From assembly GCF_017306545.1 (NCBI RefSeq), contig NZ_JAFKID010000006.1, positions 124,001-188,000 on the forward strand: 64,000 nucleotides of DNA, in the 5' to 3' direction. This document shows positions 1-64,000 of this stretch, in pieces. The notes under the pieces were generated by a model that saw only the letters and a list, made by a program, of their open reading frames with translations, did no database searches and was not told the origin of the DNA. The position numbers and the translations under genes were made by a program. The stretch comes from Mesorhizobium sp. (GTDB taxonomy: Bacteria > Pseudomonadota > Alphaproteobacteria > Rhizobiales > Rhizobiaceae). Position 1 is the first letter of the stretch; every line of letters begins with the position of its first letter.

Positions 1-614
1 ACTTCCGGTTCGCGGGCGGCGTTTTCCAGCACCGTCTCGCCGCGCGCCAGAGAAGCCGCCATCATCAGCACATGGGTGGCGCCGACCGACACTTTGGGGA
101 AGACGTAGCGGTTGCCGCGCAGCCGGTTCTTCGCCTTGGCCACGACATAGCCGGTGTCGACGTCGATGTCGGCGCCGAGCGCCTGCAAGCCGTCGATGAA
201 CAGGTCGACCGGCCGCGTGCCGATGGCGCAGCCGCCGGGCAGCGACACTTTCGCTTCGCCCATGCGCGCCAGCACCGGCCCGATCACCCAGAAGGAGGCG
301 CGCATCTTCGACACCAGCTCGTAGGGTGCGGTGGTGTCGACGATATCCCGCGCGGTGAAGTTGATGGTGCGCGAATAGCCGCTGGCGTTGCCGTTCTGGT
401 GGTCGCGCTTGCCGTTGACGGAATAGTCGACGCCGTGGTTGCCGAGGATGCGGATCAACTGCTCGACATCGGCCAGGTGCGGCACGTTTTCCAGCGTCAG
501 CGTCTGCGAGGTCAGCAGCGAGGCGATCATCAAGGGCAGGGCGGCGTTCTTGGCGCCGGAGATGGGGATGGTTCCGGCAAGCGTATTGCCGCCGACGATC
601 CTGATGCGGTCCAT
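1..614 (-). CDS. murA: UDP-N-acetylglucosamine 1-carboxyvinyltransferase (MurA), 3' end outside the window
   Basis: MurA transfers enolpyruvate from PEP to UDP-GlcNAc, the first committed step of peptidoglycan synthesis, in the cytoplasm. About 204 codons are present, starting at an ATG preceded by GAGGGG nine bases upstream. The protein opens with [20 protein letters not shown] and then KNAALP, which carries the conserved Lys-Asn pair that binds UDP-GlcNAc. Further on, [13 protein letters not shown] is the active-site loop with the catalytic cysteine that fosfomycin alkylates. The fragment covers roughly the first half of a family usually about 420-430 residues long. The tiny ORF upstream on the same strand is probably co-transcribed. 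The identification is secure; only the C-terminal half cannot be assessed. Confidence 0.97.
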
Positions 615-732
615 GAAAAGCGTCCCCTCGGCCGTTCGGCCGGATTCAATCGGTTGAGTCTCTGTGCGGCCGGTCTAGACCATCGGCCGGAACGGTTCAA
701 GAAATAGGAAACCCGCGACCTTGCGCCAATGG

Positions 733-906
733 TTATCGGCGGTCGGTGCCCGGTTCGTCGGCGGCGGCAGCCAATCCATCGGGCCGCGTATCCGGCTTGC
801 CGGTACGGCGCGAGCGCGCCTGCGTCTTGCGCTTGACTAGGTTGGCGCGCAGCGCCTCCGCCAGCCGCGCCTTGCGTTGATCCTTGTCTTTCGTGTTGAC
901 AGCCAT
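733..906 (-). CDS. small basic conserved hypothetical protein (57 aa)
   Basis: This short ORF reads MAVNTKDKDQRKARLAEALR and continues with a basic middle (RANLVKRKTQARSRRTGKPD), ending in an acidic stretch with GTDRR. It has no signal peptide, membrane segment or recognisable domain and is very rich in Lys and Arg. It lies about 120 bases upstream of murA on the same strand. My recollection is that small proteins of this kind beside murA recur in rhizobia, so I treat it as real, but this is not proof. Function unknown; a nucleic-acid- or ribosome-associated role would be a guess from composition only. Confidence 0.6.
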   Translation of the reverse strand: MAVNTKDKDQRKARLAEALRANLVKRKTQARSRRTGKPDTRPDGLAAAADEPGTDRR

Positions 907-1038
907 TGCGTCCCCGGTCCGTCATCGAAGATAAGGTGGAATGTGGCATGCGCAAGGCTGCCGTCGCCGCCGGCAAAAGGCTTCACACATAACTTGCGCT
1001 GACGGAAACGATGTGGCAGAAGGCGCCGCATTCAGGGC

Positions 1039-1113
<75 letters not shown>

Positions 1114-1396
1114 TTTCTTCCTTTTTTGGCGAGTCATATCGGTGATCGGCCGCCTGAGTGCGTGGAATCGGCCCTTGTTTGGCCGATGGTGCTTCATCAG
1201 TTGCAGTCGGGACATTGCGCGGGATCGCAGGTCGCGCCTGAAAACAGGCTATGCCTTGGTGCGGTCGCCTTAACGATGGCGGCAAACCCCCATCCGGCGC
1301 TGGACCTTCGACGCCGGCCTGCGTATCGCTTATTGAAGAGCCGCCTGACAGGGGCTATGCAAGGCGGCGGTTGCCGGGATGAGGGGACGGACGACG

Positions 1397-1957
1397 ATGG
1401 GCTTTCTGGATAATGCCGGCTTTGCGCTGCGGCGGCACCTGCCGGCTGCTCTGGCCCTTTCCTTGCTCGCCGCGCCCGCATGGGCGCAGACGAAGGACGC
1501 CGCCGCTCCGCAAACCACGACGGCGACCTATCAGGACTGGACATTGCGCTGCGACAACGCGGTCGGCACGCCGCCGCACAAGGTTTGCGAAGTCGCCCAG
1601 ACCATCATGGCCGAAGGCGGCAAGACCGCGCTCGCCCAGATCGTCATCGGCAGGCCGGACCCGGCCAAGCCGCTCAGGCTGATCGTCCAACTTCCCAACG
1701 GCGTCTGGCTGCCGTCCAACGCCATCCTGGCGCTCGACGACAAGACAACCGTCACCGCCACCTATAAGCGCTGCGTGCAGCTCTGTTTCGCCGATGCCGA
1801 GATCGAGGACAAGACGCTCGCCGCCCTGAAGGCCAGGACCGATCCGGCGAAACTCCTGTTCGCGGACGGCACCCAGCGCGTCGTCGAACTGCCCGTATCC
1901 CTCAACGGTTTCGCCGCGGCTCTCGACGCGAGCCTGAAGGACACGGCGGCAAAATAA
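1397..1957 (+). CDS. invasion-associated locus B (IalB) family secreted protein
   Basis: A 186-residue exported protein. The N-terminus has a basic start, a hydrophobic core (LPAALALSLLAAPAWA) and a signal-peptidase site at AWAQ. The mature part begins with an acidic and Thr-rich linker, then DWTLRCDN and VCEVAQ, and later RCVQLCFAD; paired cysteines and the opening W-x-x-C pattern are typical of IalB/YjbB-like proteins. In Bartonella IalB is linked to erythrocyte invasion. In free-living rhizobia the family is widespread, periplasmic or surface associated, and of unclear function. An upstream ATG six codons earlier is possible; I prefer this start because GAGGGGAC lies about 10 bases before it. 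It stands alone, downstream of tRNA-Thr. Confidence 0.82.
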   Translation: MGFLDNAGFALRRHLPAALALSLLAAPAWAQTKDAAAPQTTTATYQDWTLRCDNAVGTPPHKVCEVAQTIMAEGGKTALAQIVIGRPDPAKPLRLIVQLPNGVWLPSNAILALDDKTTVTATYKRCVQLCFADAEIEDKTLAALKARTDPAKLLFADGTQRVVELPVSLNGFAAALDASLKDTAAK

Positions 1958-2272
1958 CCGGCAAACTAAGGATCGCGACGGCCGTCGCCGGCGTGTCTGT
2001 CGATCAGCCGGCGGTGGCCCGTTGCCAAGGTGTTTTGCGATCAGCTTCGTAAGATTTTTAACCTTCCGTTAGGAACGGACTCAACAAGTCTTGCCATTCG
2101 ATTACAAAACGAATGAGCGAAGTCACACATCCTGAACAAATACGTGTTTGTTTTCCGAGAGTAGATCGGTTGTCTTCGCGGTATCCGCCGCGCAGGCGCC
2201 GGTCCGGTCGCCCTGCCATGGCGCCCCCGATCCGGACGAGGTGGCCGTGGCCGGCGTGATGAGGAGCTCGCA
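1958..2272. other. intergenic region without a recognised gene
   Basis: About 315 bases between the IalB-like gene and the glycosyltransferase. The middle is AT-rich compared with its surroundings (TAAGATTTTTAACCTTCCG near 2050), as expected for a promoter of the downstream gene, but I cannot place convincing -35 and -10 boxes. The last bases, GATGAGGAGCTCGCA, provide the ribosome binding site of the next gene. I see no ORF with coding character and no palindromic repeat. Confidence 0.5.
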
Positions 2273-3049
2273 TTGACGTCTTATGCAGACATGGTGGCCG
2301 CGATTCCGACCGTCACCGTTGGCGGGTTTTCCGTCAGCGCCGCTGACCGGCCGACGGCGGCGGCCATGATGATTTGTGCCGCGGCCGAGCGGGCGGGCGC
2401 CGGCCGGCCGCTCTATTTCACGTCCATCAACGGCGAGGTCATTGCCCGCGCGCGGACGGAAGAGGATATCAAGCCGCTCTTCAGCGCCGCCGATCAGATT
2501 CTCGCCGACGGGCAGCCGCTGGTCCTTGCCTCGCGCTGGCTGTGTCATGCCCGTCTGCCCGAGCGCGTCGCCACCACCGACCTGTTCCACGACGTTGCGC
2601 GCCTTGCCGAGCAGACGGGCACCACCTTCTACATGCTGGGCGCGGACGAGGAAGAGAATCAGAAGGCCGTCGCCGCCGTGCGCGCCGCCTATCCCAAGCT
2701 GCGGCTCGTCGGCCACAGCCACGGCTATCTGCAAGGCGCTGCGCTGGAAGAAAAGATAGACGAGATCAACAGGCTGGCGCCGGATATCCTCTGGCTGGCC
2801 CTCGGCGTGCCGCTGGAGCAGCGCTTCGTGCGCAGCTATTCCGCCAGGCTCGGCAATGTCGGCGTGATCAAGACCTCGGGCGGCCTTTTCAATTTCCTGT
2901 CCGGCAAGAACAGCCGCGCCCCGTCATGGATGCAGAAGGCCGGCTTCGAATGGCTCTGGCGCATGCTGCTCGAGCCGCGGCGGCTGTCATGGCGCTACCT
3001 GACGACGAATCCCCGCGCCCTCTACGCCTTGCTGAAATATTCGGAATAG
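2273..3049 (+). CDS. WecG/TagA/CpsF family glycosyltransferase
   Basis: A 258-residue cytoplasmic glycosyltransferase of the GT26 family, whose members add a sugar (often N-acetylmannosamine or its uronic acid) to a polyprenyl-linked intermediate of a surface polysaccharide. Diagnostic stretches are YFTSINGEVIARA, TFYMLGADEEEN, the conserved GVPLEQRF block, and the C-terminal GGLFNFLSGKNSRAPSWMQ followed by the Trp/Arg-rich GFEWLWRMLLEPRR. The start used is TTG, because GAGGAG sits seven bases before it; an ATG six codons downstream lacks such a site. It stands alone with no other polysaccharide genes nearby, so the polymer is unknown; exopolysaccharide synthesis is the likely context. Confidence 0.88.
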   Translation: MTSYADMVAAIPTVTVGGFSVSAADRPTAAAMMICAAAERAGAGRPLYFTSINGEVIARARTEEDIKPLFSAADQILADGQPLVLASRWLCHARLPERVATTDLFHDVARLAEQTGTTFYMLGADEEENQKAVAAVRAAYPKLRLVGHSHGYLQGAALEEKIDEINRLAPDILWLALGVPLEQRFVRSYSARLGNVGVIKTSGGLFNFLSGKNSRAPSWMQKAGFEWLWRMLLEPRRLSWRYLTTNPRALYALLKYSE

Positions 3050-3176
3050 CGGCTGCAAACAGCCGAAACGCCATCACCTCGGATGGGAGCCTGTAGGTCG
3101 CACCTCTGGCGCGGATTGACCGGCGCATGCCCATCTGCGGACATGCGCCGGTGCAAGCTGGCAAATCGATCCGAAA

Positions 3177-4178
3177 CTACTGCACTTTCGCGAATTCGGC
3201 CGGATCGAACTCGTAGGCGGTCGAGCAGAATTCGCAGGCGACGCTGATCGTGCCGTCCTCGGTGCTGTCGCGGATCTCCTCGGCGGTGAAGCCGGCGATG
3301 ATGCCGTGGATGCGCTCGCGCGAGCACGAGCAGCGGTCGGCGACCTCGACGGCGTCGAAGACGCGCACGCCGTGCTCGTGGAACAGCCGGTAGAGCAGCC
3401 GCTCGGCGCCGACGGTCGGGTCGACCAGTTCCGCCGGCTCGATCGTGCCTGCCAGCATCGTCGCTTCCTGCCAGGCATTGTCGGCCGGATCGTGCACGGC
3501 TTCCGCCGTGTCGCCATCGCCGCCCGGCAGGTCCGGCACGCGCATGCGTTCCGGCGCTTCCGGCAGGAATTGCGTCAGCAGGCCGCCGGCGCGCCATTGC
3601 TGGCGGCCGCCGGGCAGGACCTGCCTGGCCACCGCAAGGCGCACGTCGGTCGGGATCTGTTCCGACTGGCGGAAATAGATCCTTGCCGCTTCTTCCAGCG
3701 AAATGCCGTCAAGCTGCACGATGCCCTGGTAGCGCTGCGTGTGCTGGCCCTGGTCGATGGTCAGCGCCAAAACGCCGGTGCCGAGCAGCGTCGCGTCGGA
3801 AACCTCGCCGGCCTCGACCAGCGCCGCCAGCCGGTCCGCGTCGAAACGGGCGTAGGCGCGCAGCGCGTCAGGCGTCGAGAAATCCGCCACCAGCATGTCG
3901 ATCGGCCCGTCCGTGCGGGTCTGGAGGATGAACTTGCCCTCGAACTTCAGCGACGTGCCGAGCAGCACGGTAAGCACGCAGGCTTCCGCCAGCCGCCGCG
4001 CCACCGGTTCGGGATAGGCGTGCCGCGCCAGTATGGCGTCAAGGACCGAGCCGAGTTGCACGGCGCGGCCGCGCACGTCGAGCGGGCCGACCTCGAAGGG
4101 GACAACGTGGTCGTCGCCGGCGTGGTCGAACTCGCCGAGCCTTGTTTCGTGTTCACTCACGGTGATTGCTTCCAACAT
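3177..4178 (-). CDS. hslO: Hsp33 redox-regulated holdase chaperone
   Basis: A 333-residue cytoplasmic chaperone activated by oxidative stress through loss of zinc and disulfide formation. The redox switch is visible at the C-terminus: Cys283-x-Cys285 (DRCSCS) and Cys315-x-x-Cys318 (ACEFCS), the four zinc ligands in the usual CxC and CxxC arrangement. The N-terminal domain includes GTSLKFEGKFILQTRTDGP, typical of the family. I chose the ATG that reads MLEAITVSEHE because GGAG lies eight bases upstream; a start nine codons earlier is open but has no such site. It is the last gene of argD-argF-hslO, about 115 bases after argF, an order common in Hyphomicrobiales. Confidence 0.95.
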   Translation of the reverse strand: MLEAITVSEHETRLGEFDHAGDDHVVPFEVGPLDVRGRAVQLGSVLDAILARHAYPEPVARRLAEACVLTVLLGTSLKFEGKFILQTRTDGPIDMLVADFSTPDALRAYARFDADRLAALVEAGEVSDATLLGTGVLALTIDQGQHTQRYQGIVQLDGISLEEAARIYFRQSEQIPTDVRLAVARQVLPGGRQQWRAGGLLTQFLPEAPERMRVPDLPGGDGDTAEAVHDPADNAWQEATMLAGTIEPAELVDPTVGAERLLYRLFHEHGVRVFDAVEVADRCSCSRERIHGIIAGFTAEEIRDSTEDGTISVACEFCSTAYEFDPAEFAKVQ

Positions 4179-4292
4179 GACAGGATCTCCGGCCGGCTCT
4201 GCCATCCCTCACGATGGCACGCCGCCAATGGCGCTAGACTTTGGGTGATGCGCCGGAGATAGGCATCACCCTGACGCCGTTCAAGCGTGCCT

Positions 4293-5204
4293 TTACGCCC
4301 CAAGACACCAGGCGAGCACCGCCTTTTGCGCATGCAGCCGGTTCTCGGCCTCGTCGAAGACGACGGAATGCGGCCCGTCGATGACGTCGTCGGTGACTTC
4401 CTCGCCGCGATGCGCCGGCAGGCAGTGCATGAACAGCGCATCCGGCTTGGCCTGGTTCATCAGCGCCGCGTTGACCTGGTAGGGCATGAAGACGTTGTGG
4501 CCGCGCGCGCGATGCTCGGCGCCCATCGACACCCAGGTATCGGTGACGATGCAGTCGGCATCCCGCACGGCCTCTTGTGCCGTCTTCTTGAATTCGATGA
4601 GCCCGCCGTTGGCGCGCGACCAGTCGACGAACCTTTCGCCCGGCTCGCTGCCCTGCGGCACCGCGACGTTGAGGTTGAAGCGGAAGCGGGCGGAGGCTTC
4701 CAGCAGCGAATGCAGCACGTTGTTGCCGTCGCCGGTCCAGGCGAAGGTCTTTCCCGCGACCGGCCCGCGATGCTCCTCGAAGGTCATGATGTCTGCCATG
4801 AGCTGGCAGGGATGCGTGTCGTCGGTCAACCCGTTGATGACGGGAATGGTGGCGTTTTCGGTGAGTTCGATCAGCCGCTCGTGCGAGGTGGTGCGGATCA
4901 TGATCGCATCGACGTAGCGCGACAAAACCTTGGCTGTGTCGGCGATCGTCTCGGAGCGGCCGAGCTGCATTTCCGTGCCGGTCAGCATGATCGTCTCGCC
5001 GCCGAGCTGGCGCATGCCGACGTCGAACGACACGCGCGTGCGCGTCGACGGCTTGTCGAAGATCATCGCCAGCACCTTGCCGTCGAGCGGGCGCGAGCGC
5101 TCGCCGGCCTTGAGGCGGGTCTTGCGATCCGACGCATCGGTCAGGATGGAGCGCAGGTCGCTTTCGGAAACGGTGGAAAGGTCGGTGAAATGGCGAAGCG
5201 TCAT
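4293..5204 (-). CDS. argF: ornithine carbamoyltransferase
   Basis: Catalyses carbamoyl phosphate plus ornithine to citrulline in arginine biosynthesis. The 303-residue protein has the carbamoyl-phosphate motif STRTR (in [15 protein letters not shown]), the HPCQ motif ([12 protein letters not shown]) and the ornithine-binding HCLPA motif ([13 protein letters not shown]) near the C-terminus, all in the expected order. The start at [12 protein letters not shown] fits homologs and lies 13 bases after the argD stop, so the two are clearly one operon and may be translationally coupled. Length and motifs match the anabolic enzyme. Confidence 0.97.
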
Positions 5205-5217
5205 GGCATCGTCCGGT

Positions 5218-6414
5218 CTATTCGGCGGCGGCCGAAGCCGTCTCCGCAAGGCGCCCGGCGGCGGTGCGGATGCGGGCCAGCGCGTCCTGGATCTCGGCGT
5301 CGGTGACGGTGAGCGGCGGCAGAAGGCGGATGACGTTGTCGCCCGCCGGTACGGCCAGCAGGTGCTGGTCGCGCAGCGAAAGGTTCACCTTGCCGTTGGG
5401 CATGGCGCATTTGAGGCCGAGCATCAGGCCGCTGCCGCGAATGCCTTCGATCACCTGCGGATATTCGTCGGCCACCGCCGCAAGCCCCTGCTTGAACAGC
5501 AGCGCCTTGCGGTTGACCTCGTCGAGAAAGCCGGGCTCCAGCACGACGTCGAGCACGGCGTTGCCGACCGCCATGGCGAGCGGATTGCCGCCGAAGGTGG
5601 TGCCGTGCACGCCGGCGGTCATGCCCTTGGCCGCCTCGTCGGTGGCCAGGCACGCGCCCATCGGGAAGCCGCCGCCGATGCCCTTGGCGATCGCCATCAG
5701 GTCGGGGGCGATGCCGGCCCATTCATGCGCGAACAGCTTGCCGGTACGGCCGATGCCGCATTGCACCTCGTCGAAGATCAAAAGCAGGCCGTGCTCGTCG
5801 CAGAGCTGGCGGATGCGCTTGAGCGAGGCCATCGGGAAATCGCGGATGCCGCCTTCGCCCTGCACAGGCTCGAGCAGGATGGCCGCCGTTTCCAGCCCGA
5901 TCGCCTTCTCTGCGGCCTTGAGGTCGTCGAACGGCACCTGGTCGAAACCTTCCACCTTGGGGCCGTAGCCTTCGAGGTATTTCTGCTGGCCGCCGGCGGC
6001 GATCGTCGCCAGCGTGCGGCCGTGGAAGGCACCCTCGAAGGTGATGATGCGGTAGCGCTCCGGCTGGCCGTTGACGTAGTGATAGCGGCGTGCCGTCTTG
6101 ATCGCGCATTCCAGCGCCTCGGCGCCCGAATTGGTGAAGAACACCTTGTCGGCGAAGGTGGCGTCGACCAGCCGTTCGCCGAGCCGCCGCTGGCCCGGAA
6201 TCTCGTAGAGATTGGAGACGTGCCACAGCTTGCCGGCCTGCTCGGTCAGCGCCGCGACCAGATGCGGGTGGCCGTGGCCGAGCGAGTTGACGGCGATGCC
6301 GGCGGCGAAATCGAGATAGCGCTCGCCTCGCTCCGTGACCAGCCACGCGCCTTCGCCTCGCTCGAAAGCCAGGGGTGCACGAGCAAAGGTCTCGTAAAGC
6401 GCCGAACCGCTCAT
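5218..6414 (-). CDS. argD: acetylornithine aminotransferase
   Basis: A PLP-dependent class III aminotransferase that converts N-acetylglutamate semialdehyde to N-acetylornithine. The 398-residue protein shows [33 protein letters not shown] (phosphate-binding Ser-Gly-Ala), [12 protein letters not shown] (Asp that contacts the pyridine nitrogen) and the Schiff-base lysine in [13 protein letters not shown]. The ATG giving [10 protein letters not shown] is preceded by GGAGAG at good spacing. It heads argD-argF-hslO and is divergent from gcrA. Its untranslated leader contains a hairpin followed by a T-run, listed separately, so attenuation or a premature transcript end is possible. Confidence 0.96.
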
Positions 6415-6442
6415 TATATGTCTCTCCGAAGCCGGAAAAATC

Positions 6443-6464
6443 AAAAAGCCGCCAACGCGGCGGC
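6443..6464 (-). terminator. terminator-like hairpin in the argD leader
   Basis: Read on the minus strand, GCCGCC-GCGTT-GGCGGC is followed directly by TTTTTGATTTTT, a good intrinsic-terminator shape. It ends about 28 bases before the argD ATG. Since the next gene upstream (gcrA) is divergent, any transcript of argD that starts beyond this point must pass through it. It could terminate a short leader RNA, act as an attenuator, or lie upstream of the true start site and be irrelevant. Confidence 0.5.
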
Positions 6465-6588
6465 CTTTGCCGGTTTATCGTGGTTTTCCGCCGTGAAGTC
6501 AACGAGGGCGTCGTTGGGCCACCGGCGGCGTTCTCTTGACGGCTGCTTCCAGTAGCAATCCGGCAAGTTGGGGAAAACCGCAAAAACC

Positions 6589-6738
6589 GATTCGGTGTTG
6601 CCGTCCGGACTCTTGTCACCGAGTCAACGCATACGGTAATTGTGGTCTGGAAATAGCTAGATTTCGTGCGGCGGATCTAATCACCTCGTATATGTGGTGC
6701 CGTCCGGCAGTCGCCGGAACGGGAAAGGATTCCGATTC
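6589..6738. promoter_or_regulatory. cluster of five GANTC (CcrM methylation) sites before gcrA
   Basis: GANTC occurs at 6589 (GATTC), 6608 (GACTC), 6621 (GAGTC), 6728 (GATTC) and 6734 (GATTC). The last two are separated by one base and lie about 30 bases before the gcrA start codon. In alphaproteobacteria GANTC adenines are methylated by CcrM, and GcrA-dependent promoters sense this methylation. About half a site would be expected by chance in this length at this base composition. The rest of the argD-gcrA gap (6415-6763) shows no gene. Confidence 0.55.
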
Positions 6739-6763
6739 CGCACGGTTCATAAGGAGCGACCTC

Positions 6764-7282
6764 ATGAACTGGACTGACGAACGGGTCGAGCTTCTGCGCA
6801 AGCTGTGGTCGGAAGGCCTCAGCGCGAGCCAGATCGCGGCGCAGCTTGGCGGCGTCAGCCGCAACGCGGTGATCGGCAAGGTGCATCGGCTGAAGCTGTC
6901 GAGCCGCGGCCGCGCCCAGGCCGCGCCGACCCGCACCAAGAAGGCGGCGACCGGCGCCTCGGCCACCAAGTCGGTGTCCCGCGCCGCGAGCACGCAGCGG
7001 CATGTGACCGTGTCGGTCGGCGCGACCGCCTTGCAGGCGCAGTTCGAGGCCGAGCCGGTCGCCCGCCAGTACCTGCGTCCGGTGGAAGACGTCGTCGTGC
7101 CGATCTCGCGCCGGCTGCAACTCGTCCAGCTCACCGAGCGCACCTGCAAGTGGCCGAACGGCGATCCGCTGGCGGAAGATTTCCACTTCTGCGGCAACGA
7201 CGCCGCCGAAAGCGGCCCCTATTGCAACTACCACTCCCGCATAGCGTTCCAGCCGGCGGCCGAGCGGCGCAGGGCGAGGTAG
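6764..7282 (+). CDS. gcrA: GcrA cell cycle regulator
   Basis: GcrA is an alphaproteobacterial cofactor of sigma-70 RNA polymerase that acts at promoters carrying methylated GANTC sites and controls DNA replication and division genes. The 172-residue protein starts MNWTDERVELLRKLWSEG, followed by the helix-turn-helix region SASQIAAQLGGVSRNAVIG, a basic Ala/Thr/Lys linker, and the conserved C-terminal block TCKWPNGDP, FHFCG, YCNYHSRIAF, which contacts sigma-70. The ATG follows AAGGAG seven bases upstream. The gene is monocistronic and divergent from argD. Confidence 0.96.
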   Translation: MNWTDERVELLRKLWSEGLSASQIAAQLGGVSRNAVIGKVHRLKLSSRGRAQAAPTRTKKAATGASATKSVSRAASTQRHVTVSVGATALQAQFEAEPVARQYLRPVEDVVVPISRRLQLVQLTERTCKWPNGDPLAEDFHFCGNDAAESGPYCNYHSRIAFQPAAERRRAR

Positions 7283-7387
7283 GGATTTAGGGCATTAGGG
7301 GAATAGGGCAGTAAGGCAGTATGTGAAGAAGAGGCGTGAGCGCTTCTCCGATTTCCCTTATTCCCCTACTGCCTTATTGCCCTAAAC
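7283..7387. repeat. inverted AATAGGG-type microrepeat between gcrA and corA
   Basis: The left arm has short degenerate units on the theme AATAGGG/AGTAAGG (TTAGGGCATTAGGGGAATAG). After a 25-base loop, the right arm carries the reverse complements (TTATTCCCCTACTGCCTTAT). The whole element fills the gap between two convergent genes and can form a long imperfect hairpin. A related element is at 31241-31321, so it is a dispersed family. No T-run follows, so it is not a classical terminator, though it may protect or end both transcripts. Confidence 0.7.
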
Positions 7388-8389
7388 CTACAGCCACCCG
7401 TTCTTTCTGAATCGCCAGTAGAGAAACAGGCAGATGGCGGCGATGACGGTCAGCACCGCCGGGTAGCCGTACTCCATGTGAAGTTCCGGCATGTCGGTGA
7501 AATTCATGCCGTAGATGCCGGCGAAGGCGGTCGGCACGGCCAGGATCGCCGCCCATGAGGCGAGCTTCTTGGAGATCGCCGTTTCCTGGCTCTGGCCGAC
7601 CAGCAGACTGGCTTCGAAAGCGAAGGCCAGAACTTCGCGCAGCGAGTCGATCTTTTCCTGCACCGTGCGGATGTGGTCGGTCACGTCGCGGAACAGCGGA
7701 TGCATCCCCGGCTGGATCTGCGGCAGTTCGGCGCTGGTCAGCCGGCGGCAGACCTCGACCAGCGGAAGTGCCGCGTTGCGCAGGCGAAGCAAGTCGCGCC
7801 GCAGCATGTAGAGCCGTTCGATGTCGCTTGGCGACATCGGCTTGACCAGCACCTTGTCCTCGATTTCCTCCACCTCGTCCTCGATCTGCTCCAGCACCGG
7901 CATGTAGTTGTCGACGATGAAATCGAGGATGGCGTAGAGAACGAAATCCTCGCCCTTGGCGAGCGCATGCGGGCACGATTCCCAGTGCTGGCGCACCGCC
8001 GTGTAGGACGTCGACGGCCCGTGCCGGACGCTGACGATGTAGCCCTTGCCGACGAACAGGTGCGTCTCGCCGAAGGTGACGCGACGGTCGATCAACTGCG
8101 CCGTGCGCGCCACGATGAACAGCGCCTCGCCATATTGCTCCAGCTTCGGCCGCTGGTGCGGGTGCTCCGCGTCCTCGATGGCGAGGTCGTGCAGATGGAA
8201 CTGCGCCTGGACGCGCGCCAGAAGGTCGCCGCTGGGTTCCAGCAGCCCGATCCACACCACGTGGCCGTCCTTCGCCGCCCATTCGCCGGCCTCTTCGATG
8301 GCGATGTCGGCGACCCGCCGGCCGGAGGCGTAGGCGCCGCAGGCGATCACGCCCGCCGTCGCCGGCTTGAACTCGCGCACTTGGTCCAT
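7388..8389 (-). CDS. corA: CorA family divalent cation (Mg/Co) transport protein
   Basis: A 333-residue inner-membrane channel of the CorA/MIT family. The large cytoplasmic N-terminal domain includes LVKPMSPSDIERLYMLRRDL and the long helical DHIRTVQEKIDSLREVL. Two transmembrane helices end the protein: LASWAAILAVPTAFAGIYGM, followed by NF (the YGMNF signature), and YPAVLTVIAAICLFLYW with a basic tail. The GMN motif defines the pore entrance. It lies downstream of phoU on the same strand with about a 100-base gap and may be independent. Cation specificity cannot be read from sequence. Confidence 0.93.
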   Translation of the reverse strand: MDQVREFKPATAGVIACGAYASGRRVADIAIEEAGEWAAKDGHVVWIGLLEPSGDLLARVQAQFHLHDLAIEDAEHPHQRPKLEQYGEALFIVARTAQLIDRRVTFGETHLFVGKGYIVSVRHGPSTSYTAVRQHWESCPHALAKGEDFVLYAILDFIVDNYMPVLEQIEDEVEEIEDKVLVKPMSPSDIERLYMLRRDLLRLRNAALPLVEVCRRLTSAELPQIQPGMHPLFRDVTDHIRTVQEKIDSLREVLAFAFEASLLVGQSQETAISKKLASWAAILAVPTAFAGIYGMNFTDMPELHMEYGYPAVLTVIAAICLFLYWRFRKNGWL

Positions 8390-8487
8390 CGCGGCCTCCC
8401 GAGGGTTGCGCCCTCATCCGGAACAGGGAGTTCTGAGCTTGGCGGAGCCTATCCCAACTCGAAGCCCGCTTCGAGAGGGAGATGCTT

Positions 8488-9204
8488 TCAATGCGGTGCC
8501 GTCACGCGGTCCGTCTTGTCGCCCTTCGGGCGTTCCGCCGGCATCTGCTCGCCGGTCACGATATGATAGATCGTCTCGGCGATGTTGGTGGCGTGGTCGC
8601 CGATGCGCTCGACGTTCTTGGCGCAGAACAGAAGGTGCGTGCAGGGCGTGATGTTGCGCGGATCTTCCATCATGTAGGTGAGAAGCTCGCGGAACAGCGA
8701 GGTGTACATGGCGTCGATCTGGTCGTCGCGGTCGCGCACGAAGCCGATGCGCTCCACCGCGCGGGTGGCGTAGACGTCGAGCACGTCCTTGAGCTGCGTC
8801 AACGCCAGGTCGGACAAGGCCTCGATGCCGCGGAACAGGCTGCTCGGCTGCTGGCTTCCGGTGACGGCCATCACCCGCTTGGCGATGTTCTTGGCGAGGT
8901 CGCCGACCCGTTCGAGGTCGGCCGAGATACGGATCGCGCCGATGATCTCGCGCAGGTCCGTCGCCATCGGCTGGCGGCGGGCGATGACGACGATCGCCTT
9001 CTCGTCGATCTCGCGCTGGCCCTCGTCCAGAACCGCGTCGTCGGCGATGACCTTCTGCGCCAGTCCGGCATCGGCGTTGACGAGCGCTGCCAGCGCCTGC
9101 TCCACCATGCGCTCGGCGTGGCCGCCCATGGCGGCGATGCGCCTGGAAAGATAGGCCAGTTCCTCGTCATAGGCACTGACGATGTGCATGGACTGCATGG
9201 ACAT
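8488..9204 (-). CDS. phoU: phosphate signalling protein PhoU
   Basis: A 238-residue cytoplasmic protein with two repeated three-helix PhoU domains; it helps PhoR and the Pst transporter switch the Pho regulon off when phosphate is sufficient. Family signatures are HAERMVEQALAAL, RQPMATDLREIIGAIRIS with DLERVGDLAKNIAKR, and in the second half FCAKNVERIGDHATNIAE, the two E/DRxGD metal-binding motifs. The ATG giving MSMQSMHIVSAYDEEL has GGAAGG four bases upstream. Unusually, it follows phoR directly instead of pstB, and no phoB follows it. Confidence 0.95.
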   Translation of the reverse strand: MSMQSMHIVSAYDEELAYLSRRIAAMGGHAERMVEQALAALVNADAGLAQKVIADDAVLDEGQREIDEKAIVVIARRQPMATDLREIIGAIRISADLERVGDLAKNIAKRVMAVTGSQQPSSLFRGIEALSDLALTQLKDVLDVYATRAVERIGFVRDRDDQIDAMYTSLFRELLTYMMEDPRNITPCTHLLFCAKNVERIGDHATNIAETIYHIVTGEQMPAERPKGDKTDRVTAPH

Positions 9205-9258
9205 GGCGCCTTCCGGATGATTCGCGTTCCCTCGGTCGACGGCTGTTACGCCGGCAAC

Positions 9259-9276
9259 ATGACAGGAAGACGAAAC
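9259..9276 (-). promoter_or_regulatory. possible Pho box before phoU
   Basis: Read on the minus strand, a perfect half site CTGTCAT lies 55 bases before the phoU start, with a weaker half site (GTTTCGT) 11 bases further upstream, the spacing expected of a PhoB box. Only one half matches fully, so this is tentative. Confidence 0.25.
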
Positions 9277-9296
9277 CGTTTCGCCTGACATAGCGC

Positions 9297-9404
9297 CTGG
9301 AGCATTTTGCAGCCAGACGGAATCGCCTGGCGTGCGCACAAATGCGGCTGGAAAACCAAGCTGGAGCAGCGGGGCCGCGTTGGACGGAACGCCCGATGCT
9401 CCAG
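9297..9404. repeat. palindromic intergenic element after phoR
   Basis: CTGGAGCA occurs at 9297 and again at 9361, and its reverse complement TGCTCCAG at 9397, so two alternative hairpins are possible. Short inverted pieces such as GCCAGACGG lie inside. The element occupies the phoR-phoU gap immediately after the phoR stop and may protect the end of the phoR message. It resembles the short mobile palindromes common between genes in Hyphomicrobiales, but I cannot name the family. Confidence 0.45.
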
Positions 9405-9416
9405 CCGAAATTTATT

Positions 9417-10652
9417 CTAGTTCGCCGGCAAATGGACGGTGAAGGCGGCGCCCTTGCCGGGCTCGGACTGGATGGACAGGCGCCCGTTGTGGCGCGTCAG
9501 GATGTGCTTGACGATGGAAAGGCCGAGCCCGGTGCCTTTCTGCGCCCGGCTCGTCTGGGGGTCGATGCGGTAGAAGCGCTCGGTGACGCGCGGTATGTGT
9601 TCTTCGGCGATGCCCGGCCCGAAGTCGCGCACCGTCACGTCCACGGTCGGTTCCGGCCCGTCATGGCCGGCGCCGATCGAAACCGTCACCCGGCCGCCCG
9701 ACTGCCCGTATTTGCAGGCGTTTTCGAGAAGGTTCTCGAACACCTGGAAAAGCTCGTCGCGGTCGCCCGGAACCTCCTTCGGCTCGTCGGCGAATTCACG
9801 CTCGATGACGAGGCCGTTGTCCCTGGCCAGCGGCGTCAGCGTATCGATGACGGCTTTCAGCGTGGCGGTGAGGTCGACGCGGCTTCCGGGCCTCAGATAC
9901 GGTTTCATCTCCAGCCGCGACAGCGACAGGAGATCGTCGATCAGCCGTGCCATGCGGCCGGTCTGGTTCTGCATGATCTGCAAGAACTGCTCGCGTGCCG
10001 CGGCGTCGTCGCGGGCGGGACCGCGCAGCGTCTCGATGAAGCCGGCGATGGAGGCCAGCGGCGTGCGCAACTCGTGGCTGGCATTGGCGATGAAGTCGGC
10101 CCGCATGCGGTCGATGCGGCGCGTTTCGCTCTGATCCTTGAAAATGAGCACGTAAAGCGGGCTGCCATGGCCGATGGCCGAGGCGCTGACCCGGTAGGCG
10201 CGCTCCATCGGCAGTTTTTCGGCATAGTCGATGCTGCCGGCGCCGGCGCTGCCCGAAAGCACGGCGTCCAGCAAGGCCTGCATTTCAGGCGCGCGGAATT
10301 TCAGCGGCAGCGAGAGGCCCGGCGCCATGCTGCCGAAGGCGACGAAGGCGGCCGCGTTGGCATGCACGACGCTCGCCGTGCGGTCGAACAGGATGAGCGG
10401 ATCGGCGACGGCGGCGGCCAGGTGCTCGGCCGGAAGCCTTTGCAGGTCGTCGGCCATGGCGGAACCGGCGCCTTCGCCGGCATGGTCTTCGCCTTCGCCG
10501 ACCACCAGGACCGAAGCGACGAGCAGGACGCACAGGCCGGCCGGCACGACGACGGACCACCCCGCGAGCAGATGGGCGGCGACGATCGCGGCGGCTCCCA
10601 CCCCGAGCAGCCGGCGATGCCGCCACAGTTTTCGCCAGAGCGCCTCGATCAT
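9417..10652 (-). CDS. phoR: phosphate regulon sensor histidine kinase PhoR
   Basis: A 411-residue membrane sensor kinase of the PhoR type. The N-terminus has two hydrophobic segments (LLGVGAAAIVAAHLLAGWSV and PAGLCVLLVASVLVV), then a PAS domain (LPAEHLAAAVADPLILFDRT onwards). The H-box FIANASHELRTPLAS carries the phosphorylated His. The ATPase domain has N-box ENLLENACKYG, G1 DFGPGIAEEH and G2 GTGLGLSIVKHIL. I chose the ATG at MIEALWRKLW; the frame stays open upstream but loses coding character. It phosphorylates PhoB in related bacteria. The partner phoB and pstSCAB, which normally follow phoR in this order, are not in the window, and phoU comes next. Confidence 0.92.
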   Translation of the reverse strand: MIEALWRKLWRHRRLLGVGAAAIVAAHLLAGWSVVVPAGLCVLLVASVLVVGEGEDHAGEGAGSAMADDLQRLPAEHLAAAVADPLILFDRTASVVHANAAAFVAFGSMAPGLSLPLKFRAPEMQALLDAVLSGSAGAGSIDYAEKLPMERAYRVSASAIGHGSPLYVLIFKDQSETRRIDRMRADFIANASHELRTPLASIAGFIETLRGPARDDAAAREQFLQIMQNQTGRMARLIDDLLSLSRLEMKPYLRPGSRVDLTATLKAVIDTLTPLARDNGLVIEREFADEPKEVPGDRDELFQVFENLLENACKYGQSGGRVTVSIGAGHDGPEPTVDVTVRDFGPGIAEEHIPRVTERFYRIDPQTSRAQKGTGLGLSIVKHILTRHNGRLSIQSEPGKGAAFTVHLPAN

Positions 10653-10758
10653 GCGTCCTTCCTGCCGCGCCGTGCGTCGTCGGCCGCCGCAACTTCCGCT
10701 GGACCGTCGATCAGGCTCCCCATAGCATGAAGACGATGACGAAAAAGGGTTTGCCCGC

Positions 10759-11658
10759 ATGAAGAAGCCTGGAGAGGCGGAACAGCCGCACACCGGCCCG
10801 CTGAAGATCGAGATCGGCGGCAAGGAGCGCATCTTCGATATCGACGATCCGGTGCTGCCCGACTGGATCGAGCAAAACAAGCTGACGACCGGCGGCTATC
10901 CCTACGACAAGAAGCTGAAGGGCAAGGAATACGACGCGACGCTGGAGCGCTTGCAGGTCGAGCTGGTCAAGGCGCAGGCATGGTTGCAGAAGTCCGGCGA
11001 GCGGGTGATCGCGCTTTTTGAGGGCCGCGACGCCGCCGGCAAGGGCGGCACCATCTTTGCCATTCACCAGTACATGAACCCGCGCACGGCCCGCAACGTG
11101 GCGCTGCCCAAGCCGACCGAGCCGGAATTGGGACAATGGTATTTCCAGCGCTACGTGCGGTATTTCCCGACGTCGGGGGAGTTCGTCAGCTTCGACCGCT
11201 CCTGGTACAACCGCGCCGGCGTCGAGCCGGTGATGGGCTTCTGCACGCCCGAGCAGCACGAGCGCTTCCTGCATGAAGCGCCGCATTTCGAGCGCATGAT
11301 CCGCGACGACGGCATCCACTTCTTCAAGTTCTGGCTGGATATCGGCCGCGAAACCCAGCTCGACCGTTTCCACGATCGTCGCCACAGTCTGCTCAAGAGC
11401 TGGAAGTTCTCACCCATTGACGTCGCGGGCATCACCAAATGGGACGCCTATACGAAGGCGCGCGACGAGATGGTCAAGCGCACCCACACCAAACAGGCGC
11501 CGTGGATCGTCATCCGCGCCAACGACAAGCGCCGCGCCCGGCTTGCCGCCATTCGCCGCCTGCTGCTGTCGCTGCCCTATGATGGCCGCGACCTCGACGC
11601 CATCGGCAAGGAAGACAAGAAGATCATCGGCGAAGGCTCGTCCATGCTGGGCAAGTGA
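10759..11658 (+). CDS. ppk2: polyphosphate kinase 2 (PPK2, class I type)
   Basis: PPK2 enzymes move phosphate between polyphosphate and nucleotides, mostly making ATP or GTP from NDP. The 299-residue protein carries Walker A as [15 protein letters not shown], the lid/Walker B region [18 protein letters not shown], and the conserved [17 protein letters not shown] and [20 protein letters not shown] blocks. Its length and single domain fit class I, which phosphorylates nucleoside diphosphates. It is divergent from phoR, giving the region a phosphate theme, although I see no Pho box between them. Confidence 0.95.
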
Positions 11659-11667
11659 CGCCGGCGA

Positions 11668-12213
11668 TCACAGCCGCCGGCTGAGGAAGCGCGAGCCGGC
11701 GAGGCCGAAGCGCCAAGGCTTTTCGGCCGCCCGCGTGATGCCGATGCGCGTGCCGGTCGCCACCGGAAACGGTTCGGTCGGCGGGATCACGGAAAAAGGC
11801 GGCCGGTCGAGCGGCAGGCCGTCCATGGAAATGTCGACGCCGAGCGCCTGGCTGAGCCGCCCCGGTCCCGAACAGAGGAGTCGCGGCTGGACGCCCCGTC
11901 GCCGCGCCTGCATCGCCTCGATGCCCGATTGCGGCTCGATGGCGCGGATCAGCACGGCGCTGCCCGGCAGGCAGACGAAGTTCAGGCACCAGTGTATGCC
12001 GTAGGAGCGATAGACATAGGCATGGCCCGCCGCGCCGAACATCGCGGCATTGCGCTTTGTCTGCCCCGCATAGCTGTGCGAGGCCGGATCGTCGCGCTCA
12101 TAGGCTTCCGTCTCGACGATGATGCCGCCGGCGGCGTTGACGGCAAGCCGGGTGCCGATCAGGTCCCTGGCCACGGCGAGCGCCGGCCGGGCGAAGAAAG
12201 AGGCGAGTGACAT
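11668..12213 (-). CDS. DNA-3-methyladenine glycosylase (AAG/MPG family)
   Basis: Excises alkylated purines in base-excision repair. The 181-residue protein has the family's active-site block [19 protein letters not shown], with the catalytic glutamate, followed by [20 protein letters not shown] and CLNFVC, which form the intercalating and base-flipping pocket, then [12 protein letters not shown]. The ATG giving [15 protein letters not shown] is the family-like start; the frame stays open far upstream but opposite two real genes, so a longer protein is not believable. It converges on ppk2 with a gap of nine bases. Confidence 0.92.
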
Positions 12214-12339
12214 ATCCGGACCGATCTCGATTCCATGTGCGACGGTTCGCTCACATTGACAATTCACGAGATACCGGTCGACATTGAAAAAAGGGGAGGG
12301 CGGTCGCCCGCCCCGCTGAATGTGGGCGGTTTGATCCGG

Positions 12340-13245
12340 ATGCCGATGGAGGACCTTGCTGAGCCGACCGAGGATCGCATCCGCGCCTTGCCCTGCTGGA
12401 ACGGCAGCGCCGTCGTCGAACGCCTGACGGGCGGCCTCAGCAACGAGAATTTCTGCGTCACCGATGCTTGCGGCAAGCATGTCGTGCGGCTCGGCCGCGA
12501 CTATGCGTTCCATCACGTCTTCCGCGAGCGCGAACTGATGACGGCGCGCGCCGCCCATGCCGCAGGCTTCGGCCCCGAGGTCGAATATGCCGAGCCCGGC
12601 ATCATGGTCAGCCGCTACATTGCGGCGCGCACCTTCACCGCCGCCGACGTGCGGGCCAATGTCGAGCGTATCGCGCTGCTGACGCGGGCCTTCCATCGCG
12701 AGATGCCGAACCACGTCTCCGGCGCCGGCTTCATGTTCTGGGTCTTCCATGTCATCCGCGACTATGCACGCACGCTGGAGGCCGGCGGTAGCCGCATGGC
12801 GGCGGCGCTGCCGCGCTATCTCGAACTGGCCGACGAACTGGAGCGCGCGCAGGCGCTGCTGCCCATCGTCTTCGGCCACAACGATCTTCTGCCGGCCAAT
12901 TTCCTCGACGACGGTTCGAAGCTCTGGCTCATCGATTTCGAATATGCCGGCTTCAACACCTCGATGTTCGACCTTGCGGGCATCGCTTCCAACGCCGGCA
13001 TGAACGACGCGGAAGCCGAACGCCTGCTTACCGCCTATCTCGGCCGCGAACCGGACGACAAGATCCGCCGCTCGCATGCTGCCATGCAATGCGCCTCGCT
13101 GTTGCGCGAGGCGATGTGGAGCATGATTTCCGAATTGTACCTCGACGCGCCGGGCGTCGACTACGTCGCCTACACGACGGAAAACCTCGAACGGCTCGAC
13201 GCCGCGCTCGACCGCTACAGAACCAGATACGGGACCCTCGGATAG
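12340..13245 (+). CDS. choline/ethanolamine kinase-like phosphotransferase
   Basis: An APH-fold kinase of about 301 residues. The ATP-binding half has [17 protein letters not shown]. The catalytic loop is [14 protein letters not shown], with the Brenner HxD-type Asp replaced in the usual choline-kinase way (HND), followed by [12 protein letters not shown], which has the metal-binding Asp. These are the LicA/choline kinase signatures. Its stop codon abuts the ATG of the next gene, a dimethylglycine/sarcosine dehydrogenase-like enzyme, so a joint role with choline-derived or other methylated amines is plausible. The exact substrate is unknown. The start is uncertain: ATGs at 12340 and 12346 are both near a GGGCGG, and upstream in-frame sequence is not convincing. 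Confidence 0.78.
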
Positions 13246-15702
13246 ATGACCTTGTTGCCTTCGCACGCCGCGATCGTCGTTATCGGCGGCGGCATTATCG
13301 GCTGTTCCACGGCCTATCATCTGGCGCGCGACCACAAGGCCGACGTGGTACTGCTGGAGCAGGGCTCGATCACCTCGGGCTCGACCTGGCACGCCGCCGG
13401 GCTGGTGGGGCAGTTGCGCTCGTCGGCCTCGATCACCCGCGTGCTCAAATATTCGGTTGAGCTTTACAAGGGGCTGGAAGCCGAAACCGGGCTGGCGACC
13501 GGCTGGAAGATGACCGGCTGCCTGCGTCTCGCCACCACGGCGGACCGCTGGACCGAATTCCGGCGGCTGGCCACGACCGCACGCAGCTTCGGCATGGACA
13601 TGGACCTGCTTTCGCCGGCCGAGGTCAAGGCGATGTGGCCGCTGATGGAGACGGCCGATCTCATCGGCGCCTCGTGGCTTCCCACGGACGGCCAGGCGAG
13701 CCCTTCCGATATCACCCAGTCGCTCGCGCGGGGCGCGCGCCTGCACGGCGCCAAACTCTTCGAGAAGGTGCGCGTCACCGGCTTTGCCATGCAGGGCGAC
13801 CGCATCGTCACGGTCAAGACCGACCGGGGCGACATCGCCTGCGACAAGGTGGTGAACTGCGCCGGCCAGTGGGCCAGGCAGGTCGGCGCCCTTGCCGGCG
13901 TCAGCGTGCCGCTGCAGCCGGTCAAGCATCAGTACATCGTCACCGAAAGGATCGACGGGCTGGCGGGCGATGCGCCGACCATCCGCGACCCCGACCGCCG
14001 CACCTACTTCAAGGAGGAGGTCGGCGGGCTGGTCATGGGCGGCTACGAGCCGAATCCGCAGGCGTGGGATACCGGCCTTGCCGGCGGAGACGTGCCTAAC
14101 GACTGGGCCTTCCGCCTGTTCGACGACGACTACGATCACTTCGAGCAGCATATGGGTGAAGCGATCGCCCGCGTGCCGGCGCTCGGCCATGTCGGCGTCA
14201 AGCAGATGATCAACGGCTCCGAGAGTTTTACGCCGGACGGCAATTTCATTCTCGGCGCCGCGCCCGAATGCGCCAACATGTATGTCGGCGCCGGCTTCAA
14301 CGCTTTCGGCATCGCGTCCGGCGGCGGCGCCGGCTGGGTGCTGGCTGAGTGGGTGGTCGACGGCGAAGCGCCGCTCGACCTGTGGGCCGTCGATATCCGC
14401 CGCTTCTCCGGCCTGCACCGCGACCGCCAATGGGTGCGCGAGCGCACGCTCGAAGCCTACGGCAAGCACTACACGGTCGCCTTCCCGCACGAGGAATACG
14501 AAAGCGGCCGGCCGCGCATCGTCTCGCCGCTCTACGAGCGCCTGAAGGCGCGGGGCGCCGTTTTCGGCTCCAAGCTCGGCTGGGAGCGGCCGAACTGGTT
14601 CGCCCCCGCCGGCACGGAGGCGCGCGACGTCTATTCGATGGGCCGGCAGAACTGGTTCGACGCGGTCGGCGAGGAACACCGGCATGTGCGCGAGCATGTC
14701 GGCATCTTCGACCAGTCCTCCTTCGCGAAATACGAGTTGAGCGGCCGCGACGCCCTGTCCGCGCTGGAGAGGATCTGCGCCAACGACGTGGCGAAGCCGG
14801 CCGGCCGGCTGACCTATACGCAGCTTCTCAACAGCCGCGGCGGCATCGAGGCCGACCTCACGGTGGCAAGGCTGGCGGAGGAAAAATTCTACATCGTCAC
14901 CGGCACCGGCTTCCGCACGCATGATTTCGGCTGGATTCGCGATCATATCCCGGCGGGGCGGGACGCCAGTCTCGCCGACGTGACAGAGGCGTTCGGCACG
15001 CTGTCGCTGATGGGGCCGGCGGCGCGGCAGGTTCTTGAGAAAGTCACGGAAGCCGACGTCTCCAACGCCGCTTTCCCCTTCGGCCATGCGTGCGAGATCG
15101 GGATCGCCGGCCATGCGGTGCGGGCGCTGCGCGTCACCTATGTCGGCGAACTCGGCTGGGAACTGCATGTACCGATCGACGGCACCGGCGAGGTTTTCGA
15201 CGCGCTGATGCGGGCAGGGGCCGCGCACGGCATCCGGCCGGTCGGCTACCGGGCGCTGGAATCGCTCAGGCTGGAGAAGGGCTACCGCGCCTGGGGTTCC
15301 GACGTTACGCCCAACGACACGCCGTTCGAGGCGGGGCTCGGCTGGGCGGTCAAGCTCGGCAAGCCCATCGATTTCATCGGCCGCCCTGCCTTGCAGGCCG
15401 CCGCGGGCAAGCCGCCGGCGAAACGCTTCGCCGGCTTCACGGTGGACGATCCGGACGTGGTGCTGATCGGCCGCGAGACGATCCTGCGCGACGGCGCCCC
15501 CGTCGGCTACCTCACGTCCGGCGGTTACGGCTACACGGCGGGCAAGAATATCGGCTACGGCTATGTCCGTAACGCGGAAGGCGTCGGCGACGATTTTCTG
15601 AGGACGGGCTCTTACGAACTGGTGGTCGCCACCCAGCGCACGCCGGCTCGCATCGAACTGGCCCCGCTCTACGACGCGGCGATGGCGCGCATCAAGGCAT
15701 AG
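13246..15702 (+). CDS. FAD-dependent oxidoreductase with GcvT domain (dimethylglycine/sarcosine dehydrogenase-like)
   Basis: An 818-residue two-module enzyme. Residues about 8-380 form a DAO-type FAD module, with the dinucleotide motif [15 protein letters not shown] and [12 protein letters not shown], whose His corresponds to the covalent FAD site of dimethylglycine dehydrogenase. Residues about 430-800 form the GcvT/aminomethyltransferase module with a tetrahydrofolate fold ([72 protein letters not shown]). Such enzymes demethylate N-methyl amino acids or quaternary-amine breakdown products and pass the one-carbon unit to tetrahydrofolate. It begins at the base after the kinase stop, so the pair is translationally coupled. 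The methylated substrate is not determined. Confidence 0.88.
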
Positions 15703-15705
15703 GCC

Positions 15706-16623
15706 TCAGTTGACGCCTTTGGGAACGGCCTCGGGCGGCACCGTGTCGACCACCTTCTGCCGGTGGAAGATGAACAGGCCGGCCACGACGACGATGGCCG
15801 CGCCGACCAGGATGCGCGGACCGGGCACGTCGTTGAAGAAGACGTAGCCGAAGGCCACGGCCCACAAAAGCAGCGTGTAGTGGAGGGGCGCCAGCGTCGA
15901 GGCCGGCGCCAGTTTCAGCGCGCGGGTGATGAGCAGGTGGGCGATGCAGGAGACGATGCCGAGCAACAGCATCGCGCCCCAGTCGAGCGGCGAGGGCGCG
16001 CGCCAGCTGCCAGCCGCCATTCCCAGCCCCACCACCAGCATGCCGATCGTCTGCCACGTCACCAGGGTGGTGTCGCTGGTGTTGCGCAGCCGGCGGCTGA
16101 GGATGATGACGAAAGCGAAACCGAAGCTGCCGGCCAGCGCGTAGAGCGATGCCGGCGACAGCGACGTCGGCGACGGCTTCAGGATGACCAGCACGCCGCA
16201 GAAGCCGACCACGATGGCCATCCAGCGCCGCCAGCCGACCTTCTCGCCGAGCAGGAGATGGGACAGCGCGGCGACGTAGATCGGCCCGGCCATGTAAAAG
16301 CTCATGACGTCCGCCAGCGGCAGATGGACGACGGCCGCGTAGAAACAGGCCGTGTCGAGCGTCGCCGCCGCCACGCGCAGAACCTGCAACAGCGGGCGCT
16401 CCATGTGGAACAGAGCGCCCGAGCCCTGCCGGGCGATCATCGGCCCGAGCACGAAGAAGGCGCCGACCGAGCGCACCGCGACCACCTGGCCGACCGACAG
16501 GGACATCACCAGCCATTTGCCCATGGCGTCGTTGAGCGCGAACATGAAATCGCCGGCCAGCATCAGCAGGATTCCGGCGAGCAGCAGGTTCTTCACGGTC
16601 AGTTTTTCGGTGACGATCGCCAT
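15706..16623 (-). CDS. EamA/DMT family permease
   Basis: A 305-residue inner-membrane protein with ten predicted hydrophobic helices in two EamA repeats; the first begins LLLAGILLMLAGDFMFALND and the second ASLYALAGSFGFAFVIILS. Conserved features include the Gly/Pro-rich LPLADVMSFYMAGPIYVAAL and LLGEKVGWRRWMAIVVGFCG. Family members export or import small metabolites such as amino acids or nucleotides. It ends three bases from the convergent GcvT-type gene and lies just after the amidohydrolase on its own strand, with which it may share a transcript. Substrate unknown. Confidence 0.88.
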   Translation of the reverse strand: MAIVTEKLTVKNLLLAGILLMLAGDFMFALNDAMGKWLVMSLSVGQVVAVRSVGAFFVLGPMIARQGSGALFHMERPLLQVLRVAAATLDTACFYAAVVHLPLADVMSFYMAGPIYVAALSHLLLGEKVGWRRWMAIVVGFCGVLVILKPSPTSLSPASLYALAGSFGFAFVIILSRRLRNTSDTTLVTWQTIGMLVVGLGMAAGSWRAPSPLDWGAMLLLGIVSCIAHLLITRALKLAPASTLAPLHYTLLLWAVAFGYVFFNDVPGPRILVGAAIVVVAGLFIFHRQKVVDTVPPEAVPKGVN

Positions 16624-16665
16624 GGCCGGCGAAACCCTTCCGACATGGCGCGGATTTGCCTGCCT

Positions 16666-18033
16666 TTAGCTCTGCCGGTGGCGGCTTGCGAGGGAAATCG
16701 GTTGGCGCAGACGATGGGGCGCCGCGTTCTCCTTCCCGTTGAGGGGAGGGAGAGCAACCGCGCCATGCCGCCGGTTCACCGTCTTCGGCCGGCCGGCGAT
16801 CGACAGCCGCGTGTCTTGCTGCGTCCGTTCGGCCACCACCTTGCCGCGCGCGATCACGCAAAGCCGTTCCGGCCGCAGTCGCACCGCCTCGATGGCGTTG
16901 CCGGCGTCGAGCACGACCAGGCTGGCGCGCTTGCCGACCGCCAGCCCCAGATGGTCGAGGCCCATGATCGAGGCGTTGACGGTCGTCACCATGTCGAAGC
17001 ACTTCGCCATGTCGGCGGGCGACGACATCTGCGCCACATGCAGGCCCATGAAGGCGACGTCGAGCATGTCGGCGGTGCCCAGCGAATACCACGGGTCGAG
17101 CACGCAGTCCTGGCCCCAGCCGACGCGGATGCCCAGCGCCTGCATTTCCTTCACGCGCGTTAACCCGCGCCGCTTCGGGAAGGTGTCGTGGCGGCCTTGC
17201 AGCATGATGTTGATGAGCGGATTGGGAATGGCCGAAACTTGCGCCTCCGCGATCAGCGGTAACAGCTTCGAGACGTAGTAGTTGTCCATGGAGTGCATGG
17301 AGGTGAGATGCGAGCCGGCCACCCGGCCATGCAGGCCGAGGCGCTGCGTCTCATAGGCAAGTTGCTCGATGTGGCGCGACAGCGGATCGTCCGTCTCGTC
17401 GCAGTGCATGTCCACCATCAGGCCGCGGTCGGCGGCGATTTCGCAGAGTTCCGTGACGGAGCGAGTGCCGTCTTCCATGGTGCGCTCGAAATGCGGGATG
17501 CCGCCGACCACGTCGACGCCCATGTCGAGCGCGCGGATGGTGTTTTCACGTGCTGTCGGCGAGCGGTAGAAACCGTCCTGCGGGAAGGCGACCAGTTGCA
17601 GGTCTATATACGGCGCGATCGTCTTCTTCACGTCCAGCAGCGCCTCGACGCCGAGCAGGCGGTCGTCGCAGGTGTCGACATGGGTGCGGATGGCGAGCAG
17701 CCCCATCGACACGGCCCAGTCGCAATAGGCGAGCGCGCGGTCGCGCACCTCCTCGAAGGTCATGACCTTCTTTAACTCGCCCCACAGCGCGATGCCTTCC
17801 AGCAGCGTGCCCGAGGCGTTGATGCGCGGAATGCCGTAGGAGAGCGTCGCATCCATATGGAAATGCGGATCGACGAAGGGCGCGGAGACGAGATTTCCGG
17901 TGGCGTCGATCACCCGTCCGGCCTCGGCCTCGATCTTCGGCTCGATCGCTGCAATGGTCTCGCCGCGAATGCCGATGTCGGCCTTCTTGCCATCCGGCAG
18001 GGTGCCGCCGCGCACGATGATGTCGAAGCTCAT
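16666..18033 (-). CDS. cytosine deaminase-like amidohydrolase
   Basis: A 455-residue metal-dependent hydrolase of the CodA subgroup. The metal site is visible as FVDPHFHMDATLS (HxH), MVDMHCDETDD (His, with the Glu that acts as acid/base), the histidine in RVAGSHLTSMHS, and GWGQDCVLDPW (metal Asp). Relatives hydrolyse cytosine, isoguanine or similar rings, so the name is family level. The protein is about 25-30 residues longer than usual: its tail (ALPPLNGKENAAPHR onwards) runs through a GC-rich fragment like the intergenic palindromes of this genome, suggesting repeat insertion extended the frame. It is followed by the DMT permease on the same strand. Confidence 0.8.
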   Translation of the reverse strand: MSFDIIVRGGTLPDGKKADIGIRGETIAAIEPKIEAEAGRVIDATGNLVSAPFVDPHFHMDATLSYGIPRINASGTLLEGIALWGELKKVMTFEEVRDRALAYCDWAVSMGLLAIRTHVDTCDDRLLGVEALLDVKKTIAPYIDLQLVAFPQDGFYRSPTARENTIRALDMGVDVVGGIPHFERTMEDGTRSVTELCEIAADRGLMVDMHCDETDDPLSRHIEQLAYETQRLGLHGRVAGSHLTSMHSMDNYYVSKLLPLIAEAQVSAIPNPLINIMLQGRHDTFPKRRGLTRVKEMQALGIRVGWGQDCVLDPWYSLGTADMLDVAFMGLHVAQMSSPADMAKCFDMVTTVNASIMGLDHLGLAVGKRASLVVLDAGNAIEAVRLRPERLCVIARGKVVAERTQQDTRLSIAGRPKTVNRRHGAVALPPLNGKENAAPHRLRQPISLASRHRQS

Positions 18034-18067
18034 TTATCCGCTCCTATCCAATGATGGAGAGTGTAAT

Positions 18068-18160
18068 ACCCACACCCCTAACCCCTCCCCTCAAGGGGGA
18101 GGGGGACTCAGGACGCGGCAGCTTCCCCTCCCCCTTGAGGGGAGGGGTTAGGGGTGGGGG
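18068..18160. repeat. palindromic intergenic element (CCCCTCCCCTCAAGGGGGAGG family)
   Basis: Two outer arms, CACCCCTAACCCCTCCCCT and its reverse complement near 18140-18160, flank two inner hairpins, each built on CTCCCC-TCAA-GGGGGAG. The same family recurs at 30350-30390 (half copy), 38968-39125 and 41262-41398. It sits between the amidohydrolase and ilvD, which share a strand, with no T-run. Confidence 0.8.
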
Positions 18161-18200
18161 TACTGTGACAGCATAGTTGCAGGAAACGGAAGAGCGATGA

Positions 18201-20036
18201 CTACTCCGGCACTTTGCGCACCGCACCCTTGTCGGCGCTGGTGGCGAAGGCGGCGTAGGCGCGCAGCGCCTGGGTGACGTTGCGCGTGCGCTTTTCCGCA
18301 GGCTTCCAGCCAGCCTTGTCCTGCGCGGCGCGGCGGGCGGCAAGCTCGGCTTCCGGCACCGCAAGGTTGATGGTGCGGTTCGGGATGTCGATCTCAATTC
18401 TGTCGCCGTCGCGCACCAGGCCGATGGTGCCGCCTTCGGCCGCTTCCGGCGAGGCGTGGCCGATGGAGAGGCCGGAGGTGCCGCCGGAGAAGCGCCCGTC
18501 CGTCAGAAGTGCGCAAGCCTTGCCCAGCCCCTTCGATTTCAGGTAGCTGGTCGGATAGAGCATTTCCTGCATGCCCGGACCGCCGCGCGGCCCCTCGTAG
18601 CGGATGACCACCACGTCGCCGGCCTTGACGGCTTTGCCGAGAATGCCTTTCACGGCCGCGTCCTGGCTTTCGAAGACGACGGCCGGGCCGGAGAATTTCA
18701 GGATCGATTCGTCGACGCCGGCCGTCTTCACGATGCAGCCGTCGAGCGCGATGTTGCCCTTCAGAACGGCAAGCCCGCCATCCTTGGAGAACGGGTGCTC
18801 GGCCGAGCGGATGACGCCGTTCTCGCGGTCGAGGTCGAGGTCGTCCCAGCGCCGCTCCTGGCTGAAGGCGACCTGGGTGGGCACGCCGCCGGGCGCGGCG
18901 AGGTAGAAGTCGCGCACCTTCTGACTGTTGGTACGCGAAACGTCCCAGTGCTCGATCGCCTGGCCGAGCGTTGCGGTATGCACCGTCGGCTGGTCGCGGT
19001 TGATGAGGCCGGCCTTGTCCAACTGGCCGAGGATGGCGAAGATGCCGCCGGCGCGGTGGACGTCCTCCATGTGCACGTCGGCCTTGGCCGGCGCCACCTT
19101 GGACAGGCATGGCACGCGCCGCGACAGCCGGTCGATATCGGCCAGCGTGAAGTCGACGCCGCCTTCGACGGCAGCGGCCAGGATGTGCAGCACGGTGTTG
19201 GTCGAACCGCCCATGGCGATGTCGAGGCTCATGGCGTTTTCGAAGGCCGGCTTGGAGGCGACGTTGCGCGGCAGGACGCTCTCGTCGTCCTGCTCGTAGT
19301 AACGTTGGCACAGGTCGACAACCAGATGGCCGGCCTCGACGAACAGCCGCTTGCGGTCGGCGTGGGTGGCGAGCGTCGAGCCGTTGCCGGGCAGCGACAG
19401 GCCGAGCGCTTCGGTCAGGCAGTTCATCGAGTTCGCCGTGAACATGCCCGAGCAGGAGCCGCAGGTCGGGCAGGCCGATCGCTCCATCACCGTCACTTCC
19501 TCGTCGGAGACGGAATCGTCGGCGGCCGCCACCATGGCGTCGATCAGGTCGACGGCCGTGACCTTGTCCTTCCACACCACCTTGCCGGCCTCCATCGGCC
19601 CGCCGGAAACGAAGACGGCGGGGATGTTCAGGCGCATCGCAGCCATCAACATGCCGGGGGTGATCTTGTCGCAGTTGGAGATGCAGACCATGGCGTCCGC
19701 GCAATGCGCGTTGACCATGTATTCGACCGAGTCGGCGATCAGTTCGCGCGACGGCAGCGAATAGAGCATGCCGTCATGACCCATGGCGATGCCGTCGTCG
19801 ACGGCGATGGTGTTGAACTCCTTGGCGACGCCGCCGGCCTTCTCGATCTCGCGGGCCACGAGCTGGCCGAGGTCCTTCAGGTGGACGTGGCCGGGCACGA
19901 ACTGGGTGAAGGAATTAACCACCGCGATGATCGGCTTGCCGAAATCCGAATCCTTCATGCCGGTGGCGCGCCACAGGCCGCGCGCGCCGGCCATGTTGCG
20001 GCCGTGGGTGGTTGTACGGGAACGGTAAGCTGGCAT
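18201..20036 (-). CDS. ilvD: dihydroxy-acid dehydratase
   Basis: Dehydrates 2,3-dihydroxy-isovalerate and -methylvalerate to 2-keto acids in valine, leucine and isoleucine synthesis. The 611-residue protein begins [20 protein letters not shown]. It has the iron-sulfur cysteines in [11 protein letters not shown] and [20 protein letters not shown], and the C-terminal [20 protein letters not shown] block. Length and motifs match the E. coli-type [4Fe-4S] enzyme, as opposed to the sugar-acid dehydratase relative at 36971-38773. It is monocistronic and divergent from the VOC protein. Confidence 0.96.
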
Positions 20037-20260
20037 CGGATCGTCCTTGCGGCTGCGCCTTGCGCTCGAAATTTCACTGGAACTGCTGGCCTTATATACG
20101 CCGTGCGCCGGCCTTGCCATTGTTTTGCGATGCGCCAGATTGGCTCTGCCTCGCTGCGCGAGGGCTGGCGGCACGACTTTTTCGGCGGTGGCGTCGGGTT
20201 GGCCTTGCCCTGCCCGTCCTTGAAGCATCGAAGCCGAGACTGTTACCCGAGGAGAAAACA

Positions 20261-20734
20261 ATGCAGAAGATCAGCCCGTGCCTGTGGTTCCGCGACGAAG
20301 CCGAAGAGGCAGTGGACTTCTATGTCTCGATCTTTCCCGGCGCGAAGAAGGGATCGATCTTGCGCAGCGATGAGGTCGGGGTCCGGTCCAAGGGCGGCGT
20401 CGTGATGGTGGACTTCGAGATGTTCGGCCAGTCGTTCCAGGCGCTGAACGGCAACCAGGACGACCCTTTCAACCACGCCATGTCGCTTTCTGTCGAATGC
20501 AAGGACCAGGCCGAGGTCGACCTCTACTGGGACAAACTCATCGCCGACCGCGGCAAGGGGGTGGCCTGCTCCTGGCTGACGGATCGCTACGGCGTTTCCT
20601 GGCAGGTCGTGCCGGAAATCCTGCCGCGGCTGCTCCGCGATCCCGATAAGGCCAAGGCCGCGCGCGTCATGACGGCGATGATGAAGATGGTCAAGATCGA
20701 CGTCGCCAAGATCGAGGAAGCCGCGCGCGGCTGA
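20261..20734 (+). CDS. VOC superfamily (PhnB-like) protein
   Basis: A 157-residue protein with the PhnB/3-demethylubiquinone-methyltransferase-like glyoxalase fold: [57 protein letters not shown] and [20 protein letters not shown]. Members are widespread and mostly uncharacterised; despite the database name they are not methyltransferases. It has a clear ribosome site (GGAG, 7 bases). An intrinsic terminator follows within 25 bases, so it is a single-gene unit. Confidence 0.88.
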
Positions 20735-20756
20735 ACCGATGCGGCCCTGAAACGGA

Positions 20757-20785
20757 AAGCGGCGGGAAAGTCCCGCCGCTTTTTT
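20757..20785 (+). terminator. intrinsic terminator after the VOC gene
   Basis: GCGGCGGGA-AAG-TCCCGCCGC is a perfect nine-base stem with a three-base loop, extended by AA/TT pairs and followed by TTTTTT. The RND gene converges from the other side and ends three bases away. On that strand the stem is followed by only TTT, so the structure is mainly a plus-strand terminator but may serve both. Confidence 0.93.
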
Positions 20786-20787
20786 CG

Positions 20788-23700
20788 TCAGTCGATCGGC
20801 GCCGGCATCAGCGTCGGGTCCGGTTTCTCCGCATGGTGCGGGAGGTCCTTCGAGGCGATGAAGGTGTAGAACATCGGCACCACGAACAGCGTGAACATCG
20901 TGCCGACGAGGATGCCGGTGAAGATGACCAGGCCCATCGAGTAACGCGCCGCCGCGCCCGCGCCGCTCGAAGTGATCAGCGGCACGACGCCCAGCGCCAT
21001 GGCGGCGGTCGTCATCAGGATCGGCCTGAGGCGCACCTTGGCCGAGGCGATGATGGCGTCGCGCCGCCGCATGCCGTGGATCTCGCGTTGCTGGTTGGCG
21101 AACTCCACCAACAGGATGCCGTGCTTGGTGATGAGGCCGATCAGCGTGATGAGGCCGACCTGCGTATAGATGTTCAGCGTGCCGAGCCCGAGATTGAGCG
21201 GCACGATGGCGCCGAAGATCGATAGCGGCACCGCCATCATGATGATGAGCGGATCGCGGAAGCTCTCGAACTGCGCGGCGAGCACGAGATAGATGACCAG
21301 CACCGCCGCGGCGAAGGCGATCATGATCGTGTTGCCCTGTTCCTTCTCCTGCCTGGACTGGCCGGAATAGTCGATGAAGAAGGTGTCGGGCAGCGTCTGG
21401 TGGGCGATCTGCTCGAGCGTCGCCAGGCCGTCGCCCGTCGTCACGCCGGGCAGGGGAAGCGCCGAGATCGTCGCCGAGTTCAACTGGTTGAACTGCTCGA
21501 TCGCCGCCGGCGAGGCGTTGCTGGAAATGTCCACCACAGCCGACAGCGGCACCATCTCGCCGGTCGTCGCGCGCACGAAGAACTGGCCGAGCTTTTCCGG
21601 ATTGTTGCGGTACTGCTCCGGCACCTGCGGAATGATGTCGTAACTGTTGGAATCGCGGTCGAACTGGGCGACCTCGGCACCGCCGACCAGCAGCGTCAGC
21701 GTGCGGCCGATGTCGGCGACGGGAATGCCCAGCGCCGCCGCCCGGTCGCGGTCGATCGTCACCGTCACCTGCGGCGCGTCGTAGGCCATCGAGTTCTGCA
21801 CGATGATGAACTTGCCGGTTGCCTGCGCCTTGTTCTTGATCTGCTCGGCGGCCTCGTAGACCTGGTCCGAGCCGCCGGTGGAGCGCACCACCATGGCGAT
21901 CGGCAGGCCGCCGCCGGAGCCCGGCAGCGTCGGCGGCGCGAAGACGAAGGCCTGCACGCCGGCAACCTTGGAAAGACGGCCCTGGATATCGGCCTGCAAT
22001 TGCTTGGAAGTGCGTGTGCGCTGGGCCCAGTCCTTGAAGGCGAAGCCGACGAAGGCCTGGCTGGTATCGCCGCCGAAGGCGACGGCGGAAAACAGCGCGC
22101 GCGTTTCGGGAATGTCTTTCGTCAGGTCGCGGATCTGGGTGACGTAGCGGTCGGTGTAGTCCGCCGTCGCGTAGCGCGGCGCCGTCACCAGCGACAGCAG
22201 GAAGCCCTGGTCTTCCTCCGGCGCCAGCTCGCTCGAGGTCTTGGTGAACATGAAGCCGGTCAGCGCCACGAGCACCAGCACGATCATCAGCGTCACCGGC
22301 CGGTATTTCAGCGAACCGGTGACGAGCTTTTCGTAGATGCGCTCGACATAGCCGAACGTGCCGTCGACGATGCGCTGGAAACGGCCGTGGTTGCCGGCTT
22401 TCAGGATACGGGCCGACATCATCGGCGTGATCGTGATGGCGACGATGCCGGAGAGGACGACGGCGCCGGCGAGCGTCACGGCGAATTCGCGGAACAGCGC
22501 GCCGGTCAGGCCGCCGGTGAAGGCGAGCGGCGCGAACACCGCCGCCAGCGTCAGCGTCATCGCCACGATGGCCGAGGAGATTTCCCGCATGCCGTTGAAC
22601 GCGGCCTGGATGGCCGGCATGCCGTCTTCTTCCATATGGCGATGGATGTTTTCCACCACCACGATGGCGTCGTCGACGACCAGGCCGATCGCCAGCACCA
22701 TGGCCAGCAGCGACAAGAGGTTGATCGAATAGCCGACCGTGTAGAGCAGGAAGCAGACGCCGATCAGCGCCAGCGGAATGGTGACGATCGGCATCAGCAC
22801 CGAGCGGAACGAGCCGAGGAACAACAGGATGACCACGACGACGATGGCGACGGCCTCGCCGATGGTCTTGTACACCTCGTCGATGGAGGCCGAGATCTGC
22901 TCGGTGGAATCGTAGACGATCTGGATCGTCATGCCTCTCGGCAGCGTTTCCTGGACCGTCGGCACGAGCTTGTGGATCGCCGCCGCCGTGGTCAGCGGAT
23001 TGGCCGCCGGCGTCGGGAAGACGGCGAGGAAGGTGCCCGGCTTGCCGTTGAAGGAGACGCGCGTGTCGGTGCTTTCGGCCGCCAGCTCGATCGTGGCGAC
23101 GTCGCGCAGCCGCACCACGTTGCCGTTCTTGGAGCGCAGCGGCAGCGCGCCGAAGGCCTCCGGCGTCTGGAGCGTCGAACGCACGGTGATGGAGGAGACG
23201 TAATACTCGTTCTCGGTCTTGCCCGGCGCTGACAGGAAGTTCGACGCCTGGATCGCCGAGAGCACCTCCGCCGCGGTGACGTCGCGCGAGGCGAGCTTGA
23301 TCGGATCGATCCATACGCGCATCGAATAGTTGGCGGCGCCGAACACCTGCACGTCCGCCACGCCCTCGACGGTGGACAGGCGCGGACGGATGACGCGCTC
23401 AATGTACTCCGTCAGCTGCTCCGGCGTCATGTTCGGATTCTGCATGGAGATGTACATCATCGCGAAGGACTGGCCGGTGCCCTTGACGATCACCGGGTCC
23501 TTGGCTTCCGTCGGCAGCACGCCGCGCACGCCCTGCACCTTGGACATCACTTCGGTCAGCGCCACGTCGGGATTGGAGCCGAGCTTCATCTGCACCGTCA
23601 CCACGCTGGACGACGGGCTGCTCTTCGAGGTGACGTAGTCGATGTTTTCCGTCGAGGACACCGCGCGCGAGATCGGCGCGGAGATGAAGCCCTGGATCAG

Positions 23701-23871
23701 ATCGGCGCTGGCGCCGGGGTAGAGCGTGGTGATGGTGATCGCCGTCTCGTCCACCTTCGGATATTGGCGGATGGACAGGCTGGAGATGCCCTGGAAGCCG
23801 AGCAGGAGGATCATGCAGGCAAGCACGGTCGACAGGACCGGCCTGCGGATGAAGAGATCGGATATGTTCAT
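20788..23871 (-). CDS. RND efflux transporter, inner-membrane permease
   Basis: A 1027-residue proton-driven efflux pump of the HAE-1-like RND family. It opens with MNISDLFIRRPVLSTVLACM, the standard N-terminal helix, then the periplasmic porter domain (QYPKVDETAITITTLYPGA). The TM4 proton-relay motif is GLVVDDAIVVVENIHRHMEE, with the paired Asp residues, and the second half repeats the plan, with NLGLGTLNIYTQVGLITLIG and RLRPILMTTAAMALGVVPL. It overlaps the adaptor gene by four bases (ATGA). No outer-membrane channel gene is nearby, so a TolC-type partner must be encoded elsewhere. Substrates are unknown; drugs, dyes or plant compounds are typical. Confidence 0.93.
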   Translation of the reverse strand: MNISDLFIRRPVLSTVLACMILLLGFQGISSLSIRQYPKVDETAITITTLYPGASADLIQGFISAPISRAVSSTENIDYVTSKSSPSSSVVTVQMKLGSNPDVALTEVMSKVQGVRGVLPTEAKDPVIVKGTGQSFAMMYISMQNPNMTPEQLTEYIERVIRPRLSTVEGVADVQVFGAANYSMRVWIDPIKLASRDVTAAEVLSAIQASNFLSAPGKTENEYYVSSITVRSTLQTPEAFGALPLRSKNGNVVRLRDVATIELAAESTDTRVSFNGKPGTFLAVFPTPAANPLTTAAAIHKLVPTVQETLPRGMTIQIVYDSTEQISASIDEVYKTIGEAVAIVVVVILLFLGSFRSVLMPIVTIPLALIGVCFLLYTVGYSINLLSLLAMVLAIGLVVDDAIVVVENIHRHMEEDGMPAIQAAFNGMREISSAIVAMTLTLAAVFAPLAFTGGLTGALFREFAVTLAGAVVLSGIVAITITPMMSARILKAGNHGRFQRIVDGTFGYVERIYEKLVTGSLKYRPVTLMIVLVLVALTGFMFTKTSSELAPEEDQGFLLSLVTAPRYATADYTDRYVTQIRDLTKDIPETRALFSAVAFGGDTSQAFVGFAFKDWAQRTRTSKQLQADIQGRLSKVAGVQAFVFAPPTLPGSGGGLPIAMVVRSTGGSDQVYEAAEQIKNKAQATGKFIIVQNSMAYDAPQVTVTIDRDRAAALGIPVADIGRTLTLLVGGAEVAQFDRDSNSYDIIPQVPEQYRNNPEKLGQFFVRATTGEMVPLSAVVDISSNASPAAIEQFNQLNSATISALPLPGVTTGDGLATLEQIAHQTLPDTFFIDYSGQSRQEKEQGNTIMIAFAAAVLVIYLVLAAQFESFRDPLIIMMAVPLSIFGAIVPLNLGLGTLNIYTQVGLITLIGLITKHGILLVEFANQQREIHGMRRRDAIIASAKVRLRPILMTTAAMALGVVPLITSSGAGAAARYSMGLVIFTGILVGTMFTLFVVPMFYTFIASKDLPHHAEKPDPTLMPAPID

Positions 23872-25079
23872 TGCGCCGCACCCGGATTGGCGTTGGACAG
23901 CGCCGGCGTCACCGTGTTGTCGACCTTGACGGGTGCGCCGTTGGACAGCCGGTTCTGGCCGGCCGTAATGACTTCCTCGCCGGCCTTGACGCCGTCCTTG
24001 ATCTCGACCAGCCCGCCGAAATGGCGGCCGACCTTGACGAACACCTGCCGCGCGACGAGCGCCGGTGCTTCCGCTGCCGGAGCGGCGGGTTTCTCGGCAG
24101 CCTTTCCATCGGCCGGCTTGGCGGCTTCGGCGGGCTTTTCTGCGGCCGGTGCCGCAGTCTTTGCCTTGTCGGCGGGGCCGACGATGTAGACGTAGTCGCC
24201 GTAGAGACTGGTCGTCAGCGCCGTCTGCGGGACGGAGATGACGTTGTCGTCCTCCGGCAGCACCACGCGCACCTGGATGAACTGGCCGGGGCTCAGCCGC
24301 GCGTCGGGGTTGGTGATCTCGGCGCGCACCGAAACCAGCCGGCTGACCGGGTCGATCTTGGGATCGATGCCGGTGATCGAGCCCTTGTAGGGCAGGTCGT
24401 CGGCCGTGATGCCGAAGGCGACGGGCTGGCCGATCTTCAATTCGCCGAACTGCTGCTCGGGAACGGTGAAGTCGGTCCGCATCGTTTCCAGGTTCTGTAG
24501 CGTCACCACCGTGGTTCCCGGCGCGACATACTGGCCGTCATCGACTTTCGGAATGCCGATCGTGCCGGCGAACGGAGCCTTCAGCAGCTTCTGGTCGGCG
24601 AGCGCTTGCAGCTTGGCCACCTGCGAAAGCGAGCTGGAATAGGCGGCCTTGGCCGAATCCAGCGTCGCGTCCGTACCGACGCCGCGCTTCTGCAATTCGA
24701 CGGCGCGGTCGAGCGCCTGCTTGTCCAGCGTCACCTGCGTCTTGGCGGCGGCGAGGTCGGCCTGCTCCACCGCGTCGTCGAGGTGGATGAGCAGTTGACC
24801 CTGATCGACGCGGTCGTTCGCTTTGAACAGGATTTCCTTGACGATGCCCGTCGTCTCGACCGTGAGGTCGACGCCGCGCGAGGCCGACACCGTGCCGATC
24901 GCCTCGATGCCGGGCGTCCAGGTGCCCGGCTCGACCTTGACGGTAGACACCGTCAGCTGCGGGACCGGCATGTTGGCGAAATACTGCTGGATCGCCTTGT
25001 CACGGAAAAGGTTGAACCCGACGATGCCGCCGCCGACGAGGACAAGCAGAATGAAGGCAATGATAAAGCGCTTGATCAC
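23868..25079 (-). CDS. RND efflux periplasmic adaptor (membrane fusion protein)
   Basis: A 403-residue periplasmic adaptor joining the RND permease to an outer-membrane channel. It has an N-terminal membrane anchor (FIIAFILLVLVGGGIVGF), then a lipoyl/barrel region (IEAIGTVSASRGVDLTVETT, LLIHLDDA), an alpha-hairpin (DLAAAKTQVTLDKQALDRAV) and the returning barrel (APFAGTIGIPKVDDGQYVAPG). An Ala/Pro/Lys-rich insertion (AAPAAEKPAEAAKPADG) interrupts the C-terminal part. The start is GTG, chosen because GAGGGA stands about five bases upstream. It is first in the pump operon, divergent from tetR, and its promoter region holds the candidate TetR operator. Confidence 0.9.
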   Translation of the reverse strand: MIKRFIIAFILLVLVGGGIVGFNLFRDKAIQQYFANMPVPQLTVSTVKVEPGTWTPGIEAIGTVSASRGVDLTVETTGIVKEILFKANDRVDQGQLLIHLDDAVEQADLAAAKTQVTLDKQALDRAVELQKRGVGTDATLDSAKAAYSSSLSQVAKLQALADQKLLKAPFAGTIGIPKVDDGQYVAPGTTVVTLQNLETMRTDFTVPEQQFGELKIGQPVAFGITADDLPYKGSITGIDPKIDPVSRLVSVRAEITNPDARLSPGQFIQVRVVLPEDDNVISVPQTALTTSLYGDYVYIVGPADKAKTAAPAAEKPAEAAKPADGKAAEKPAAPAAEAPALVARQVFVKVGRHFGGLVEIKDGVKAGEEVITAGQNRLSNGAPVKVDNTVTPALSNANPGAAQ

Positions 25080-25187
25080 GGACGTCCCTCGGCCGGCAAA
25101 TGATTTGGGTAGCCGTACACGCTGCCATGTCAGCATGCACGGAAATACCGGCGCAAGGCACCGGTTTTGAATCGGCGCTCTTACTGT

Positions 25188-25201
25188 ACCGTCTGGACGG
25201 T
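25188..25201. promoter_or_regulatory. candidate TetR operator
   Basis: ACCGTC-TG-GACGGT is a perfect inverted repeat in the adaptor-tetR intergenic region, 40 bases before tetR and about 110 before the adaptor. TetR-family repressors usually bind such a site between themselves and a divergent pump operon. Confidence 0.65.
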
Positions 25202-25240
25202 CTTGTCAATCCGGGATAGCCTAATATATGGGGAGGCACG

Positions 25241-25777
25241 ATGGCGACCAAAAGAACCAACTCGCGCGAAAAGATACTGGCGGCGGCGGCTGAGGTGGCG
25301 CGGGTATCGGGACCGGGAAACGTCTCCCTGGAAGCGGTGGCGAGCCGCGCCGGCGTCTCCAAAGGCGGCCTTCTCTACAATTTTCCCAGCAAGGGCAAGC
25401 TCATGCAGGCGCTGGTGGAGCGCTATCTGGGCGAGTTCGAACAGTCGCTGGTCGAGGCGCATGCCGGCGGCGAGAGCCTGCTCGAAGCCTTCGTCAAGCG
25501 CTCTGTCCGGGAATGTCAGGAGAGTGAGCCGTCCTCCGCCTCCTGGGTCTTTTCGGCAATTGCCGAGGACCCGGATTTCCTGAAGCCGATGAAGGCGTTT
25601 CACCGCCAGCTTTTCACCCGCCTCAAGGACGATACGGGCGACTTGCGGGCCGTCCTGCTTTGCTACCTCGCCATCGAGGGGCTGCGCAGCCTGAATCTGT
25701 TCGATTTCGATATCCTGTCGCCCGAAGAGCGGGACCTGTTGTTGTCGTCCCTGCTGGAAATCGCCGAAAAAGGCTGA
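25241..25777 (+). CDS. TetR/AcrR family repressor of the RND pump
   Basis: A 178-residue regulator. The N-terminal DNA-binding domain is clear: REKILAAAAEVARVSGPGNV, then VASRAGVSKGGLLYNFPSKG, the helix-turn-helix with the TetR Y-x-F pattern, then KLMQALVERY. The remaining 120 residues are the helical ligand/dimer domain. Divergent orientation and the perfect palindrome between the genes indicate that it represses the pump and itself and is released by a pump substrate. GGGAGG precedes the ATG. Confidence 0.92.
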   Translation: MATKRTNSREKILAAAAEVARVSGPGNVSLEAVASRAGVSKGGLLYNFPSKGKLMQALVERYLGEFEQSLVEAHAGGESLLEAFVKRSVRECQESEPSSASWVFSAIAEDPDFLKPMKAFHRQLFTRLKDDTGDLRAVLLCYLAIEGLRSLNLFDFDILSPEERDLLLSSLLEIAEKG

Positions 25778-25836
25778 AAATCGCTTCGTTCGGACGGCCT
25801 CTTTCCAGTGCCGCCCATGCCGTGTTTACTTCGGCC

Positions 25837-26748
25837 ATGGCCTTCACCATCCGCCAGTTGCAGTTCTTTGTCGCCGTCGCCGAGCAGGGTTCGGTGTCTC
25901 GGGCCGCGCAGAACCTCTCGATCTCGCAGTCCTCCGTCACCGAGGCGGTCAAGGAACTGGAGAGCGACCTCGGCGTCGAACTGTTCGAGCGCCATCCGCG
26001 CGGCCTCAACATCACGCACAAGGGCCATCAGTTCCTGCGCCACGCCACCAAGATCCTGGCCGACGTCTCGGACGCCCGTCGAGCCTTCCTCGATGCGCCG
26101 GCCGCGGCAGGCGGCCGCTTGCAGCTCGGCGTCACCTCGCTGGTCGCCGGCTACGTCCTGTCCGATCTTCTCGCCCGCTACCGCCGCGCCTATCCCGGCG
26201 TCGAGGTCTCGGCCATCGAGGACAACGGCGACTACCTCGAACACCTCTTGGTCGGCGGCAAGCTCGACATCGCCGTCATGGTCACGTCCAACCTGCGCGA
26301 CCGCATGGCGCTGCAATCCGAAATCCTCGAAGTGTCGGCCTACCGGCTGTGGCTGCCGCTCAGCCACCGGCTGACGACGACGGAGATCATCGGCATCGGC
26401 GACCTCGCCGGCGAGCCGCTCATCATGCTCACCGTGGACGAGACCGAGGAAAACACCGGCAAGCTGCTCGCCGCCATCGGCGCCAAGCCGAACGTCGCCT
26501 TCCGCACCCGTTCCGTCGAGGCGGTGCGCAGCCTCGTCGCCACCGGCGCCGGCGTGGCGCTGCTGCCGGACCTCGTCTACCGGCCATGGTCGCTGGAGGG
26601 CGACCGCATCGAGCAGCGCGACGTGTCCGGATCGCTGCCGGTCGTCCAGGTCGGCATGGTCTGGCGCCGCGGCTCCGGTCTGCCGCAGGCGGCGCGCGAT
26701 TTCATCGGCCTGGCTCAAGCGCAGCGCACGGTTCGGCAGCGGTTTTGA
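25837..26748 (+). CDS. LysR family transcriptional regulator of the ydc-like operon
   Basis: A 303-residue LysR-type regulator with an N-terminal winged helix (MAFTIRQLQFFVAVAEQGSV, SRAAQNLSISQSSVTEAVKE, LFERHPRGLNITHKG) and a periplasmic-binding-protein-like effector domain. The ATG reading MAFTIRQ is the family start. It is upstream of and co-oriented with the polyamine-type ABC operon; a T-N11-A palindrome overlapping its stop codon and lying before that operon is the likely binding site. In E. coli the corresponding ydc operon is next to a MocR-type gene (ydcR), so the regulator class differs here. Confidence 0.9.
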   Translation: MAFTIRQLQFFVAVAEQGSVSRAAQNLSISQSSVTEAVKELESDLGVELFERHPRGLNITHKGHQFLRHATKILADVSDARRAFLDAPAAAGGRLQLGVTSLVAGYVLSDLLARYRRAYPGVEVSAIEDNGDYLEHLLVGGKLDIAVMVTSNLRDRMALQSEILEVSAYRLWLPLSHRLTTTEIIGIGDLAGEPLIMLTVDETEENTGKLLAAIGAKPNVAFRTRSVEAVRSLVATGAGVALLPDLVYRPWSLEGDRIEQRDVSGSLPVVQVGMVWRRGSGLPQAARDFIGLAQAQRTVRQRF

Positions 26749-26767
26749 TATCGGAAAAACCGATATC
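26747..26767. promoter_or_regulatory. candidate LysR-type binding site
   Basis: GATATCGG-AAAAA-CCGATATC is a perfect inverted repeat of eight-base arms. It contains T-N11-A (TCGGAAAAACCGA), the LysR consensus. It overlaps the lysR stop codon and lies about 105 bases before the substrate-binding-protein gene, a normal activator position. Confidence 0.6.
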
Positions 26768-26872
26768 GGCGTTCTGATAAATGAATTTGCGAAACCGGAA
26801 TTTTCGCGACACCTTCCTCTTCAGGGATCAAAGCCGCCGCTGGAGTGCGGCCCCTTTGAATGGGAGAGAACG

Positions 26873-28033
26873 ATGCAATCATTCCTGAAGTCGTGCACAG
26901 CTTTGACGATCGCGCTCGTCTTCGCCGGTCAGGCGGTCGCGCAGGAAGCGCTGAAGGAACTCGGCAAGGGCGAGGGCGCGCTCAACATCGTCGCCTGGCC
27001 CGGCTATGTCGAGCGCGGCGAGACGGACAAGGCCTACGACTGGGTGACGGATTTCGAGAAGGAAACGGGCTGCAAGGTGACGGTCAAGACCGCCGCCACT
27101 TCCGACGAGATGGTGTCGCTGATGAACGAGGGCGGCTTCGACCTCGTCACAGCCAGCGGCGACGCATCGCTGCGCCTCGTCGCCGGCAAGCGCGTCCAGC
27201 CGATCAACCTCGACCTGATCCCGAGCTGGAAGACGGTGGACGAGCGCCTGCAGAATGCGCCGTGGTACACGGTCGACGGCGTCCACTACGGCGTTCCCTA
27301 CCAATGGGGGCCGAACGTGTTGATGTACAACACCGACACTTTCAAGGAAGCGCCGAAGAGCTGGAACGTCGTCTTCGAGGAGCAGACGCTGCCCGACGGC
27401 AAGTCCAACAAGGGTCGCGTGCAGGCCTATGACGGGCCGATCTACATCGCCGACGCCGCCAACTACCTGATGGCGCACAAGCCCGAGCTCGGCATCAAGG
27501 ACCCCTACGAACTGAACGAGGACCAGTACAAGGCGGCGCTCGAACTGCTGCGCGGCCAGCGTAAGCTGGTCGGCCGCTACTGGCATGACGCCGCCATCCA
27601 GGTCGACGATTTCCAGAACGAAGGCGTCGTCGCCTCCTCTTCCTGGCCGTTCCAGGTCAACACGCTGGTCGCCGCCAAACAGCCGATCGCCTCGACCATT
27701 CCGGAAGAGGGCGCCACCGGATGGGCCGACACCACCATGATGGAGGCCGACGCCGCGCATCCGAACTGCGCTTATATGTGGATCGAGCATTCGCTGAAGC
27801 CGAAGGTGCAGGGCGACCTCGCCGCATGGTTCGGCTCGGTGCCGGTCGTGCCCGCCGCCTGCAAGGGCGATGAGCTCCTGACCGACGAGGGCTGCAAGAC
27901 CAACGGCTTCGAGAACTTCGACAAGATCAAGTTCTGGAAGACGCCGACCTCCAAATGCGCCACCCAGGGCGACCAGTGCGTACCCTATTACCGCTGGGTG
28001 TCGGACTACATCGGCGTCATCGGCGGACGGTGA
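26873..28033 (+). CDS. polyamine-type ABC transporter, substrate-binding protein (YdcS-like)
   Basis: A 386-residue periplasmic binding protein of the PotD/PotF/YdcS group. The signal peptide is [18 protein letters not shown], cut after AVA. Mature features are [33 protein letters not shown] (ligand-binding Ser/Gly region) and [16 protein letters not shown], with a C-terminal pair of cysteine segments ([25 protein letters not shown]) that may form disulfides. Length and gene order (binding protein, ATPase, two permeases, aminobutyraldehyde dehydrogenase) match E. coli ydcSTUVW, so putrescine or a related amine is the likely ligand. GGGAGAG precedes the ATG. Confidence 0.88.
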
Positions 28034-28055
28034 GCGGGCATCCTCCCAGGCCCGC

Positions 28056-28180
28056 GCCGCCCCTCACCCTTACCCTCTCCCCGTGAAAAACGGGGAGAGG
28101 GAGATCGCCGACGTCGAAGCTGTCTTCCTCTCCCCGCCTCTTGCGGGGAGAGGCGCCCGGCAGGGCGGTGAGGGGCAGCA
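28056..28180. repeat. RIME-like palindromic element between ydcS- and ydcT-like genes
   Basis: Two hairpins, CCTCTCCCCGTGAAAAACGG with GGAGAGG and CTCTCCCCGCCTCTTGCGGG with GAGAG, are flanked by CGCCCCTCACCC and GGCGGTGAGGGGC. This is the layout of rhizobial intergenic mosaic elements (RIME). It fills the 170-base gap and would form strong structure in the operon mRNA. Confidence 0.8.
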
Positions 28181-28202
28181 CCGGCTTTCGAGAGAACAAG
28201 CG

Positions 28203-29207
28203 ATGACTGCAGCCGTTTCCTTCAGACAAGTTTCCCGCCATTTCGGCGCGGTCCGCGCCGTCGATGCGCTCGATCTCGACATCGCGCCGGGCGAGTTCTT
28301 CGCCATGCTGGGGCCGTCCGGTTCGGGCAAGACGACGTGCCTGCGCCTGATCGCCGGTTTCGAGCAGCCGACCGCCGGCGCGATCTCGATCTTCGGCGAG
28401 CGTGCCGAAGGCGTCCCGCCCTATCGACGCAACGTCAACACCGTCTTCCAGGACTACGCGCTGTTCCCGCACCTCAACGTGCTCGACAACGTGGCCTACG
28501 GCCTGATGGTCAAGGGCACCGCGAAAGCTGAGCGCTACAGGTCGGCCGAAGAAGCGCTGGCGCTGGTGCGCCTGCCCGGCTACGGCGCGCGCCGGCCCGG
28601 CCAGCTTTCCGGCGGCCAGCGCCAGCGCGTCGCGCTCGCCCGCGCACTGGTCAACCAGCCCAAGGTACTTTTGCTCGACGAGCCGCTCGGCGCGCTGGAT
28701 CTCAAACTGCGCGAGGACATGCAGGAGGAGTTGAAGAGCCTCCAGAAAGCGCTCGGCATCACCTTCGTCTTCGTCACTCACGACCAGGGCGAGGCGCTGT
28801 CCATGGCCGACCGCGTCGCCGTCTTCAACGAAGGCCGCATCATGCAGGTCGGCGCGCCGCAGGACATCTACCAGAAGCCGGCGACCCGTTTCGTCGCCGA
28901 TTTCGTCGGGTCCTCCAACGTGCTGCCGCCGGATTTCGTCCAGCGCTGGTCGGGCCAGCGGCGCTGGGGCTCGCTTCGGCCGGAAGCGATCCGGGTCAAC
29001 CGCGGCGACGCCAAGGGGAGCGAAGGGGTCGCGGCCCGGCTTGTCGGCACCAACTATCTCGGCGCGACGACGCGGCTCGCGCTCGACGCCGACGGCTTGC
29101 GGCTGCACGCCGTGGTGCCGGCCGGTTCCGCCTTGCCCGAGGAGGGCGAACAGGTGGTGCTCTCCTTCAACCGCGAGAGCCTGCATCTGATGGAGGAAGG
29201 GGCGTGA
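28203..29207 (+). CDS. polyamine-type ABC transporter, ATP-binding protein (YdcT-like)
   Basis: A 334-residue ATPase of the PotA group. Walker A is [14 protein letters not shown], the Q-loop lies in [17 protein letters not shown], the signature is [15 protein letters not shown], Walker B is [15 protein letters not shown], and the H-loop is [13 protein letters not shown]. After about residue 235 a TOBE-like domain ([13 protein letters not shown] onwards) provides regulatory contacts. The start at [10 protein letters not shown] follows the RIME-like element; the frame is open through the repeat, but that stretch is not coding in character. It powers uptake together with the two permeases downstream. 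Confidence 0.92.
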
Positions 29208-29219
29208 AGGCGTTGCAAC

Positions 29220-29355
29220 AGTCTCTCCTCGCCCCGTTTACGGGGAGAGGATGCCGGCAAGCAGGTGAGGGGCGGCGCCGACTTTTGCGAGTGTCCGCGC
29301 CGCCCCTCATCCGCCCCTTCGGGGCACCTTCTCCCCGTGAACGGGGAGAAGGAAG
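29220..29355. repeat. tandem RIME-like palindromes between ydcT- and ydcU-like genes
   Basis: The first hairpin pairs CTCGCCCCGTTTACGGGGAG, followed by a GGTGAGGGGCGG arm; after a 25-base spacer the inverted copy runs CCGCCCCTCATCCGCCCC, TTCGGGG and CTTCTCCCCGTGAACGGGGA. The two halves are inverted relative to each other, as in RIME elements of Rhizobium. It fills the gap between the two genes. Confidence 0.85.
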
Positions 29356-29370
29356 CGCGGCACGGCTATC

Positions 29371-30336
29371 ATGACCCTCGCCGCCACCCATCCGCCGTCC
29401 GCCCCTGCCATCCTGCCTTCCTCGGGCGGCATGCGCGGCGCGCTGGCGGACCTGTTCTGGCGCCGGCCGCGCTTCCTGCTGGTGCTGATGCTGGCGCCGC
29501 CGCTGCTGTGGCTCGGCATCGTCTATATCGGCTCGCTGATCGCGCTCCTGATGCAGAGCTTCTTTTCGATCGACGAGTTCTCCGGCCTGATCGACCGCCA
29601 TGTCACGCTGAAGACCTATGGCGACCTGTTCCAGGCGGCCAATCTCGACATCATCATCCGCACGGTGGTGATGGCGGCGCTGGTCACGCTGGCTTCCGTA
29701 GCCGTCGCTTTTCCCATCGCCTATTACGCGGCGCGCTATGCGCGCGGCCGCTGGAAAGCGCTGTTTTATCTCGCCGTCATGCTGCCGCTGTGGTCGAGCT
29801 ATCTGGTCAAGGTCTACGCCTGGAAGCTGATTCTCGCCAAGGAAGGCATCCTCACCTGGCTGCTGGCCAGGCTGCATCTCGGCTGGCTGCTCGACGGCTG
29901 GCTGGCGTTGCCTTATGTCGGCGGTTCCTCCCTGTCGGTTTCGGCCACCGGCACCTTCATCGCCTTCGTCTATGTCTGGCTGCCCTTCATGATCCTGCCG
30001 GTGCAGGCGGCGCTGGAGCGGGTGCCGAACAACCTCGTCGAAGCCTCGTCCGACCTCGGCGCCTCGCCCGGCCAGACCTTCCGCACCGTGCTGTTCCCGC
30101 TGGCGCTGCCGGGCATCGTCGCCGGCTCGATCTTCACCTTCTCGCTGACGCTCGGCGACTACATCATCCCGCAGATCATCGGTACGTCGCGCCTGTTCAT
30201 CGGCATGGCCGTCTATGCCCAGCAGGGGACCGCCGGCAACATCCCGCTCGCGGCCGCCTTCACCGTGGTGCCGATCGTCATCATGGGCTTCTACCTGTGG
30301 GGCGCCAAGCGGATGGGGGCTTTCGATGCGCTGTAA
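29371..30336 (+). CDS. polyamine-type ABC transporter, permease 1 (YdcU-like)
   Basis: A 321-residue inner-membrane permease of the PotB type. After a short cytoplasmic N-terminus, about six helices follow, among them FLLVLMLAPPLLWLGIVYIG and VVMAALVTLASVAVAFPIAY. The EAA cytoplasmic loop that contacts the ATPase is EASSDLGASPGQTFRTVLFP, ending LPGIVAGS. It pairs with the second permease downstream to form the membrane channel. Only an 83-base gap carrying a half palindrome separates them. Confidence 0.92.
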   Translation: MTLAATHPPSAPAILPSSGGMRGALADLFWRRPRFLLVLMLAPPLLWLGIVYIGSLIALLMQSFFSIDEFSGLIDRHVTLKTYGDLFQAANLDIIIRTVVMAALVTLASVAVAFPIAYYAARYARGRWKALFYLAVMLPLWSSYLVKVYAWKLILAKEGILTWLLARLHLGWLLDGWLALPYVGGSSLSVSATGTFIAFVYVWLPFMILPVQAALERVPNNLVEASSDLGASPGQTFRTVLFPLALPGIVAGSIFTFSLTLGDYIIPQIIGTSRLFIGMAVYAQQGTAGNIPLAAAFTVVPIVIMGFYLWGAKRMGAFDAL

Positions 30337-30349
30337 TTTTTATCCAGCG

Positions 30350-30390
30350 ACCCCCGCCCCTAACCGCTCCCCCTTGAGGGATGGGGGGCA
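30350..30390. repeat. half copy of the CCCCTCCCCTCAAGG-type palindrome
   Basis: CCCCCGCCCCTAACCGCTCC followed by CCCTTGAGGGATGGGGG matches one arm and loop of the element at 18068-18160. The second arm is missing or decayed. It lies between the two permease genes, 30 bases before the ydcV-like start. Confidence 0.6.
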
Positions 30391-30419
30391 TCTCTTTCGA
30401 GCAGTGCAGAGGGTTTCCC

Positions 30420-31235
30420 ATGCGCGCTGACCGCAACCAGTCCGCCCCCTTGCCGCTGAAGATCGCCGCCACCTGCGGGCTCTTGTTCCTGCACCTGCCG
30501 ATCCTGTTGATCTTCGTCTATGCCTTCACCACCGAGGAAAAGACCTTCCAGTGGCCGCTGCCGGGCTTCACGCTGCAATGGTTCGGCGTCACCTGGAACC
30601 GGCCGGACGTCTGGGCAGCCCTTTCGCTCTCCGTGCGCGTCGCCGCGATCTCGACGCTGATCGCGCTCATCCTCGGCACGCTCTGCTCGGCCGCCGTTTC
30701 CCGGTCGAAGTTCTTCGGCCGCGAGGCGATTTCGCTGCTGGTGATCCTGCCCATCGCGTTGCCCGGCATCATCACCGGCATCGCGCTGCGCTCGGCCTTT
30801 TCGCTGGCCGACATTCCCTTCTCGTTCTGGACGATCGTGCTCGGCCACGCGACGTTCTGCGTGGTGGTGGTCTATAACAACGCCGTCGCCCGCTTCCGCC
30901 GCACCTCCGGCTCGATGATCGAGGCGTCCTACGACCTCGGCGCCGACGGTTTCCAGACGTTCCGGCACGTCGTGCTGCCCAACATCGCGACGGCGCTTCT
31001 GGCCGGCGGCATGCTCGCCTTCGCGCTCTCCTTCGACGAGGTCATCGTCACCACCTTCACCGCCGGCCAGCAACAGACGGTGCCGATCTGGATGCTGGAG
31101 GAACTGATCCGCCCGCGCCAGCGCCCCGTCACCAATGTGGTGGCCATGGTGGTGGTACTGGTGACGTTGCTGCCGATCCTTTTCGCCTACTACCTCACCC
31201 GCGACGGCGACCAGATCGCCGGGTCGGGCAAATGA
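30420..31235 (+). CDS. polyamine-type ABC transporter, permease 2 (YdcV-like)
   Basis: A 271-residue permease of the PotC type with about six helices ([20 protein letters not shown] first). The EAA loop is [20 protein letters not shown], followed by [21 protein letters not shown], which is characteristic of PotC/YdcV. The ATG at [11 protein letters not shown] has GAGGG nine bases upstream; an earlier in-frame ATG lies within the repeat half and is not believed. It completes the transporter. Confidence 0.92.
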
Positions 31236-31240
31236 ACCCG

Positions 31241-31321
31241 GCGAATAGGGAGTAGGGAATAGCGAATAGGGAACGACCTTCGCAGGCCCCCTATTCGCCG
31301 CTCGCTATTTCGCTATTCGCT
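31241..31321. repeat. inverted AATAGGG-type microrepeat before the dehydrogenase gene
   Basis: Left units GCGAATAGGGAGTAGGGAAT and AGCGAATAGGGAACG are mirrored by CCCCCTATTCGCCGCTCGCT and ATTTCGCTATTCGC. This is the same family as 7283-7387. It fills the gap between the last permease and the aldehyde dehydrogenase. Confidence 0.75.
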
Positions 31322-31340
31322 CCTGACCAGGAGAATTTCC

Positions 31341-32768
31341 ATGGACACCGAAATGCTGATCGGCGCGAAGTTCGAGAAAGGCACGGAGGCCGGCGAGCCG
31401 GTGCTCAACCCGAAGACCGGCGCCACGATCCTCGACCTTCCCGAAGCAGGCGCCACGCAGGTCGAGGCGGCGGTGGCGGCTGCCGAAAAGGCTTTCGCAA
31501 GCTGGTCGCGCACCACGCCGGCGCAGCGCTCCGCCTGCCTGCTCAAGATCGCCGACCGCATCGAGGCGGACGCCGCCGAATTCGCGCGGCTGGAGGCGTT
31601 GAATTGCGGCAAACCGATCAACGCCGTCCTGAACGACGAGATTCCGGCCATCGTCGATTGCTGGCGCTTCTTCGCCGGCGCGGTGCGCACCATGCCGGGG
31701 CAGGTGGCGGGCGAATACCTGCCGGGTCACACCTCGATGATCCGCCGCGATGCCGTCGGCATCGTCGCCTCCATCGCGCCGTGGAATTATCCGCTGATGA
31801 TGATGGCCTGGAAGCTGGCGCCGGCCATCGCCGGCGGCAACACCGTCGTCTTCAAGCCGTCCGAGCAGACGCCGCTGACGGCGCTGAAACTGGCGCGGGT
31901 GCTGGCGGACGTGTTGCCCGAGGGCGTCGTCAACGTCGTGCTCGGCCGCGGCGACAGCGTCGGCAGTCCGCTGATCAATCACCCGAAGATCAACATGATC
32001 TCGATCACCGGCGACGTCGCGACCGGCAAGAAGGTGTTGCAGGCGGCCGCCAAGTCGGTCAAGCGCACGCATTTGGAGCTCGGCGGCAAGGCGCCGGTCG
32101 TCGTCTTCGACGACGCCGACCTGGATGCCGTGGTTACCGGCCTGCGCGCTTTCGGTTTCTACAATGCCGGTCAGGACTGCACGGCCGCCTGCCGTATCTA
32201 TGCGGGCAAGAAGATCTACGACAGGCTGGTCGCCGACCTGTCGTCCGCCGTCTCGACCATCAAATACGACCAGCCGGACGATACCGAAAACGAAATCGGC
32301 CCGCTGATTTCGAGGCGCCAGCGCGACCGCGTGTCGAGCTTCGTCGAGCGCGCTTCGGAACTGAAGCACATCGAGATCACCACCGGCGGCAGGCCGGGCG
32401 AGGGTTCCGGCTTCTTCTACCAGCCGACCGTGGTGGCCGGCGCCTTGCAGGACGACGAGATCGTGCGCCGCGAGGTGTTCGGCCCGGTGGTCTCCGTCAC
32501 CCGGTTTTCCGACGCGGACGAGGCGGTCGCCTGGGCCAACGACAGCGACTACGGCCTCGCCTCCTCGGTGTGGACGAAGGACATATCGCGCGCCATGGCG
32601 ACGGCTGCGCGCCTGCAATACGGCTGCACCTGGATCAACACGCACTTTATGCTTTGCAACGAGATGCCGCATGGCGGCCTGAAACAGTCCGGCTACGGCA
32701 AGGACATGTCGCTCTACGCGCTGGAGGACTACACGGCCGTGCGGCATGTCATGATCGCGCATGGGTGA
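31341..32768 (+). CDS. gamma-aminobutyraldehyde dehydrogenase (YdcW/PatD-like)
   Basis: A 475-residue NAD-dependent aldehyde dehydrogenase that would oxidise 4-aminobutanal, from putrescine deamination, to GABA. The catalytic cysteine is Cys280 in [20 protein letters not shown] and the general base is Glu246 in [13 protein letters not shown]. The cofactor region is [20 protein letters not shown] and the C-terminal [12 protein letters not shown] block is present. NAGQDCTA and the length closely resemble E. coli YdcW. As last gene of the operon it links amine uptake to its catabolism. No putrescine aminotransferase gene is adjacent, so that step must be encoded elsewhere. Confidence 0.9.
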
Positions 32769-32784
32769 GGAGCGGTTCACGTCG

Positions 32785-32930
32785 CGAACGAAAAGCCCCC
32801 GAATGGGCTTTTCGAGCGACGAACGGTGAAAGACCGGTCCGCCTTCGGGCGGATCGGAACGTCCAGTGGACGTTTCGAAGGTCTTGAACGCCCGAAGGGC
32901 TGGGAGCCGTAGCGGAGGGCCGGGAACCGG
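32785..32930. repeat. multi-hairpin dispersed element, copy 1
   Basis: About 145 bases containing four hairpins in order: CGAAAAGCCCCCGAATGGGC with TTTTCG; CCGCCTTCGGGCGG; AACGTCCAGTGGACGTT; and CGCCCGAAGGGC. Strong similarity in the same order is found at 38820-38960. Between hairpins the two copies share CGAACGGTGAAAG and TTGAACGCCCGAAGGGCTGG. It lies directly after the aldehyde dehydrogenase stop. Confidence 0.8.
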
Positions 32931-33306
32931 TTCGCGCCGCGAAATCATGATGCCGGCAGCCGCGAACGCCGGAACCACGTGCCGGAGAGCGGCCCTATCC
33001 TGCCGCCTTGGCCTTCGCCGGCAATGGCAGCGGGTCGTCCCGCATGGCTGGCGGGCACGCCGCCGTCGATCATCTCTAAGAACATCCGGCGCATGCGTGA
33101 TTCTCAGAACATGCTGATGTGCCTGGCGACGCCTTCATCATGGGCGCGATGGCGAATTCCAGCTTGCCGACGATGGCCGGCGATGCCGGTCCCGCTTTTT
33201 GTGTAGGCCGTACTTTTTGCGCGGGCCGTACTTTTTGCGCGGGTTTGTATTTGCTCCGCCGGCTAATCGCGTTATGGGACGCCATCGCCGTAAAGGGACG
33301 TCGGGA
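32931..33306. other. intergenic region before orfA-pit, including an 18-bp tandem repeat
   Basis: No gene is convincing here. A minus-strand frame of about 43 codons (MIDGGVPASHAGRPAAIAGE onwards) could be a decayed remnant but has no recognisable start signal. At 33207-33242 the 18-base unit GCCGTACTTTTTGCGCGG occurs twice in perfect tandem, with a diverged third copy just before it (CCCGCTTTTTGTGTAGG). The repeats end about 65 bases before the phosphate-transport operon and may be regulatory. Confidence 0.5.
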
Positions 33307-33948
33307 ATGCTGGGCTGGTTCCGCAAGCTTCTGCCGCATGAGGATCGTTTCTTCGACCTGTTCGACCGGCATGCGCGCACCGTGGTCGCCGCCGCCGAAG
33401 CGCTCGAGCGCCTGCTGGCGGGCGAGGACGTCGCGGCCAACTGCGACAGGATCGTCACGCTGGAGAAGGAGGCCGACACCATCGCCGCCGAGGTGATGCT
33501 GGCCGTGCGGCGCTCCTTCATCACCCCCTTCGACCGCACCGACATCCAGGACCTGATCCAGTCGATGGACGACGCCATCGACATGATGAACAAGACGGTC
33601 AAGACGGTGCGGCGCTTCGAGACGACGGAGTTCGACCCGCTGATGCGCGAAATGGGCGGCACCATCGTCGACGCGGCGCGCCTTGTTGCCAAAGCCGTGC
33701 CGCTGCTGGCCAAGGCCAATGCCAATGCGCAGCAGCTGGCGACGATCGCCGAGGAGGTGACGCGCGCCGAGGAGCGGTCCGACGAACTGCATGAGCAGGG
33801 CCTGAAGGATCTGTTCCACCGCCATCGCACTGGCAACGCCATGGCCTACCTGACCGGCTCGGAAATCTACAGCCAGCTCGAAAAGGTGGTCGACCGGTTC
33901 GAGGACGTGGCCAATGAAATTTCCGGCATTGTCATCGAGAACGTGTAG
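33307..33948 (+). CDS. DUF47/PhoU-like protein (OrfA of the pit operon)
   Basis: A 213-residue all-helical PhoU-like protein (MLGWFRKLLPHEDRFFDLFD, LEKEADTIAAEVMLAVRRSF, TPFDRTDIQDLIQSMDDAID, with the DxxD metal-binding region). Proteins of this kind are encoded next to Pit phosphate transporters and modulate them. In Sinorhizobium meliloti the pair is called orfA-pit and forms the low-affinity phosphate system, used when phosphate is plentiful. The start at MLGW lies nine bases before pit at the other end, so the two genes form an operon. An upstream in-frame extension through the tandem repeat is rejected. Confidence 0.92.
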   Translation: MLGWFRKLLPHEDRFFDLFDRHARTVVAAAEALERLLAGEDVAANCDRIVTLEKEADTIAAEVMLAVRRSFITPFDRTDIQDLIQSMDDAIDMMNKTVKTVRRFETTEFDPLMREMGGTIVDAARLVAKAVPLLAKANANAQQLATIAEEVTRAEERSDELHEQGLKDLFHRHRTGNAMAYLTGSEIYSQLEKVVDRFEDVANEISGIVIENV

Positions 33949-33957
33949 CCGCCGCCG

Positions 33958-34962
33958 ATGGAAGCCTCGCTCGCCTTTCCGCTGCTCGTCGGGCTTGTCG
34001 CTGTCGCGCTGTTCTTCGATTTCCTCAATGGCCTGCACGACGCGGCCAATTCCATCGCCACCATCGTTTCGACGCGGGTGCTGCGGCCGCAATACGCCGT
34101 CTTCTGGGCCGCCTTCTTCAACTTCATCGCTTTCCTGTTCTTCGGCCTGCACGTCGCCGAAACCATCGGCAAGGGAATCGTCTCGACCGATGTCATCACG
34201 CCCGCCGTCATCTTCGCGGCGCTGACGGGCGCTATCGTCTGGAACATCCTGACCTGGTGGCTCGGCATTCCCTCGTCGTCGTCGCACGCACTGATCGGCG
34301 GGCTGGTCGGCGCCGGCGTCGCCAAGGCCGGCACCGGCGCCATCGTCTGGGGTGGCTTGAGCAAGACCGTGGCGGCGATCGTGCTGTCACCCGCCACAGG
34401 CTTCGTGCTGGCGCTGGTGCTCATCCTCGTCGTGTCGTGGATTTTCGTGCGGCAGACGCCGTTCGCCGTCGACAGCACTTTTCGCGTCGCGCAGTTCTTT
34501 TCCGCCTCGCTCTACTCGCTCGGCCACGGTGGGAACGATGCGCAGAAGACCATGGGCATCATCGCCGTGCTGCTCTATTCGCAGGGCATGCTGGGCGACA
34601 CTTTCTATGTGCCGCTGTGGGTGGTGCTGACCTGTCAGTCGGCGCTGGCGCTGGGCACCCTGCTCGGCGGCTGGCGCATCGTCCACACGATGGGCTCGAA
34701 GATCACCAGGCTCAACCCGATGCAGGGATTCTGCGCCGAGACCGGCGGCGCGCTCACGCTTTTCGGCGCCACCTGGCTCGGCATTCCCGTCTCCACCACC
34801 CACACAATCACCGGCGCCATCGTCGGGGTGGGGGCTGCGCGCCGCGTCTCGGCCGTGCGCTGGGGCATTGCCGGCAACATCGTCATTGCCTGGATCGTCA
34901 CCCTGCCGGCCACCGCCGCCATCGCGGCGCTGACCTACTGGGCCTCGCATCTGGCCGGTTGA
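33958..34962 (+). CDS. pit: Pit family inorganic phosphate transporter
   Basis: A 334-residue inner-membrane symporter with about ten helices. The two repeated PiT signatures are visible: FDFLNGLHDAANSIATIVST in the first half and SLGHGGNDAQKTMGIIAVLL in the second, each with the Asn-Asp/His-Asp core. The internal GIPSSSSHALIGGLVGAG and GIPVSTTHTITGAIVGVGAA repeats are the paired family motifs. It takes up metal-phosphate or proton-coupled phosphate with low affinity and is coupled to the upstream PhoU-like gene. Confidence 0.94.
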   Translation: MEASLAFPLLVGLVAVALFFDFLNGLHDAANSIATIVSTRVLRPQYAVFWAAFFNFIAFLFFGLHVAETIGKGIVSTDVITPAVIFAALTGAIVWNILTWWLGIPSSSSHALIGGLVGAGVAKAGTGAIVWGGLSKTVAAIVLSPATGFVLALVLILVVSWIFVRQTPFAVDSTFRVAQFFSASLYSLGHGGNDAQKTMGIIAVLLYSQGMLGDTFYVPLWVVLTCQSALALGTLLGGWRIVHTMGSKITRLNPMQGFCAETGGALTLFGATWLGIPVSTTHTITGAIVGVGAARRVSAVRWGIAGNIVIAWIVTLPATAAIAALTYWASHLAG

Positions 34963-35066
34963 CGGCGCGATCTGGCGCTTGCGTCCTCGCAAAAGCGGAT
35001 TATGTGACTCCTGATTTCGTCATCTCGCCCGCCGGATCGGCGATCCGGCCAGCCAAGGAATGATCC

Positions 35067-36227
35067 ATGACCGTCACCAAGGAAACCGTCATCGAAGGCC
35101 TGAAGACGGTCAACGGGCCGGACTTCACCGGCAACATCGTCGACCTCGGCCTGGTGTCGGAAATCTTCATCGCCGATTCCAAGGTCTTTTTCTCGATCAC
35201 CGTTCCGGCCGAGCGGGCACAGCAGATGGAGCCGCTGCGCGCCGCCGCCGAGCGCGTCGTCAAGGCGATCCCAGGCGTTGCCGGCGCCGTTGTGGCGCTG
35301 ACGGCCGAGAAGAAGGGAGGCGGCATGGAAAACGCGCCGCCGCGCCAGCCGCCGCGACCGGCGCCATCCCATGCCGGCCATGCTCCGCACGCGCCCGCTT
35401 CCCGCATCTCCGGCAAGCGCGGTGTGCCCGGCATCGAGGCGATCATCGCCGTTGCGTCCGGCAAGGGCGGCGTCGGCAAGTCCACCACCGCCGTCAACCT
35501 CGCGCTGGGGCTTGCGGCCAACGGCCTGAAAGTGGGCGTGCTCGATGCCGACATCTACGGCCCGTCCATGCCGCGCCTGCTCGGCATCAGGGGCCGGCCG
35601 GAGACGAAGGACGGCAAGATCCTGCAACCGATGCAGAATTTCGGCCTCAAGGTGATGTCGATGGGCTTCCTCGTCGATGAGGAGACGCCGATGATCTGGC
35701 GTGGCCCGATGGTGATCTCGGCGCTGACGCAGATGCTGCGCGAATGCGACTGGGGAGCGCTCGACGTGCTGGTGGTGGACATGCCGCCCGGCACCGGCGA
35801 CGCCCAACTCACCATGGCTCAGCAGGTGCCGCTGGCCGGCGCCGTCATCGTCTCGACGCCGCAGGACCTCGCTTTGATCGACGCCCGCAAGGGTTTGAAC
35901 ATGTTCAAGAAGGTCGACGTGCCGCTGCTCGGCATCGTCGAGAACATGAGCTATTTCATCGCCCCCGATACCGGCAAGCGCTACGACATTTTCGGCCATG
36001 GCGGCGCCAGGAAGGAAGCCGAGCGGCTCGGCGTCACCTTCCTCGGCGAAGTGCCGCTGGAGATGGGCATCCGCGAAAGCTCCGACGACGGCAAGCCGGT
36101 TGTGGCCGCGAAGCCGGATGGAGCAGAGGCGAAAATCTACCGCGGTATTGCTGCGAAGGTTTGGGAACGCTTGAGGGAGGAAAAGACGGCAGCCGAAAGC
36201 GCGACGCCGGCGATCGTGTTCGAGTAG
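35067..36227 (+). CDS. apbC: Mrp/ApbC family iron-sulfur cluster carrier ATPase
   Basis: A 386-residue cytoplasmic P-loop ATPase. Residues 1-90 form a MIP18/DUF59 domain (VIEGLKTVNGPDFTGNIVDL), a Pro-rich linker follows, and then the ATPase with deviant Walker A VASGKGGVGKSTTAVNLAL, DADIYGPSMPRLLGI and VVDMPPGTGDAQLTMAQQVP. It delivers Fe-S clusters to apo-proteins in relatives. The usual CPxC cluster-binding pair after VENMSYF is absent: this protein reads FIAPDTGKRYDIFG, a variant I recall from other alphaproteobacteria. It is monocistronic. The start has an AAGGAATGATCC sequence upstream. Confidence 0.92.
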   Translation: MTVTKETVIEGLKTVNGPDFTGNIVDLGLVSEIFIADSKVFFSITVPAERAQQMEPLRAAAERVVKAIPGVAGAVVALTAEKKGGGMENAPPRQPPRPAPSHAGHAPHAPASRISGKRGVPGIEAIIAVASGKGGVGKSTTAVNLALGLAANGLKVGVLDADIYGPSMPRLLGIRGRPETKDGKILQPMQNFGLKVMSMGFLVDEETPMIWRGPMVISALTQMLRECDWGALDVLVVDMPPGTGDAQLTMAQQVPLAGAVIVSTPQDLALIDARKGLNMFKKVDVPLLGIVENMSYFIAPDTGKRYDIFGHGGARKEAERLGVTFLGEVPLEMGIRESSDDGKPVVAAKPDGAEAKIYRGIAAKVWERLREEKTAAESATPAIVFE

Positions 36228-36236
36228 CCTGGTTTC

Positions 36237-36366
36237 TTCCTTCTCCCCGTTCACGGGGAGAAGGTGCCCGAAGGGCGGATGAGGGGCGGAATAAACCTTC
36301 GCAAGTCGGCGCCGCCCCTCACCCGACCGCTTCGCGGCCACCCTCTCCCCGTAAACGGGGCGAGGG
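36237..36366. repeat. RIME-like inverted pair between apbC and the CoxG-like gene
   Basis: The left half reads CTTCTCCCCGTTCACGGGGA then GAAGGTGCCCGAAGGGCGGA and TGAGGGGCGG; the right half reads GCCGCCCCTCACCCGACCGC then TTCGCGGCCACCCTCTCCCC and GTAAACGGGGCGAGG. The two inverted halves and the CCGCTTCGCGG hairpin match the described RIME1 structure. It lies between converging genes. Confidence 0.88.
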
Positions 36367-36371
36367 AAGGA

Positions 36372-36818
36372 TCAACCGCCCACCTTCTCCCCAAACGTCG
36401 AGAAAAACTGCCCCGCGAGCTTCTTCGAAGTCGAGGTGATTAGCCGGCTGCCGAGCTGGGCGATCTTGCCGCCGACATCGGCCTTGGCGGCGTATTTCAG
36501 CATGGTGCCGTCGCCATCCTCGGTCAGCGTCACGTCGGCGCCGCCCTTGGCGAAACCGGCGATGCCGCCCTTGCCTTCGCCCTGGATGGTATAAGAATGC
36601 GGCGGTTTCAAATTCTTCAGCGTCACCTCGCCGTTGAAGGTCGCCTTGATCGGGCCGATCTTGAGCACGACGGTCGCGGCCATCTCGGTCGGCGACTTCA
36701 TTTCCAGGCTCTGGCAGCCTGGAATGCATTCCTTCAAAACCGCCGGGTCGTTCAGCGCCGCCCACACCTTGTCCACCGGTGCGGCAATGCGTTCCTCGCC
36801 TTCGATCACCAAAGCCAT
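36372..36818 (-). CDS. CoxG/SRPBCC family protein
   Basis: A 148-residue single-domain protein of the SRPBCC fold, CoxG-like: MALVIEGEERIAAPVDKVWA, ALNDPAVLKECIPGCQSLEM, and IAQLGSRLITSTSKKLAGQF FFSTF at the C-terminus. In Oligotropha CoxG helps anchor carbon monoxide dehydrogenase, and many relatives accompany molybdenum hydroxylases. No such genes are nearby, so the function here is open. GGGAGAGG precedes the ATG. Its end lies next to the RIME-like element. Confidence 0.85.
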   Translation of the reverse strand: MALVIEGEERIAAPVDKVWAALNDPAVLKECIPGCQSLEMKSPTEMAATVVLKIGPIKATFNGEVTLKNLKPPHSYTIQGEGKGGIAGFAKGGADVTLTEDGDGTMLKYAAKADVGGKIAQLGSRLITSTSKKLAGQFFSTFGEKVGG

Positions 36819-36970
36819 TGACCTCTCCCATGCGAACGGCACAGATTGCAGGCGTAGCCTAGCACCCGCCCTCTGTCCATCGCACCAAAGTCCGGGTGTG
36901 CGGCGCCTTGCCTCTTGCTTGCCGGAAGGCACTGTCCTATCCATTTATCAGACAAATAAGGAATACCCCG

Positions 36971-38773
36971 ATGGCAGGCGCCCCGACCGCGAAAAAGCTC
37001 CGCTCGCAGGAGTGGTTCGACAACCCCGACAACCCCGGCATGACCGCGCTCTATCTGGAGCGCTACCTGAATTTCGGCCTGACCCGCGAGGAACTGCAAT
37101 CGGGCAAGCCGCTGATCGGCATCGCCCAGACCGGCTCGGACCTGTCGCCCTGCAATCGCCACCACCTGGACCTTGCCAAGCGTATCCGCGCCGGCATCGA
37201 GGCGGCCGGCGGCGTGCCTTTCGAGTTCCCCTGCCATCCGATCCAGGAAACCGGCAAGCGCCCGACCGCCTCGCTCGACCGCAACCTCGCCTATCTGTCG
37301 CTGGTCGAGGTGCTCTACGGCTATCCGCTCGACGGCGTGGTGCTGACCGTCGGCTGCGACAAGACCACGCCGGCGCTGCTGATGGCGGCCGCCACCGTCA
37401 ATATCCCGGCGATCGCGCTCTCGGTCGGGCCAATGCTGAACGGCTGGCACAAGGGCAAGCGCACCGGCTCCGGCACCATCGTATGGGAATCGCGCCAGCG
37501 CCTGTCGGCCGGCGAGATCGACTACGACGAATTCATGGAGATCGTCGCCTCCTCCGCACCGTCCACCGGCTACTGCAACACCATGGGCACGGCCACCACC
37601 ATGAACAGCCTCGCCGAAGCGCTCGGCATGCAGTTGCCCGGTTCCGCCGCCATCCCCGCACCCTATCGCGAGCGTGGCCAGATTTCCTACGAGACGGGAA
37701 AACGCATCGTCGAGATGGTGCGCGAGGACCTGAAGCCCTCCGACATCATGACGCGCGAAGCCTTCGAGAACGCTATCGTCGTCAATTCGGCCATCGGCGG
37801 CTCGACCAACGCCCCCATCCATTTGAACGCCATCGCCCGCCATCTCGGGGTAAAACTCGACAACGACGACTGGCAGGCGGTCGGCCACAAGATCCCGCTG
37901 CTGGTCAATTTGCAGCCGGCCGGCGAATATCTCGGCGAGGACTACCACCATGCCGGCGGCGTGCCGGCGGTCGTCGCCGAACTGATGAAGGCCGGCCTGC
38001 TGCCGCATCCCGACGCCGTCACCGTCAACGGCAAGTCGATGGGCGAGAACTGCGCCGCGGTCGAGAACATGAACCCGGACGTCATCCGCACCGTCGCCGA
38101 CCCGCTGAAGAAGGAAGCCGGCTTCATCAACCTCAAGGGCAACCTGTTCGATTCGGCCATCATGAAGACCAGCGTCATCTCGGAGGAGTTCCGCGACCGC
38201 TACCTCATGAACCAGGCCGACCCCGACGCCTTCGAGGGCAAGGCCGCCGTCTTCGACGGGCCGGAGGATTATCACGCCCGCATCGACGATCCGGCGGAGA
38301 ACATCGACGAGCACACCATCCTGTTCATGCGCGGCGCCGGGCCGGTCGGCTATCCGGGCGGCGCCGAGGTGGTGAACATGCAGCCGCCGGCCTATCTCAT
38401 CAAGCGCGGCATCCATTCGCTGCCCTGCATCGGCGACGGCCGCCAGTCCGGCACGTCCGGCACGCCGTCGATCCTCAACGCCTCGCCCGAAGCCGCCGTC
38501 GGCGGCGGCCTGGCGCTGCTGAAGACCGGCGACCGCGTGCGCATCGACCTGAAGAAAGGCACTGCCGATATCCTCATTTCCGACGAGGAACTGGCCAAGC
38601 GCCGCGCCGTGCTGAACGGCAACGGCGGCTATCACTATCCGAAGCACCAGACGCCGTGGCAGGAAATCCAGCGCGCTATGGTCGACCAGTTCGACCAAGG
38701 CATGGTGCTGAAGCCGGCGGTGAAGTACCAGGACGTCGCGCATACGATGGGCACGCCGAGGGACAACCACTGA
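36971..38773 (+). CDS. IlvD/Edd family dehydratase, probably pentonate (arabonate-type) dehydratase
   Basis: A 600-residue Fe-S dehydratase of the sugar-acid branch. The N-terminus ([20 protein letters not shown]) is typical of L-arabonate/D-xylonate dehydratases and unlike true IlvD. Metal and cluster residues lie in [18 protein letters not shown] and [40 protein letters not shown] is the C-terminal active-site loop. It would convert an aldonate to 2-keto-3-deoxy-aldonate. The ATG follows AAGGAAT. It stands alone, but the GguC-containing sugar locus 20 kb away may serve the same pathway. The aldonate cannot be fixed from sequence. Confidence 0.87.
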
Positions 38774-39125
38774 TGACCGGTGCTTCCCCTCCCCTTGAGG
38801 GCGTGAAGCGGCTCGCATAGCGGACGAAAGGCCGATTGCTTGGCTTTTCGAGCGTCGAACGGTGAAAGGCCGGTTCGCCCTCGGGCGGATCAAAACGTCG
38901 GTGGACGTTTTGAAAGTTTTGAACGCCCGAAGGGCTGGGAGCGATAGCGAAGGGCGGTAGCGCTGACTTCTCCCTCCCCCTTGAGGGGAGCGTGGCAGGC
39001 CGAAGGCCTGACGGGAGGGGTCACCTCCACCGCTCCGACGTAAAGAGGAAGTCGCGCGCTACGGTTGGCGACCTCTCCCGACCGGGCTTCGCCCGGCCAC
39101 CCTCCCCTCAAGGGGGAGGGGGAAG
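38774..39125. repeat. composite repeat block with multi-hairpin element copy 2
   Basis: The gap 38774-39525 has no gene. At 38790 a short CCCCTCCCCTTGAGGG piece occurs. Positions 38820-38960 are copy 2 of the multi-hairpin element seen at 32785-32930 (GGCTTTTCGAGCGTCGAACG, CGCCCTCGGGCG, ACGTCGGTGGACGT, CGCCCGAAGGGC). From 38968 an inverted pair of the CTCCCCCTTGAGGGGAG type encloses GGCCGAAGGCCTGACGGGAG and its approximate complement, ending near 39125. Confidence 0.75.
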
Positions 39126-39357
39126 TTGGCGCGCTCCATCCTCGCCACGCTGCCTTTCGGCCCGCTGGCTCGGTCGAGGCCCGGACTTGGGGGCTCATCA
39201 CCCAGCAGCGTACCATTACGCTGCCAGCCCGGCACCGTCCCCCGCCACAAGCGCCCGGTTCGCGACCCGCGTTCCCGCACAGGAGATGGCGGGTAGTATG
39301 AGGCGGGCGGAAAGGGCGGGGCTAGATTTCGGAAGTTTTTCGCGGAAGGCATCTCGC

Positions 39358-39500
39358 CTCCGTCATCCCGGCCAAAGGAGCGGAGCGACTGCGAGCCGGA
39401 ATCCAGTCCGTGACCTTGCCGCTATTCTGGTCCGATGTTCCGGAATGGATCCCGGGAGCCGATCCTCGCTTCGCTCCGTTCGGCTTCCGGGTCGACGAGG
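39358..39500. repeat. GTCATCCCGG-type dispersed intergenic repeat
   Basis: CGTCATCCCGGCCAAAGGAG, CGGAGCGACTGCGAGCCGGA and ATCCAGTCCGTGACC, then after a spacer GGAATGGATCCCGGGAGCCG and CGCTTCGCTCCG, form the inverted arms of a repeat often seen between genes in Hyphomicrobiales. The 230 bases before it (39126-39357) hold no gene I recognise. Confidence 0.6.
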
Positions 39501-39525
39501 TGTTCTCACCGGATGCCGGCCGACC

Positions 39526-41214
39526 TCACCCCACCGCCACTCCGAACATCTCCTTCGCCTGCGCCGCCGTATAATACCCCATCGCCACGTCGTGCCGCAC
39601 TGCGTCCGGGTCGCGCTGGCGCGGGTCGCCGTAGCCGCCGCCGCCCGGCGTGCCGACGCGCACGCGGTCGCCGGCCTTCATCGAGATATCCTGTTCTTTC
39701 GATAGATGCGGCGGCACATGCGCCTCGCCGTCGCGGAACACCGTCACTTCGTTGACCGCGCCGTCCGCGCCGCCGAGTGCGCCCTGCGGCCCGAAGCGGC
39801 CGTGATCCATGACGAAGGAGGCGCGGGCTTCCCCTCTGAGCAATTCCACCTCGTAGGCCAGCCCGAAGCCGCCGCGATATTTTCCCGCCCCGCCGGAGCC
39901 TTCGCGCAGCGCATAGTGGCGGTAAAGCACCGGAAACGCCTGTTCCATGATCTCGACCGGCGGCGACTTGGAGATGCCGATGGTCGAGCAGCCGTTGGAA
40001 AGCCCGTCCTCGGCCGCGTTGCCGCCATAGCCGCCGCCGGAAATCTGGTACATCACATAGTCGCGGCCGCGCGCCGGGTCGTGGCCGCCGAGCGCGAAAT
40101 TGCCGCTGGAGCCGGCGGGTGCTGCCGTCACCTTCTCCGGCAGCGCCTGCACAAGCGCCGCGAACACCGCCTCGGCGATGCGCTGCGAGACTTCGGCAGC
40201 GCAGCCGGAAACCGGGCGCGGGTAGTGTGCATCGAGGAAGGTGCCTTCCGGCCGGTGCACGATGAGCGGTTCGAAAGCGCCGGCGTTGATCGGCACGTCG
40301 GGGAAGATGTGGCGCATGGCGAGGTAGACGGAGGACAGCGTGGTGGCAAGCACGCTGTTCATCGGCCCGGCGCAGGGATGGCTCGACTGCGAGAAATCGA
40401 AGGTCAGCGTCTCGCCTTCCTTCTCGACCAGCAGCGCGATCGTCAGCGGATGATCCACCACGCCGTCAGAGTCGACGAAGGCTTTCGAGCGGTAGAGCCC
40501 GTCGGGGATGGCCGAGATTGCCGCGTGCATCTGCTCGGCGGCACGCCGGCGCAGCTCGGCAATCGCCTGCTCCACCGTTTCGTCTCCGTAACGATCCAGG
40601 ATCTCATTGACCCGGTCCTGCCCGACCAGCAGGGCGGCCGCCTGCGCCTTGATGTCGCCGATACGCTGGTCGGCGACGCGGATGTTGGAGGCGATGATGG
40701 CGTGGATCTCAGGATCGAGCACGCCTTTCTTGAACAGCTTCACCGGCGGCAGGCGCAACCCTTCCTGCTCGACGGCGGTGGCGGAAGCGGAAAACCCTCC
40801 CGGCACCGCGCCGCCGATGTCGGGCCAGTGGCCGGTGTTGGAGAGCCAGCAGAAGATTTTTCCCCCGCGATAGAGCGGCATGACGAAGCGCACGTCCATC
40901 AGGTGCGTGCCGCCGAGATAGGGGTCGTTGACGATGTAGATGTCGCCCGGCTCGGGCGGCAGGCAGCTTCCGTCGCGGATCATCTCGATGACGGTGCGGG
41001 TGGAATATTGCATGACGCCGACGAACACCGGCAGGCCCTGGTTGCCCTGCGCGATCAGCGAGCCGTCCTCGGCCGAATAGATGCCGTCCGAGCGGTCGTT
41101 GGCCTCGGCGATGACCGGCGAGAAGGCGGCGCGCGAAAAGGTCAGGTCCATCTCGTCGCAGGCCTGCTGGAGCGCGGCCTGGATGACGGAGAGGGTGATG
41201 GTGTCGAGGGTCAT
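39526..41214 (-). CDS. hydantoinase B/oxoprolinase family protein
   Basis: A 562-residue HyuB-type subunit. Typical stretches are FSRAAFSPVIAEANDRSDGI, DIYIVNDPYLGGTHLMDVRF (metal-binding Asp/His region), HWPDIGGAVPGGFSASATAV and the C-terminal GTPGGGGYGDPRQRDPDAVR. With HyuA it forms an ATP-dependent hydrolase or carboxylase acting on cyclic amides (N-methylhydantoin, 5-oxoproline) or ketones. It follows hyuA on the same strand, 260 bases away, the gap being full of palindromic repeats. The substrate is not inferable. Confidence 0.9.
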   Translation of the reverse strand: MTLDTITLSVIQAALQQACDEMDLTFSRAAFSPVIAEANDRSDGIYSAEDGSLIAQGNQGLPVFVGVMQYSTRTVIEMIRDGSCLPPEPGDIYIVNDPYLGGTHLMDVRFVMPLYRGGKIFCWLSNTGHWPDIGGAVPGGFSASATAVEQEGLRLPPVKLFKKGVLDPEIHAIIASNIRVADQRIGDIKAQAAALLVGQDRVNEILDRYGDETVEQAIAELRRRAAEQMHAAISAIPDGLYRSKAFVDSDGVVDHPLTIALLVEKEGETLTFDFSQSSHPCAGPMNSVLATTLSSVYLAMRHIFPDVPINAGAFEPLIVHRPEGTFLDAHYPRPVSGCAAEVSQRIAEAVFAALVQALPEKVTAAPAGSSGNFALGGHDPARGRDYVMYQISGGGYGGNAAEDGLSNGCSTIGISKSPPVEIMEQAFPVLYRHYALREGSGGAGKYRGGFGLAYEVELLRGEARASFVMDHGRFGPQGALGGADGAVNEVTVFRDGEAHVPPHLSKEQDISMKAGDRVRVGTPGGGGYGDPRQRDPDAVRHDVAMGYYTAAQAKEMFGVAVG

Positions 41215-41474
41215 CTTCCTTCTCCCCGTTCAAGGCAGAGCTATCGCATATGGCGCTGTACCCCCACCCCTAACCCCTCCCCTCAAGGGGGAGGGGGACT
41301 TCGGGGCATTGCCACGACACGCCGACGCAGACAATTTTGAACGAAACGGCGGCGTCGGCGTCTCCCTCCCCCTTGAGGGGAGGGGACAGGGGTGGGGGTT
41401 CCGGGCCAGCGAAAAGTTCATATGCAATGGCGCGGCCGTAAACGGGGCGAGGAGTCCTGTTCCGCTCATCGCGC
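41215..41474. repeat. nested palindromic repeats between hyuA and hyuB
   Basis: The outer parts are CTTCTCCCCGTTCAAGG at the hyuB end and GCCGTAAACGGGGCGAGGAG at the hyuA end, the two arms of a RIME-like hairpin. Between them lies a complete copy of the CCCCTAACCCCTCCCCTCAA-type element (41262-41398). It looks as though one repeat inserted into another. Confidence 0.7.
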
Positions 41475-43541
41475 TCATCTCCCCACCTCGATGACGATGT
41501 TGCCGTCAGCGTCGCCGCGTGCCGCGTCGCCCGGCTCAAGCACCGTCGTGCAGTCCATCTGCTCGAGGATCGCCGGGCCTTCGATCACCGCGTCCAGCGG
41601 CAATTTCTCGCGCGCATAGACCGGTGTGTCGTGCCAGCGCCCGTCATACCAGACGGGGCGTACTTCCAGCCGCGCCTCGGAAAGCGTGCCGGCTCGCCCG
41701 GCCGGGTCGATGAGCCGGCTAAGGTCGAGCGCCGGGCGCACGCCGGTGACCGAGGTGTTGAGGTTGACGAGGTTGGCGCGGATTTCCGGCAGTTCCACCT
41801 TGAAGCGGGCGAAATAGGCCTTTTCGAACAGCGCCTGCAAGGTGGCGCGGTCGATGGCGACCGAGGGCAGGGGGACGTTCACGATATGCGTCTGGCCGAT
41901 GAACTGCATGTCGGCCGAATGACTGACGCGGATTTCCTGCGGCTGCACGGCCTCCTGCGCGATCAGCCCTCGGCCTTCCTCCACCTGGGCTGCGAGCACG
42001 GCGCGCACGCGCTCCTCGTCCAGCGCCGCGACCGGCTGGTTCAGCGTGTTGACGAAATCGTGCCGCAGGTCCGCCACCACGCAACCGAGCGCATTGGTGA
42101 TGCCGGGGCGCGCCGGCACCAGCACGCGCGGCAGGCCGAGTTCACGGGCCAGCGCCGAAGCGTGCAGCGGGCCGGCGCCGCCGAAGGCGAACAGGGTGAA
42201 GTCGCGCGGATCGTGGCCGCGCGCCACCGACACCATGCGGATGGCGCCGGCCATCTTCATGTTGCCGAGTTTCAGAACGGCACCCGCCGCCGCGACGCCG
42301 GAAAGGCCGGCGGCGCGGCCGATTTTCTCCTCGAAAACGGCGGTCACGCTCTCCACGCTGACGGGATTGTCGACCGAAAGCAGCTTCTTCGGCGCCAGCC
42401 GGCCGAGTGCGAGATTGGCGTCGGTGATGGTCGGCTCCGTGCCGCCGCGTCCGTAGCAGATCGGGCCGGGGGCGGCTCCGGCGCTCTGCGGCCCGACCTG
42501 GATCAGTCCGGCCGCGTCGACGCGGGCGATCGAGCCGCCGCCGGCGCCGACCGTGTGCACCGCCACCATCGGCACATGGATCGGCATGGCGTATTCGATC
42601 TCGATCTCGTTGGAGACGGCCGGCTCGGCGTTGCGGATCAGCGCCACGTCGGTCGAGGTACCGCCCATGTCGTAGGTGACGAGGTTCTCGAAGCCGGCGC
42701 GCTTGCCGGTATAGGCGGCGGCGATGACTCCGGAAGCCGGGCCGGACATCACCGTTTTGGCCGCCTCGCGGGTCACGAAGCGGGCCGAGATCATGCCGCC
42801 GTTGCCGTTCATCATCAGGAAGTCGCGGGCATAGCCCTGCACCGCCAGTTCGGCGCGCAGCTTTGCCACATAGCGTTCGAGGATCGGCTGCACCGAGGCG
42901 TTGACGGCCGCCGTCACCCCGCGCTCGAATTCGCGTGCCTCCGAAAGCAGCGCGTGACCCATGGTGATGTGGCCGTTCGGCCAGAGTTCCGCGGCGATCT
43001 CTGCCGCGCGTCTTTCATGCTCTGGATTGGCGTAGCAATGCAGGAAGTGGATGACCAGCGACTCGCAGCCGGCATCCAGCAATTGCCGTACCGCCTTTCG
43101 CACGCCATCCTCGTCGAGCGGCACGCGCACCGCGCCTGATGCTTCGATGCGCTCGGCGACCTCGATGCGCAGATTGCGCGCAATGACGGGGACGAACGTG
43201 CCGGTCATGCCGTAGGCCTGCGGGCGCGTGCGTCGACCGAGTTCGATCACATCGCGGAAACCGGCCGTGGTGATCATGCCGGTTTTCGCCAGCCGCCGCT
43301 CCAGCACCGCGTTGGTGGTGGTGGTGGTGCCGTGCACGATGAGGTCGATGTCCTTCACCGGATAGCTGGTGGCTGCAAGGGCCGCGACCACACCGAAGGC
43401 CTGGTTATCGACGGTCGTCGGCGTCTTGGCGATCGAAACACGGCCGGCAGCCTGATCGATGAGGATCAGGTCGGTGAAGGTGCCGCCGACATCGACGCCG
43501 GCGACGACGCTGCCCGAGTGAGCCGGAGCGTTCTCATCCAT
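41475..43541 (-). CDS. hydantoinase A/oxoprolinase family protein
   Basis: A 688-residue HyuA-type subunit with an actin/ASKHA-like ATP-binding fold: AGVDVGGTFTDLILIDQAAG at the N-terminus (phosphate 1), HGTTTTTNAVLERR, YDMGGTSTDVALIRN (phosphate 2) and GGGSIARVDAAGLIQVGPQS. It phosphorylates or activates the substrate for the HyuB partner. The pair is transcribed away from fpr, with a GTATAC palindrome in the shared upstream region that may bind a GntR-type regulator encoded elsewhere. N-methylhydantoinase, oxoprolinase and acetone-carboxylase-like roles are all possible. Confidence 0.9.
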   Translation of the reverse strand: MDENAPAHSGSVVAGVDVGGTFTDLILIDQAAGRVSIAKTPTTVDNQAFGVVAALAATSYPVKDIDLIVHGTTTTTNAVLERRLAKTGMITTAGFRDVIELGRRTRPQAYGMTGTFVPVIARNLRIEVAERIEASGAVRVPLDEDGVRKAVRQLLDAGCESLVIHFLHCYANPEHERRAAEIAAELWPNGHITMGHALLSEAREFERGVTAAVNASVQPILERYVAKLRAELAVQGYARDFLMMNGNGGMISARFVTREAAKTVMSGPASGVIAAAYTGKRAGFENLVTYDMGGTSTDVALIRNAEPAVSNEIEIEYAMPIHVPMVAVHTVGAGGGSIARVDAAGLIQVGPQSAGAAPGPICYGRGGTEPTITDANLALGRLAPKKLLSVDNPVSVESVTAVFEEKIGRAAGLSGVAAAGAVLKLGNMKMAGAIRMVSVARGHDPRDFTLFAFGGAGPLHASALARELGLPRVLVPARPGITNALGCVVADLRHDFVNTLNQPVAALDEERVRAVLAAQVEEGRGLIAQEAVQPQEIRVSHSADMQFIGQTHIVNVPLPSVAIDRATLQALFEKAYFARFKVELPEIRANLVNLNTSVTGVRPALDLSRLIDPAGRAGTLSEARLEVRPVWYDGRWHDTPVYAREKLPLDAVIEGPAILEQMDCTTVLEPGDAARGDADGNIVIEVGR

Positions 43542-43607
43542 GACCGAAACCTGACATCGCCGGACCGCGGATATGCGCCGGACCGGAACGGTTTTTCCCG
43601 CCCGATC

Positions 43608-43634
43608 TTGACACGAAAATCATTTGTATACTAA
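43608..43634. promoter_or_regulatory. AT-rich promoter region with GTATAC palindrome between hyuA and fpr
   Basis: TTGACA (43608-43613) is a perfect -35 for fpr, but I cannot place a -10 at normal spacing; TATACT lies only 13 bases on. TTTGTATACTAA here resembles operators of FadR-type GntR regulators (TTGTATACAA). Confidence 0.35.
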
Positions 43635-43750
43635 TAAATCTGCCATACAAGGGCCTGCCGCGCCAGCGCCGCCGCGACAGGCCGCCCGATTGACCGGTTC
43701 GGCGCGGCGCGCTATCGCCTCGCGACTTTGTTGCAGGAAGTTTTGCCCGC

Positions 43751-44569
43751 ATGACCTCCGCCCTTGCCTCCGACGAACGCGCGCCGCAGTTTCCGATTCC
43801 GGCCAACGTCTATGCCGAAAAGGTTGTGTCGGTGCGCCATTACACCGACCGGCTGTTCTCCTTCCGCATCACGCGGCCGCAGTCGTTCCGCTTCCGCTCC
43901 GGCGAGTTCGTCATGATCGGCCTGCCGAATGCCGAGAAGCCGGTGTTCCGCGCCTATTCGGTGGCCAGCCCCGCCTGGGACGAGGAACTGGAGTTCTTCT
44001 CCATCAAGGTGCCGGACGGCCCGCTCACGCAGCACCTCCAGAAGATCCAGCCGGGCGACACCATCCTGATGCGCCAGAAGTCCACCGGCACGCTGGTGCT
44101 CGATGCGCTGACCCCGGCCAAGCGCGTCTTCATGATCTCGACCGGCACCGGCATCGCCCCCTTCGCCTCGCTGCTGCGCGATCCCGACACCTACGAAAAG
44201 TTCGAACAGGTCTTTCTGACCCACACCTGCCGCGACAGGGCCGAGCTGGTCTATGGCCAGGAACTCGCGGCCTCGCTGAAGGACGATCCGCTGATCGGCG
44301 AACTGACCGAAGGCCGGTTCACGCTCTACAATTCCACCACGCGCGAAGCGACCGATTGCATGGGCCGCATCACCGCGCTGATCGGTTCCGGAAAATTCTA
44401 TTCGGACCTCGGCATCGAACCGCTCAATCCGGAAACCGACCGGGTGATGATCTGCGGCTCGATGGACATGCTGAAGGACGTCAAGGAACTGGCGGAAAAC
44501 CTCGGCTTCGTCGAGGGTTCATTGAGCGCCCCGGCCAGCTTCGTCGTCGAGCGCGCCTTCGTCGGCTGA
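43751..44569 (+). CDS. fpr: ferredoxin--NADP reductase
   Basis: A 272-residue FAD flavoprotein exchanging electrons between NADPH and ferredoxin or flavodoxin. The FAD-binding motif is FRAYSVASPAW (RxYS), the NADP motif is MISTGTGIAPFASLLRDPDT, and CGSMDMLKDV precedes the C-terminal ERAFVG, which is typical of the bacterial Fpr subclass. The ATG is preceded by an AGGAAG nine bases away. It lies 190 bases upstream of the carrier-protein operon in the same direction; it is probably an independent housekeeping gene, though it could supply electrons to the flavoprotein there. Confidence 0.94.
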   Translation: MTSALASDERAPQFPIPANVYAEKVVSVRHYTDRLFSFRITRPQSFRFRSGEFVMIGLPNAEKPVFRAYSVASPAWDEELEFFSIKVPDGPLTQHLQKIQPGDTILMRQKSTGTLVLDALTPAKRVFMISTGTGIAPFASLLRDPDTYEKFEQVFLTHTCRDRAELVYGQELAASLKDDPLIGELTEGRFTLYNSTTREATDCMGRITALIGSGKFYSDLGIEPLNPETDRVMICGSMDMLKDVKELAENLGFVEGSLSAPASFVVERAFVG

Positions 44570-44761
44570 AATTTCTTGCAGCTTGCGACCATGAGCGGTG
44601 CAAGCGGCGCCGGCGTGCTCTTTGGCCCGATCGCTCGAATTTTGCGCATCTCGAATACCGATCCTTAAGCCTGCCCGCAGCTTCCACGGATCGTTAACGC
44701 GCTGGTTGCCGTGTCCGTGCGACGGTTCCTCTCACAGAACATCACGACAAGGCAGGCAATC

Positions 44762-45007
44762 ATGATCGACCGCATCCGCACGCTATTGACCGGACATCCG
44801 ATGATTCCGGTGGATTTTTCGGCGCTCAGCGACGACGCCAATCTCTACGACGCGGGGCTGACTTCGTTCGCCTCCGTCCAGATGATGCTGGCGCTGGAGG
44901 AGGAATTCGACATCGAGTTCCCCGAGGCGATGTTGACGCGCCGCACCTTCGCCTCGCTCGCCAACATCGCCGACGCCGTTTCGCAGATCACACGCAAGGC
45001 GGCCTGA
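44762..45007 (+). CDS. aminoacyl carrier protein (acyl carrier protein family)
   Basis: An 81-residue acidic four-helix carrier protein. The phosphopantetheine site reads YDAGLTSFASVQMMLALEEE; Ser35, in LTSF, occupies the place of the Ser in the usual DSL motif. The following DIEFPEAMLTRRTF is characteristic of the carriers loaded by SerRS-like amino acid:[carrier protein] ligases in rhizobia. The ATG reading MIDRIRTLLTG has AAGGCAGG upstream. It is first in an operon with gaps of two to eighteen bases and one ATGA overlap. No phosphopantetheinyl transferase is in the window, so a general one must activate it. Confidence 0.88.
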   Translation: MIDRIRTLLTGHPMIPVDFSALSDDANLYDAGLTSFASVQMMLALEEEFDIEFPEAMLTRRTFASLANIADAVSQITRKAA

Positions 45008-45009
45008 TC

Positions 45010-46218
45010 ATGAACGTGCTCAGTAAGGTCGAAGCCGCCGCGCCTGCGGCTGCATTGGATTCGCCCGCGCAACGCATGCGCCGCGTAGCGGCGGTCGCCG
45101 CCGAACATGGCGACGCGGTGGATCGCGAAGGCCGTTTTCCGGCCGAGACGATCGCCGCGCTGAAGCGCGAGCGCCTGCTTGGGCTGGCCATCCCCGCCGA
45201 GTATGGCGGCGAGGGCCTCGGCACCGCCGCCGTCGCCGACCTGATCGCGCAGCTCGCCCAGGCCTGCGGCTCGAGCGCCATGATCTACGCCATGCACCAG
45301 ATCAAGACGTCGAGCTTCGTCATGCACGGCGTCGGCAGCGAGTGGCACCGTGCCTACATGCGCCGCATCGCCGCCGAGCAGCTTTTGATGGCCTCGGCCA
45401 CGACGGAAGCCGGCATCGGCGGCAACCTGCGCAATTCCATCTGCGCCATCGAGGTCGAGGACGGCCGCTTCAGGCTCGTCAAGGAAGCCATCGTCATTTC
45501 CTACGGCAACTATGCCGACGCCATCCTCGCCACCGCCCGGCGTGCGCCGGACGCGGCGAGTTCCGACCAGATCATGGTGGTGATTCCCAACGACGCCAAC
45601 CGCACGATCGACCGCACCGTGGTGTGGGACACGCTCGGCATGCGCGGCACCTGTTCCGACGGCTTCCACCTGGAAGCAGCGGGCGACGCGGCGCAGATCT
45701 TCCCGAAACCGTTCTCCGAGATCGCCGCGCAGTCGATGCTGGCATCGTCGCACATCTACTGGGCGGCGACCTGGTTCGGCATCGCCGCCGACGCCTTCAA
45801 CCGCGCCCAGGCCTTCGTCAAGGCGGCGGCCCGCAAGCAGACCGACGGCTCGCTGCCGCCGGGCGCGCTGCGGCTCGCCGAGGCGGCGGCGAAATTGCAG
45901 GAGATGAAGGGCCACCTGACGGCCGCCATCCACCGCTTCGACACCGCCCTCGGTGATGATGACGCACTGTCTTCCATCGGCTTCGCCGCCGAGATCAATG
46001 CGTTGAAGATCGCCGCCAGCGAGAAGGCCGGCGAGGTGGTGCGCATCGCACTCCTGGTCAACGGCATCCTCGGCTACAAGAACGGCACACCTTTCAGCGT
46101 CGGCCGCCATCTGCGCGACACCGCTTCCGCGCCGGTCATGATCTCCAACGACCGCATCCTTTCCAACACAGCGACCCTGCTCGTGATGAGCCGCTTCGAC
46201 ACCAGCCTGGGAGGCTGA
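45010..46218 (+). CDS. acyl-CoA dehydrogenase-like flavoprotein
   Basis: A 402-residue protein of the acyl-CoA dehydrogenase fold: AIPAEYGGEGLGTAAVADLI, the flavin/substrate segment MASATTEAGIGGNLRNS, and the C-terminal helical domain ending HLRDTASAPVMISNDRILSN. The usual catalytic glutamate in the Y-E-G-T position near the C-terminus is not present (the stretch reads VMISNDRI), nor is a glutamate evident at the alternative helix-G position (HIYWAATWFGIAADA). It may therefore act on a carrier-bound aminoacyl group by another mechanism, or be a group D flavin monooxygenase-like enzyme. It starts two bases after the carrier gene. Confidence 0.85.
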   Translation: MNVLSKVEAAAPAAALDSPAQRMRRVAAVAAEHGDAVDREGRFPAETIAALKRERLLGLAIPAEYGGEGLGTAAVADLIAQLAQACGSSAMIYAMHQIKTSSFVMHGVGSEWHRAYMRRIAAEQLLMASATTEAGIGGNLRNSICAIEVEDGRFRLVKEAIVISYGNYADAILATARRAPDAASSDQIMVVIPNDANRTIDRTVVWDTLGMRGTCSDGFHLEAAGDAAQIFPKPFSEIAAQSMLASSHIYWAATWFGIAADAFNRAQAFVKAAARKQTDGSLPPGALRLAEAAAKLQEMKGHLTAAIHRFDTALGDDDALSSIGFAAEINALKIAASEKAGEVVRIALLVNGILGYKNGTPFSVGRHLRDTASAPVMISNDRILSNTATLLVMSRFDTSLGG

Positions 46219-46221
46219 CCC

Positions 46222-47145
46222 ATGGACGCCAAGACATTCGATTCCAAAAGCTTGCTGGACAGCCTGTTCGACAACGGCATCCTGTTCGAGACGGGCGTGG
46301 ACGGCCTCTACGGCCGCTCCGGCGCCTTCGAGGAGGTGATCGAGCGCTTCGAAAAACTGGTCACGCGGCTCGGCGCGCCGGACAAGGCGACCCGCATCCA
46401 CTTTCCGCCCGGCATGAGCCGCGCGACGCTGGAAAAGAGCGGCTACATGAAGTCCTTTCCGCAGCTTGCCGGCTGCGTGCATTCCTTCGTCGGCGGCGAG
46501 CGTGAGCACGCGCAACTTCTCAACATGATGGCGACCGGCGAGGACTGGACCGAGTTGCAGAAGGCGACGGACGTGACGCTGACGCCGGCCGCCTGCTATC
46601 CGCTCTACCCGACCGTCGCCGCGCGCGGCCCGGTGCCGGCGGACGGCGTGCTGTTCGAACTGTCTTCCTACTGCTTCCGCCACGAGCCGTCGCAAGACCC
46701 CGCCCGCATGCAGCTTTTCCGCATGCGCGAGTTCGTGCGCATCGGCACCGCCGAACAGGTGCGCGCCTTCCGCGAAAGCTGGCTGACGCGCGGCAAGGCG
46801 ATGATCGAACAGCTCGAACTGCCCTGCGAGGTCGATCTCGCCAACGATCCGTTCTTCGGTCGCGGCGGCAAGATGATGGCCAACAACCAGCGCGACCAGG
46901 GCCTGAAATTCGAGCTGCTGATCCCGGTGAACAGCCTGGAAAAGCCGACGGCCTGCCTCTCCTTCAACTACCATCAGGATCATTTCGGCCAGACCTGGGG
47001 CTTGCAGTTCGGCGATGGCGAATTGTGCCACTCCGCCTGCGTCGGCTTCGGGCTGGAGCGCGTGGCGTTGGCGCTGTTCCGCCACCATGGCCCGGATATC
47101 GAAGCCTGGCCGAAAAAGGTGCTCGCGGTCCTGTGGGGCGAGTGA
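46222..47145 (+). CDS. amino acid:[carrier protein] ligase (truncated SerRS-like)
   Basis: A 307-residue class II aminoacyl-tRNA-synthetase homolog lacking the tRNA-binding N-terminal coiled coil of SerRS. Motif 2 is [20 protein letters not shown], motif 3 is [16 protein letters not shown]. Zinc ligands expected of atypical SerRS-type active sites are present as Cys125 (AACYPL), Glu170 (MREFVR) and Cys273 (SACVGF). In Bradyrhizobium and Agrobacterium such proteins were shown to adenylate small amino acids (glycine, alanine) and attach them to the phosphopantetheine of a carrier protein encoded next door, not to tRNA. The neighbouring carrier gene fits exactly. The amino acid used here cannot be read from sequence. 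Confidence 0.93.
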
Positions 47146-47147
47146 CG

Positions 47148-48146
47148 ATGAAAACCGCCATTGCCGGGCTCGATCCGGCAAGCTACCGGCCGCATCCGCT
47201 GCACGATGCCGAGCGCCGCTGGCCGCAGACCAACTGCTATGTGGACCTTTTGGTCGAGGTCATGCACGCGACCGGACACGACCCGGTCGCGGCGTTGGGC
47301 TTCACGGTGACGCAGGACTTCGAGGGCGACCAGTTCACCTTCTTCAAGTTCCCGAGCGCCGATCTCCAGCGCCTCGCCGGCCTCGACATACAGGAACTGG
47401 CGATCTTCGACCGGTTGGAAGACCATGTCCTCGCCCAGATCGGGCGCGGCCGCCTGCCGCTGGTGGAACTCGACGCGCATTTCCTGCCCGATACGAAGGG
47501 CATCACTTACCGCAGCGGCCATTCCAAGACGACGGTCGGCATCAATGCGCTCGATCCCGAAGCGCGCCGCATGCACTATTTCCACAACGACGGCTATTTC
47601 GCGCTGGAAGGCGAGGACTATGACGGCCTGTTCGGCCCGTACCGCGATGCATCGCCGGGCGGCATGCCGCTGTTTCCCTACGCCGAATTCGTCAAGTTCG
47701 GCGCGCCGGATGGCGAGGAGCCTGCCGCCGCCGCCCTTGATCTCCTGCGCTCCCATCTGGCGCGGCGGCCGAAGCGCAATCCGCTCGCCGCCTATGCCGA
47801 AGCGTTCGAGGCTCATGCCCGTGCACTGGCCGGCCGCCAGCCCGACTATTTCCACACCTATGCCTTCAGCACGCTGCGGCAGGTCGGCGCCAATTTCGAG
47901 CTGCTCGCCAGCCACCTCGACTGGTTGCAGGCGAAGGCCCGCATGGATTTCGACGTGCCGGCGCGCGCCGCCGAGCGCATCGCCGACGGCGCCAAGGCCA
48001 TCCAGTTCAAGCTGGCGCGAGCCATGGCAAGGCAGCGTTTCGACGGATTGGCCGAAAGCATCGCGCCGCTGGCCGAAGCCTACGACACGGTGATGGCGGC
48101 GCTGGAAGCGCGCCTTTCCGCCAGGACGGATACGAAGGCGGCCTGA
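47148..48146 (+). CDS. DUF1839 family protein, possible cysteine acyltransferase
   Basis: A 332-residue protein of unknown function that begins two bases after the ligase stop. The N-terminal 150 residues have an arrangement resembling papain/C39-like and BtrH-type acyltransferases: Cys30 in PQTNCYVDLLVEVMHATGHD, Asp109 in PLVELDAHFLPDTKG, and His125 in YRSGHSKTTVGINALDP. BtrH moves an aminoacyl side chain from a carrier protein to an aminoglycoside. The C-terminal half is helical (ARALAGRQPDYFHTYAFSTL, ANFELLASHLDWL). The acyltransferase idea is my inference from residue pattern and operon context; the family name DUF1839 is the safe label. Confidence 0.78.
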   Translation: MKTAIAGLDPASYRPHPLHDAERRWPQTNCYVDLLVEVMHATGHDPVAALGFTVTQDFEGDQFTFFKFPSADLQRLAGLDIQELAIFDRLEDHVLAQIGRGRLPLVELDAHFLPDTKGITYRSGHSKTTVGINALDPEARRMHYFHNDGYFALEGEDYDGLFGPYRDASPGGMPLFPYAEFVKFGAPDGEEPAAAALDLLRSHLARRPKRNPLAAYAEAFEAHARALAGRQPDYFHTYAFSTLRQVGANFELLASHLDWLQAKARMDFDVPARAAERIADGAKAIQFKLARAMARQRFDGLAESIAPLAEAYDTVMAALEARLSARTDTKAA

Positions 48147-48164
48147 GCCGCCGAGGGGACCAGG

Positions 48165-50687
48165 ATGGACGCCACGGTGCCGGTCGCCGGCGCGGATCAG
48201 GTGCTGGACACGGGATGGTCGATGGCCGTCTCGGCGGCCGGCGCATGGCCGGCACCCGCCGCGATCGACCCGCGCGCCGAATGGCTGGCGGCCGAATGCC
48301 CCGGCACGGCGGCGGCCACGTTGGAGGGGCACGGCCGCTGGGACCGTACAGCACCGACGCCGCTGCACGACAAGGACGTCTGGTATCGCTGCCGGCTGCA
48401 CGCGACAGGGCCGGTGCGCCTGGTTTTCGAGGGCCTGGCGACCGTCGCCGAAATCTGGCTGGCCGACCGGCTCGTCGCAACCTGCACATCGATGTTCGAG
48501 CCCTGTGAGGTCGAGGCCGACCTTGCCGGCGGCGAACAGCTTGCCATCGCCTTCCGCAGCCTCGACAAACATCTGGAGACGTTGATCGGCCCGCGAGCCC
48601 GCTGGCGTCCGCGCATGATGGACGACCAGCGCCTCAGGCTGGTGCGCACCACCCTGATCGGCCACATGCCGGGTTGGTGCCCGCGCTTCGATGCGGTCGG
48701 TCCGTGGCGGCCGGTACGGTTGGTGCAGCAGGGGAAGGGGTTGCGCATCCTCGACAGGATGCTGCGGGCCGACCTCGACGGCACGACCGGCCGCCTTTCG
48801 GTCGCGCTCGACCTGTCCGTGCCGATCGATGCGGGCGAGGATGCGACCGTTTCCTGCGCCGGCGCGACGGTACCTTTGCGTCGCGAAACGCCGACTCGCC
48901 TCGTTGCTGAACTGGAAATCCCCGGCATCCCGCCGTGGTGGCCGAACAGCCACGGCAAGCCGGTTCTGCATGGCGTCTCGGCCCGCATCGGTGCCGTGCG
49001 GCACGACCTCGGCCGCGTCGGTTTCCGCAGCATCGCCCTCGACCGTGGCGTGGACGGCCGCGATTTCCGGCTCATCGTCAACGGCGTGCCTGTCTTCTGC
49101 CGCGGCGCGGTGTGGACGCCGTCCGATCCGGTGACGCTTGCCGGAGACGAGGCCGCATTGGCGCACGACCTCGAATTGGCACGCGATGCCGGCGTCAACA
49201 TGCTGCGCGTCGCCGGCACTTTCACTTACGAGTCCGATACCTTCCACGCATTGTGCGACGAGCTCGGCATCCTCGTCTGGCAGGATCTGATGCTGGCCAA
49301 TTTCGATTACCCGGCAAAGGACGAAGGCTGGTGCGCCGCGCTTGGACGCGAGGTCGCGGCGCTGCTCAGGCGGCTTGCGTCTTCGCCGTCTCTTGCCGTG
49401 CTGTGTGGCGGCAGCGAGATCGCCCAGCAGGCGACGATGCTCGGCTTGCCGGCCGGCATCGATGCGACGCCGTGGTTCGATCATGTCGTCCGCCCGGGGG
49501 CAGAGGCCCTGCGCCCCGATCTCGTTCTCGTGCCGTCCACGCCTCACGGCGGCAGCCTGCCTTTCACCGCGTCGGGCGGGCCGACCCACTATTACGGCGT
49601 CGGCGCCTATTGCCGGCCGCTGGAGGATGCGCGTCGCGCCGAGGTGCGCTTCGCCTCCGAATGCCTGGCCTTTGCCAACGTGCCCGATCAGGCGACGCTC
49701 GACGCGCATCTGCCGGTGCCGCCGGTCCACGATCCGCGCTGGAAGGCCGGCGTGCCGCGCGACGCCGGCGCGTCGTGGGATTTCGAGGATATTCGCGAGC
49801 ACTATCTGGAGACGCTGTTTGCGGTGGATACGCACCGCCTGCGCCGCGAGGACCCGGCACGCTATCTCGACCTGTCGCGTGCCGTCACCGCCGAGGTGGT
49901 CGAGCGCACCGTCGACGAATGGCGCCGCCCCGCCTCGCCGGCGGCCGGCGCATTGCTGCTGTTCTGGAAGGATTTGGCGGTCGGCGCCGGCTGGGGCGTC
50001 GTCGACGCGACCGGCCGGCCGAAATCGGTCTGGCACGCGCTGAAGCGCGCTTTCGCGCCGACGCGGCTGATCCTCTCCGACGAGGGCGTCAACGGGCTCG
50101 ACCTGCATCTGCTCAATGACGGCCCGGCACCCTTGCGCGGCACGCTCTCCGTTTCCTGCCTGCGCGACGGCGCGGTCGCCGTGGTGAGCGGCAAGCGGAC
50201 TGTGGAAGTGTCGCCGCACGGCGGCTTGACGCTTTCGGTCTTCGATCTGCTCGGCGCCTTCTTCGACGTTTCCTATGCCTATCGCTTCGGCCCCGCCGGC
50301 CACGAACTGACGGTGGCGCGCTTCGAGGCTGAGAGCGGCGCGGTGCTGGCCGAGGCTTTTCACACTCTGCCCGGCGTCATGACCGCGCGCCGCGATACCG
50401 GTCTGACCGCGCGGCTGGAGCGCGACGGCGAAGGCTGGCAGCTTGCGCTCGGCTGCCGGCGCGCCGCCTATCACGTCGACATTCGCGACGACCGTTTCCG
50501 GCCGCGGGACAACGGCTTCCACCTTGTTCCCGGCGGTGAGTGCATCGTGCGCCTCGTCGGCCCGGCGGATGCCGAGCCGATGGGGGTCGTGACCGCGCTC
50601 AATGCCGAAAGCGGCGCTGCCTATCGGCCGGCCGAGGTCGCTGCCGCCGGCGCGTCGGACAAGGCTGTTGCGGAGGTGGTGCCATGA
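48165..50687 (+). CDS. glycoside hydrolase family 2 (beta-mannosidase-like) protein
   Basis: An 840-residue protein without signal peptide, so probably cytoplasmic. The order is a sugar-binding jelly roll (residues about 10-180, with [20 protein letters not shown]), an Ig-like region, and a TIM barrel (about 300-620, [53 protein letters not shown]). The acid/base glutamate fits Glu418 ([11 protein letters not shown]) and the nucleophile Glu499 ([10 protein letters not shown]), the GH2 pattern. Catalysis therefore looks possible. In this operon it might trim, or transfer to, a sugar-containing acceptor of the aminoacyl group. It overlaps the next gene by four bases. Confidence 0.82.
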
Positions 50688-52471
50688 GGCCGCTGGTCTT
50701 CGACGGAACGATCGGTTGGTTGCACGAGGCCGGCGGCCGGCGCGGCGTCGTCATCGCCGGTGCGCATGGCTTCGAGGATCTGTGCAGCCGCCGCTTTCTG
50801 ATGCTGCTGGCCGGCCGCATGGCGGCTGAGGGCCTTCCCGTCCTGCAATTCGACTATCCGGGCTGCGGCGATGCCGCCGGCGATCATGCCGCGCCGCGAC
50901 AGGTGGAAGCCTGGGTAAAAAGCATCGGCGCGGCGATCGACAGGCTGAAGCGCGAGACGGGCGTGACGGATGTCGTCGTCGTCGGCTTCCGGCTCGGCGC
51001 GCTGCTGGCGCCGCTGGTTGCCGCCGGCCGCGACGACGTGGCCGGTCTCGCTCTCCTTGCCCCGCCGGCTTCCGGCAGGACCTATGTGCGCGAAATGACG
51101 GCGCTGTCGCGCATGATCGACGCGCCGCTGGCTGCCAGGGGCCCGGCCGAGCCGTTCGACGGAAGGCAGGTCGCAGGCTTTCGCCTGTCTTCCGAAACGC
51201 TCGCCGCACTTGCCGAGCTCGACTGGCAGCAGGCGCTGGCCGAGGCGGCCGCGCCGCATGTTCTGGTGCTGGCCAACGGCACGCCGCCGGAGATCGATTT
51301 TCCGCGCCGAAAGAACGGCGCCGGCCTGCCCGCGGTCACGGTGGCCGAATTCGAGGGCTACGCGCATCTGGCCCGCGATCCGACCGCCAACCGGATTCCG
51401 GAAGCGGCCCTCGACCTTGTGACCGGTTGGATCGGCCACCTGGCGGTGGAAGGCGGCGACCGCGCCGTTGCCTCCGCCTCGAGGGGGCCGCAGATGCTCG
51501 CCGGTCCCGGTTATCGCGAGGAGCCGGTGGTGATCGGCGGCGGCAGTGAAATCTGCGGCGTGCTGTGCCGTCCGGCGAAGCGGGGCGCATCCACTACGCC
51601 GGTCATCTTCCTGAATGCCGGTGCGGTGCCGCATGTCGGCTGGGCGCGCGGCACGGTCGAGGCGGCGCGGGCGCTTGCCGTCGAAGGCGTCGCCTCGCTG
51701 CGCATCGACCTGCCGGGCATCGGCCAGAGCGCGGCGCCGGCGGAAGAGCGGTTGTTCCTTTACGACGGCCGCACGCGCCGCGATGTCATCCGCGTCATCG
51801 ACTGGATGGAAGAGGCAGGTTTTGCACAGGTCGGCGTGGTCGGCGCCTGTTCGGGCGCTTTTCAGGCCCTGCACGCCGCCCGCGCCGACCGCCGCGTGCG
51901 GCGGCTGATGATGATCAATCCGCTGTGTTTCGCCTGGAACAGCTCCTATGCCCTGGAACTGGCCGTGTGGAAGACTTACGGAACGTCCAAGGTGACAATG
52001 CTCGAACCGGGCAAAGGGGACGGACTTCAGGGAGCCGTGCGGTCTTCCGCCTTCGGCGCGCTGCGCACAGGCCTGTCGAAGTTGGCGCGCCGGCCGGTCC
52101 GGCGGCTGCTGGAACTGATCAAGACCGCGCTCGCCGTTCCCGCCCGGCTTAGCGGGCGCACGCCGGTCGAACGCTGGATGCGCGGGCTGGGCAGCCGCGG
52201 CGTCAGGGTTTTGATGGTCACGTCGGAAGGCGACCTGAGCCTGGAGGAGATCGCCCGCCACTTCGGTCCGGATGGCGAGCGCCTCGGGGCGATCCGCGGC
52301 GTGTCGCGGTTGAGTATCGCCGCCGCCGATCATACGCTGACGCCATGCCACGCCCGCCGTGCGCTGGTTGCCCCGCTGATCGAGTTCGGCCTGGAAGACG
52401 ATTTTGCGGGCAAGGCCGGCATGCGGGCGGCGCCGCCGACAGCGGCGAGGCCGGCGCTCGGAACGCCCTGA
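50684..52471 (+). CDS. two-domain alpha/beta hydrolase protein with unusual nucleophile positions
   Basis: A 595-residue protein with two alpha/beta-hydrolase domains. In the first, the nucleophile elbow reads [13 protein letters not shown], so Arg103 replaces the Ser, as in the exosortase-system hydrolases, and this half is probably not a classical esterase. In the second (from about residue 280), the elbow reads [12 protein letters not shown], giving Cys389 as nucleophile (G-A-C-S-G), as in bile acid-CoA:amino acid N-acyltransferase; [16 protein letters not shown] near the end supplies the likely His. A thioester-dependent acyltransferase or thioesterase for the carrier protein is a reasonable inference. 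The ATG overlaps the GH2 stop (ATGA). Confidence 0.8.
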
Positions 52472-52494
52472 CGGTCTCGCCCCGCACCGTCCGG

Positions 52495-53838
52495 TCAGGC
52501 CGGCAGGAAGGCGGTGCGGGTGCGCAGCCGCAGGATGGACGCCAGGCTGAAGCCGCGCACCAGTAGGAAAACATGCAGTGCCGCCCACAGGCCGTAGTTG
52601 CCGAAGGCCGGCGCCAGCATGAACAGCGCGGCCGCAAAGGCGATGAACGAGAGCAGCATCATGTTGCGCATGTCGCGCGACCAGGTTGCGCCGATGAAGA
52701 CGCCGTCCATTTCGAAGGCGAGCACGCCCGAGAGCGCGGTGAACGCCGCCCACGGCAGGTAGGTATCGGCCATCGCGCGGACGTCGGCGGCGGTGGTGAT
52801 GATGCCGATCAGCCCGGCGCCGAAGGCGAGCAGGATGAGCGTGGCGGCGCCCGCCAGTCCGAAACCCCACAGCACCGTCAGCTTCACCGCCCGTCGGAAC
52901 GATCCTTCGGCGCGCGCGCCGATGGCGCGTCCGGCCAGTTGCTCGGCGGCGGTGGCGAAACCGTCGAGGAAATAGCCGGCGACGAGGAAGAAGTTCATCA
53001 GCACGGCGTTGGCCGCCAGCGTCACCGTGCCGAACTGCGCGCCCTGGCGGGTGAACAGCGCGAAAGCCGCCAGAAGCGAGAAGGAACGGATCATGATGTC
53101 GCGGTTGAGCGACATCATCGCCTTGAAGGCCGAAAGGTCGAGGACGCGGCTGCGTGCCAGCGGCGGCGCGTTGCGGAAGCGGCGGGTGATGATGGTCAGG
53201 CCGAACAGCATGGCGACCGCCTCGCCGATCACCGTCGCCCAGGCGACGCCGACGACACCCCAGTCGAGTTCGAGCCCGAGCAGGATGCAGAGCGTGATGT
53301 TCATGCCGTTGAGGACGATTTGCAGGAGAAGGCCGAGATTGCCCTCGCCGCGCCCCAGCACGTAGCCGAGGATAGCGTAGTTGACGAGCGAGAAGGGGGC
53401 GCCGAGCATGCGGATGCGGATATAGGCGTCCATCGCCGCGCCGACGCGCGGCTCGCCGCCGATGAAAGCTTGCCCGCCCTTCGACACCAGCGGCGCCAGG
53501 AGCGCCAGCATAATGCCGGCGACGAGCGCCACCAGCACGGCGCGCCACAACACTGCCCGTTCTTCCAGCGTGTCGCCGCGCCCGAAGGCCTGCGCCACCA
53601 GACCGGTCGTGCCGGAGCGCAGGAAGTTGAAGGTTGTGAACACCACGTCGAAGACGAGCGCGCCGGCGGCGAGCCCGCCGAGCAGCGCCGCGTCGCCGAA
53701 CTGGCCGACGACGGCGGTATCGACGATGCCGAGCAGCGGCGTCGTCAGGTAGGCGAGCGTCATCGGCACCGCGATCGCCAGCACCGAGCGGTTGCTGACG
53801 GCGAAGGGCCGGGATGCGGATGCCTGGATCTGGTCCAC
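52495..53838 (-). CDS. MATE family efflux transporter
   Basis: A 447-residue inner-membrane exporter with twelve hydrophobic helices in two bundles (VLAIAVPMTLAYLTTPLLGI, VDTAVVGQFGDAALLGGLAA first; AANAVLMNFFLVAGYFLDGF, ATAAEQLAGRAIGA in the second half). It resembles the DinF subgroup. The start is GTG with AAGG eight bases before. It converges on the carrier-protein operon with a 23-base gap between stops; it could export the product of that operon, but convergent orientation means it is not co-transcribed and the link is only positional. Confidence 0.9.
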   Translation of the reverse strand: MDQIQASASRPFAVSNRSVLAIAVPMTLAYLTTPLLGIVDTAVVGQFGDAALLGGLAAGALVFDVVFTTFNFLRSGTTGLVAQAFGRGDTLEERAVLWRAVLVALVAGIMLALLAPLVSKGGQAFIGGEPRVGAAMDAYIRIRMLGAPFSLVNYAILGYVLGRGEGNLGLLLQIVLNGMNITLCILLGLELDWGVVGVAWATVIGEAVAMLFGLTIITRRFRNAPPLARSRVLDLSAFKAMMSLNRDIMIRSFSLLAAFALFTRQGAQFGTVTLAANAVLMNFFLVAGYFLDGFATAAEQLAGRAIGARAEGSFRRAVKLTVLWGFGLAGAATLILLAFGAGLIGIITTAADVRAMADTYLPWAAFTALSGVLAFEMDGVFIGATWSRDMRNMMLLSFIAFAAALFMLAPAFGNYGLWAALHVFLLVRGFSLASILRLRTRTAFLPA

Positions 53839-53964
53839 GTGGTGCCTTGATATAGTTTGACCGGACGGCGGATGTGGCCCGCTTTCGGCCGGTCCGCAAC
53901 TGTCGAAGCGGCAAGGCCAAGCGATTCCGGCCGCTGGCTTACGGCGCGGCAGGGGGAGCCGCGA

Positions 53965-54456
53965 CTATTCGGCTTCGCTTTTGTAGGAATAGCGGAAGGT
54001 GCAGCGCGGCGCGCCGGCCATGATGGTCTGCTTGCGCTCCAGCCGGATATTGGGATCGTAGCCCTGGCAGAACGTGCCGTCGCGGTTGCACGACATCAGG
54101 TGGCCGACCTTGCCGAGCCCCATTTCGCGATAGGTTTCGGCGTAGCGGCAGCGCGTGACGTCGAAGTCGAAGGTGGTGTCGGAAGCCTCCAGCACCTCGA
54201 TTTCCAGCGCGCCGTCGTGGGTCCACAGGTCGTAGAGCTTGATGAAGTCCGCCATGCTGGTGACGCCGCCGGGGGCGAGGGCGGCGAAATGTTTTCCCTC
54301 CGCCACGGCCGCCTTGCGGATCGCCGCGTCGAGGATCGCCTGCGCCTTCTCCTCGCCGACGGCCGCGACCATTTCGGCATAGATCGGCCCGATGACCTCG
54401 GCCTGGATGCGCCGCCTGGTCAGGGTCGGCAGCTCGCCGTCATGTGCCGCTGTCAT
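53965..54456 (-). CDS. L-2-amino-thiazoline-4-carboxylate hydrolase family protein
   Basis: A 163-residue protein of the ATC-hydrolase-like family: GPIYAEMVAAVGEEKAQAIL, VTRCRYAETYREMGLGKVGH, LMSCNRDGTFCQGYDPNIRL, ERKQTIMAGAPRCTFRYSYK. The Cys/His-containing VTRCRYAE and NRDGTFCQGYDP segments are conserved. The original member opens 2-aminothiazoline-4-carboxylate on the way to L-cysteine, but most homologs are untested. AAGGACATCACC precedes the ATG. It lies 126 bases upstream of the MATE gene on the same strand and may be co-transcribed with it. Confidence 0.82.
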   Translation of the reverse strand: MTAAHDGELPTLTRRRIQAEVIGPIYAEMVAAVGEEKAQAILDAAIRKAAVAEGKHFAALAPGGVTSMADFIKLYDLWTHDGALEIEVLEASDTTFDFDVTRCRYAETYREMGLGKVGHLMSCNRDGTFCQGYDPNIRLERKQTIMAGAPRCTFRYSYKSEAE

Positions 54457-54536
54457 GGTGATGTCCTTTCGGGGCGATCATGGCGCGATCGCAGCCGCTT
54501 TTCCAGCTTTCGATGCAGGCGTCGGATTTTTTCGCC

Positions 54537-54800
54537 TTACTTGCGGTAGCTGAGCAGGCGGATGACCAGGAAGGCGGGCACCACGATCGCCGCGCCGAGC
54601 AGGATATAGCTGGCGAAGCGGCCGAAAGCCTGGAAGCCCATGTGCCACAGGTCGAGGAAGAAGCGCTCTATACCCTGGACGACGTCGAGCGGCGACCAGC
54701 CGAAAGCGTTCATCACCAGGCCGACGATGAAGGAAACGACGAGCAGCTTGACGAGGATGCGCAGCGGCGAGTCGCCGAGAAAGCGGGTCAATGCGGACAT
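54537..54800 (-). CDS. DUF6460-type small membrane protein
   Basis: An 87-residue protein with two hydrophobic helices (ILVKLLVVSFIVGLVMNAFG and SYILLGAAIVVPAFLVIRLL) joined by the amphipathic VVQGIERFFLDLWHMGFQAF. It matches a small inner-membrane family common in Hyphomicrobiales (DUF6460) with no known function. It lies just before the ATC-hydrolase-like gene on the same strand, 80 bases away. Confidence 0.8.
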   Translation of the reverse strand: MSALTRFLGDSPLRILVKLLVVSFIVGLVMNAFGWSPLDVVQGIERFFLDLWHMGFQAFGRFASYILLGAAIVVPAFLVIRLLSYRK

Positions 54801-54918
54801 GGACTGGCCGTTCCGTTGATCGGAGCGCTGAGATACGCGGTCGCGCCGGGCAGTTCAAGCATGCCGCGCCTCAAGGCAGTTGCAGGACCGGCGCCGGCCA
54901 TGATAACGAAGCTGCCGC

Positions 54919-54992
54919 GCGGGTGTAGTTCAATGGTAGAACGGCAGCTTCCCAAGCTGCATACGAGGGTTCGATTCCCTTCACCCGCTCCA
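54919..54992 (+). tRNA. tRNA-Gly (anticodon CCC)
   Basis: The acceptor stem is GCGGGTG paired with CACCCGC, then discriminator T and encoded CCA. The anticodon stem CAGCT/AGCTG encloses loop TCCCA with anticodon CCC, reading GGG glycine codons, and the T arm is GAGGG-TTCGATT-CCCTT. Confidence 0.96.
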
Positions 54993-55008
54993 TCTTTCCT
55001 CCCGCCGT

Positions 55009-55989
55009 TCAACTCACTTCGCGCAGGATGAAGTCGTAGAGCATGCGCGCCGCCGGCGAGAGCACGCGGTTCCTGGCCGTGATCAGGCTGTAAGGCCTAA
55101 CCTCTATGTCGAACTCGATCGGCACCACCTCGATGGCGCCGGCGAGCCCTTCCGGGTTCTGGATGAAGCGCGCCACCTGCACCGACACCGGCGCGATGGC
55201 CTCCGACTGCGCCACCATGACGAGGGTGAGCAGCAGCGAGGAGGTGTTGAGAATACGGTCCGGCAGCGGCACGTTGCGGTTGAGGAAGTTCGCTTCCATC
55301 GCCTGCCTGAGCGGCGAGCCGCCGGACTGGAACACCCAGTCGTAGCCGGCCGTCTCCGCCAGCGTGACTTCTCCTCCATGTGCCAGCGGATGGCCGCGCC
55401 GCACGATCAGGCAGGCCTTTTCCACGCCGATGACACGGCTGTCGAACAGGCGCGGATTGAGGTCGTCGGGGATGCGAGCGATGATGAAATCGTGGCGCGA
55501 GGCGATCAGTTCGCGCGCCAGCACGTTGGATGTTTCCACTTGCATGGTGATCTCGATGCGCGGGTGGAGCCGGCGGATCTCGCGGATCGCCGGCACCGCC
55601 AGTTCGATGGCCGGCGCGGTGACGGCGCCGAGGAACACCGACCCTCCCCGTCCGGCCTTCAGTTCGGCGATCTCGCGGTCGGCCTCGCGCATTTCCAGCA
55701 GGATGGAGCGGGCGCGCCGCGCCAGCGCCTTGCCGTAGGGGGTCAGCGTGACGCCGCGCGGCAGGCGCTCGCACAACCGGGCGTTGAGAACGGCCTCCAT
55801 CTCGGCAATCATGCGCGAGGCGGCTGGCTGCGAAATGTTCATGACCTGGGCGGCGGCGCTCACCCTGCCATGGTCGTCCAGCGCTACGATCATGCGCATG
55901 TGGCGCAGGCTCAGGCCGCTGCGGAGCAGCGGCGCGGTCGCGTTTTCCGGATCATCGCCACCGGCCGGCTCGCGGGCGGAAACCATCAT
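55009..55989 (-). CDS. gbpR: GbpR-like LysR family regulator of the sugar locus
   Basis: A 326-residue LysR-type regulator. The DNA-binding domain is LSLRHMRMIVALDDHGRVSA, AAQVMNISQPAASRMIAEME and CERLPRGVTLTPYGKAL, and the rest is the effector domain. In Agrobacterium the divergent gene next to chvE is gbpR, which activates chvE in response to sugars such as L-arabinose or galactose. The same arrangement is seen here, so the assignment rests mainly on synteny. Between the genes lies a perfect 13-base palindrome. Two ATGs are adjacent; I use the first, with GAGG five bases upstream. Confidence 0.88.
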   Translation of the reverse strand: MMVSAREPAGGDDPENATAPLLRSGLSLRHMRMIVALDDHGRVSAAAQVMNISQPAASRMIAEMEAVLNARLCERLPRGVTLTPYGKALARRARSILLEMREADREIAELKAGRGGSVFLGAVTAPAIELAVPAIREIRRLHPRIEITMQVETSNVLARELIASRHDFIIARIPDDLNPRLFDSRVIGVEKACLIVRRGHPLAHGGEVTLAETAGYDWVFQSGGSPLRQAMEANFLNRNVPLPDRILNTSSLLLTLVMVAQSEAIAPVSVQVARFIQNPEGLAGAIEVVPIEFDIEVRPYSLITARNRVLSPAARMLYDFILREVS

Positions 55990-56015
55990 CGGACCTCAAA
56001 TTTTAAGTTTAAATC

Positions 56016-56028
56016 GATATGACATATC
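56016..56028. promoter_or_regulatory. candidate GbpR binding palindrome
   Basis: GATATG-A-CATATC is a perfect inverted repeat, 27 bases before gbpR and about 225 before chvE. The AT-rich context (TTTAAATCGATATGACATAT) suits a LysR binding region. A TTGACA at 56061-56066 points toward chvE and might be its -35 box. Confidence 0.5.
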
Positions 56029-56251
56029 ATCAATGGTATAGCAATCGTCAAAGATCGCATTTGACAGTTATGGCAAAGGGCCACACCTTGCGCCTGCTCC
56101 GAGGCCACGCGCCCTGGCTGGACAGCGAACCGAGGAGCCGATTGGGAGGATACCGGAGATCGATGGTTCGCGGCCGCGCCGGGTGCGCTGCCGCCCGGCC
56201 ATGCGGACCGCGCTCCTCGCGGCGCAGCGCCCATCAACCAGGGAGAGAGAA

Positions 56252-57325
56252 GTGAAGATCATCAAAACGTTGGTCGCTGCGGCGGCCCTCGGCATTGCGG
56301 CCATGGCGGTTTCGGCCGCCCACGCGGCGGACAAGGGCCTCATCGGCGTGCTGATGCCGACCAAGACCTCGCAGCGCTGGATCAACGACGGCGACGCCGT
56401 CAAGAAGCAACTTGAGGAAAAGGGGTACACCGTCGACCTGCAATATGCGCAGGACGACATCCCCAACCAGCTCAGCCAGCTCGAGAACGAGATCACCAAG
56501 GGCCCGAAGGCGCTCATCATCGCCTCGATCGACGGCACCACCATGTCGGACGCCTTGCAGAAGGCTAACGACGCCGGCGTCGTCGTGGTCGCCTACGACC
56601 GCCTCATCAAGAAGACGCCGAACGTCGACTACTACACCACCTTCGACAATTTCGGCGTCGGCGTCATCCAGGCCAACTCGCTGGTCAAGGGCCTCAAGGA
56701 GCGCTTCCCCAACGCCAAGCCGTGGAACGTCGAGCTGTTCGGCGGTTCGCCGGACGACAACAACGCCTTCTTCTTCTACAACGGCGCCATGAGCGTGCTC
56801 CAGCCGCTCATCGACGACGGCTCGATCAAGATCAAGTCGGGCCAGACGGGCATGGACAAGGTCGGTACGCTGCGCTGGCTGGCCGCCACCGCCCAGGCGC
56901 GCATGGACAACCTGCTCTCCGCCAACTACTCGGACGGCAGCCGCGTCCACGGCGTGCTGTCGCCCTATGACGGCCTGTCGCGCGGCATCACCGCCTCACT
57001 GCGCGCCGTCGGCTACGGCACGGACGCCCAGCCGTGGCCGATCGTCACCGGCCAGGACGCCGAGACCGCTTCGGTCAAGCTGATCATCTCGGGCGAGCAG
57101 TATTCGACCGTCTTCAAGGACACGCGCGAACTGGCCAAGGCGACCGTCGAGCTGGTCGACACCGTGCTGTCGGGCAAGAAGCCCGAGGGCCTGGACGAGA
57201 AGACCTACAACAACGACGTCAAGGTCGTTCCCTCGATCCTGCTCACCCCGGTCGAGGTCGACAAGTCGAACTACGAGAAACTGGTGGTCGACTCCGGCTA
57301 CATCAAGGCCGACGAACTGAAGTAA
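56252..57325 (+). CDS. chvE: ChvE-like multiple-monosaccharide ABC transporter, substrate-binding protein
   Basis: A 357-residue periplasmic sugar-binding protein. The signal peptide is [20 protein letters not shown], cut before [18 protein letters not shown]. The binding-protein core ([60 protein letters not shown]) is very close to Agrobacterium ChvE. ChvE binds glucose, galactose, arabinose and other sugars for uptake, and in Agrobacterium also presents them to VirA. No virulence genes occur here, so uptake is the likely role. The start is GTG with GGGAGAG four bases before; an upstream ATG in the same frame lacks a site. Confidence 0.93.
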
Positions 57326-57339
57326 CGGCTTGCGCCAAC

Positions 57340-57368
57340 GGGGTTCCGCGTCGAGCGGAACCCCTTTT
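57340..57368 (+). terminator. terminator-like hairpin between chvE and gguA
   Basis: GGGGTTCCGC-GTCGA-GCGGAACCCC is a perfect ten-base stem followed by TTTT, 15 bases after the chvE stop. Partial termination or 3'-end protection here would give more binding protein than ATPase, a common design in ABC operons. Confidence 0.88.
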
Positions 57369-57512
57369 CGCCGGCGGGCGCCGGCGCTATCGTTTCGGAC
57401 GGATCGCCGTGCGTCCTCCGACGCACAGGGACGATCCGGAACTCTGGTCGAGCATCGGAACGCTCCGAAAACCGCATTCCATTTTCGACCCGATGCTTGC
57501 AGGAGGTGCCCA

Positions 57513-59045
57513 ATGGCCTCGACCATTCTGGAAATGCGCGGCATCACCAAGACCTTCCCCGGCGTGAAAGCGCTGTCGAACGTCACCTTGAGCGTCGAGG
57601 AAGGCGAGATCCACGCCATCGTCGGCGAGAACGGCGCCGGCAAGTCCACCCTGATGAAAGTGCTGTCGGGCGTCTATCCGACCGGCACCTACGACGGCAC
57701 CATCGTCTTTCGCGGCCAGGAGTGCCAGTTCGCCGGCATTCATGACAGCGAGCGGCTGGGCATCGTCATCATCCACCAGGAACTGGCGCTGGTGCCGATG
57801 CTGTCGATCGCCGAAAACATCTTCCTCGGCAACGAGCACGCCAGCTACGGCATCATCGACTGGAACGCCAACGAGACGCGCACGCGCGCGCTGTTGAAGA
57901 AGGTCGGCCTCGACGAAGACCCCAAGACCCTCATCACCAACATCGGCGTCGGCAAGCAGCAGCTTGTCGAGATCGCCAAGGCGCTGTCGAAGGAAGTCAA
58001 GCTCCTGATCCTCGACGAGCCGACGGCGAGCCTTTCGGAGAAGGACAGCCAGGCGCTGCTCGACCTCCTGCTGGAGTTCAAGCGGCAGGGCATGACCTCG
58101 ATCCTCATTTCCCACAAGCTCAACGAAGTCAGCCGCGTCGCCGACCACGTCACCGTCATCCGCGACGGCCAGACCATCGAGACGATGGAACGCAAGGACG
58201 TTTCCGAAGACCGCATCATCACCTCGATGGTCGGCCGCTCGCTCGACGACCGCTATCCGCCGCGCGAGCCGAAGATCGGCGAGGTGGTGCTTCAGGTGAA
58301 GGACTGGTCGGTCTACCACCCGATCCACGCCGAGCGGCAGGTCATCAAGGGCATCGACCTTACCGTCCGCAAGGGCGAGGTGGTCGGCATCGCCGGCCTG
58401 ATGGGCGCCGGCCGCACCGAATTCGCCATGAGCCTGTTCGGCCGCTCCTGGGGCCGCCGCATCACCGGCAGCGTGACGCTCGACGGCAAGCCGGTCGATG
58501 TCTCGACCGTCGGCAAGGCGGTGGAGCAGGGCATCGCCTACGTCACCGAGGACCGCAAGACCTACGGTCTCAACCTGATCGACCACATCAAGCACAACGT
58601 CTCGGCCGCCAACATGAAGGGCGTGTCGAAGCGCGGCGTCATCGACGACCTGCGCGAGCTTTCCGTCGCCAACGAATATCGCGCCAAGACCAACATCCGC
58701 GCCCCGAGCGTCTACCAGCTCACCGGCAACCTCTCCGGCGGCAACCAGCAGAAGGTGGTGCTGTCGAAATGGCTGTTCGCCGATCCTGAGGTGCTGATCC
58801 TGGACGAGCCGACGCGCGGCATCGATGTCGGCGCCAAATACGAGATTTATACGATCATCGCGCGCCTTGCCGCCGAGGGCAGGGCTGTGCTGGTGATTTC
58901 CTCGGAAATGCCGGAGCTTCTGGGCATCACCGACCGCATCTATGTCATGAACGAGGGGCGCATCGTCGGCGAGATGGCAACCGCCGACGCCAGTCAGGAA
59001 AAGATCATGCGCGCCATCGTCAGGGGAGAAGGGAAGGCAGCATGA
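57513..59045 (+). CDS. gguA: multiple-monosaccharide ABC transporter, ATP-binding protein (GguA/MmsA)
   Basis: A 510-residue duplicated sugar ABC ATPase. The first half has Walker [17 protein letters not shown], signature [20 protein letters not shown] and Walker [16 protein letters not shown]. The second half has the degenerate [19 protein letters not shown], the signature [20 protein letters not shown] and [20 protein letters not shown]. This layout is typical of RbsA/MglA/GguA. AGGAGG stands six bases before the ATG. It overlaps gguB by four bases. Confidence 0.95.
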
Positions 59046-60334
59046 GCACCGAGACGAGCCCGGTACCGCAAAGCGGCGTCGCCGACGACGGGCAGCAGCG
59101 CCCGCGCATCGCCGTTTCGGCGCTGGCCACCAACCTGCGCGAGTACGGGCTGGTGCTGGCGCTCATCATCATCATGCTGTTCTTCCAGTTCACCACCGAC
59201 GGCACGCTGTTCAAGCCGCTGAACCTGTCGAACCTGGTGCAGCAGAACTCCTTCATCATCGTCATGGCGCTCGGCATGCTGCTGGTCATCGTCGCCGGCC
59301 ATATCGACCTGTCGGTCGGCTCGGTCGCCGGCTTCATCGGCGCGCTGGGCGCCAACATGATGGTGACGTGGCAGCTCGGCCTGTTGAGCAATCCGCTCGT
59401 CGCCTCGATCGTGTGCCTGATCGTCGGCGCCGCGATCGGTGCCGCGCAAGGCTACTGGATCGCCTACCACCGCATTCCGAGCTTCATCGTGACGCTGGGC
59501 GGCATGCTGATCTTCCGCGGTCTGTGCCAGGCCATGCTTGGCGGCGGCCTGTCCGTCGGCCCGCTGCCGGCCGACTTCAAGGAGCTTTCGTCCGGCTTCA
59601 TCCCCGAGGTGCTGGGCGTGTGGACGCTGGTTCCGCCGACGGTCAACGCCGCCGGCAAGACGATCTTCGGCAGCGGCGTCCAGTTGCAGATGACGTCGGT
59701 GGTGCTGGGCCTCATCGGCGTCGCCGCCTACGCCTGGTTCGGCCTGTCGGCGCGGCGCACGCGCGAGCGTCACGGCTACGAGGCCGAGCCGTTCGCCCTG
59801 TTCGCCGTCAAGACGATCGTCATCAGCCTGCTGACGCTGTTCCTGGTCTACCAGTTCGCGATCTACAAGGGCCTGCCGATCGTGCTCGTCGTCATGGGCC
59901 TTCTGATCGGCCTGTTCGTCTTCGTCACCAAGCGCATGGTCATAGGCCGGCGCGTCTATGCGCTCGGCGGCAACGCCAAGGCGGCGCAGCTTTCCGGCAT
60001 CAAGACGGAGCGGTTGACCCTCTACGTCTTCATCAACATGGGCGTCCTGTCGGCGCTCGGTGGCCTGATCATCGCCGCCCGTCTCGGCCAGGCGGTGCCG
60101 GCCGCCGGCCTGGGGTCGGAACTCGACGTCATCGCCGCCGTCTTCATCGGCGGCGCCTCGGCCATGGGCGGTGTCGGCCAGGTCATCGCCACGGTGGTCG
60201 GCGGCTTCATCATGGGCGTCATGAACAACGGCATGTCGATCATGGGCGTCAACGTCGATTGGCAGCAGGTGGTCAAGGGCCTGGTGCTGCTCGGTGCCGT
60301 CGTCTTCGACGTCTACAACAAGAACAAGTCTTAG
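59042..60334 (+). CDS. gguB: multiple-monosaccharide ABC transporter, permease (GguB/MmsB)
   Basis: A 430-residue inner-membrane permease of the ribose/xylose type. About ten or more helices include [38 protein letters not shown] and the conserved [20 protein letters not shown]. The C-terminal part, [20 protein letters not shown] and [20 protein letters not shown], is diagnostic. It overlaps gguA (ATGA) and forms the channel for ChvE-delivered sugars. Confidence 0.94.
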
Positions 60335-60544
60335 GCCGTTTCCGGCGGCTTCGCGCCGGGACATACGGCAGAACGAAAAGAGAGGGCGGTTCGGCAGGGT
60401 CCATTAAGATCGGAACCGCTCAAGCCGGCGACGGGCCGGATGGAAAATCTTGATCCGCAAGGACGGTCGCGGCGTGGGCAGGCGCCGCGCGAGGAACGGT
60501 TTGTGCCGGCGCCGGCCGTCGGCCGCTGATACAGGAGGTAGACG

Positions 60545-61534
60545 ATGCTGATTTCACAGATGCTCGGCGAGGACGACACGATCCGCGTGGTGGCGCGCAA
60601 CGGAGCGAGGGCGCGCGTGGTCAACGGCGCGCGCAGCGTCTATGCGCTCGCCATGGAGGCCGCGCGCACCGGCGTCGGCCTTGCCGCGCTGATCGAGCGC
60701 AAGGGCGGCGGCGAAACGGTGGACCTGGAAGCGGCCTACCGCAAGGGCCTGATGCTGTCGCCGATCAACCATCCCGACCCGGCGCACCTGCATCTGACCG
60801 GCACCGGGCTCACCCATCTGGGTTCCGCCTCGACACGCGATTCCATGCACAAGAAGCTGGAGGGTGGCGACGAACAGCTCACCGATTCCATGAAGATGTT
60901 CCGCATGGGGCTGGAGGGCGGCAAGCCGGCGGCCGGCACGGTCGGCGTGCAGCCGGAATGGTTCTACAAGGGCAACGGCACCATGGTGGTGGCGCCGGGC
61001 GCGCCGCTCGTTTCGCCGTCCTTCGCCGAGGACGGCGGCGAGGAACCGGAGGTCGCCGGCATTTATGTGATCGGCGACGACCGCCAGCCCTTCCGCGTCG
61101 GCTTCGCGCTCTCCAACGAGTTTTCCGACCATGTGACGGAGCGGGTGAATTATCTGTGGCTCGCCCATTCCAAGCTGCGCAACGCCTCCTTCGGGCCGGA
61201 GATCCTGGTCGGCGACCTGCCGGCCGACATCGGCGGCACTTCGCGCATCCTGCGCGGCGGCCGGACGCTGTGGGAGAAGCCGTTCGTTTCGGGCGAGGCG
61301 AACATGTCGCACACCGTCGCCAATCTGGAACATCATCATTTCAAGTATGCGGTGTTCCGTCAGCCGGGAGACGTTCACGTGCACATGTTCGGCACCGCCA
61401 CGCTCTCCTTCGCCGACGGCGTGCGCACTGAGGCCGGCGACGTGTTCGAGATCGGCGCCGACGATTTCGGCCTGCCGCTGCGCAACGCGCTGGAGGTCGA
61501 GAAGCCGGAAGCGGTGACGGTGACGGCGCTGTAG
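60545..61534 (+). CDS. gguC: GguC family protein (AraD1-like)
   Basis: A 329-residue protein of the fumarylacetoacetase-like fold, of the type encoded after gguAB in Agrobacterium. Typical stretches are NHPDPAHLHLTGTGLTHLGS, VGVQPEWFYKGNGTMVVAPG, FALSNEFSDHVTERVNYLWL (metal-binding acidic region) and FRQPGDVHVHMFGTATLSFA. AraD1 relatives dehydrate 2-keto-3-deoxy-L-arabonate, which would fit sugar uptake by the same operon and the pentonate dehydratase 22 kb away, but the reaction is inferred. A perfect AGGAGGT precedes the ATG after a 210-base gap that holds no other gene. Confidence 0.9.
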   Translation: MLISQMLGEDDTIRVVARNGARARVVNGARSVYALAMEAARTGVGLAALIERKGGGETVDLEAAYRKGLMLSPINHPDPAHLHLTGTGLTHLGSASTRDSMHKKLEGGDEQLTDSMKMFRMGLEGGKPAAGTVGVQPEWFYKGNGTMVVAPGAPLVSPSFAEDGGEEPEVAGIYVIGDDRQPFRVGFALSNEFSDHVTERVNYLWLAHSKLRNASFGPEILVGDLPADIGGTSRILRGGRTLWEKPFVSGEANMSHTVANLEHHHFKYAVFRQPGDVHVHMFGTATLSFADGVRTEAGDVFEIGADDFGLPLRNALEVEKPEAVTVTAL

Positions 61535-61548
61535 AGGAAACCTATCCC

Positions 61549-62310
61549 TCAATAAATGTCGAAGTCGAAATACTTCGTCTCGATCGCCTTGTAGGTGCCG
61601 TCCTTGAGGATGGCGGCGAGCGCCGCGTCGAGGCGGTCGCGCAGCGCGGTGTCGTCGAGGCGCACGGCAATGCCGGCCTCGGTGCCGGAGGCGGGAATGT
61701 CGCCCGCCATGCGGCAGCAGCCGGCGCCGTCCTTCTTCAGCCATTCGGCGAGGAAGATCTTGTCCGACACCACCGCGTCGAGCCGGCCGTTGGCGAGGTC
61801 GGCCGTCGCCTCCTCGTAGCTCGGATAGGCGCGGATGTCGGCGCCGGCCTGCCGGTAGGCCTTGTCGACGAAATCGAAGATGACGCTCGCCGCCTGCACG
61901 CCCACCGTTTTTCCCGCGAGCGCCGCCGCGTCCGTCGTCTTCAGGGCGCTGTCCTTCGGCACGGCGATCGCCAGCGGCGTTGCGTAATATTTGTGCGTGA
62001 ACGCCACCTGGCTCCTGCGCTCCTCCGTGATGGTCATGGAGGCGATGACGGCGTCGAATTTCTGCGCCTGAAGGCCGGGGATCAACCCGTCCCAGTCCTG
62101 CGCGACGATCTCGCATTCCGCCTTCATGTGCGCACACAGCGCGTTTGCGATGTCGATGTCGAAGCCGACCAGCTTGCCGTCGGCGGCGATGCTGTTGAAC
62201 GGCGGGTAGGCGCCTTCCGTGGCGATCCGCAGATGTTCGGCCGCCTGCGCGGCACCGGAACCGCCGACCACGAACAGCGCGGCGAAACACGCCGCGATCT
62301 TTGAAGACAT
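61549..62310 (-). CDS. amino-acid-type ABC transporter substrate-binding protein (orphan)
   Basis: A 253-residue periplasmic binding protein of the family-3 (amino acid) type. The signal peptide is AACFAALFVVGGSGAAQAAE. The core includes LRIATEGAYPPFNSIAADGK, VGFDIDIANALCAHMKAECE, FDAVIASMTITEERRSQVAF and the C-terminal AILKDGTYKAIETKYFDFDI. Lysine/arginine/ornithine or opine-type ligands are usual for this pattern. No permease or ATPase gene is adjacent, so it must work with a transporter elsewhere or act as a sensor ligand. It converges on gguC. Confidence 0.9.
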   Translation of the reverse strand: MSSKIAACFAALFVVGGSGAAQAAEHLRIATEGAYPPFNSIAADGKLVGFDIDIANALCAHMKAECEIVAQDWDGLIPGLQAQKFDAVIASMTITEERRSQVAFTHKYYATPLAIAVPKDSALKTTDAAALAGKTVGVQAASVIFDFVDKAYRQAGADIRAYPSYEEATADLANGRLDAVVSDKIFLAEWLKKDGAGCCRMAGDIPASGTEAGIAVRLDDTALRDRLDAALAAILKDGTYKAIETKYFDFDIY

Positions 62311-62372
62311 GGGTGTCGTGTCCTGAGAGAAGTCAGTCCGGGCGCTTTATCCGATATCCGTTGCCGGCTCTT

Positions 62373-63470
62373 TCATGGCTCCGGCGGGCGAAAGTGCTTG
62401 GACAGTTTCAGGCCCTGCGCCTGGTAGTTGGAGCCGAGGTCGGTGCCGTAAAGCGCCTTCGGCCGTTCCAGCATGTGCTCGTAGACGAGGCGGCCGACGA
62501 TCTGGCCGTGCTCGAGGATGAACGGCACTTCGTGGCTGCGCACTTCCAGCACCGCGCGGCTGCCGGTGCCGCCGGCGGCGGAGTGGCCGAAACCGGGATC
62601 GAAGAAGCCGGCATAGTGGACGCGGAACTCGCCGACCAGCGGGTCGAACGGCGTCATCTCGGCGGCGAACAGCGGCGGCACATGCACCGCCTCGCGGCTG
62701 ACGAGGATGTAGAACTCGTCCGGGTCGAGCACCAGTTCGCCGGCCTTGTTGCGGGTGAGCGGTTCCCAGAAGTCCATGATGTCATGGGCGGCGCGCCGGT
62801 CCACGTCCACAAGCCCCGTATGATGCTTGCCGCGATAGCCGACCAGCCCCTTCGCGTCGCCGGCAAGGTCGATGGAGAGCGCGATGCCGCCGCCCGAAAT
62901 GTCCGGCGGCTCGGTCGCTACCAGAGTCTGTGCCTTGTGCAGTGCCAGCACCTCGTCCTCCGACAGCACCGCATGGCCGGTGCGGAAGCGGATCTGCGAC
63001 AGGCGCGAGCCGGCGCGCACGACGATCGGAAACGTCCGCGGGCTGACTTCGAGATAGAGCGGGCCGCGGTAGCCGGCGGCGATCTTGTCGAACTCGGGAC
63101 CGTGGTCGGTCATGACGCGGGTGAAGATGTCGAGCCGGCCGGTCGAGCTTTTCGGGTTGGCCGAGGCTGAGACATGGTCGGGCAGGGCAAGGCTTTCCAT
63201 CAACGGCACGATGTAGACACAGCCCGTTTCCAGCACGGCGCCCTCGGTGAGGTCTATCTCGTGCAGCTTCAGCCGTTCCAGCTTCGCCTCGACCGTGCTG
63301 TTGGGGCCGGGCAGGAAGGACGCGCGGGCGCGATAGGCTTTGGCGCCGAGCCTGAGGTCCAGGCTGGCCGGTTGGATCTGGTCGGCGTCGAGCGGCCGGG
63401 GTGCGGCGAGCGCGCCGGAGGAAAACAGCGCCGCTATGTCCTGATCGGGAAGTATGCCGGTTTGCCGCAA
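62373..63470 (-). CDS. dcd: 2'-deoxycytidine 5'-triphosphate deaminase, double-length alphaproteobacterial type
   Basis: A 365-residue enzyme that deaminates dCTP to dUTP for thymidylate synthesis. It is about twice the length of E. coli Dcd (about 190 residues) and contains two related trimer-type domains: IQPASLDLRLGAKAYRARAS and SSTGRLDIFTRVMTD in the first, EFRVHYAGFFDPGFGHSAAG and ILEHGQIVGRLVYEHMLERP in the second. The start is TTG (reading RQTGILPDQDIAALF); no in-frame ATG exists close upstream, though GGAG is present. It is divergent from metZ and its riboswitch, an arrangement I recall from rhizobia. Confidence 0.9.
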   Translation of the reverse strand: MRQTGILPDQDIAALFSSGALAAPRPLDADQIQPASLDLRLGAKAYRARASFLPGPNSTVEAKLERLKLHEIDLTEGAVLETGCVYIVPLMESLALPDHVSASANPKSSTGRLDIFTRVMTDHGPEFDKIAAGYRGPLYLEVSPRTFPIVVRAGSRLSQIRFRTGHAVLSEDEVLALHKAQTLVATEPPDISGGGIALSIDLAGDAKGLVGYRGKHHTGLVDVDRRAAHDIMDFWEPLTRNKAGELVLDPDEFYILVSREAVHVPPLFAAEMTPFDPLVGEFRVHYAGFFDPGFGHSAAGGTGSRAVLEVRSHEVPFILEHGQIVGRLVYEHMLERPKALYGTDLGSNYQAQGLKLSKHFRPPEP

Positions 63471-63518
63471 GGAGCCGCTCCAAGCCTGTCTGGCATAAAG
63501 CTCTTAATCGAGCCATCG

Positions 63519-63547
63519 ATTGACGCAAGCGCGGGCCGGGTCTAAAG
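63519..63547 (+). promoter_or_regulatory. metZ promoter
   Basis: ATTGAC, a 17-base spacer, then CTAAAG fit the alphaproteobacterial pattern CTTGAC-N17-CTATAT reasonably. Transcription would start near 63553, just before the riboswitch aptamer. Confidence 0.5.
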
Positions 63548-63557
63548 GGGCTTTATC

Positions 63558-63610
63558 CCGTGGTGATTTGCCGGTCGGCTTGCAGCCACGTTAAACAAGT
63601 CGCTAAAGGA
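63558..63610 (+). promoter_or_regulatory. SAM-II riboswitch aptamer before metZ
   Basis: The sequence CGTGGTGATTTG, then GGCTTGCAGCCACG, then TTAAACAAGTCGCTAAAGGA matches the SAM-II (metA-motif) consensus. Stem P1 is CGTGG (63559-63563) with CCACG (63586-63590); the loop and the 3' tail GTCGCTAAAGG form the characteristic H-type pseudoknot. SAM-II elements bind S-adenosylmethionine and repress methionine genes in alphaproteobacteria. Confidence 0.93.
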
Positions 63611-63631
63611 CCGTCGGCAAAAGCCCATGGC

Positions 63632-63662
63632 ACCGGTTGCGACTTTCGCGGCCGGTTTTTTT
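63632..63662 (+). terminator. intrinsic terminator downstream of the SAM-II aptamer
   Basis: ACCGGTTGCGA-CTT-TCGCGGCCGGT pairs over eleven positions with two G-T wobbles and is followed by six T residues, 33 bases before the metZ ATG and 22 bases after the aptamer. With the aptamer it makes a probable transcription-termination switch. Confidence 0.88.
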
Positions 63663-63694
63663 GTGTCGGTGCCGATTTTGGCTGGTGAAGGACC

Positions 63695-64000
63695 ATGACA
63701 GACAAGAAGCGCAACTGGAAGCCCGCAACCCAACTCGTGCACGAAGGCACGCTGCGATCCGGCTTCGGCGAAATGTCCGAGGCGATCTTCCTGACCCAAG
63801 GCTACCACTACGCCACCGCCGAGCAGGCGGAGGCCCGCTTCAAGGGCGAGGAGCCCGGTTTCATCTATTCGCGCTACGCAAACCCGACGGTCGACATGTT
63901 CGAAAAGCGCATGTGTGCGCTGGAGGGTGCGGAGGATGCGCGCGCCACGGCGTCGGGCATGGCGGCGGTGGCGGCGGCGGTTCTGTGCGGGCTGAAGGCA
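63695..64000 (+). CDS. metZ: O-succinylhomoserine sulfhydrylase (MetZ), 5' part only
   Basis: The first 102 codons of a PLP-dependent Cys/Met-metabolism enzyme that makes homocysteine directly from O-succinylhomoserine and sulfide. The start MTDKKRNWKPATQLVHEGTL and SEAIFLTQGYHYATAEQAEA, then FIYSRYANPTVDMFEKRMCA and ATASGMAAVAAAVLCG, are typical of MetZ, with the YSRYxNPT motif that contacts PLP phosphate. The ATG has GAAGGA seven bases upstream. Regulation by the SAM-II element in its leader supports the assignment. The catalytic lysine lies beyond the window. Confidence 0.93.
   Translation, partial: MTDKKRNWKPATQLVHEGTLRSGFGEMSEAIFLTQGYHYATAEQAEARFKGEEPGFIYSRYANPTVDMFEKRMCALEGAEDARATASGMAAVAAAVLCGLKA

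Follow-up and report, generated by a model that had tools for sequence, protein, structure and literature searches.

The DltABCD and AlmEFG systems put D-alanine or glycine on envelope polymers, using an AMP-forming A-domain enzyme as loader and a membrane-bound transferase. In celesticetin synthesis, a lincosamide antibiotic route, the amino-sugar condensing enzyme is CcbD, which has a C-H-E triad. PMC9437257 names Gly, Ala and Ser as substrates of the Bll0957-family amino acid:[carrier protein] ligases (Mocibob et al. 2010, 2013) and calls their biological role unknown. The operon described here lies at 44762–52471 of the window, the 64,000-nucleotide stretch of a Mesorhizobium sp. contig that was analyzed. 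Its products probably form an aminoacyl thioester with which they decorate a sugar, most likely for the assembly of an exported polysaccharide. No published account of such a carrier-ligase/exopolysaccharide pathway was found in the open-licence literature searched.

Operon organization and gene order

Six ORFs are carried on the + strand in the order carrier protein (CP), acyl-CoA-dehydrogenase (ACAD)-fold flavoprotein, ligase, DUF1839 protein, GH2 protein and double alpha/beta-hydrolase (ABH). Intergenic gaps are 2, 3, 2 and 18 bases in order, and the GH2/ABH junction is an ATGA overlap; the co-directional arrangement and its spacing are as given in an earlier, sequence-only reading of this DNA.

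The comparison set consisted of the best 80 of 477 confirmed loci, several of which end at contig ends, and because the best loci were taken the set leans to close relatives. ORFs that contained in-frame stops or were of odd length were excluded from alignments, and the window row was added on top. Clean ORFs over ORFs found, followed by the number aligned, were 79/79 and 78 for CP, 80/80 and 80 for the ligase, 78/78 and 76 for ACAD, 67/79 and 66 for DUF1839, 74/78 and 70 for GH2, and 55/62 and 53 for ABH. In this set (best 80 of 477) and in further relatives, the gene order was kept in several orders of Alphaproteobacteria and also in Betaproteobacteria, so that a chance grouping is very unlikely; poor conservation of the order had been named beforehand as the finding that would speak against a shared pathway. 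The CP-ACAD-ligase trio was also found without DUF1839 and GH2 in some genomes, which counts against the sugar-decoration reading; a phylum sample held 12 genomes with the ligase and without DUF1839, and nine of these were examined (L153–L161). In Methylobacterium, ACAD and ligase at first looked fused; this came from the way ORFs had been chosen, as the coordinates put the two in different frames.

Proposed carrier loading, oxidation and transfer

The CP (44762–45007, + strand, ATG start, 81 aa) matched PF00550 and scored 97 bits against NF005480 (cut-off 72). A longer CP ORF is possible from a GTG start at 44711. Ser35, proposed earlier as the phosphopantetheine attachment site, was Ser in 79/79 aligned rows, window included (best 80 of 477 loci). 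The ligase (46222–47145, + strand, 307 aa) scored 495 bits against NF005479, "amino acid--[acyl-carrier-protein] ligase", above the curated cut-off of 357, and its phmmer matches in the PDB included 4h2w (E 2e-100) and 3mey (E 8e-96). Its putative zinc ligands Cys125, Glu170 and Cys273 were present as first read and invariant in 81/81 rows including the window (best 80 of 477 loci). It aligned to residues 311–506 of the 527-aa type-2 SerRS chain 3w3s, in keeping with its lack of a tRNA-binding domain. The sequence-only reading had put forward an aminoacyl pathway that runs on a carrier protein and has no NRPS modules, and this part of it is supported. In the first step, the ligase would activate a small amino acid and load it onto the Ser35-phosphopantetheine of CP.

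In the second step, the CP-bound aminoacyl group would be oxidised by the flavoprotein (45010–46218, + strand), which was assigned to the ACAD fold by PF02771, PF00441 and fold comparison. It shares this fold with the classical acyl-CoA dehydrogenases but not their catalytic Glu: the usual position, after the RD motif, is Ile378 in the window (alignment extended by eye) and held I in 71, V in 5 and one gap among 77 rows, with no Glu (best 80 of 477 loci). The alternative Glu of helix G was likewise absent from the window protein, the position being read by eye. The missing catalytic Glu lies beyond what the sequence-only reading had described. The lack of this base argues against a classical alpha,beta-desaturation; it would agree with hydride loss at C-alpha that yields an imine, or with chemistry of the oxygenase type. 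It is rather unlikely that the enzyme is a flavin monooxygenase (e.g. a DnmZ/nitrososynthase-type N-hydroxylase) and not an amino acid oxidase; in that case N-oxidation would fall on the group being transferred or on the amine of the sugar. Besides the missing Glu, this alternative draws on sequence matches that include DnmZ, nitrososynthase and DszC and on fold matches that include DszC, TdsC, MsuC and 5z8t; the fold comparison does not separate dehydrogenase from monooxygenase.

The DUF1839 protein (47148–48146, + strand) scored 411 bits against PF08893. Its predicted model matched CcbD, AziU3 and CtaG in fold, which points to a CcbD/LmbD-type papain-like fold with a C-terminal helical half. 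The Cys-His-Glu triad of CcbD/LmbD was not found; Cys30, Thr128 and His146 are conserved instead and were assigned as the triad from conservation. A DUF1839 sequence profile searched against the PDB returned no condensing enzyme at E ≤ 10, so that this profile does not link it to CcbD, a further point against the main reading. DUF1839 resembles CcbD in fold and, with its different triad, is not placed in the CcbD family. Enzymes of the CcbD/LmbD type bind their carrier through basic residues on a late helix. In DUF1839 the basic residues K283 and R291 were present in 67/67 rows and R295 in 60/67 (best 80 of 477 loci; sequence alignment), and as a guess these three could form a carrier-binding site, facing Glu46/Glu52 of CP. 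On the modelled fold, DUF1839 is predicted to be a carrier-protein-dependent aminoacyl condensing enzyme; in the third step, the acyl group would move onto its Cys30 and from there to a sugar, at an amino (or hydroxyl) group, in the manner of CcbD in the celesticetin pathway. No paper linking DUF1839 to a carrier protein and an aaRS was found in the open-licence literature searched.

The GH2 protein (48165–50687, + strand, N-terminal domain PF22666) had beta-mannosidases as best PDB matches (E 8e-37). It has in common with these enzymes the acid/base and nucleophile residues, Glu418 and Glu499, kept in 71/71 rows aligned to 2je8, but the Asn that precedes the acid/base Glu in 2je8 is replaced by Ser417 in 71/71 rows (best 80 of 477 loci in both cases). 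The ABH protein (50684–52471, + strand) matched PF12146 and PF00561; domain 1 has no conserved nucleophile, and domain 2 has a conserved Cys389-Asp517-His550. In the fourth step, GH2 and the Cys-nucleophile ABH may work on the glycan, or on the lipid-linked repeat unit, once it is decorated, by trimming, transglycosylation, acyl transfer or proof-reading. In the fifth, Wzx/Wzy/Wzz, where linked, would export and polymerise the decorated unit. Of this scheme, sequence analysis and structure prediction show the protein families, their order, the residues kept, the fold of DUF1839 and the polysaccharide genes near relatives; the amino acid used, the reaction of the flavoprotein, the acceptor, what GH2 and ABH do and the supply of a polymer by the window's own copy are inferred from these computations and from published work.

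Polysaccharide neighbourhood and alternative readings

Among the best 80 of 477 loci, polysaccharide families (ten HMMs) were found near the operon in 37 loci of several lineages, and in 43/80, some cut by contig ends, none of the ten was found. Wzx was found in 20 of the best 80 of 477 loci with the first seed set and in 18 with clean seeds; the 37-locus count was unchanged because each locus also has another family or Wzx model. Wzx and ABH were joined in a single ORF in five loci (L062, L066, L071, L076 and L087; best 80 of 477), and some ORFs of >990 aa first taken as such fusions were not fusions once the Wzx seeds were cleaned. The 43 loci and the window itself tell against the polysaccharide assignment: positions 34762–60000 had no match to the ten polysaccharide HMMs, and a Pfam scan of the ten ORFs neighbouring the operon gave no Wzx, Wzy, Wzz or GT gene. 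Further points against it come from the window's own genome, where a search with a Rhizobium Wzx gave no match (no positive control) and one with a Rhizobium GT4 gave three matches, all weak. WecG at 2273–3049 was rejected as an in-window polysaccharide cluster, since its neighbours are a GcrA gene and argF/argD-like ORFs.

In Burkholderia multivorans (L107), CP-ACAD-ligase-DUF1839-GH2 sits between BerA-like and BerB-like genes, a link to the Bep/bec locus that goes beyond the earlier account. Published data on that locus weigh partly against the main reading. The probable CP gene by order, becF, is present in the transposon library and absent from the biofilm screen results; the becG biofilm mutant has a value of 0.84, nearer wild type than six other listed cluster mutants (0.43–0.66). 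The published Bep-type repeat unit has no amino acid; this absence is tempered by extraction in 0.3 M NaOH and measurement in NaOD, which would strip ester-linked, not amide-linked, groups.

These neighbourhoods bear on a second alternative, in which the operon product would be a small soluble aminoacyl-sugar (lincosamide-like or an antimetabolite) and the polysaccharide neighbours would be secondary in some lineages. CcbD, of lincosamide antibiotic synthesis, is among the closest folds, and the window copy, like the 43 loci that lack polysaccharide neighbours, fits as well; so does a Priestia plasmid on which CP-ACAD-ligase accompanies an ATP-grasp enzyme, an alpha/beta-hydrolase, alanine racemase and D-Ala-D-Ala ligase, a set that looks like an antimetabolite cluster. 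Set against this are the polysaccharide linkage in several lineages, the Wzx-ABH fusion, the Bep-like placement in B. multivorans with the becG mutant, and the finding that no gene for an exporter or for resistance, outside the six, is a regular neighbour of the operon in most of the best 80 of 477 loci. A soluble product is judged unlikely.

Less likely again is that DUF1839 is a papain-like hydrolase which edits or releases mischarged CP or processes glycans, and not a transferase. Its papain-like fold and a triad described as C-(T/S)-H (PMC10318531), in place of the C-H-E of CcbD, would suit hydrolysis, and work on cell-wall glycans has been suggested for the family from gene context (PMC10318531). 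The transferase reading is preferred: the CcbD-like modelled fold, with many relatives of the operon in polysaccharide loci, supports the earlier suggestion of a modified aminoacyl group being passed to an acceptor of the sugar kind. Export of an aminoacyl glycoside by the MATE protein, also proposed in that reading, is very improbable and not supported: the MATE gene adjoins the operon in the window (best NCBIfam match DinF, 275 bits, under the cut-off of 409), but it is convergent, not co-directional, has no tblastn match (E ≤ 1e-5) in the best 80 of 477 loci, and the exporters linked to the operon in other loci are Wzx flippases. The FPR neighbour likewise had no conserved counterpart in the best 80 of 477 loci, and the HyuA neighbour was matched in one only (L031).

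Comparison with known systems

More tentatively, and with less confidence than sugar decoration itself, a new amino-acid route to surface polysaccharides is put forward. It would bring together a ligase derived from an aaRS, a carrier protein, an oxidation by the ACAD-fold enzyme (to an imine, oxo or N-oxy acyl group) and a papain-like, CcbD-fold transferase acting on a repeat-unit sugar before Wzx export, and would leave a base-labile or reactive group possibly missed by alkaline work (e.g. on Bep). This suggests that alkali-derived polysaccharide structures may be missing a real substituent. Taken with the set of genes, the likeness of DUF1839 to CcbD in fold and the tie to Bep/bec lead to a testable claim: the amino acid would be delivered to a sugar, and this sugar probably belongs to a polysaccharide of the biofilm type. 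A likely reaction would also be assigned to DUF1839, a Pfam family of unknown function, on the basis of its modelled fold.

As in DltABCD and AlmEFG, an amino acid would be placed on a small carrier protein, bound for an envelope glycan or lipid; the AMP-forming ligase and membrane-bound transferase of those systems are not among the six genes. The Bep/bec exopolysaccharide locus (bepA-L, BerA, BerB) shares the placement seen in B. multivorans, but bepA-L as defined (Bcam1330–1341) does not include the genes of the operon, and BerA/BerB-like neighbours are absent from the window. The bep genes include a TIGR03100 hydrolase, to which ABH is related below cut-off: against exosortase-A-associated hydrolases 1 and 2 (TIGR03100 and TIGR03101), ABH scored 84 and 89 bits over two stretches each (cut-offs 168 and 203), and it joins two hydrolase domains in a single protein. 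The lincosamide synthetase combines LmbD or CcbD with carrier proteins; in the operon, loading would fall to an aaRS-like ligase, the set includes an ACAD-fold enzyme, the triad order of DUF1839 differs, and many relatives sit in polysaccharide loci. The window ligase resembles the Bll0957 ligases by its NF005479 score and its matches to 4h2w and 3mey. If the reading is true, it gives a function to a ligase family whose purpose a 2022 review still called unknown, and candidate downstream enzymes are proposed here for the ligases described in PMC9437257.

Gene order and distribution of the operon

The operon occupies 44762-52471 of the window, with all six genes in one direction: a carrier protein (CP), an acyl-CoA-dehydrogenase-fold flavoprotein (ACAD), an amino acid:carrier protein ligase (LIG), DUF1839, a GH2 protein and a double alpha/beta-hydrolase (ABH). 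Open reading frames, gaps and family matches bore out the co-directional arrangement described in the sequence-only reading: the intergenic gaps are 2, 3, 2 and 18 bases, followed by an ATGA overlap. G+C content is 68.5 per cent in the operon and 66.0 per cent in the window. Two different genes of the dihydroxy-acid/phosphogluconate-dehydratase family lie elsewhere in the window, at 36896-38773 (+) and 18201-20261 (-).

Relatives were collected by scanning genome contigs with a ligase alignment, which gave 477 confirmed loci, and the best 80 of these were retained. By tblastn, these 80 contained CP at 79 loci, ACAD at 78, the ligase at 80, DUF1839 at 79, GH2 at 78 and ABH at 62; the absences include cut contigs (L040, L088) and an outlier from the Roseiarcaceae (L031) with CP and ligase only. 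A gene near the L031 pair is 37 per cent identical to the hydantoinase-A-like gene at 41475-43541 of the window. Gene order, offered in the earlier reading as a check on its aminoacyl-carrier pathway, proved to be conserved across many genera, with CP-ACAD-LIG-DUF1839-GH2 found in Mesorhizobium, Bradyrhizobium, Rhizobium, Agrobacterium, Brucella, Bosea, Kaistia, Methylobacterium, Azospirillum and others, and on records filed as plasmids from Mycetohabitans, Caballeronia, Cupriavidus and B. multivorans. The suggestion that the convergent MATE protein may serve as exporter was not sustained, as the MATE gene, which adjoins the operon, falls outside the set conserved among the best 80 of the 477 loci.

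The operon is not universal in the genus: the ligase was present in 9 of 61 Mesorhizobium genomes examined, and at each of these nine loci CP, ACAD and DUF1839 are present too, as is the beginning of GH2. In L001 and L007, DUF1839 is split into two fragments. It was found in 5/385 genomes of a class sample and in 16 of a phylum sample (n = 398), in which 28 genomes had the ligase above its cut-off. All 16 fall within the 28; DUF1839 was thus never seen without the ligase, and the ligase can lack DUF1839.

Individual loci showed further variation. On a Rhizobium leguminosarum plasmid (L102, 13930-15540) only the first part of GH2 remains, adjoining an IS5 transposase gene, and the four preceding genes are retained. 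Two Burkholderiaceae loci carry, near a full operon, an additional DUF1839 gene that has no ligase of its own (L108, 21502-24601 (-), where it adjoins an ABH gene; L162 (G823), 14232-15452 (-)). A family of ~541-aa proteins was found near the operon at six of the best 80 of 477 loci (L015, L017, L018, L029, L043, L056), and the one at L015 matches ABC-transporter binding proteins of the PDB, peptide-binding ones among them.

Conserved residues

Residues were counted in alignments of relatives that included the window row, and are numbered by the window proteins. CP Ser35 was conserved in 79/79 rows and ligase C125, E170 and C273 in 81/81. DUF1839 retained Cys30 in 66 of 67 rows (one gap) and Thr128 and His146 in all 67. 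GH2 Glu418 and Glu499 were present in 71/71 rows, with Ser rather than Asn preceding Glu418 throughout. Where classical dehydrogenases have their catalytic Glu, ACAD has Ile (71), Val (5) or a gap (1) in 77 rows. ABH Cys389, Asp517 and His550 were kept in 54/54 rows; the nucleophile site of its first domain is variable (R, Q, H, L and other residues in 23 sequences), so that, judging from the alignment, activity seems to be confined to the second domain, where the nucleophile would be Cys. For the window copy, the claim can go no further than that it should produce a carrier-bound, probably oxidised aminoacyl group, passed to an acceptor via DUF1839.

Polysaccharide neighbours and loci lacking DUF1839

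Among the best 80 of 477 loci, 37 had one or more of ten polysaccharide-type families within the fetched stretch (~20 kb), three of them counted by GT4 alone, and the other 43 had none. Wzz was found at 28 of the 80, and GT4, Wzx, WecG, GumK and a Wzy-like protein (a label of ours for a protein of 434 aa that matched no family) at others; representative neighbours were named by Pfam and NCBIfam. Since Wzz (PF02706) numbers 215 in 101 genomes of the order, or ~1 per 2 Mb, its frequency here is far above background, kinship of the loci notwithstanding. In L023 (titled Mesorhizobium), a divergent Wzz gene stands ahead of one co-directional run in which WecG, GT4, Wzx, ABH, GH5 and GT4 lead directly into CP-ACAD-LIG-DUF1839-GH2; Kaistia soli L022 and the Bosea MAG L024 closely resemble it. 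At five loci (four titled Rhizobium, one Rhizobiales bacterium; Pfam run on one) ABH and a Wzx flippase form a single fused protein. In the genome that the window comes from, a search run without a positive control gave no counterpart of the Rhizobium Wzx. None of the ten families was found near the operon in the window or at the Mesorhizobium-type loci L015-L020, and an acceptor within an exported polymer is proposed for the window copy by analogy with relatives. The window also holds a stand-alone WecG/TagA-family glycosyltransferase gene at 2273-3049 (+), the sole match of that family in the genome.

Twelve genomes of the phylum sample (n = 398) had the ligase without DUF1839. Nine were looked at (L153-L161) and make up a second class of CP-ACAD-ligase loci: ACAD adjoins the ligase, DUF1839 and GH2 are absent, 7/9 have a divergent CP gene that matches weakly, and 3/9 have Wzz (L156-L158), L158 also carrying AMP-binding enzyme, SDR and alpha/beta-hydrolase genes. 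A Priestia megaterium plasmid (L106; NZ_CP085444.1, 3.7-18.7 kb) combines CP-ACAD-ligase, its ACAD sharing the unusual motif, with AcpS, an ATP-grasp enzyme, a hydrolase, a DMT transporter, alanine permease, alanine racemase and D-Ala-D-Ala ligase, and may be an undescribed antimetabolite cluster. From these loci, the CP-ACAD-ligase trio seems to be a movable module, one that DUF1839 together with GH2 seems to commit to a glycan.

Comparison with Burkholderia exopolysaccharide loci

The five-gene set of B. multivorans L107 sits between two regulator genes, one for a CRP/cNMP protein and one for a VpsR-domain sigma-54 regulator. On one side there is a bacterial sugar transferase; the other side has a beta-helix protein together with two GT4 genes. 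In B. cenocepacia, PMC3584217 and PMC5552954 describe control of bepA-L (Bcam1330-1341) by BerA (Bcam1349) and BerB (Bcam1342), and place TIGR03100 hydrolase, beta-helix, Wzz, Wzx and GT genes in bep. We infer that the Burkholderia versions of the operon are probably genes lying between Bcam1342 and Bcam1349, a stretch for which term searches of PMC3584217 and PMC9684580 found no mention. The polymer of BerA-overproducing H111 is given in PMC7084887 as a Gal-Glc-Gal-Man repeat with no amino acid; it was extracted in 0.3 M NaOH and analysed by NMR in NaOD, treatment in which an ester-linked group would be lost and an amide kept.

The bec locus of B. pseudomallei is homologous to bep, and PMC5507470 reports that the primary screen found all but three of its 18 cluster genes: the transposon library lacked becM and becO, and becF, probably the carrier protein judged by gene order, was in the library and not found in the screen. 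For the genes after becG we infer the identities. becG itself is annotated as acyl-CoA dehydrogenase, and its transposon mutant, with smooth colonies, is listed with reduced biofilm at 0.84 +- 0.08 in the first table column, taken to be relative biofilm, compared with 0.43-0.66 for six other bec cluster mutants.
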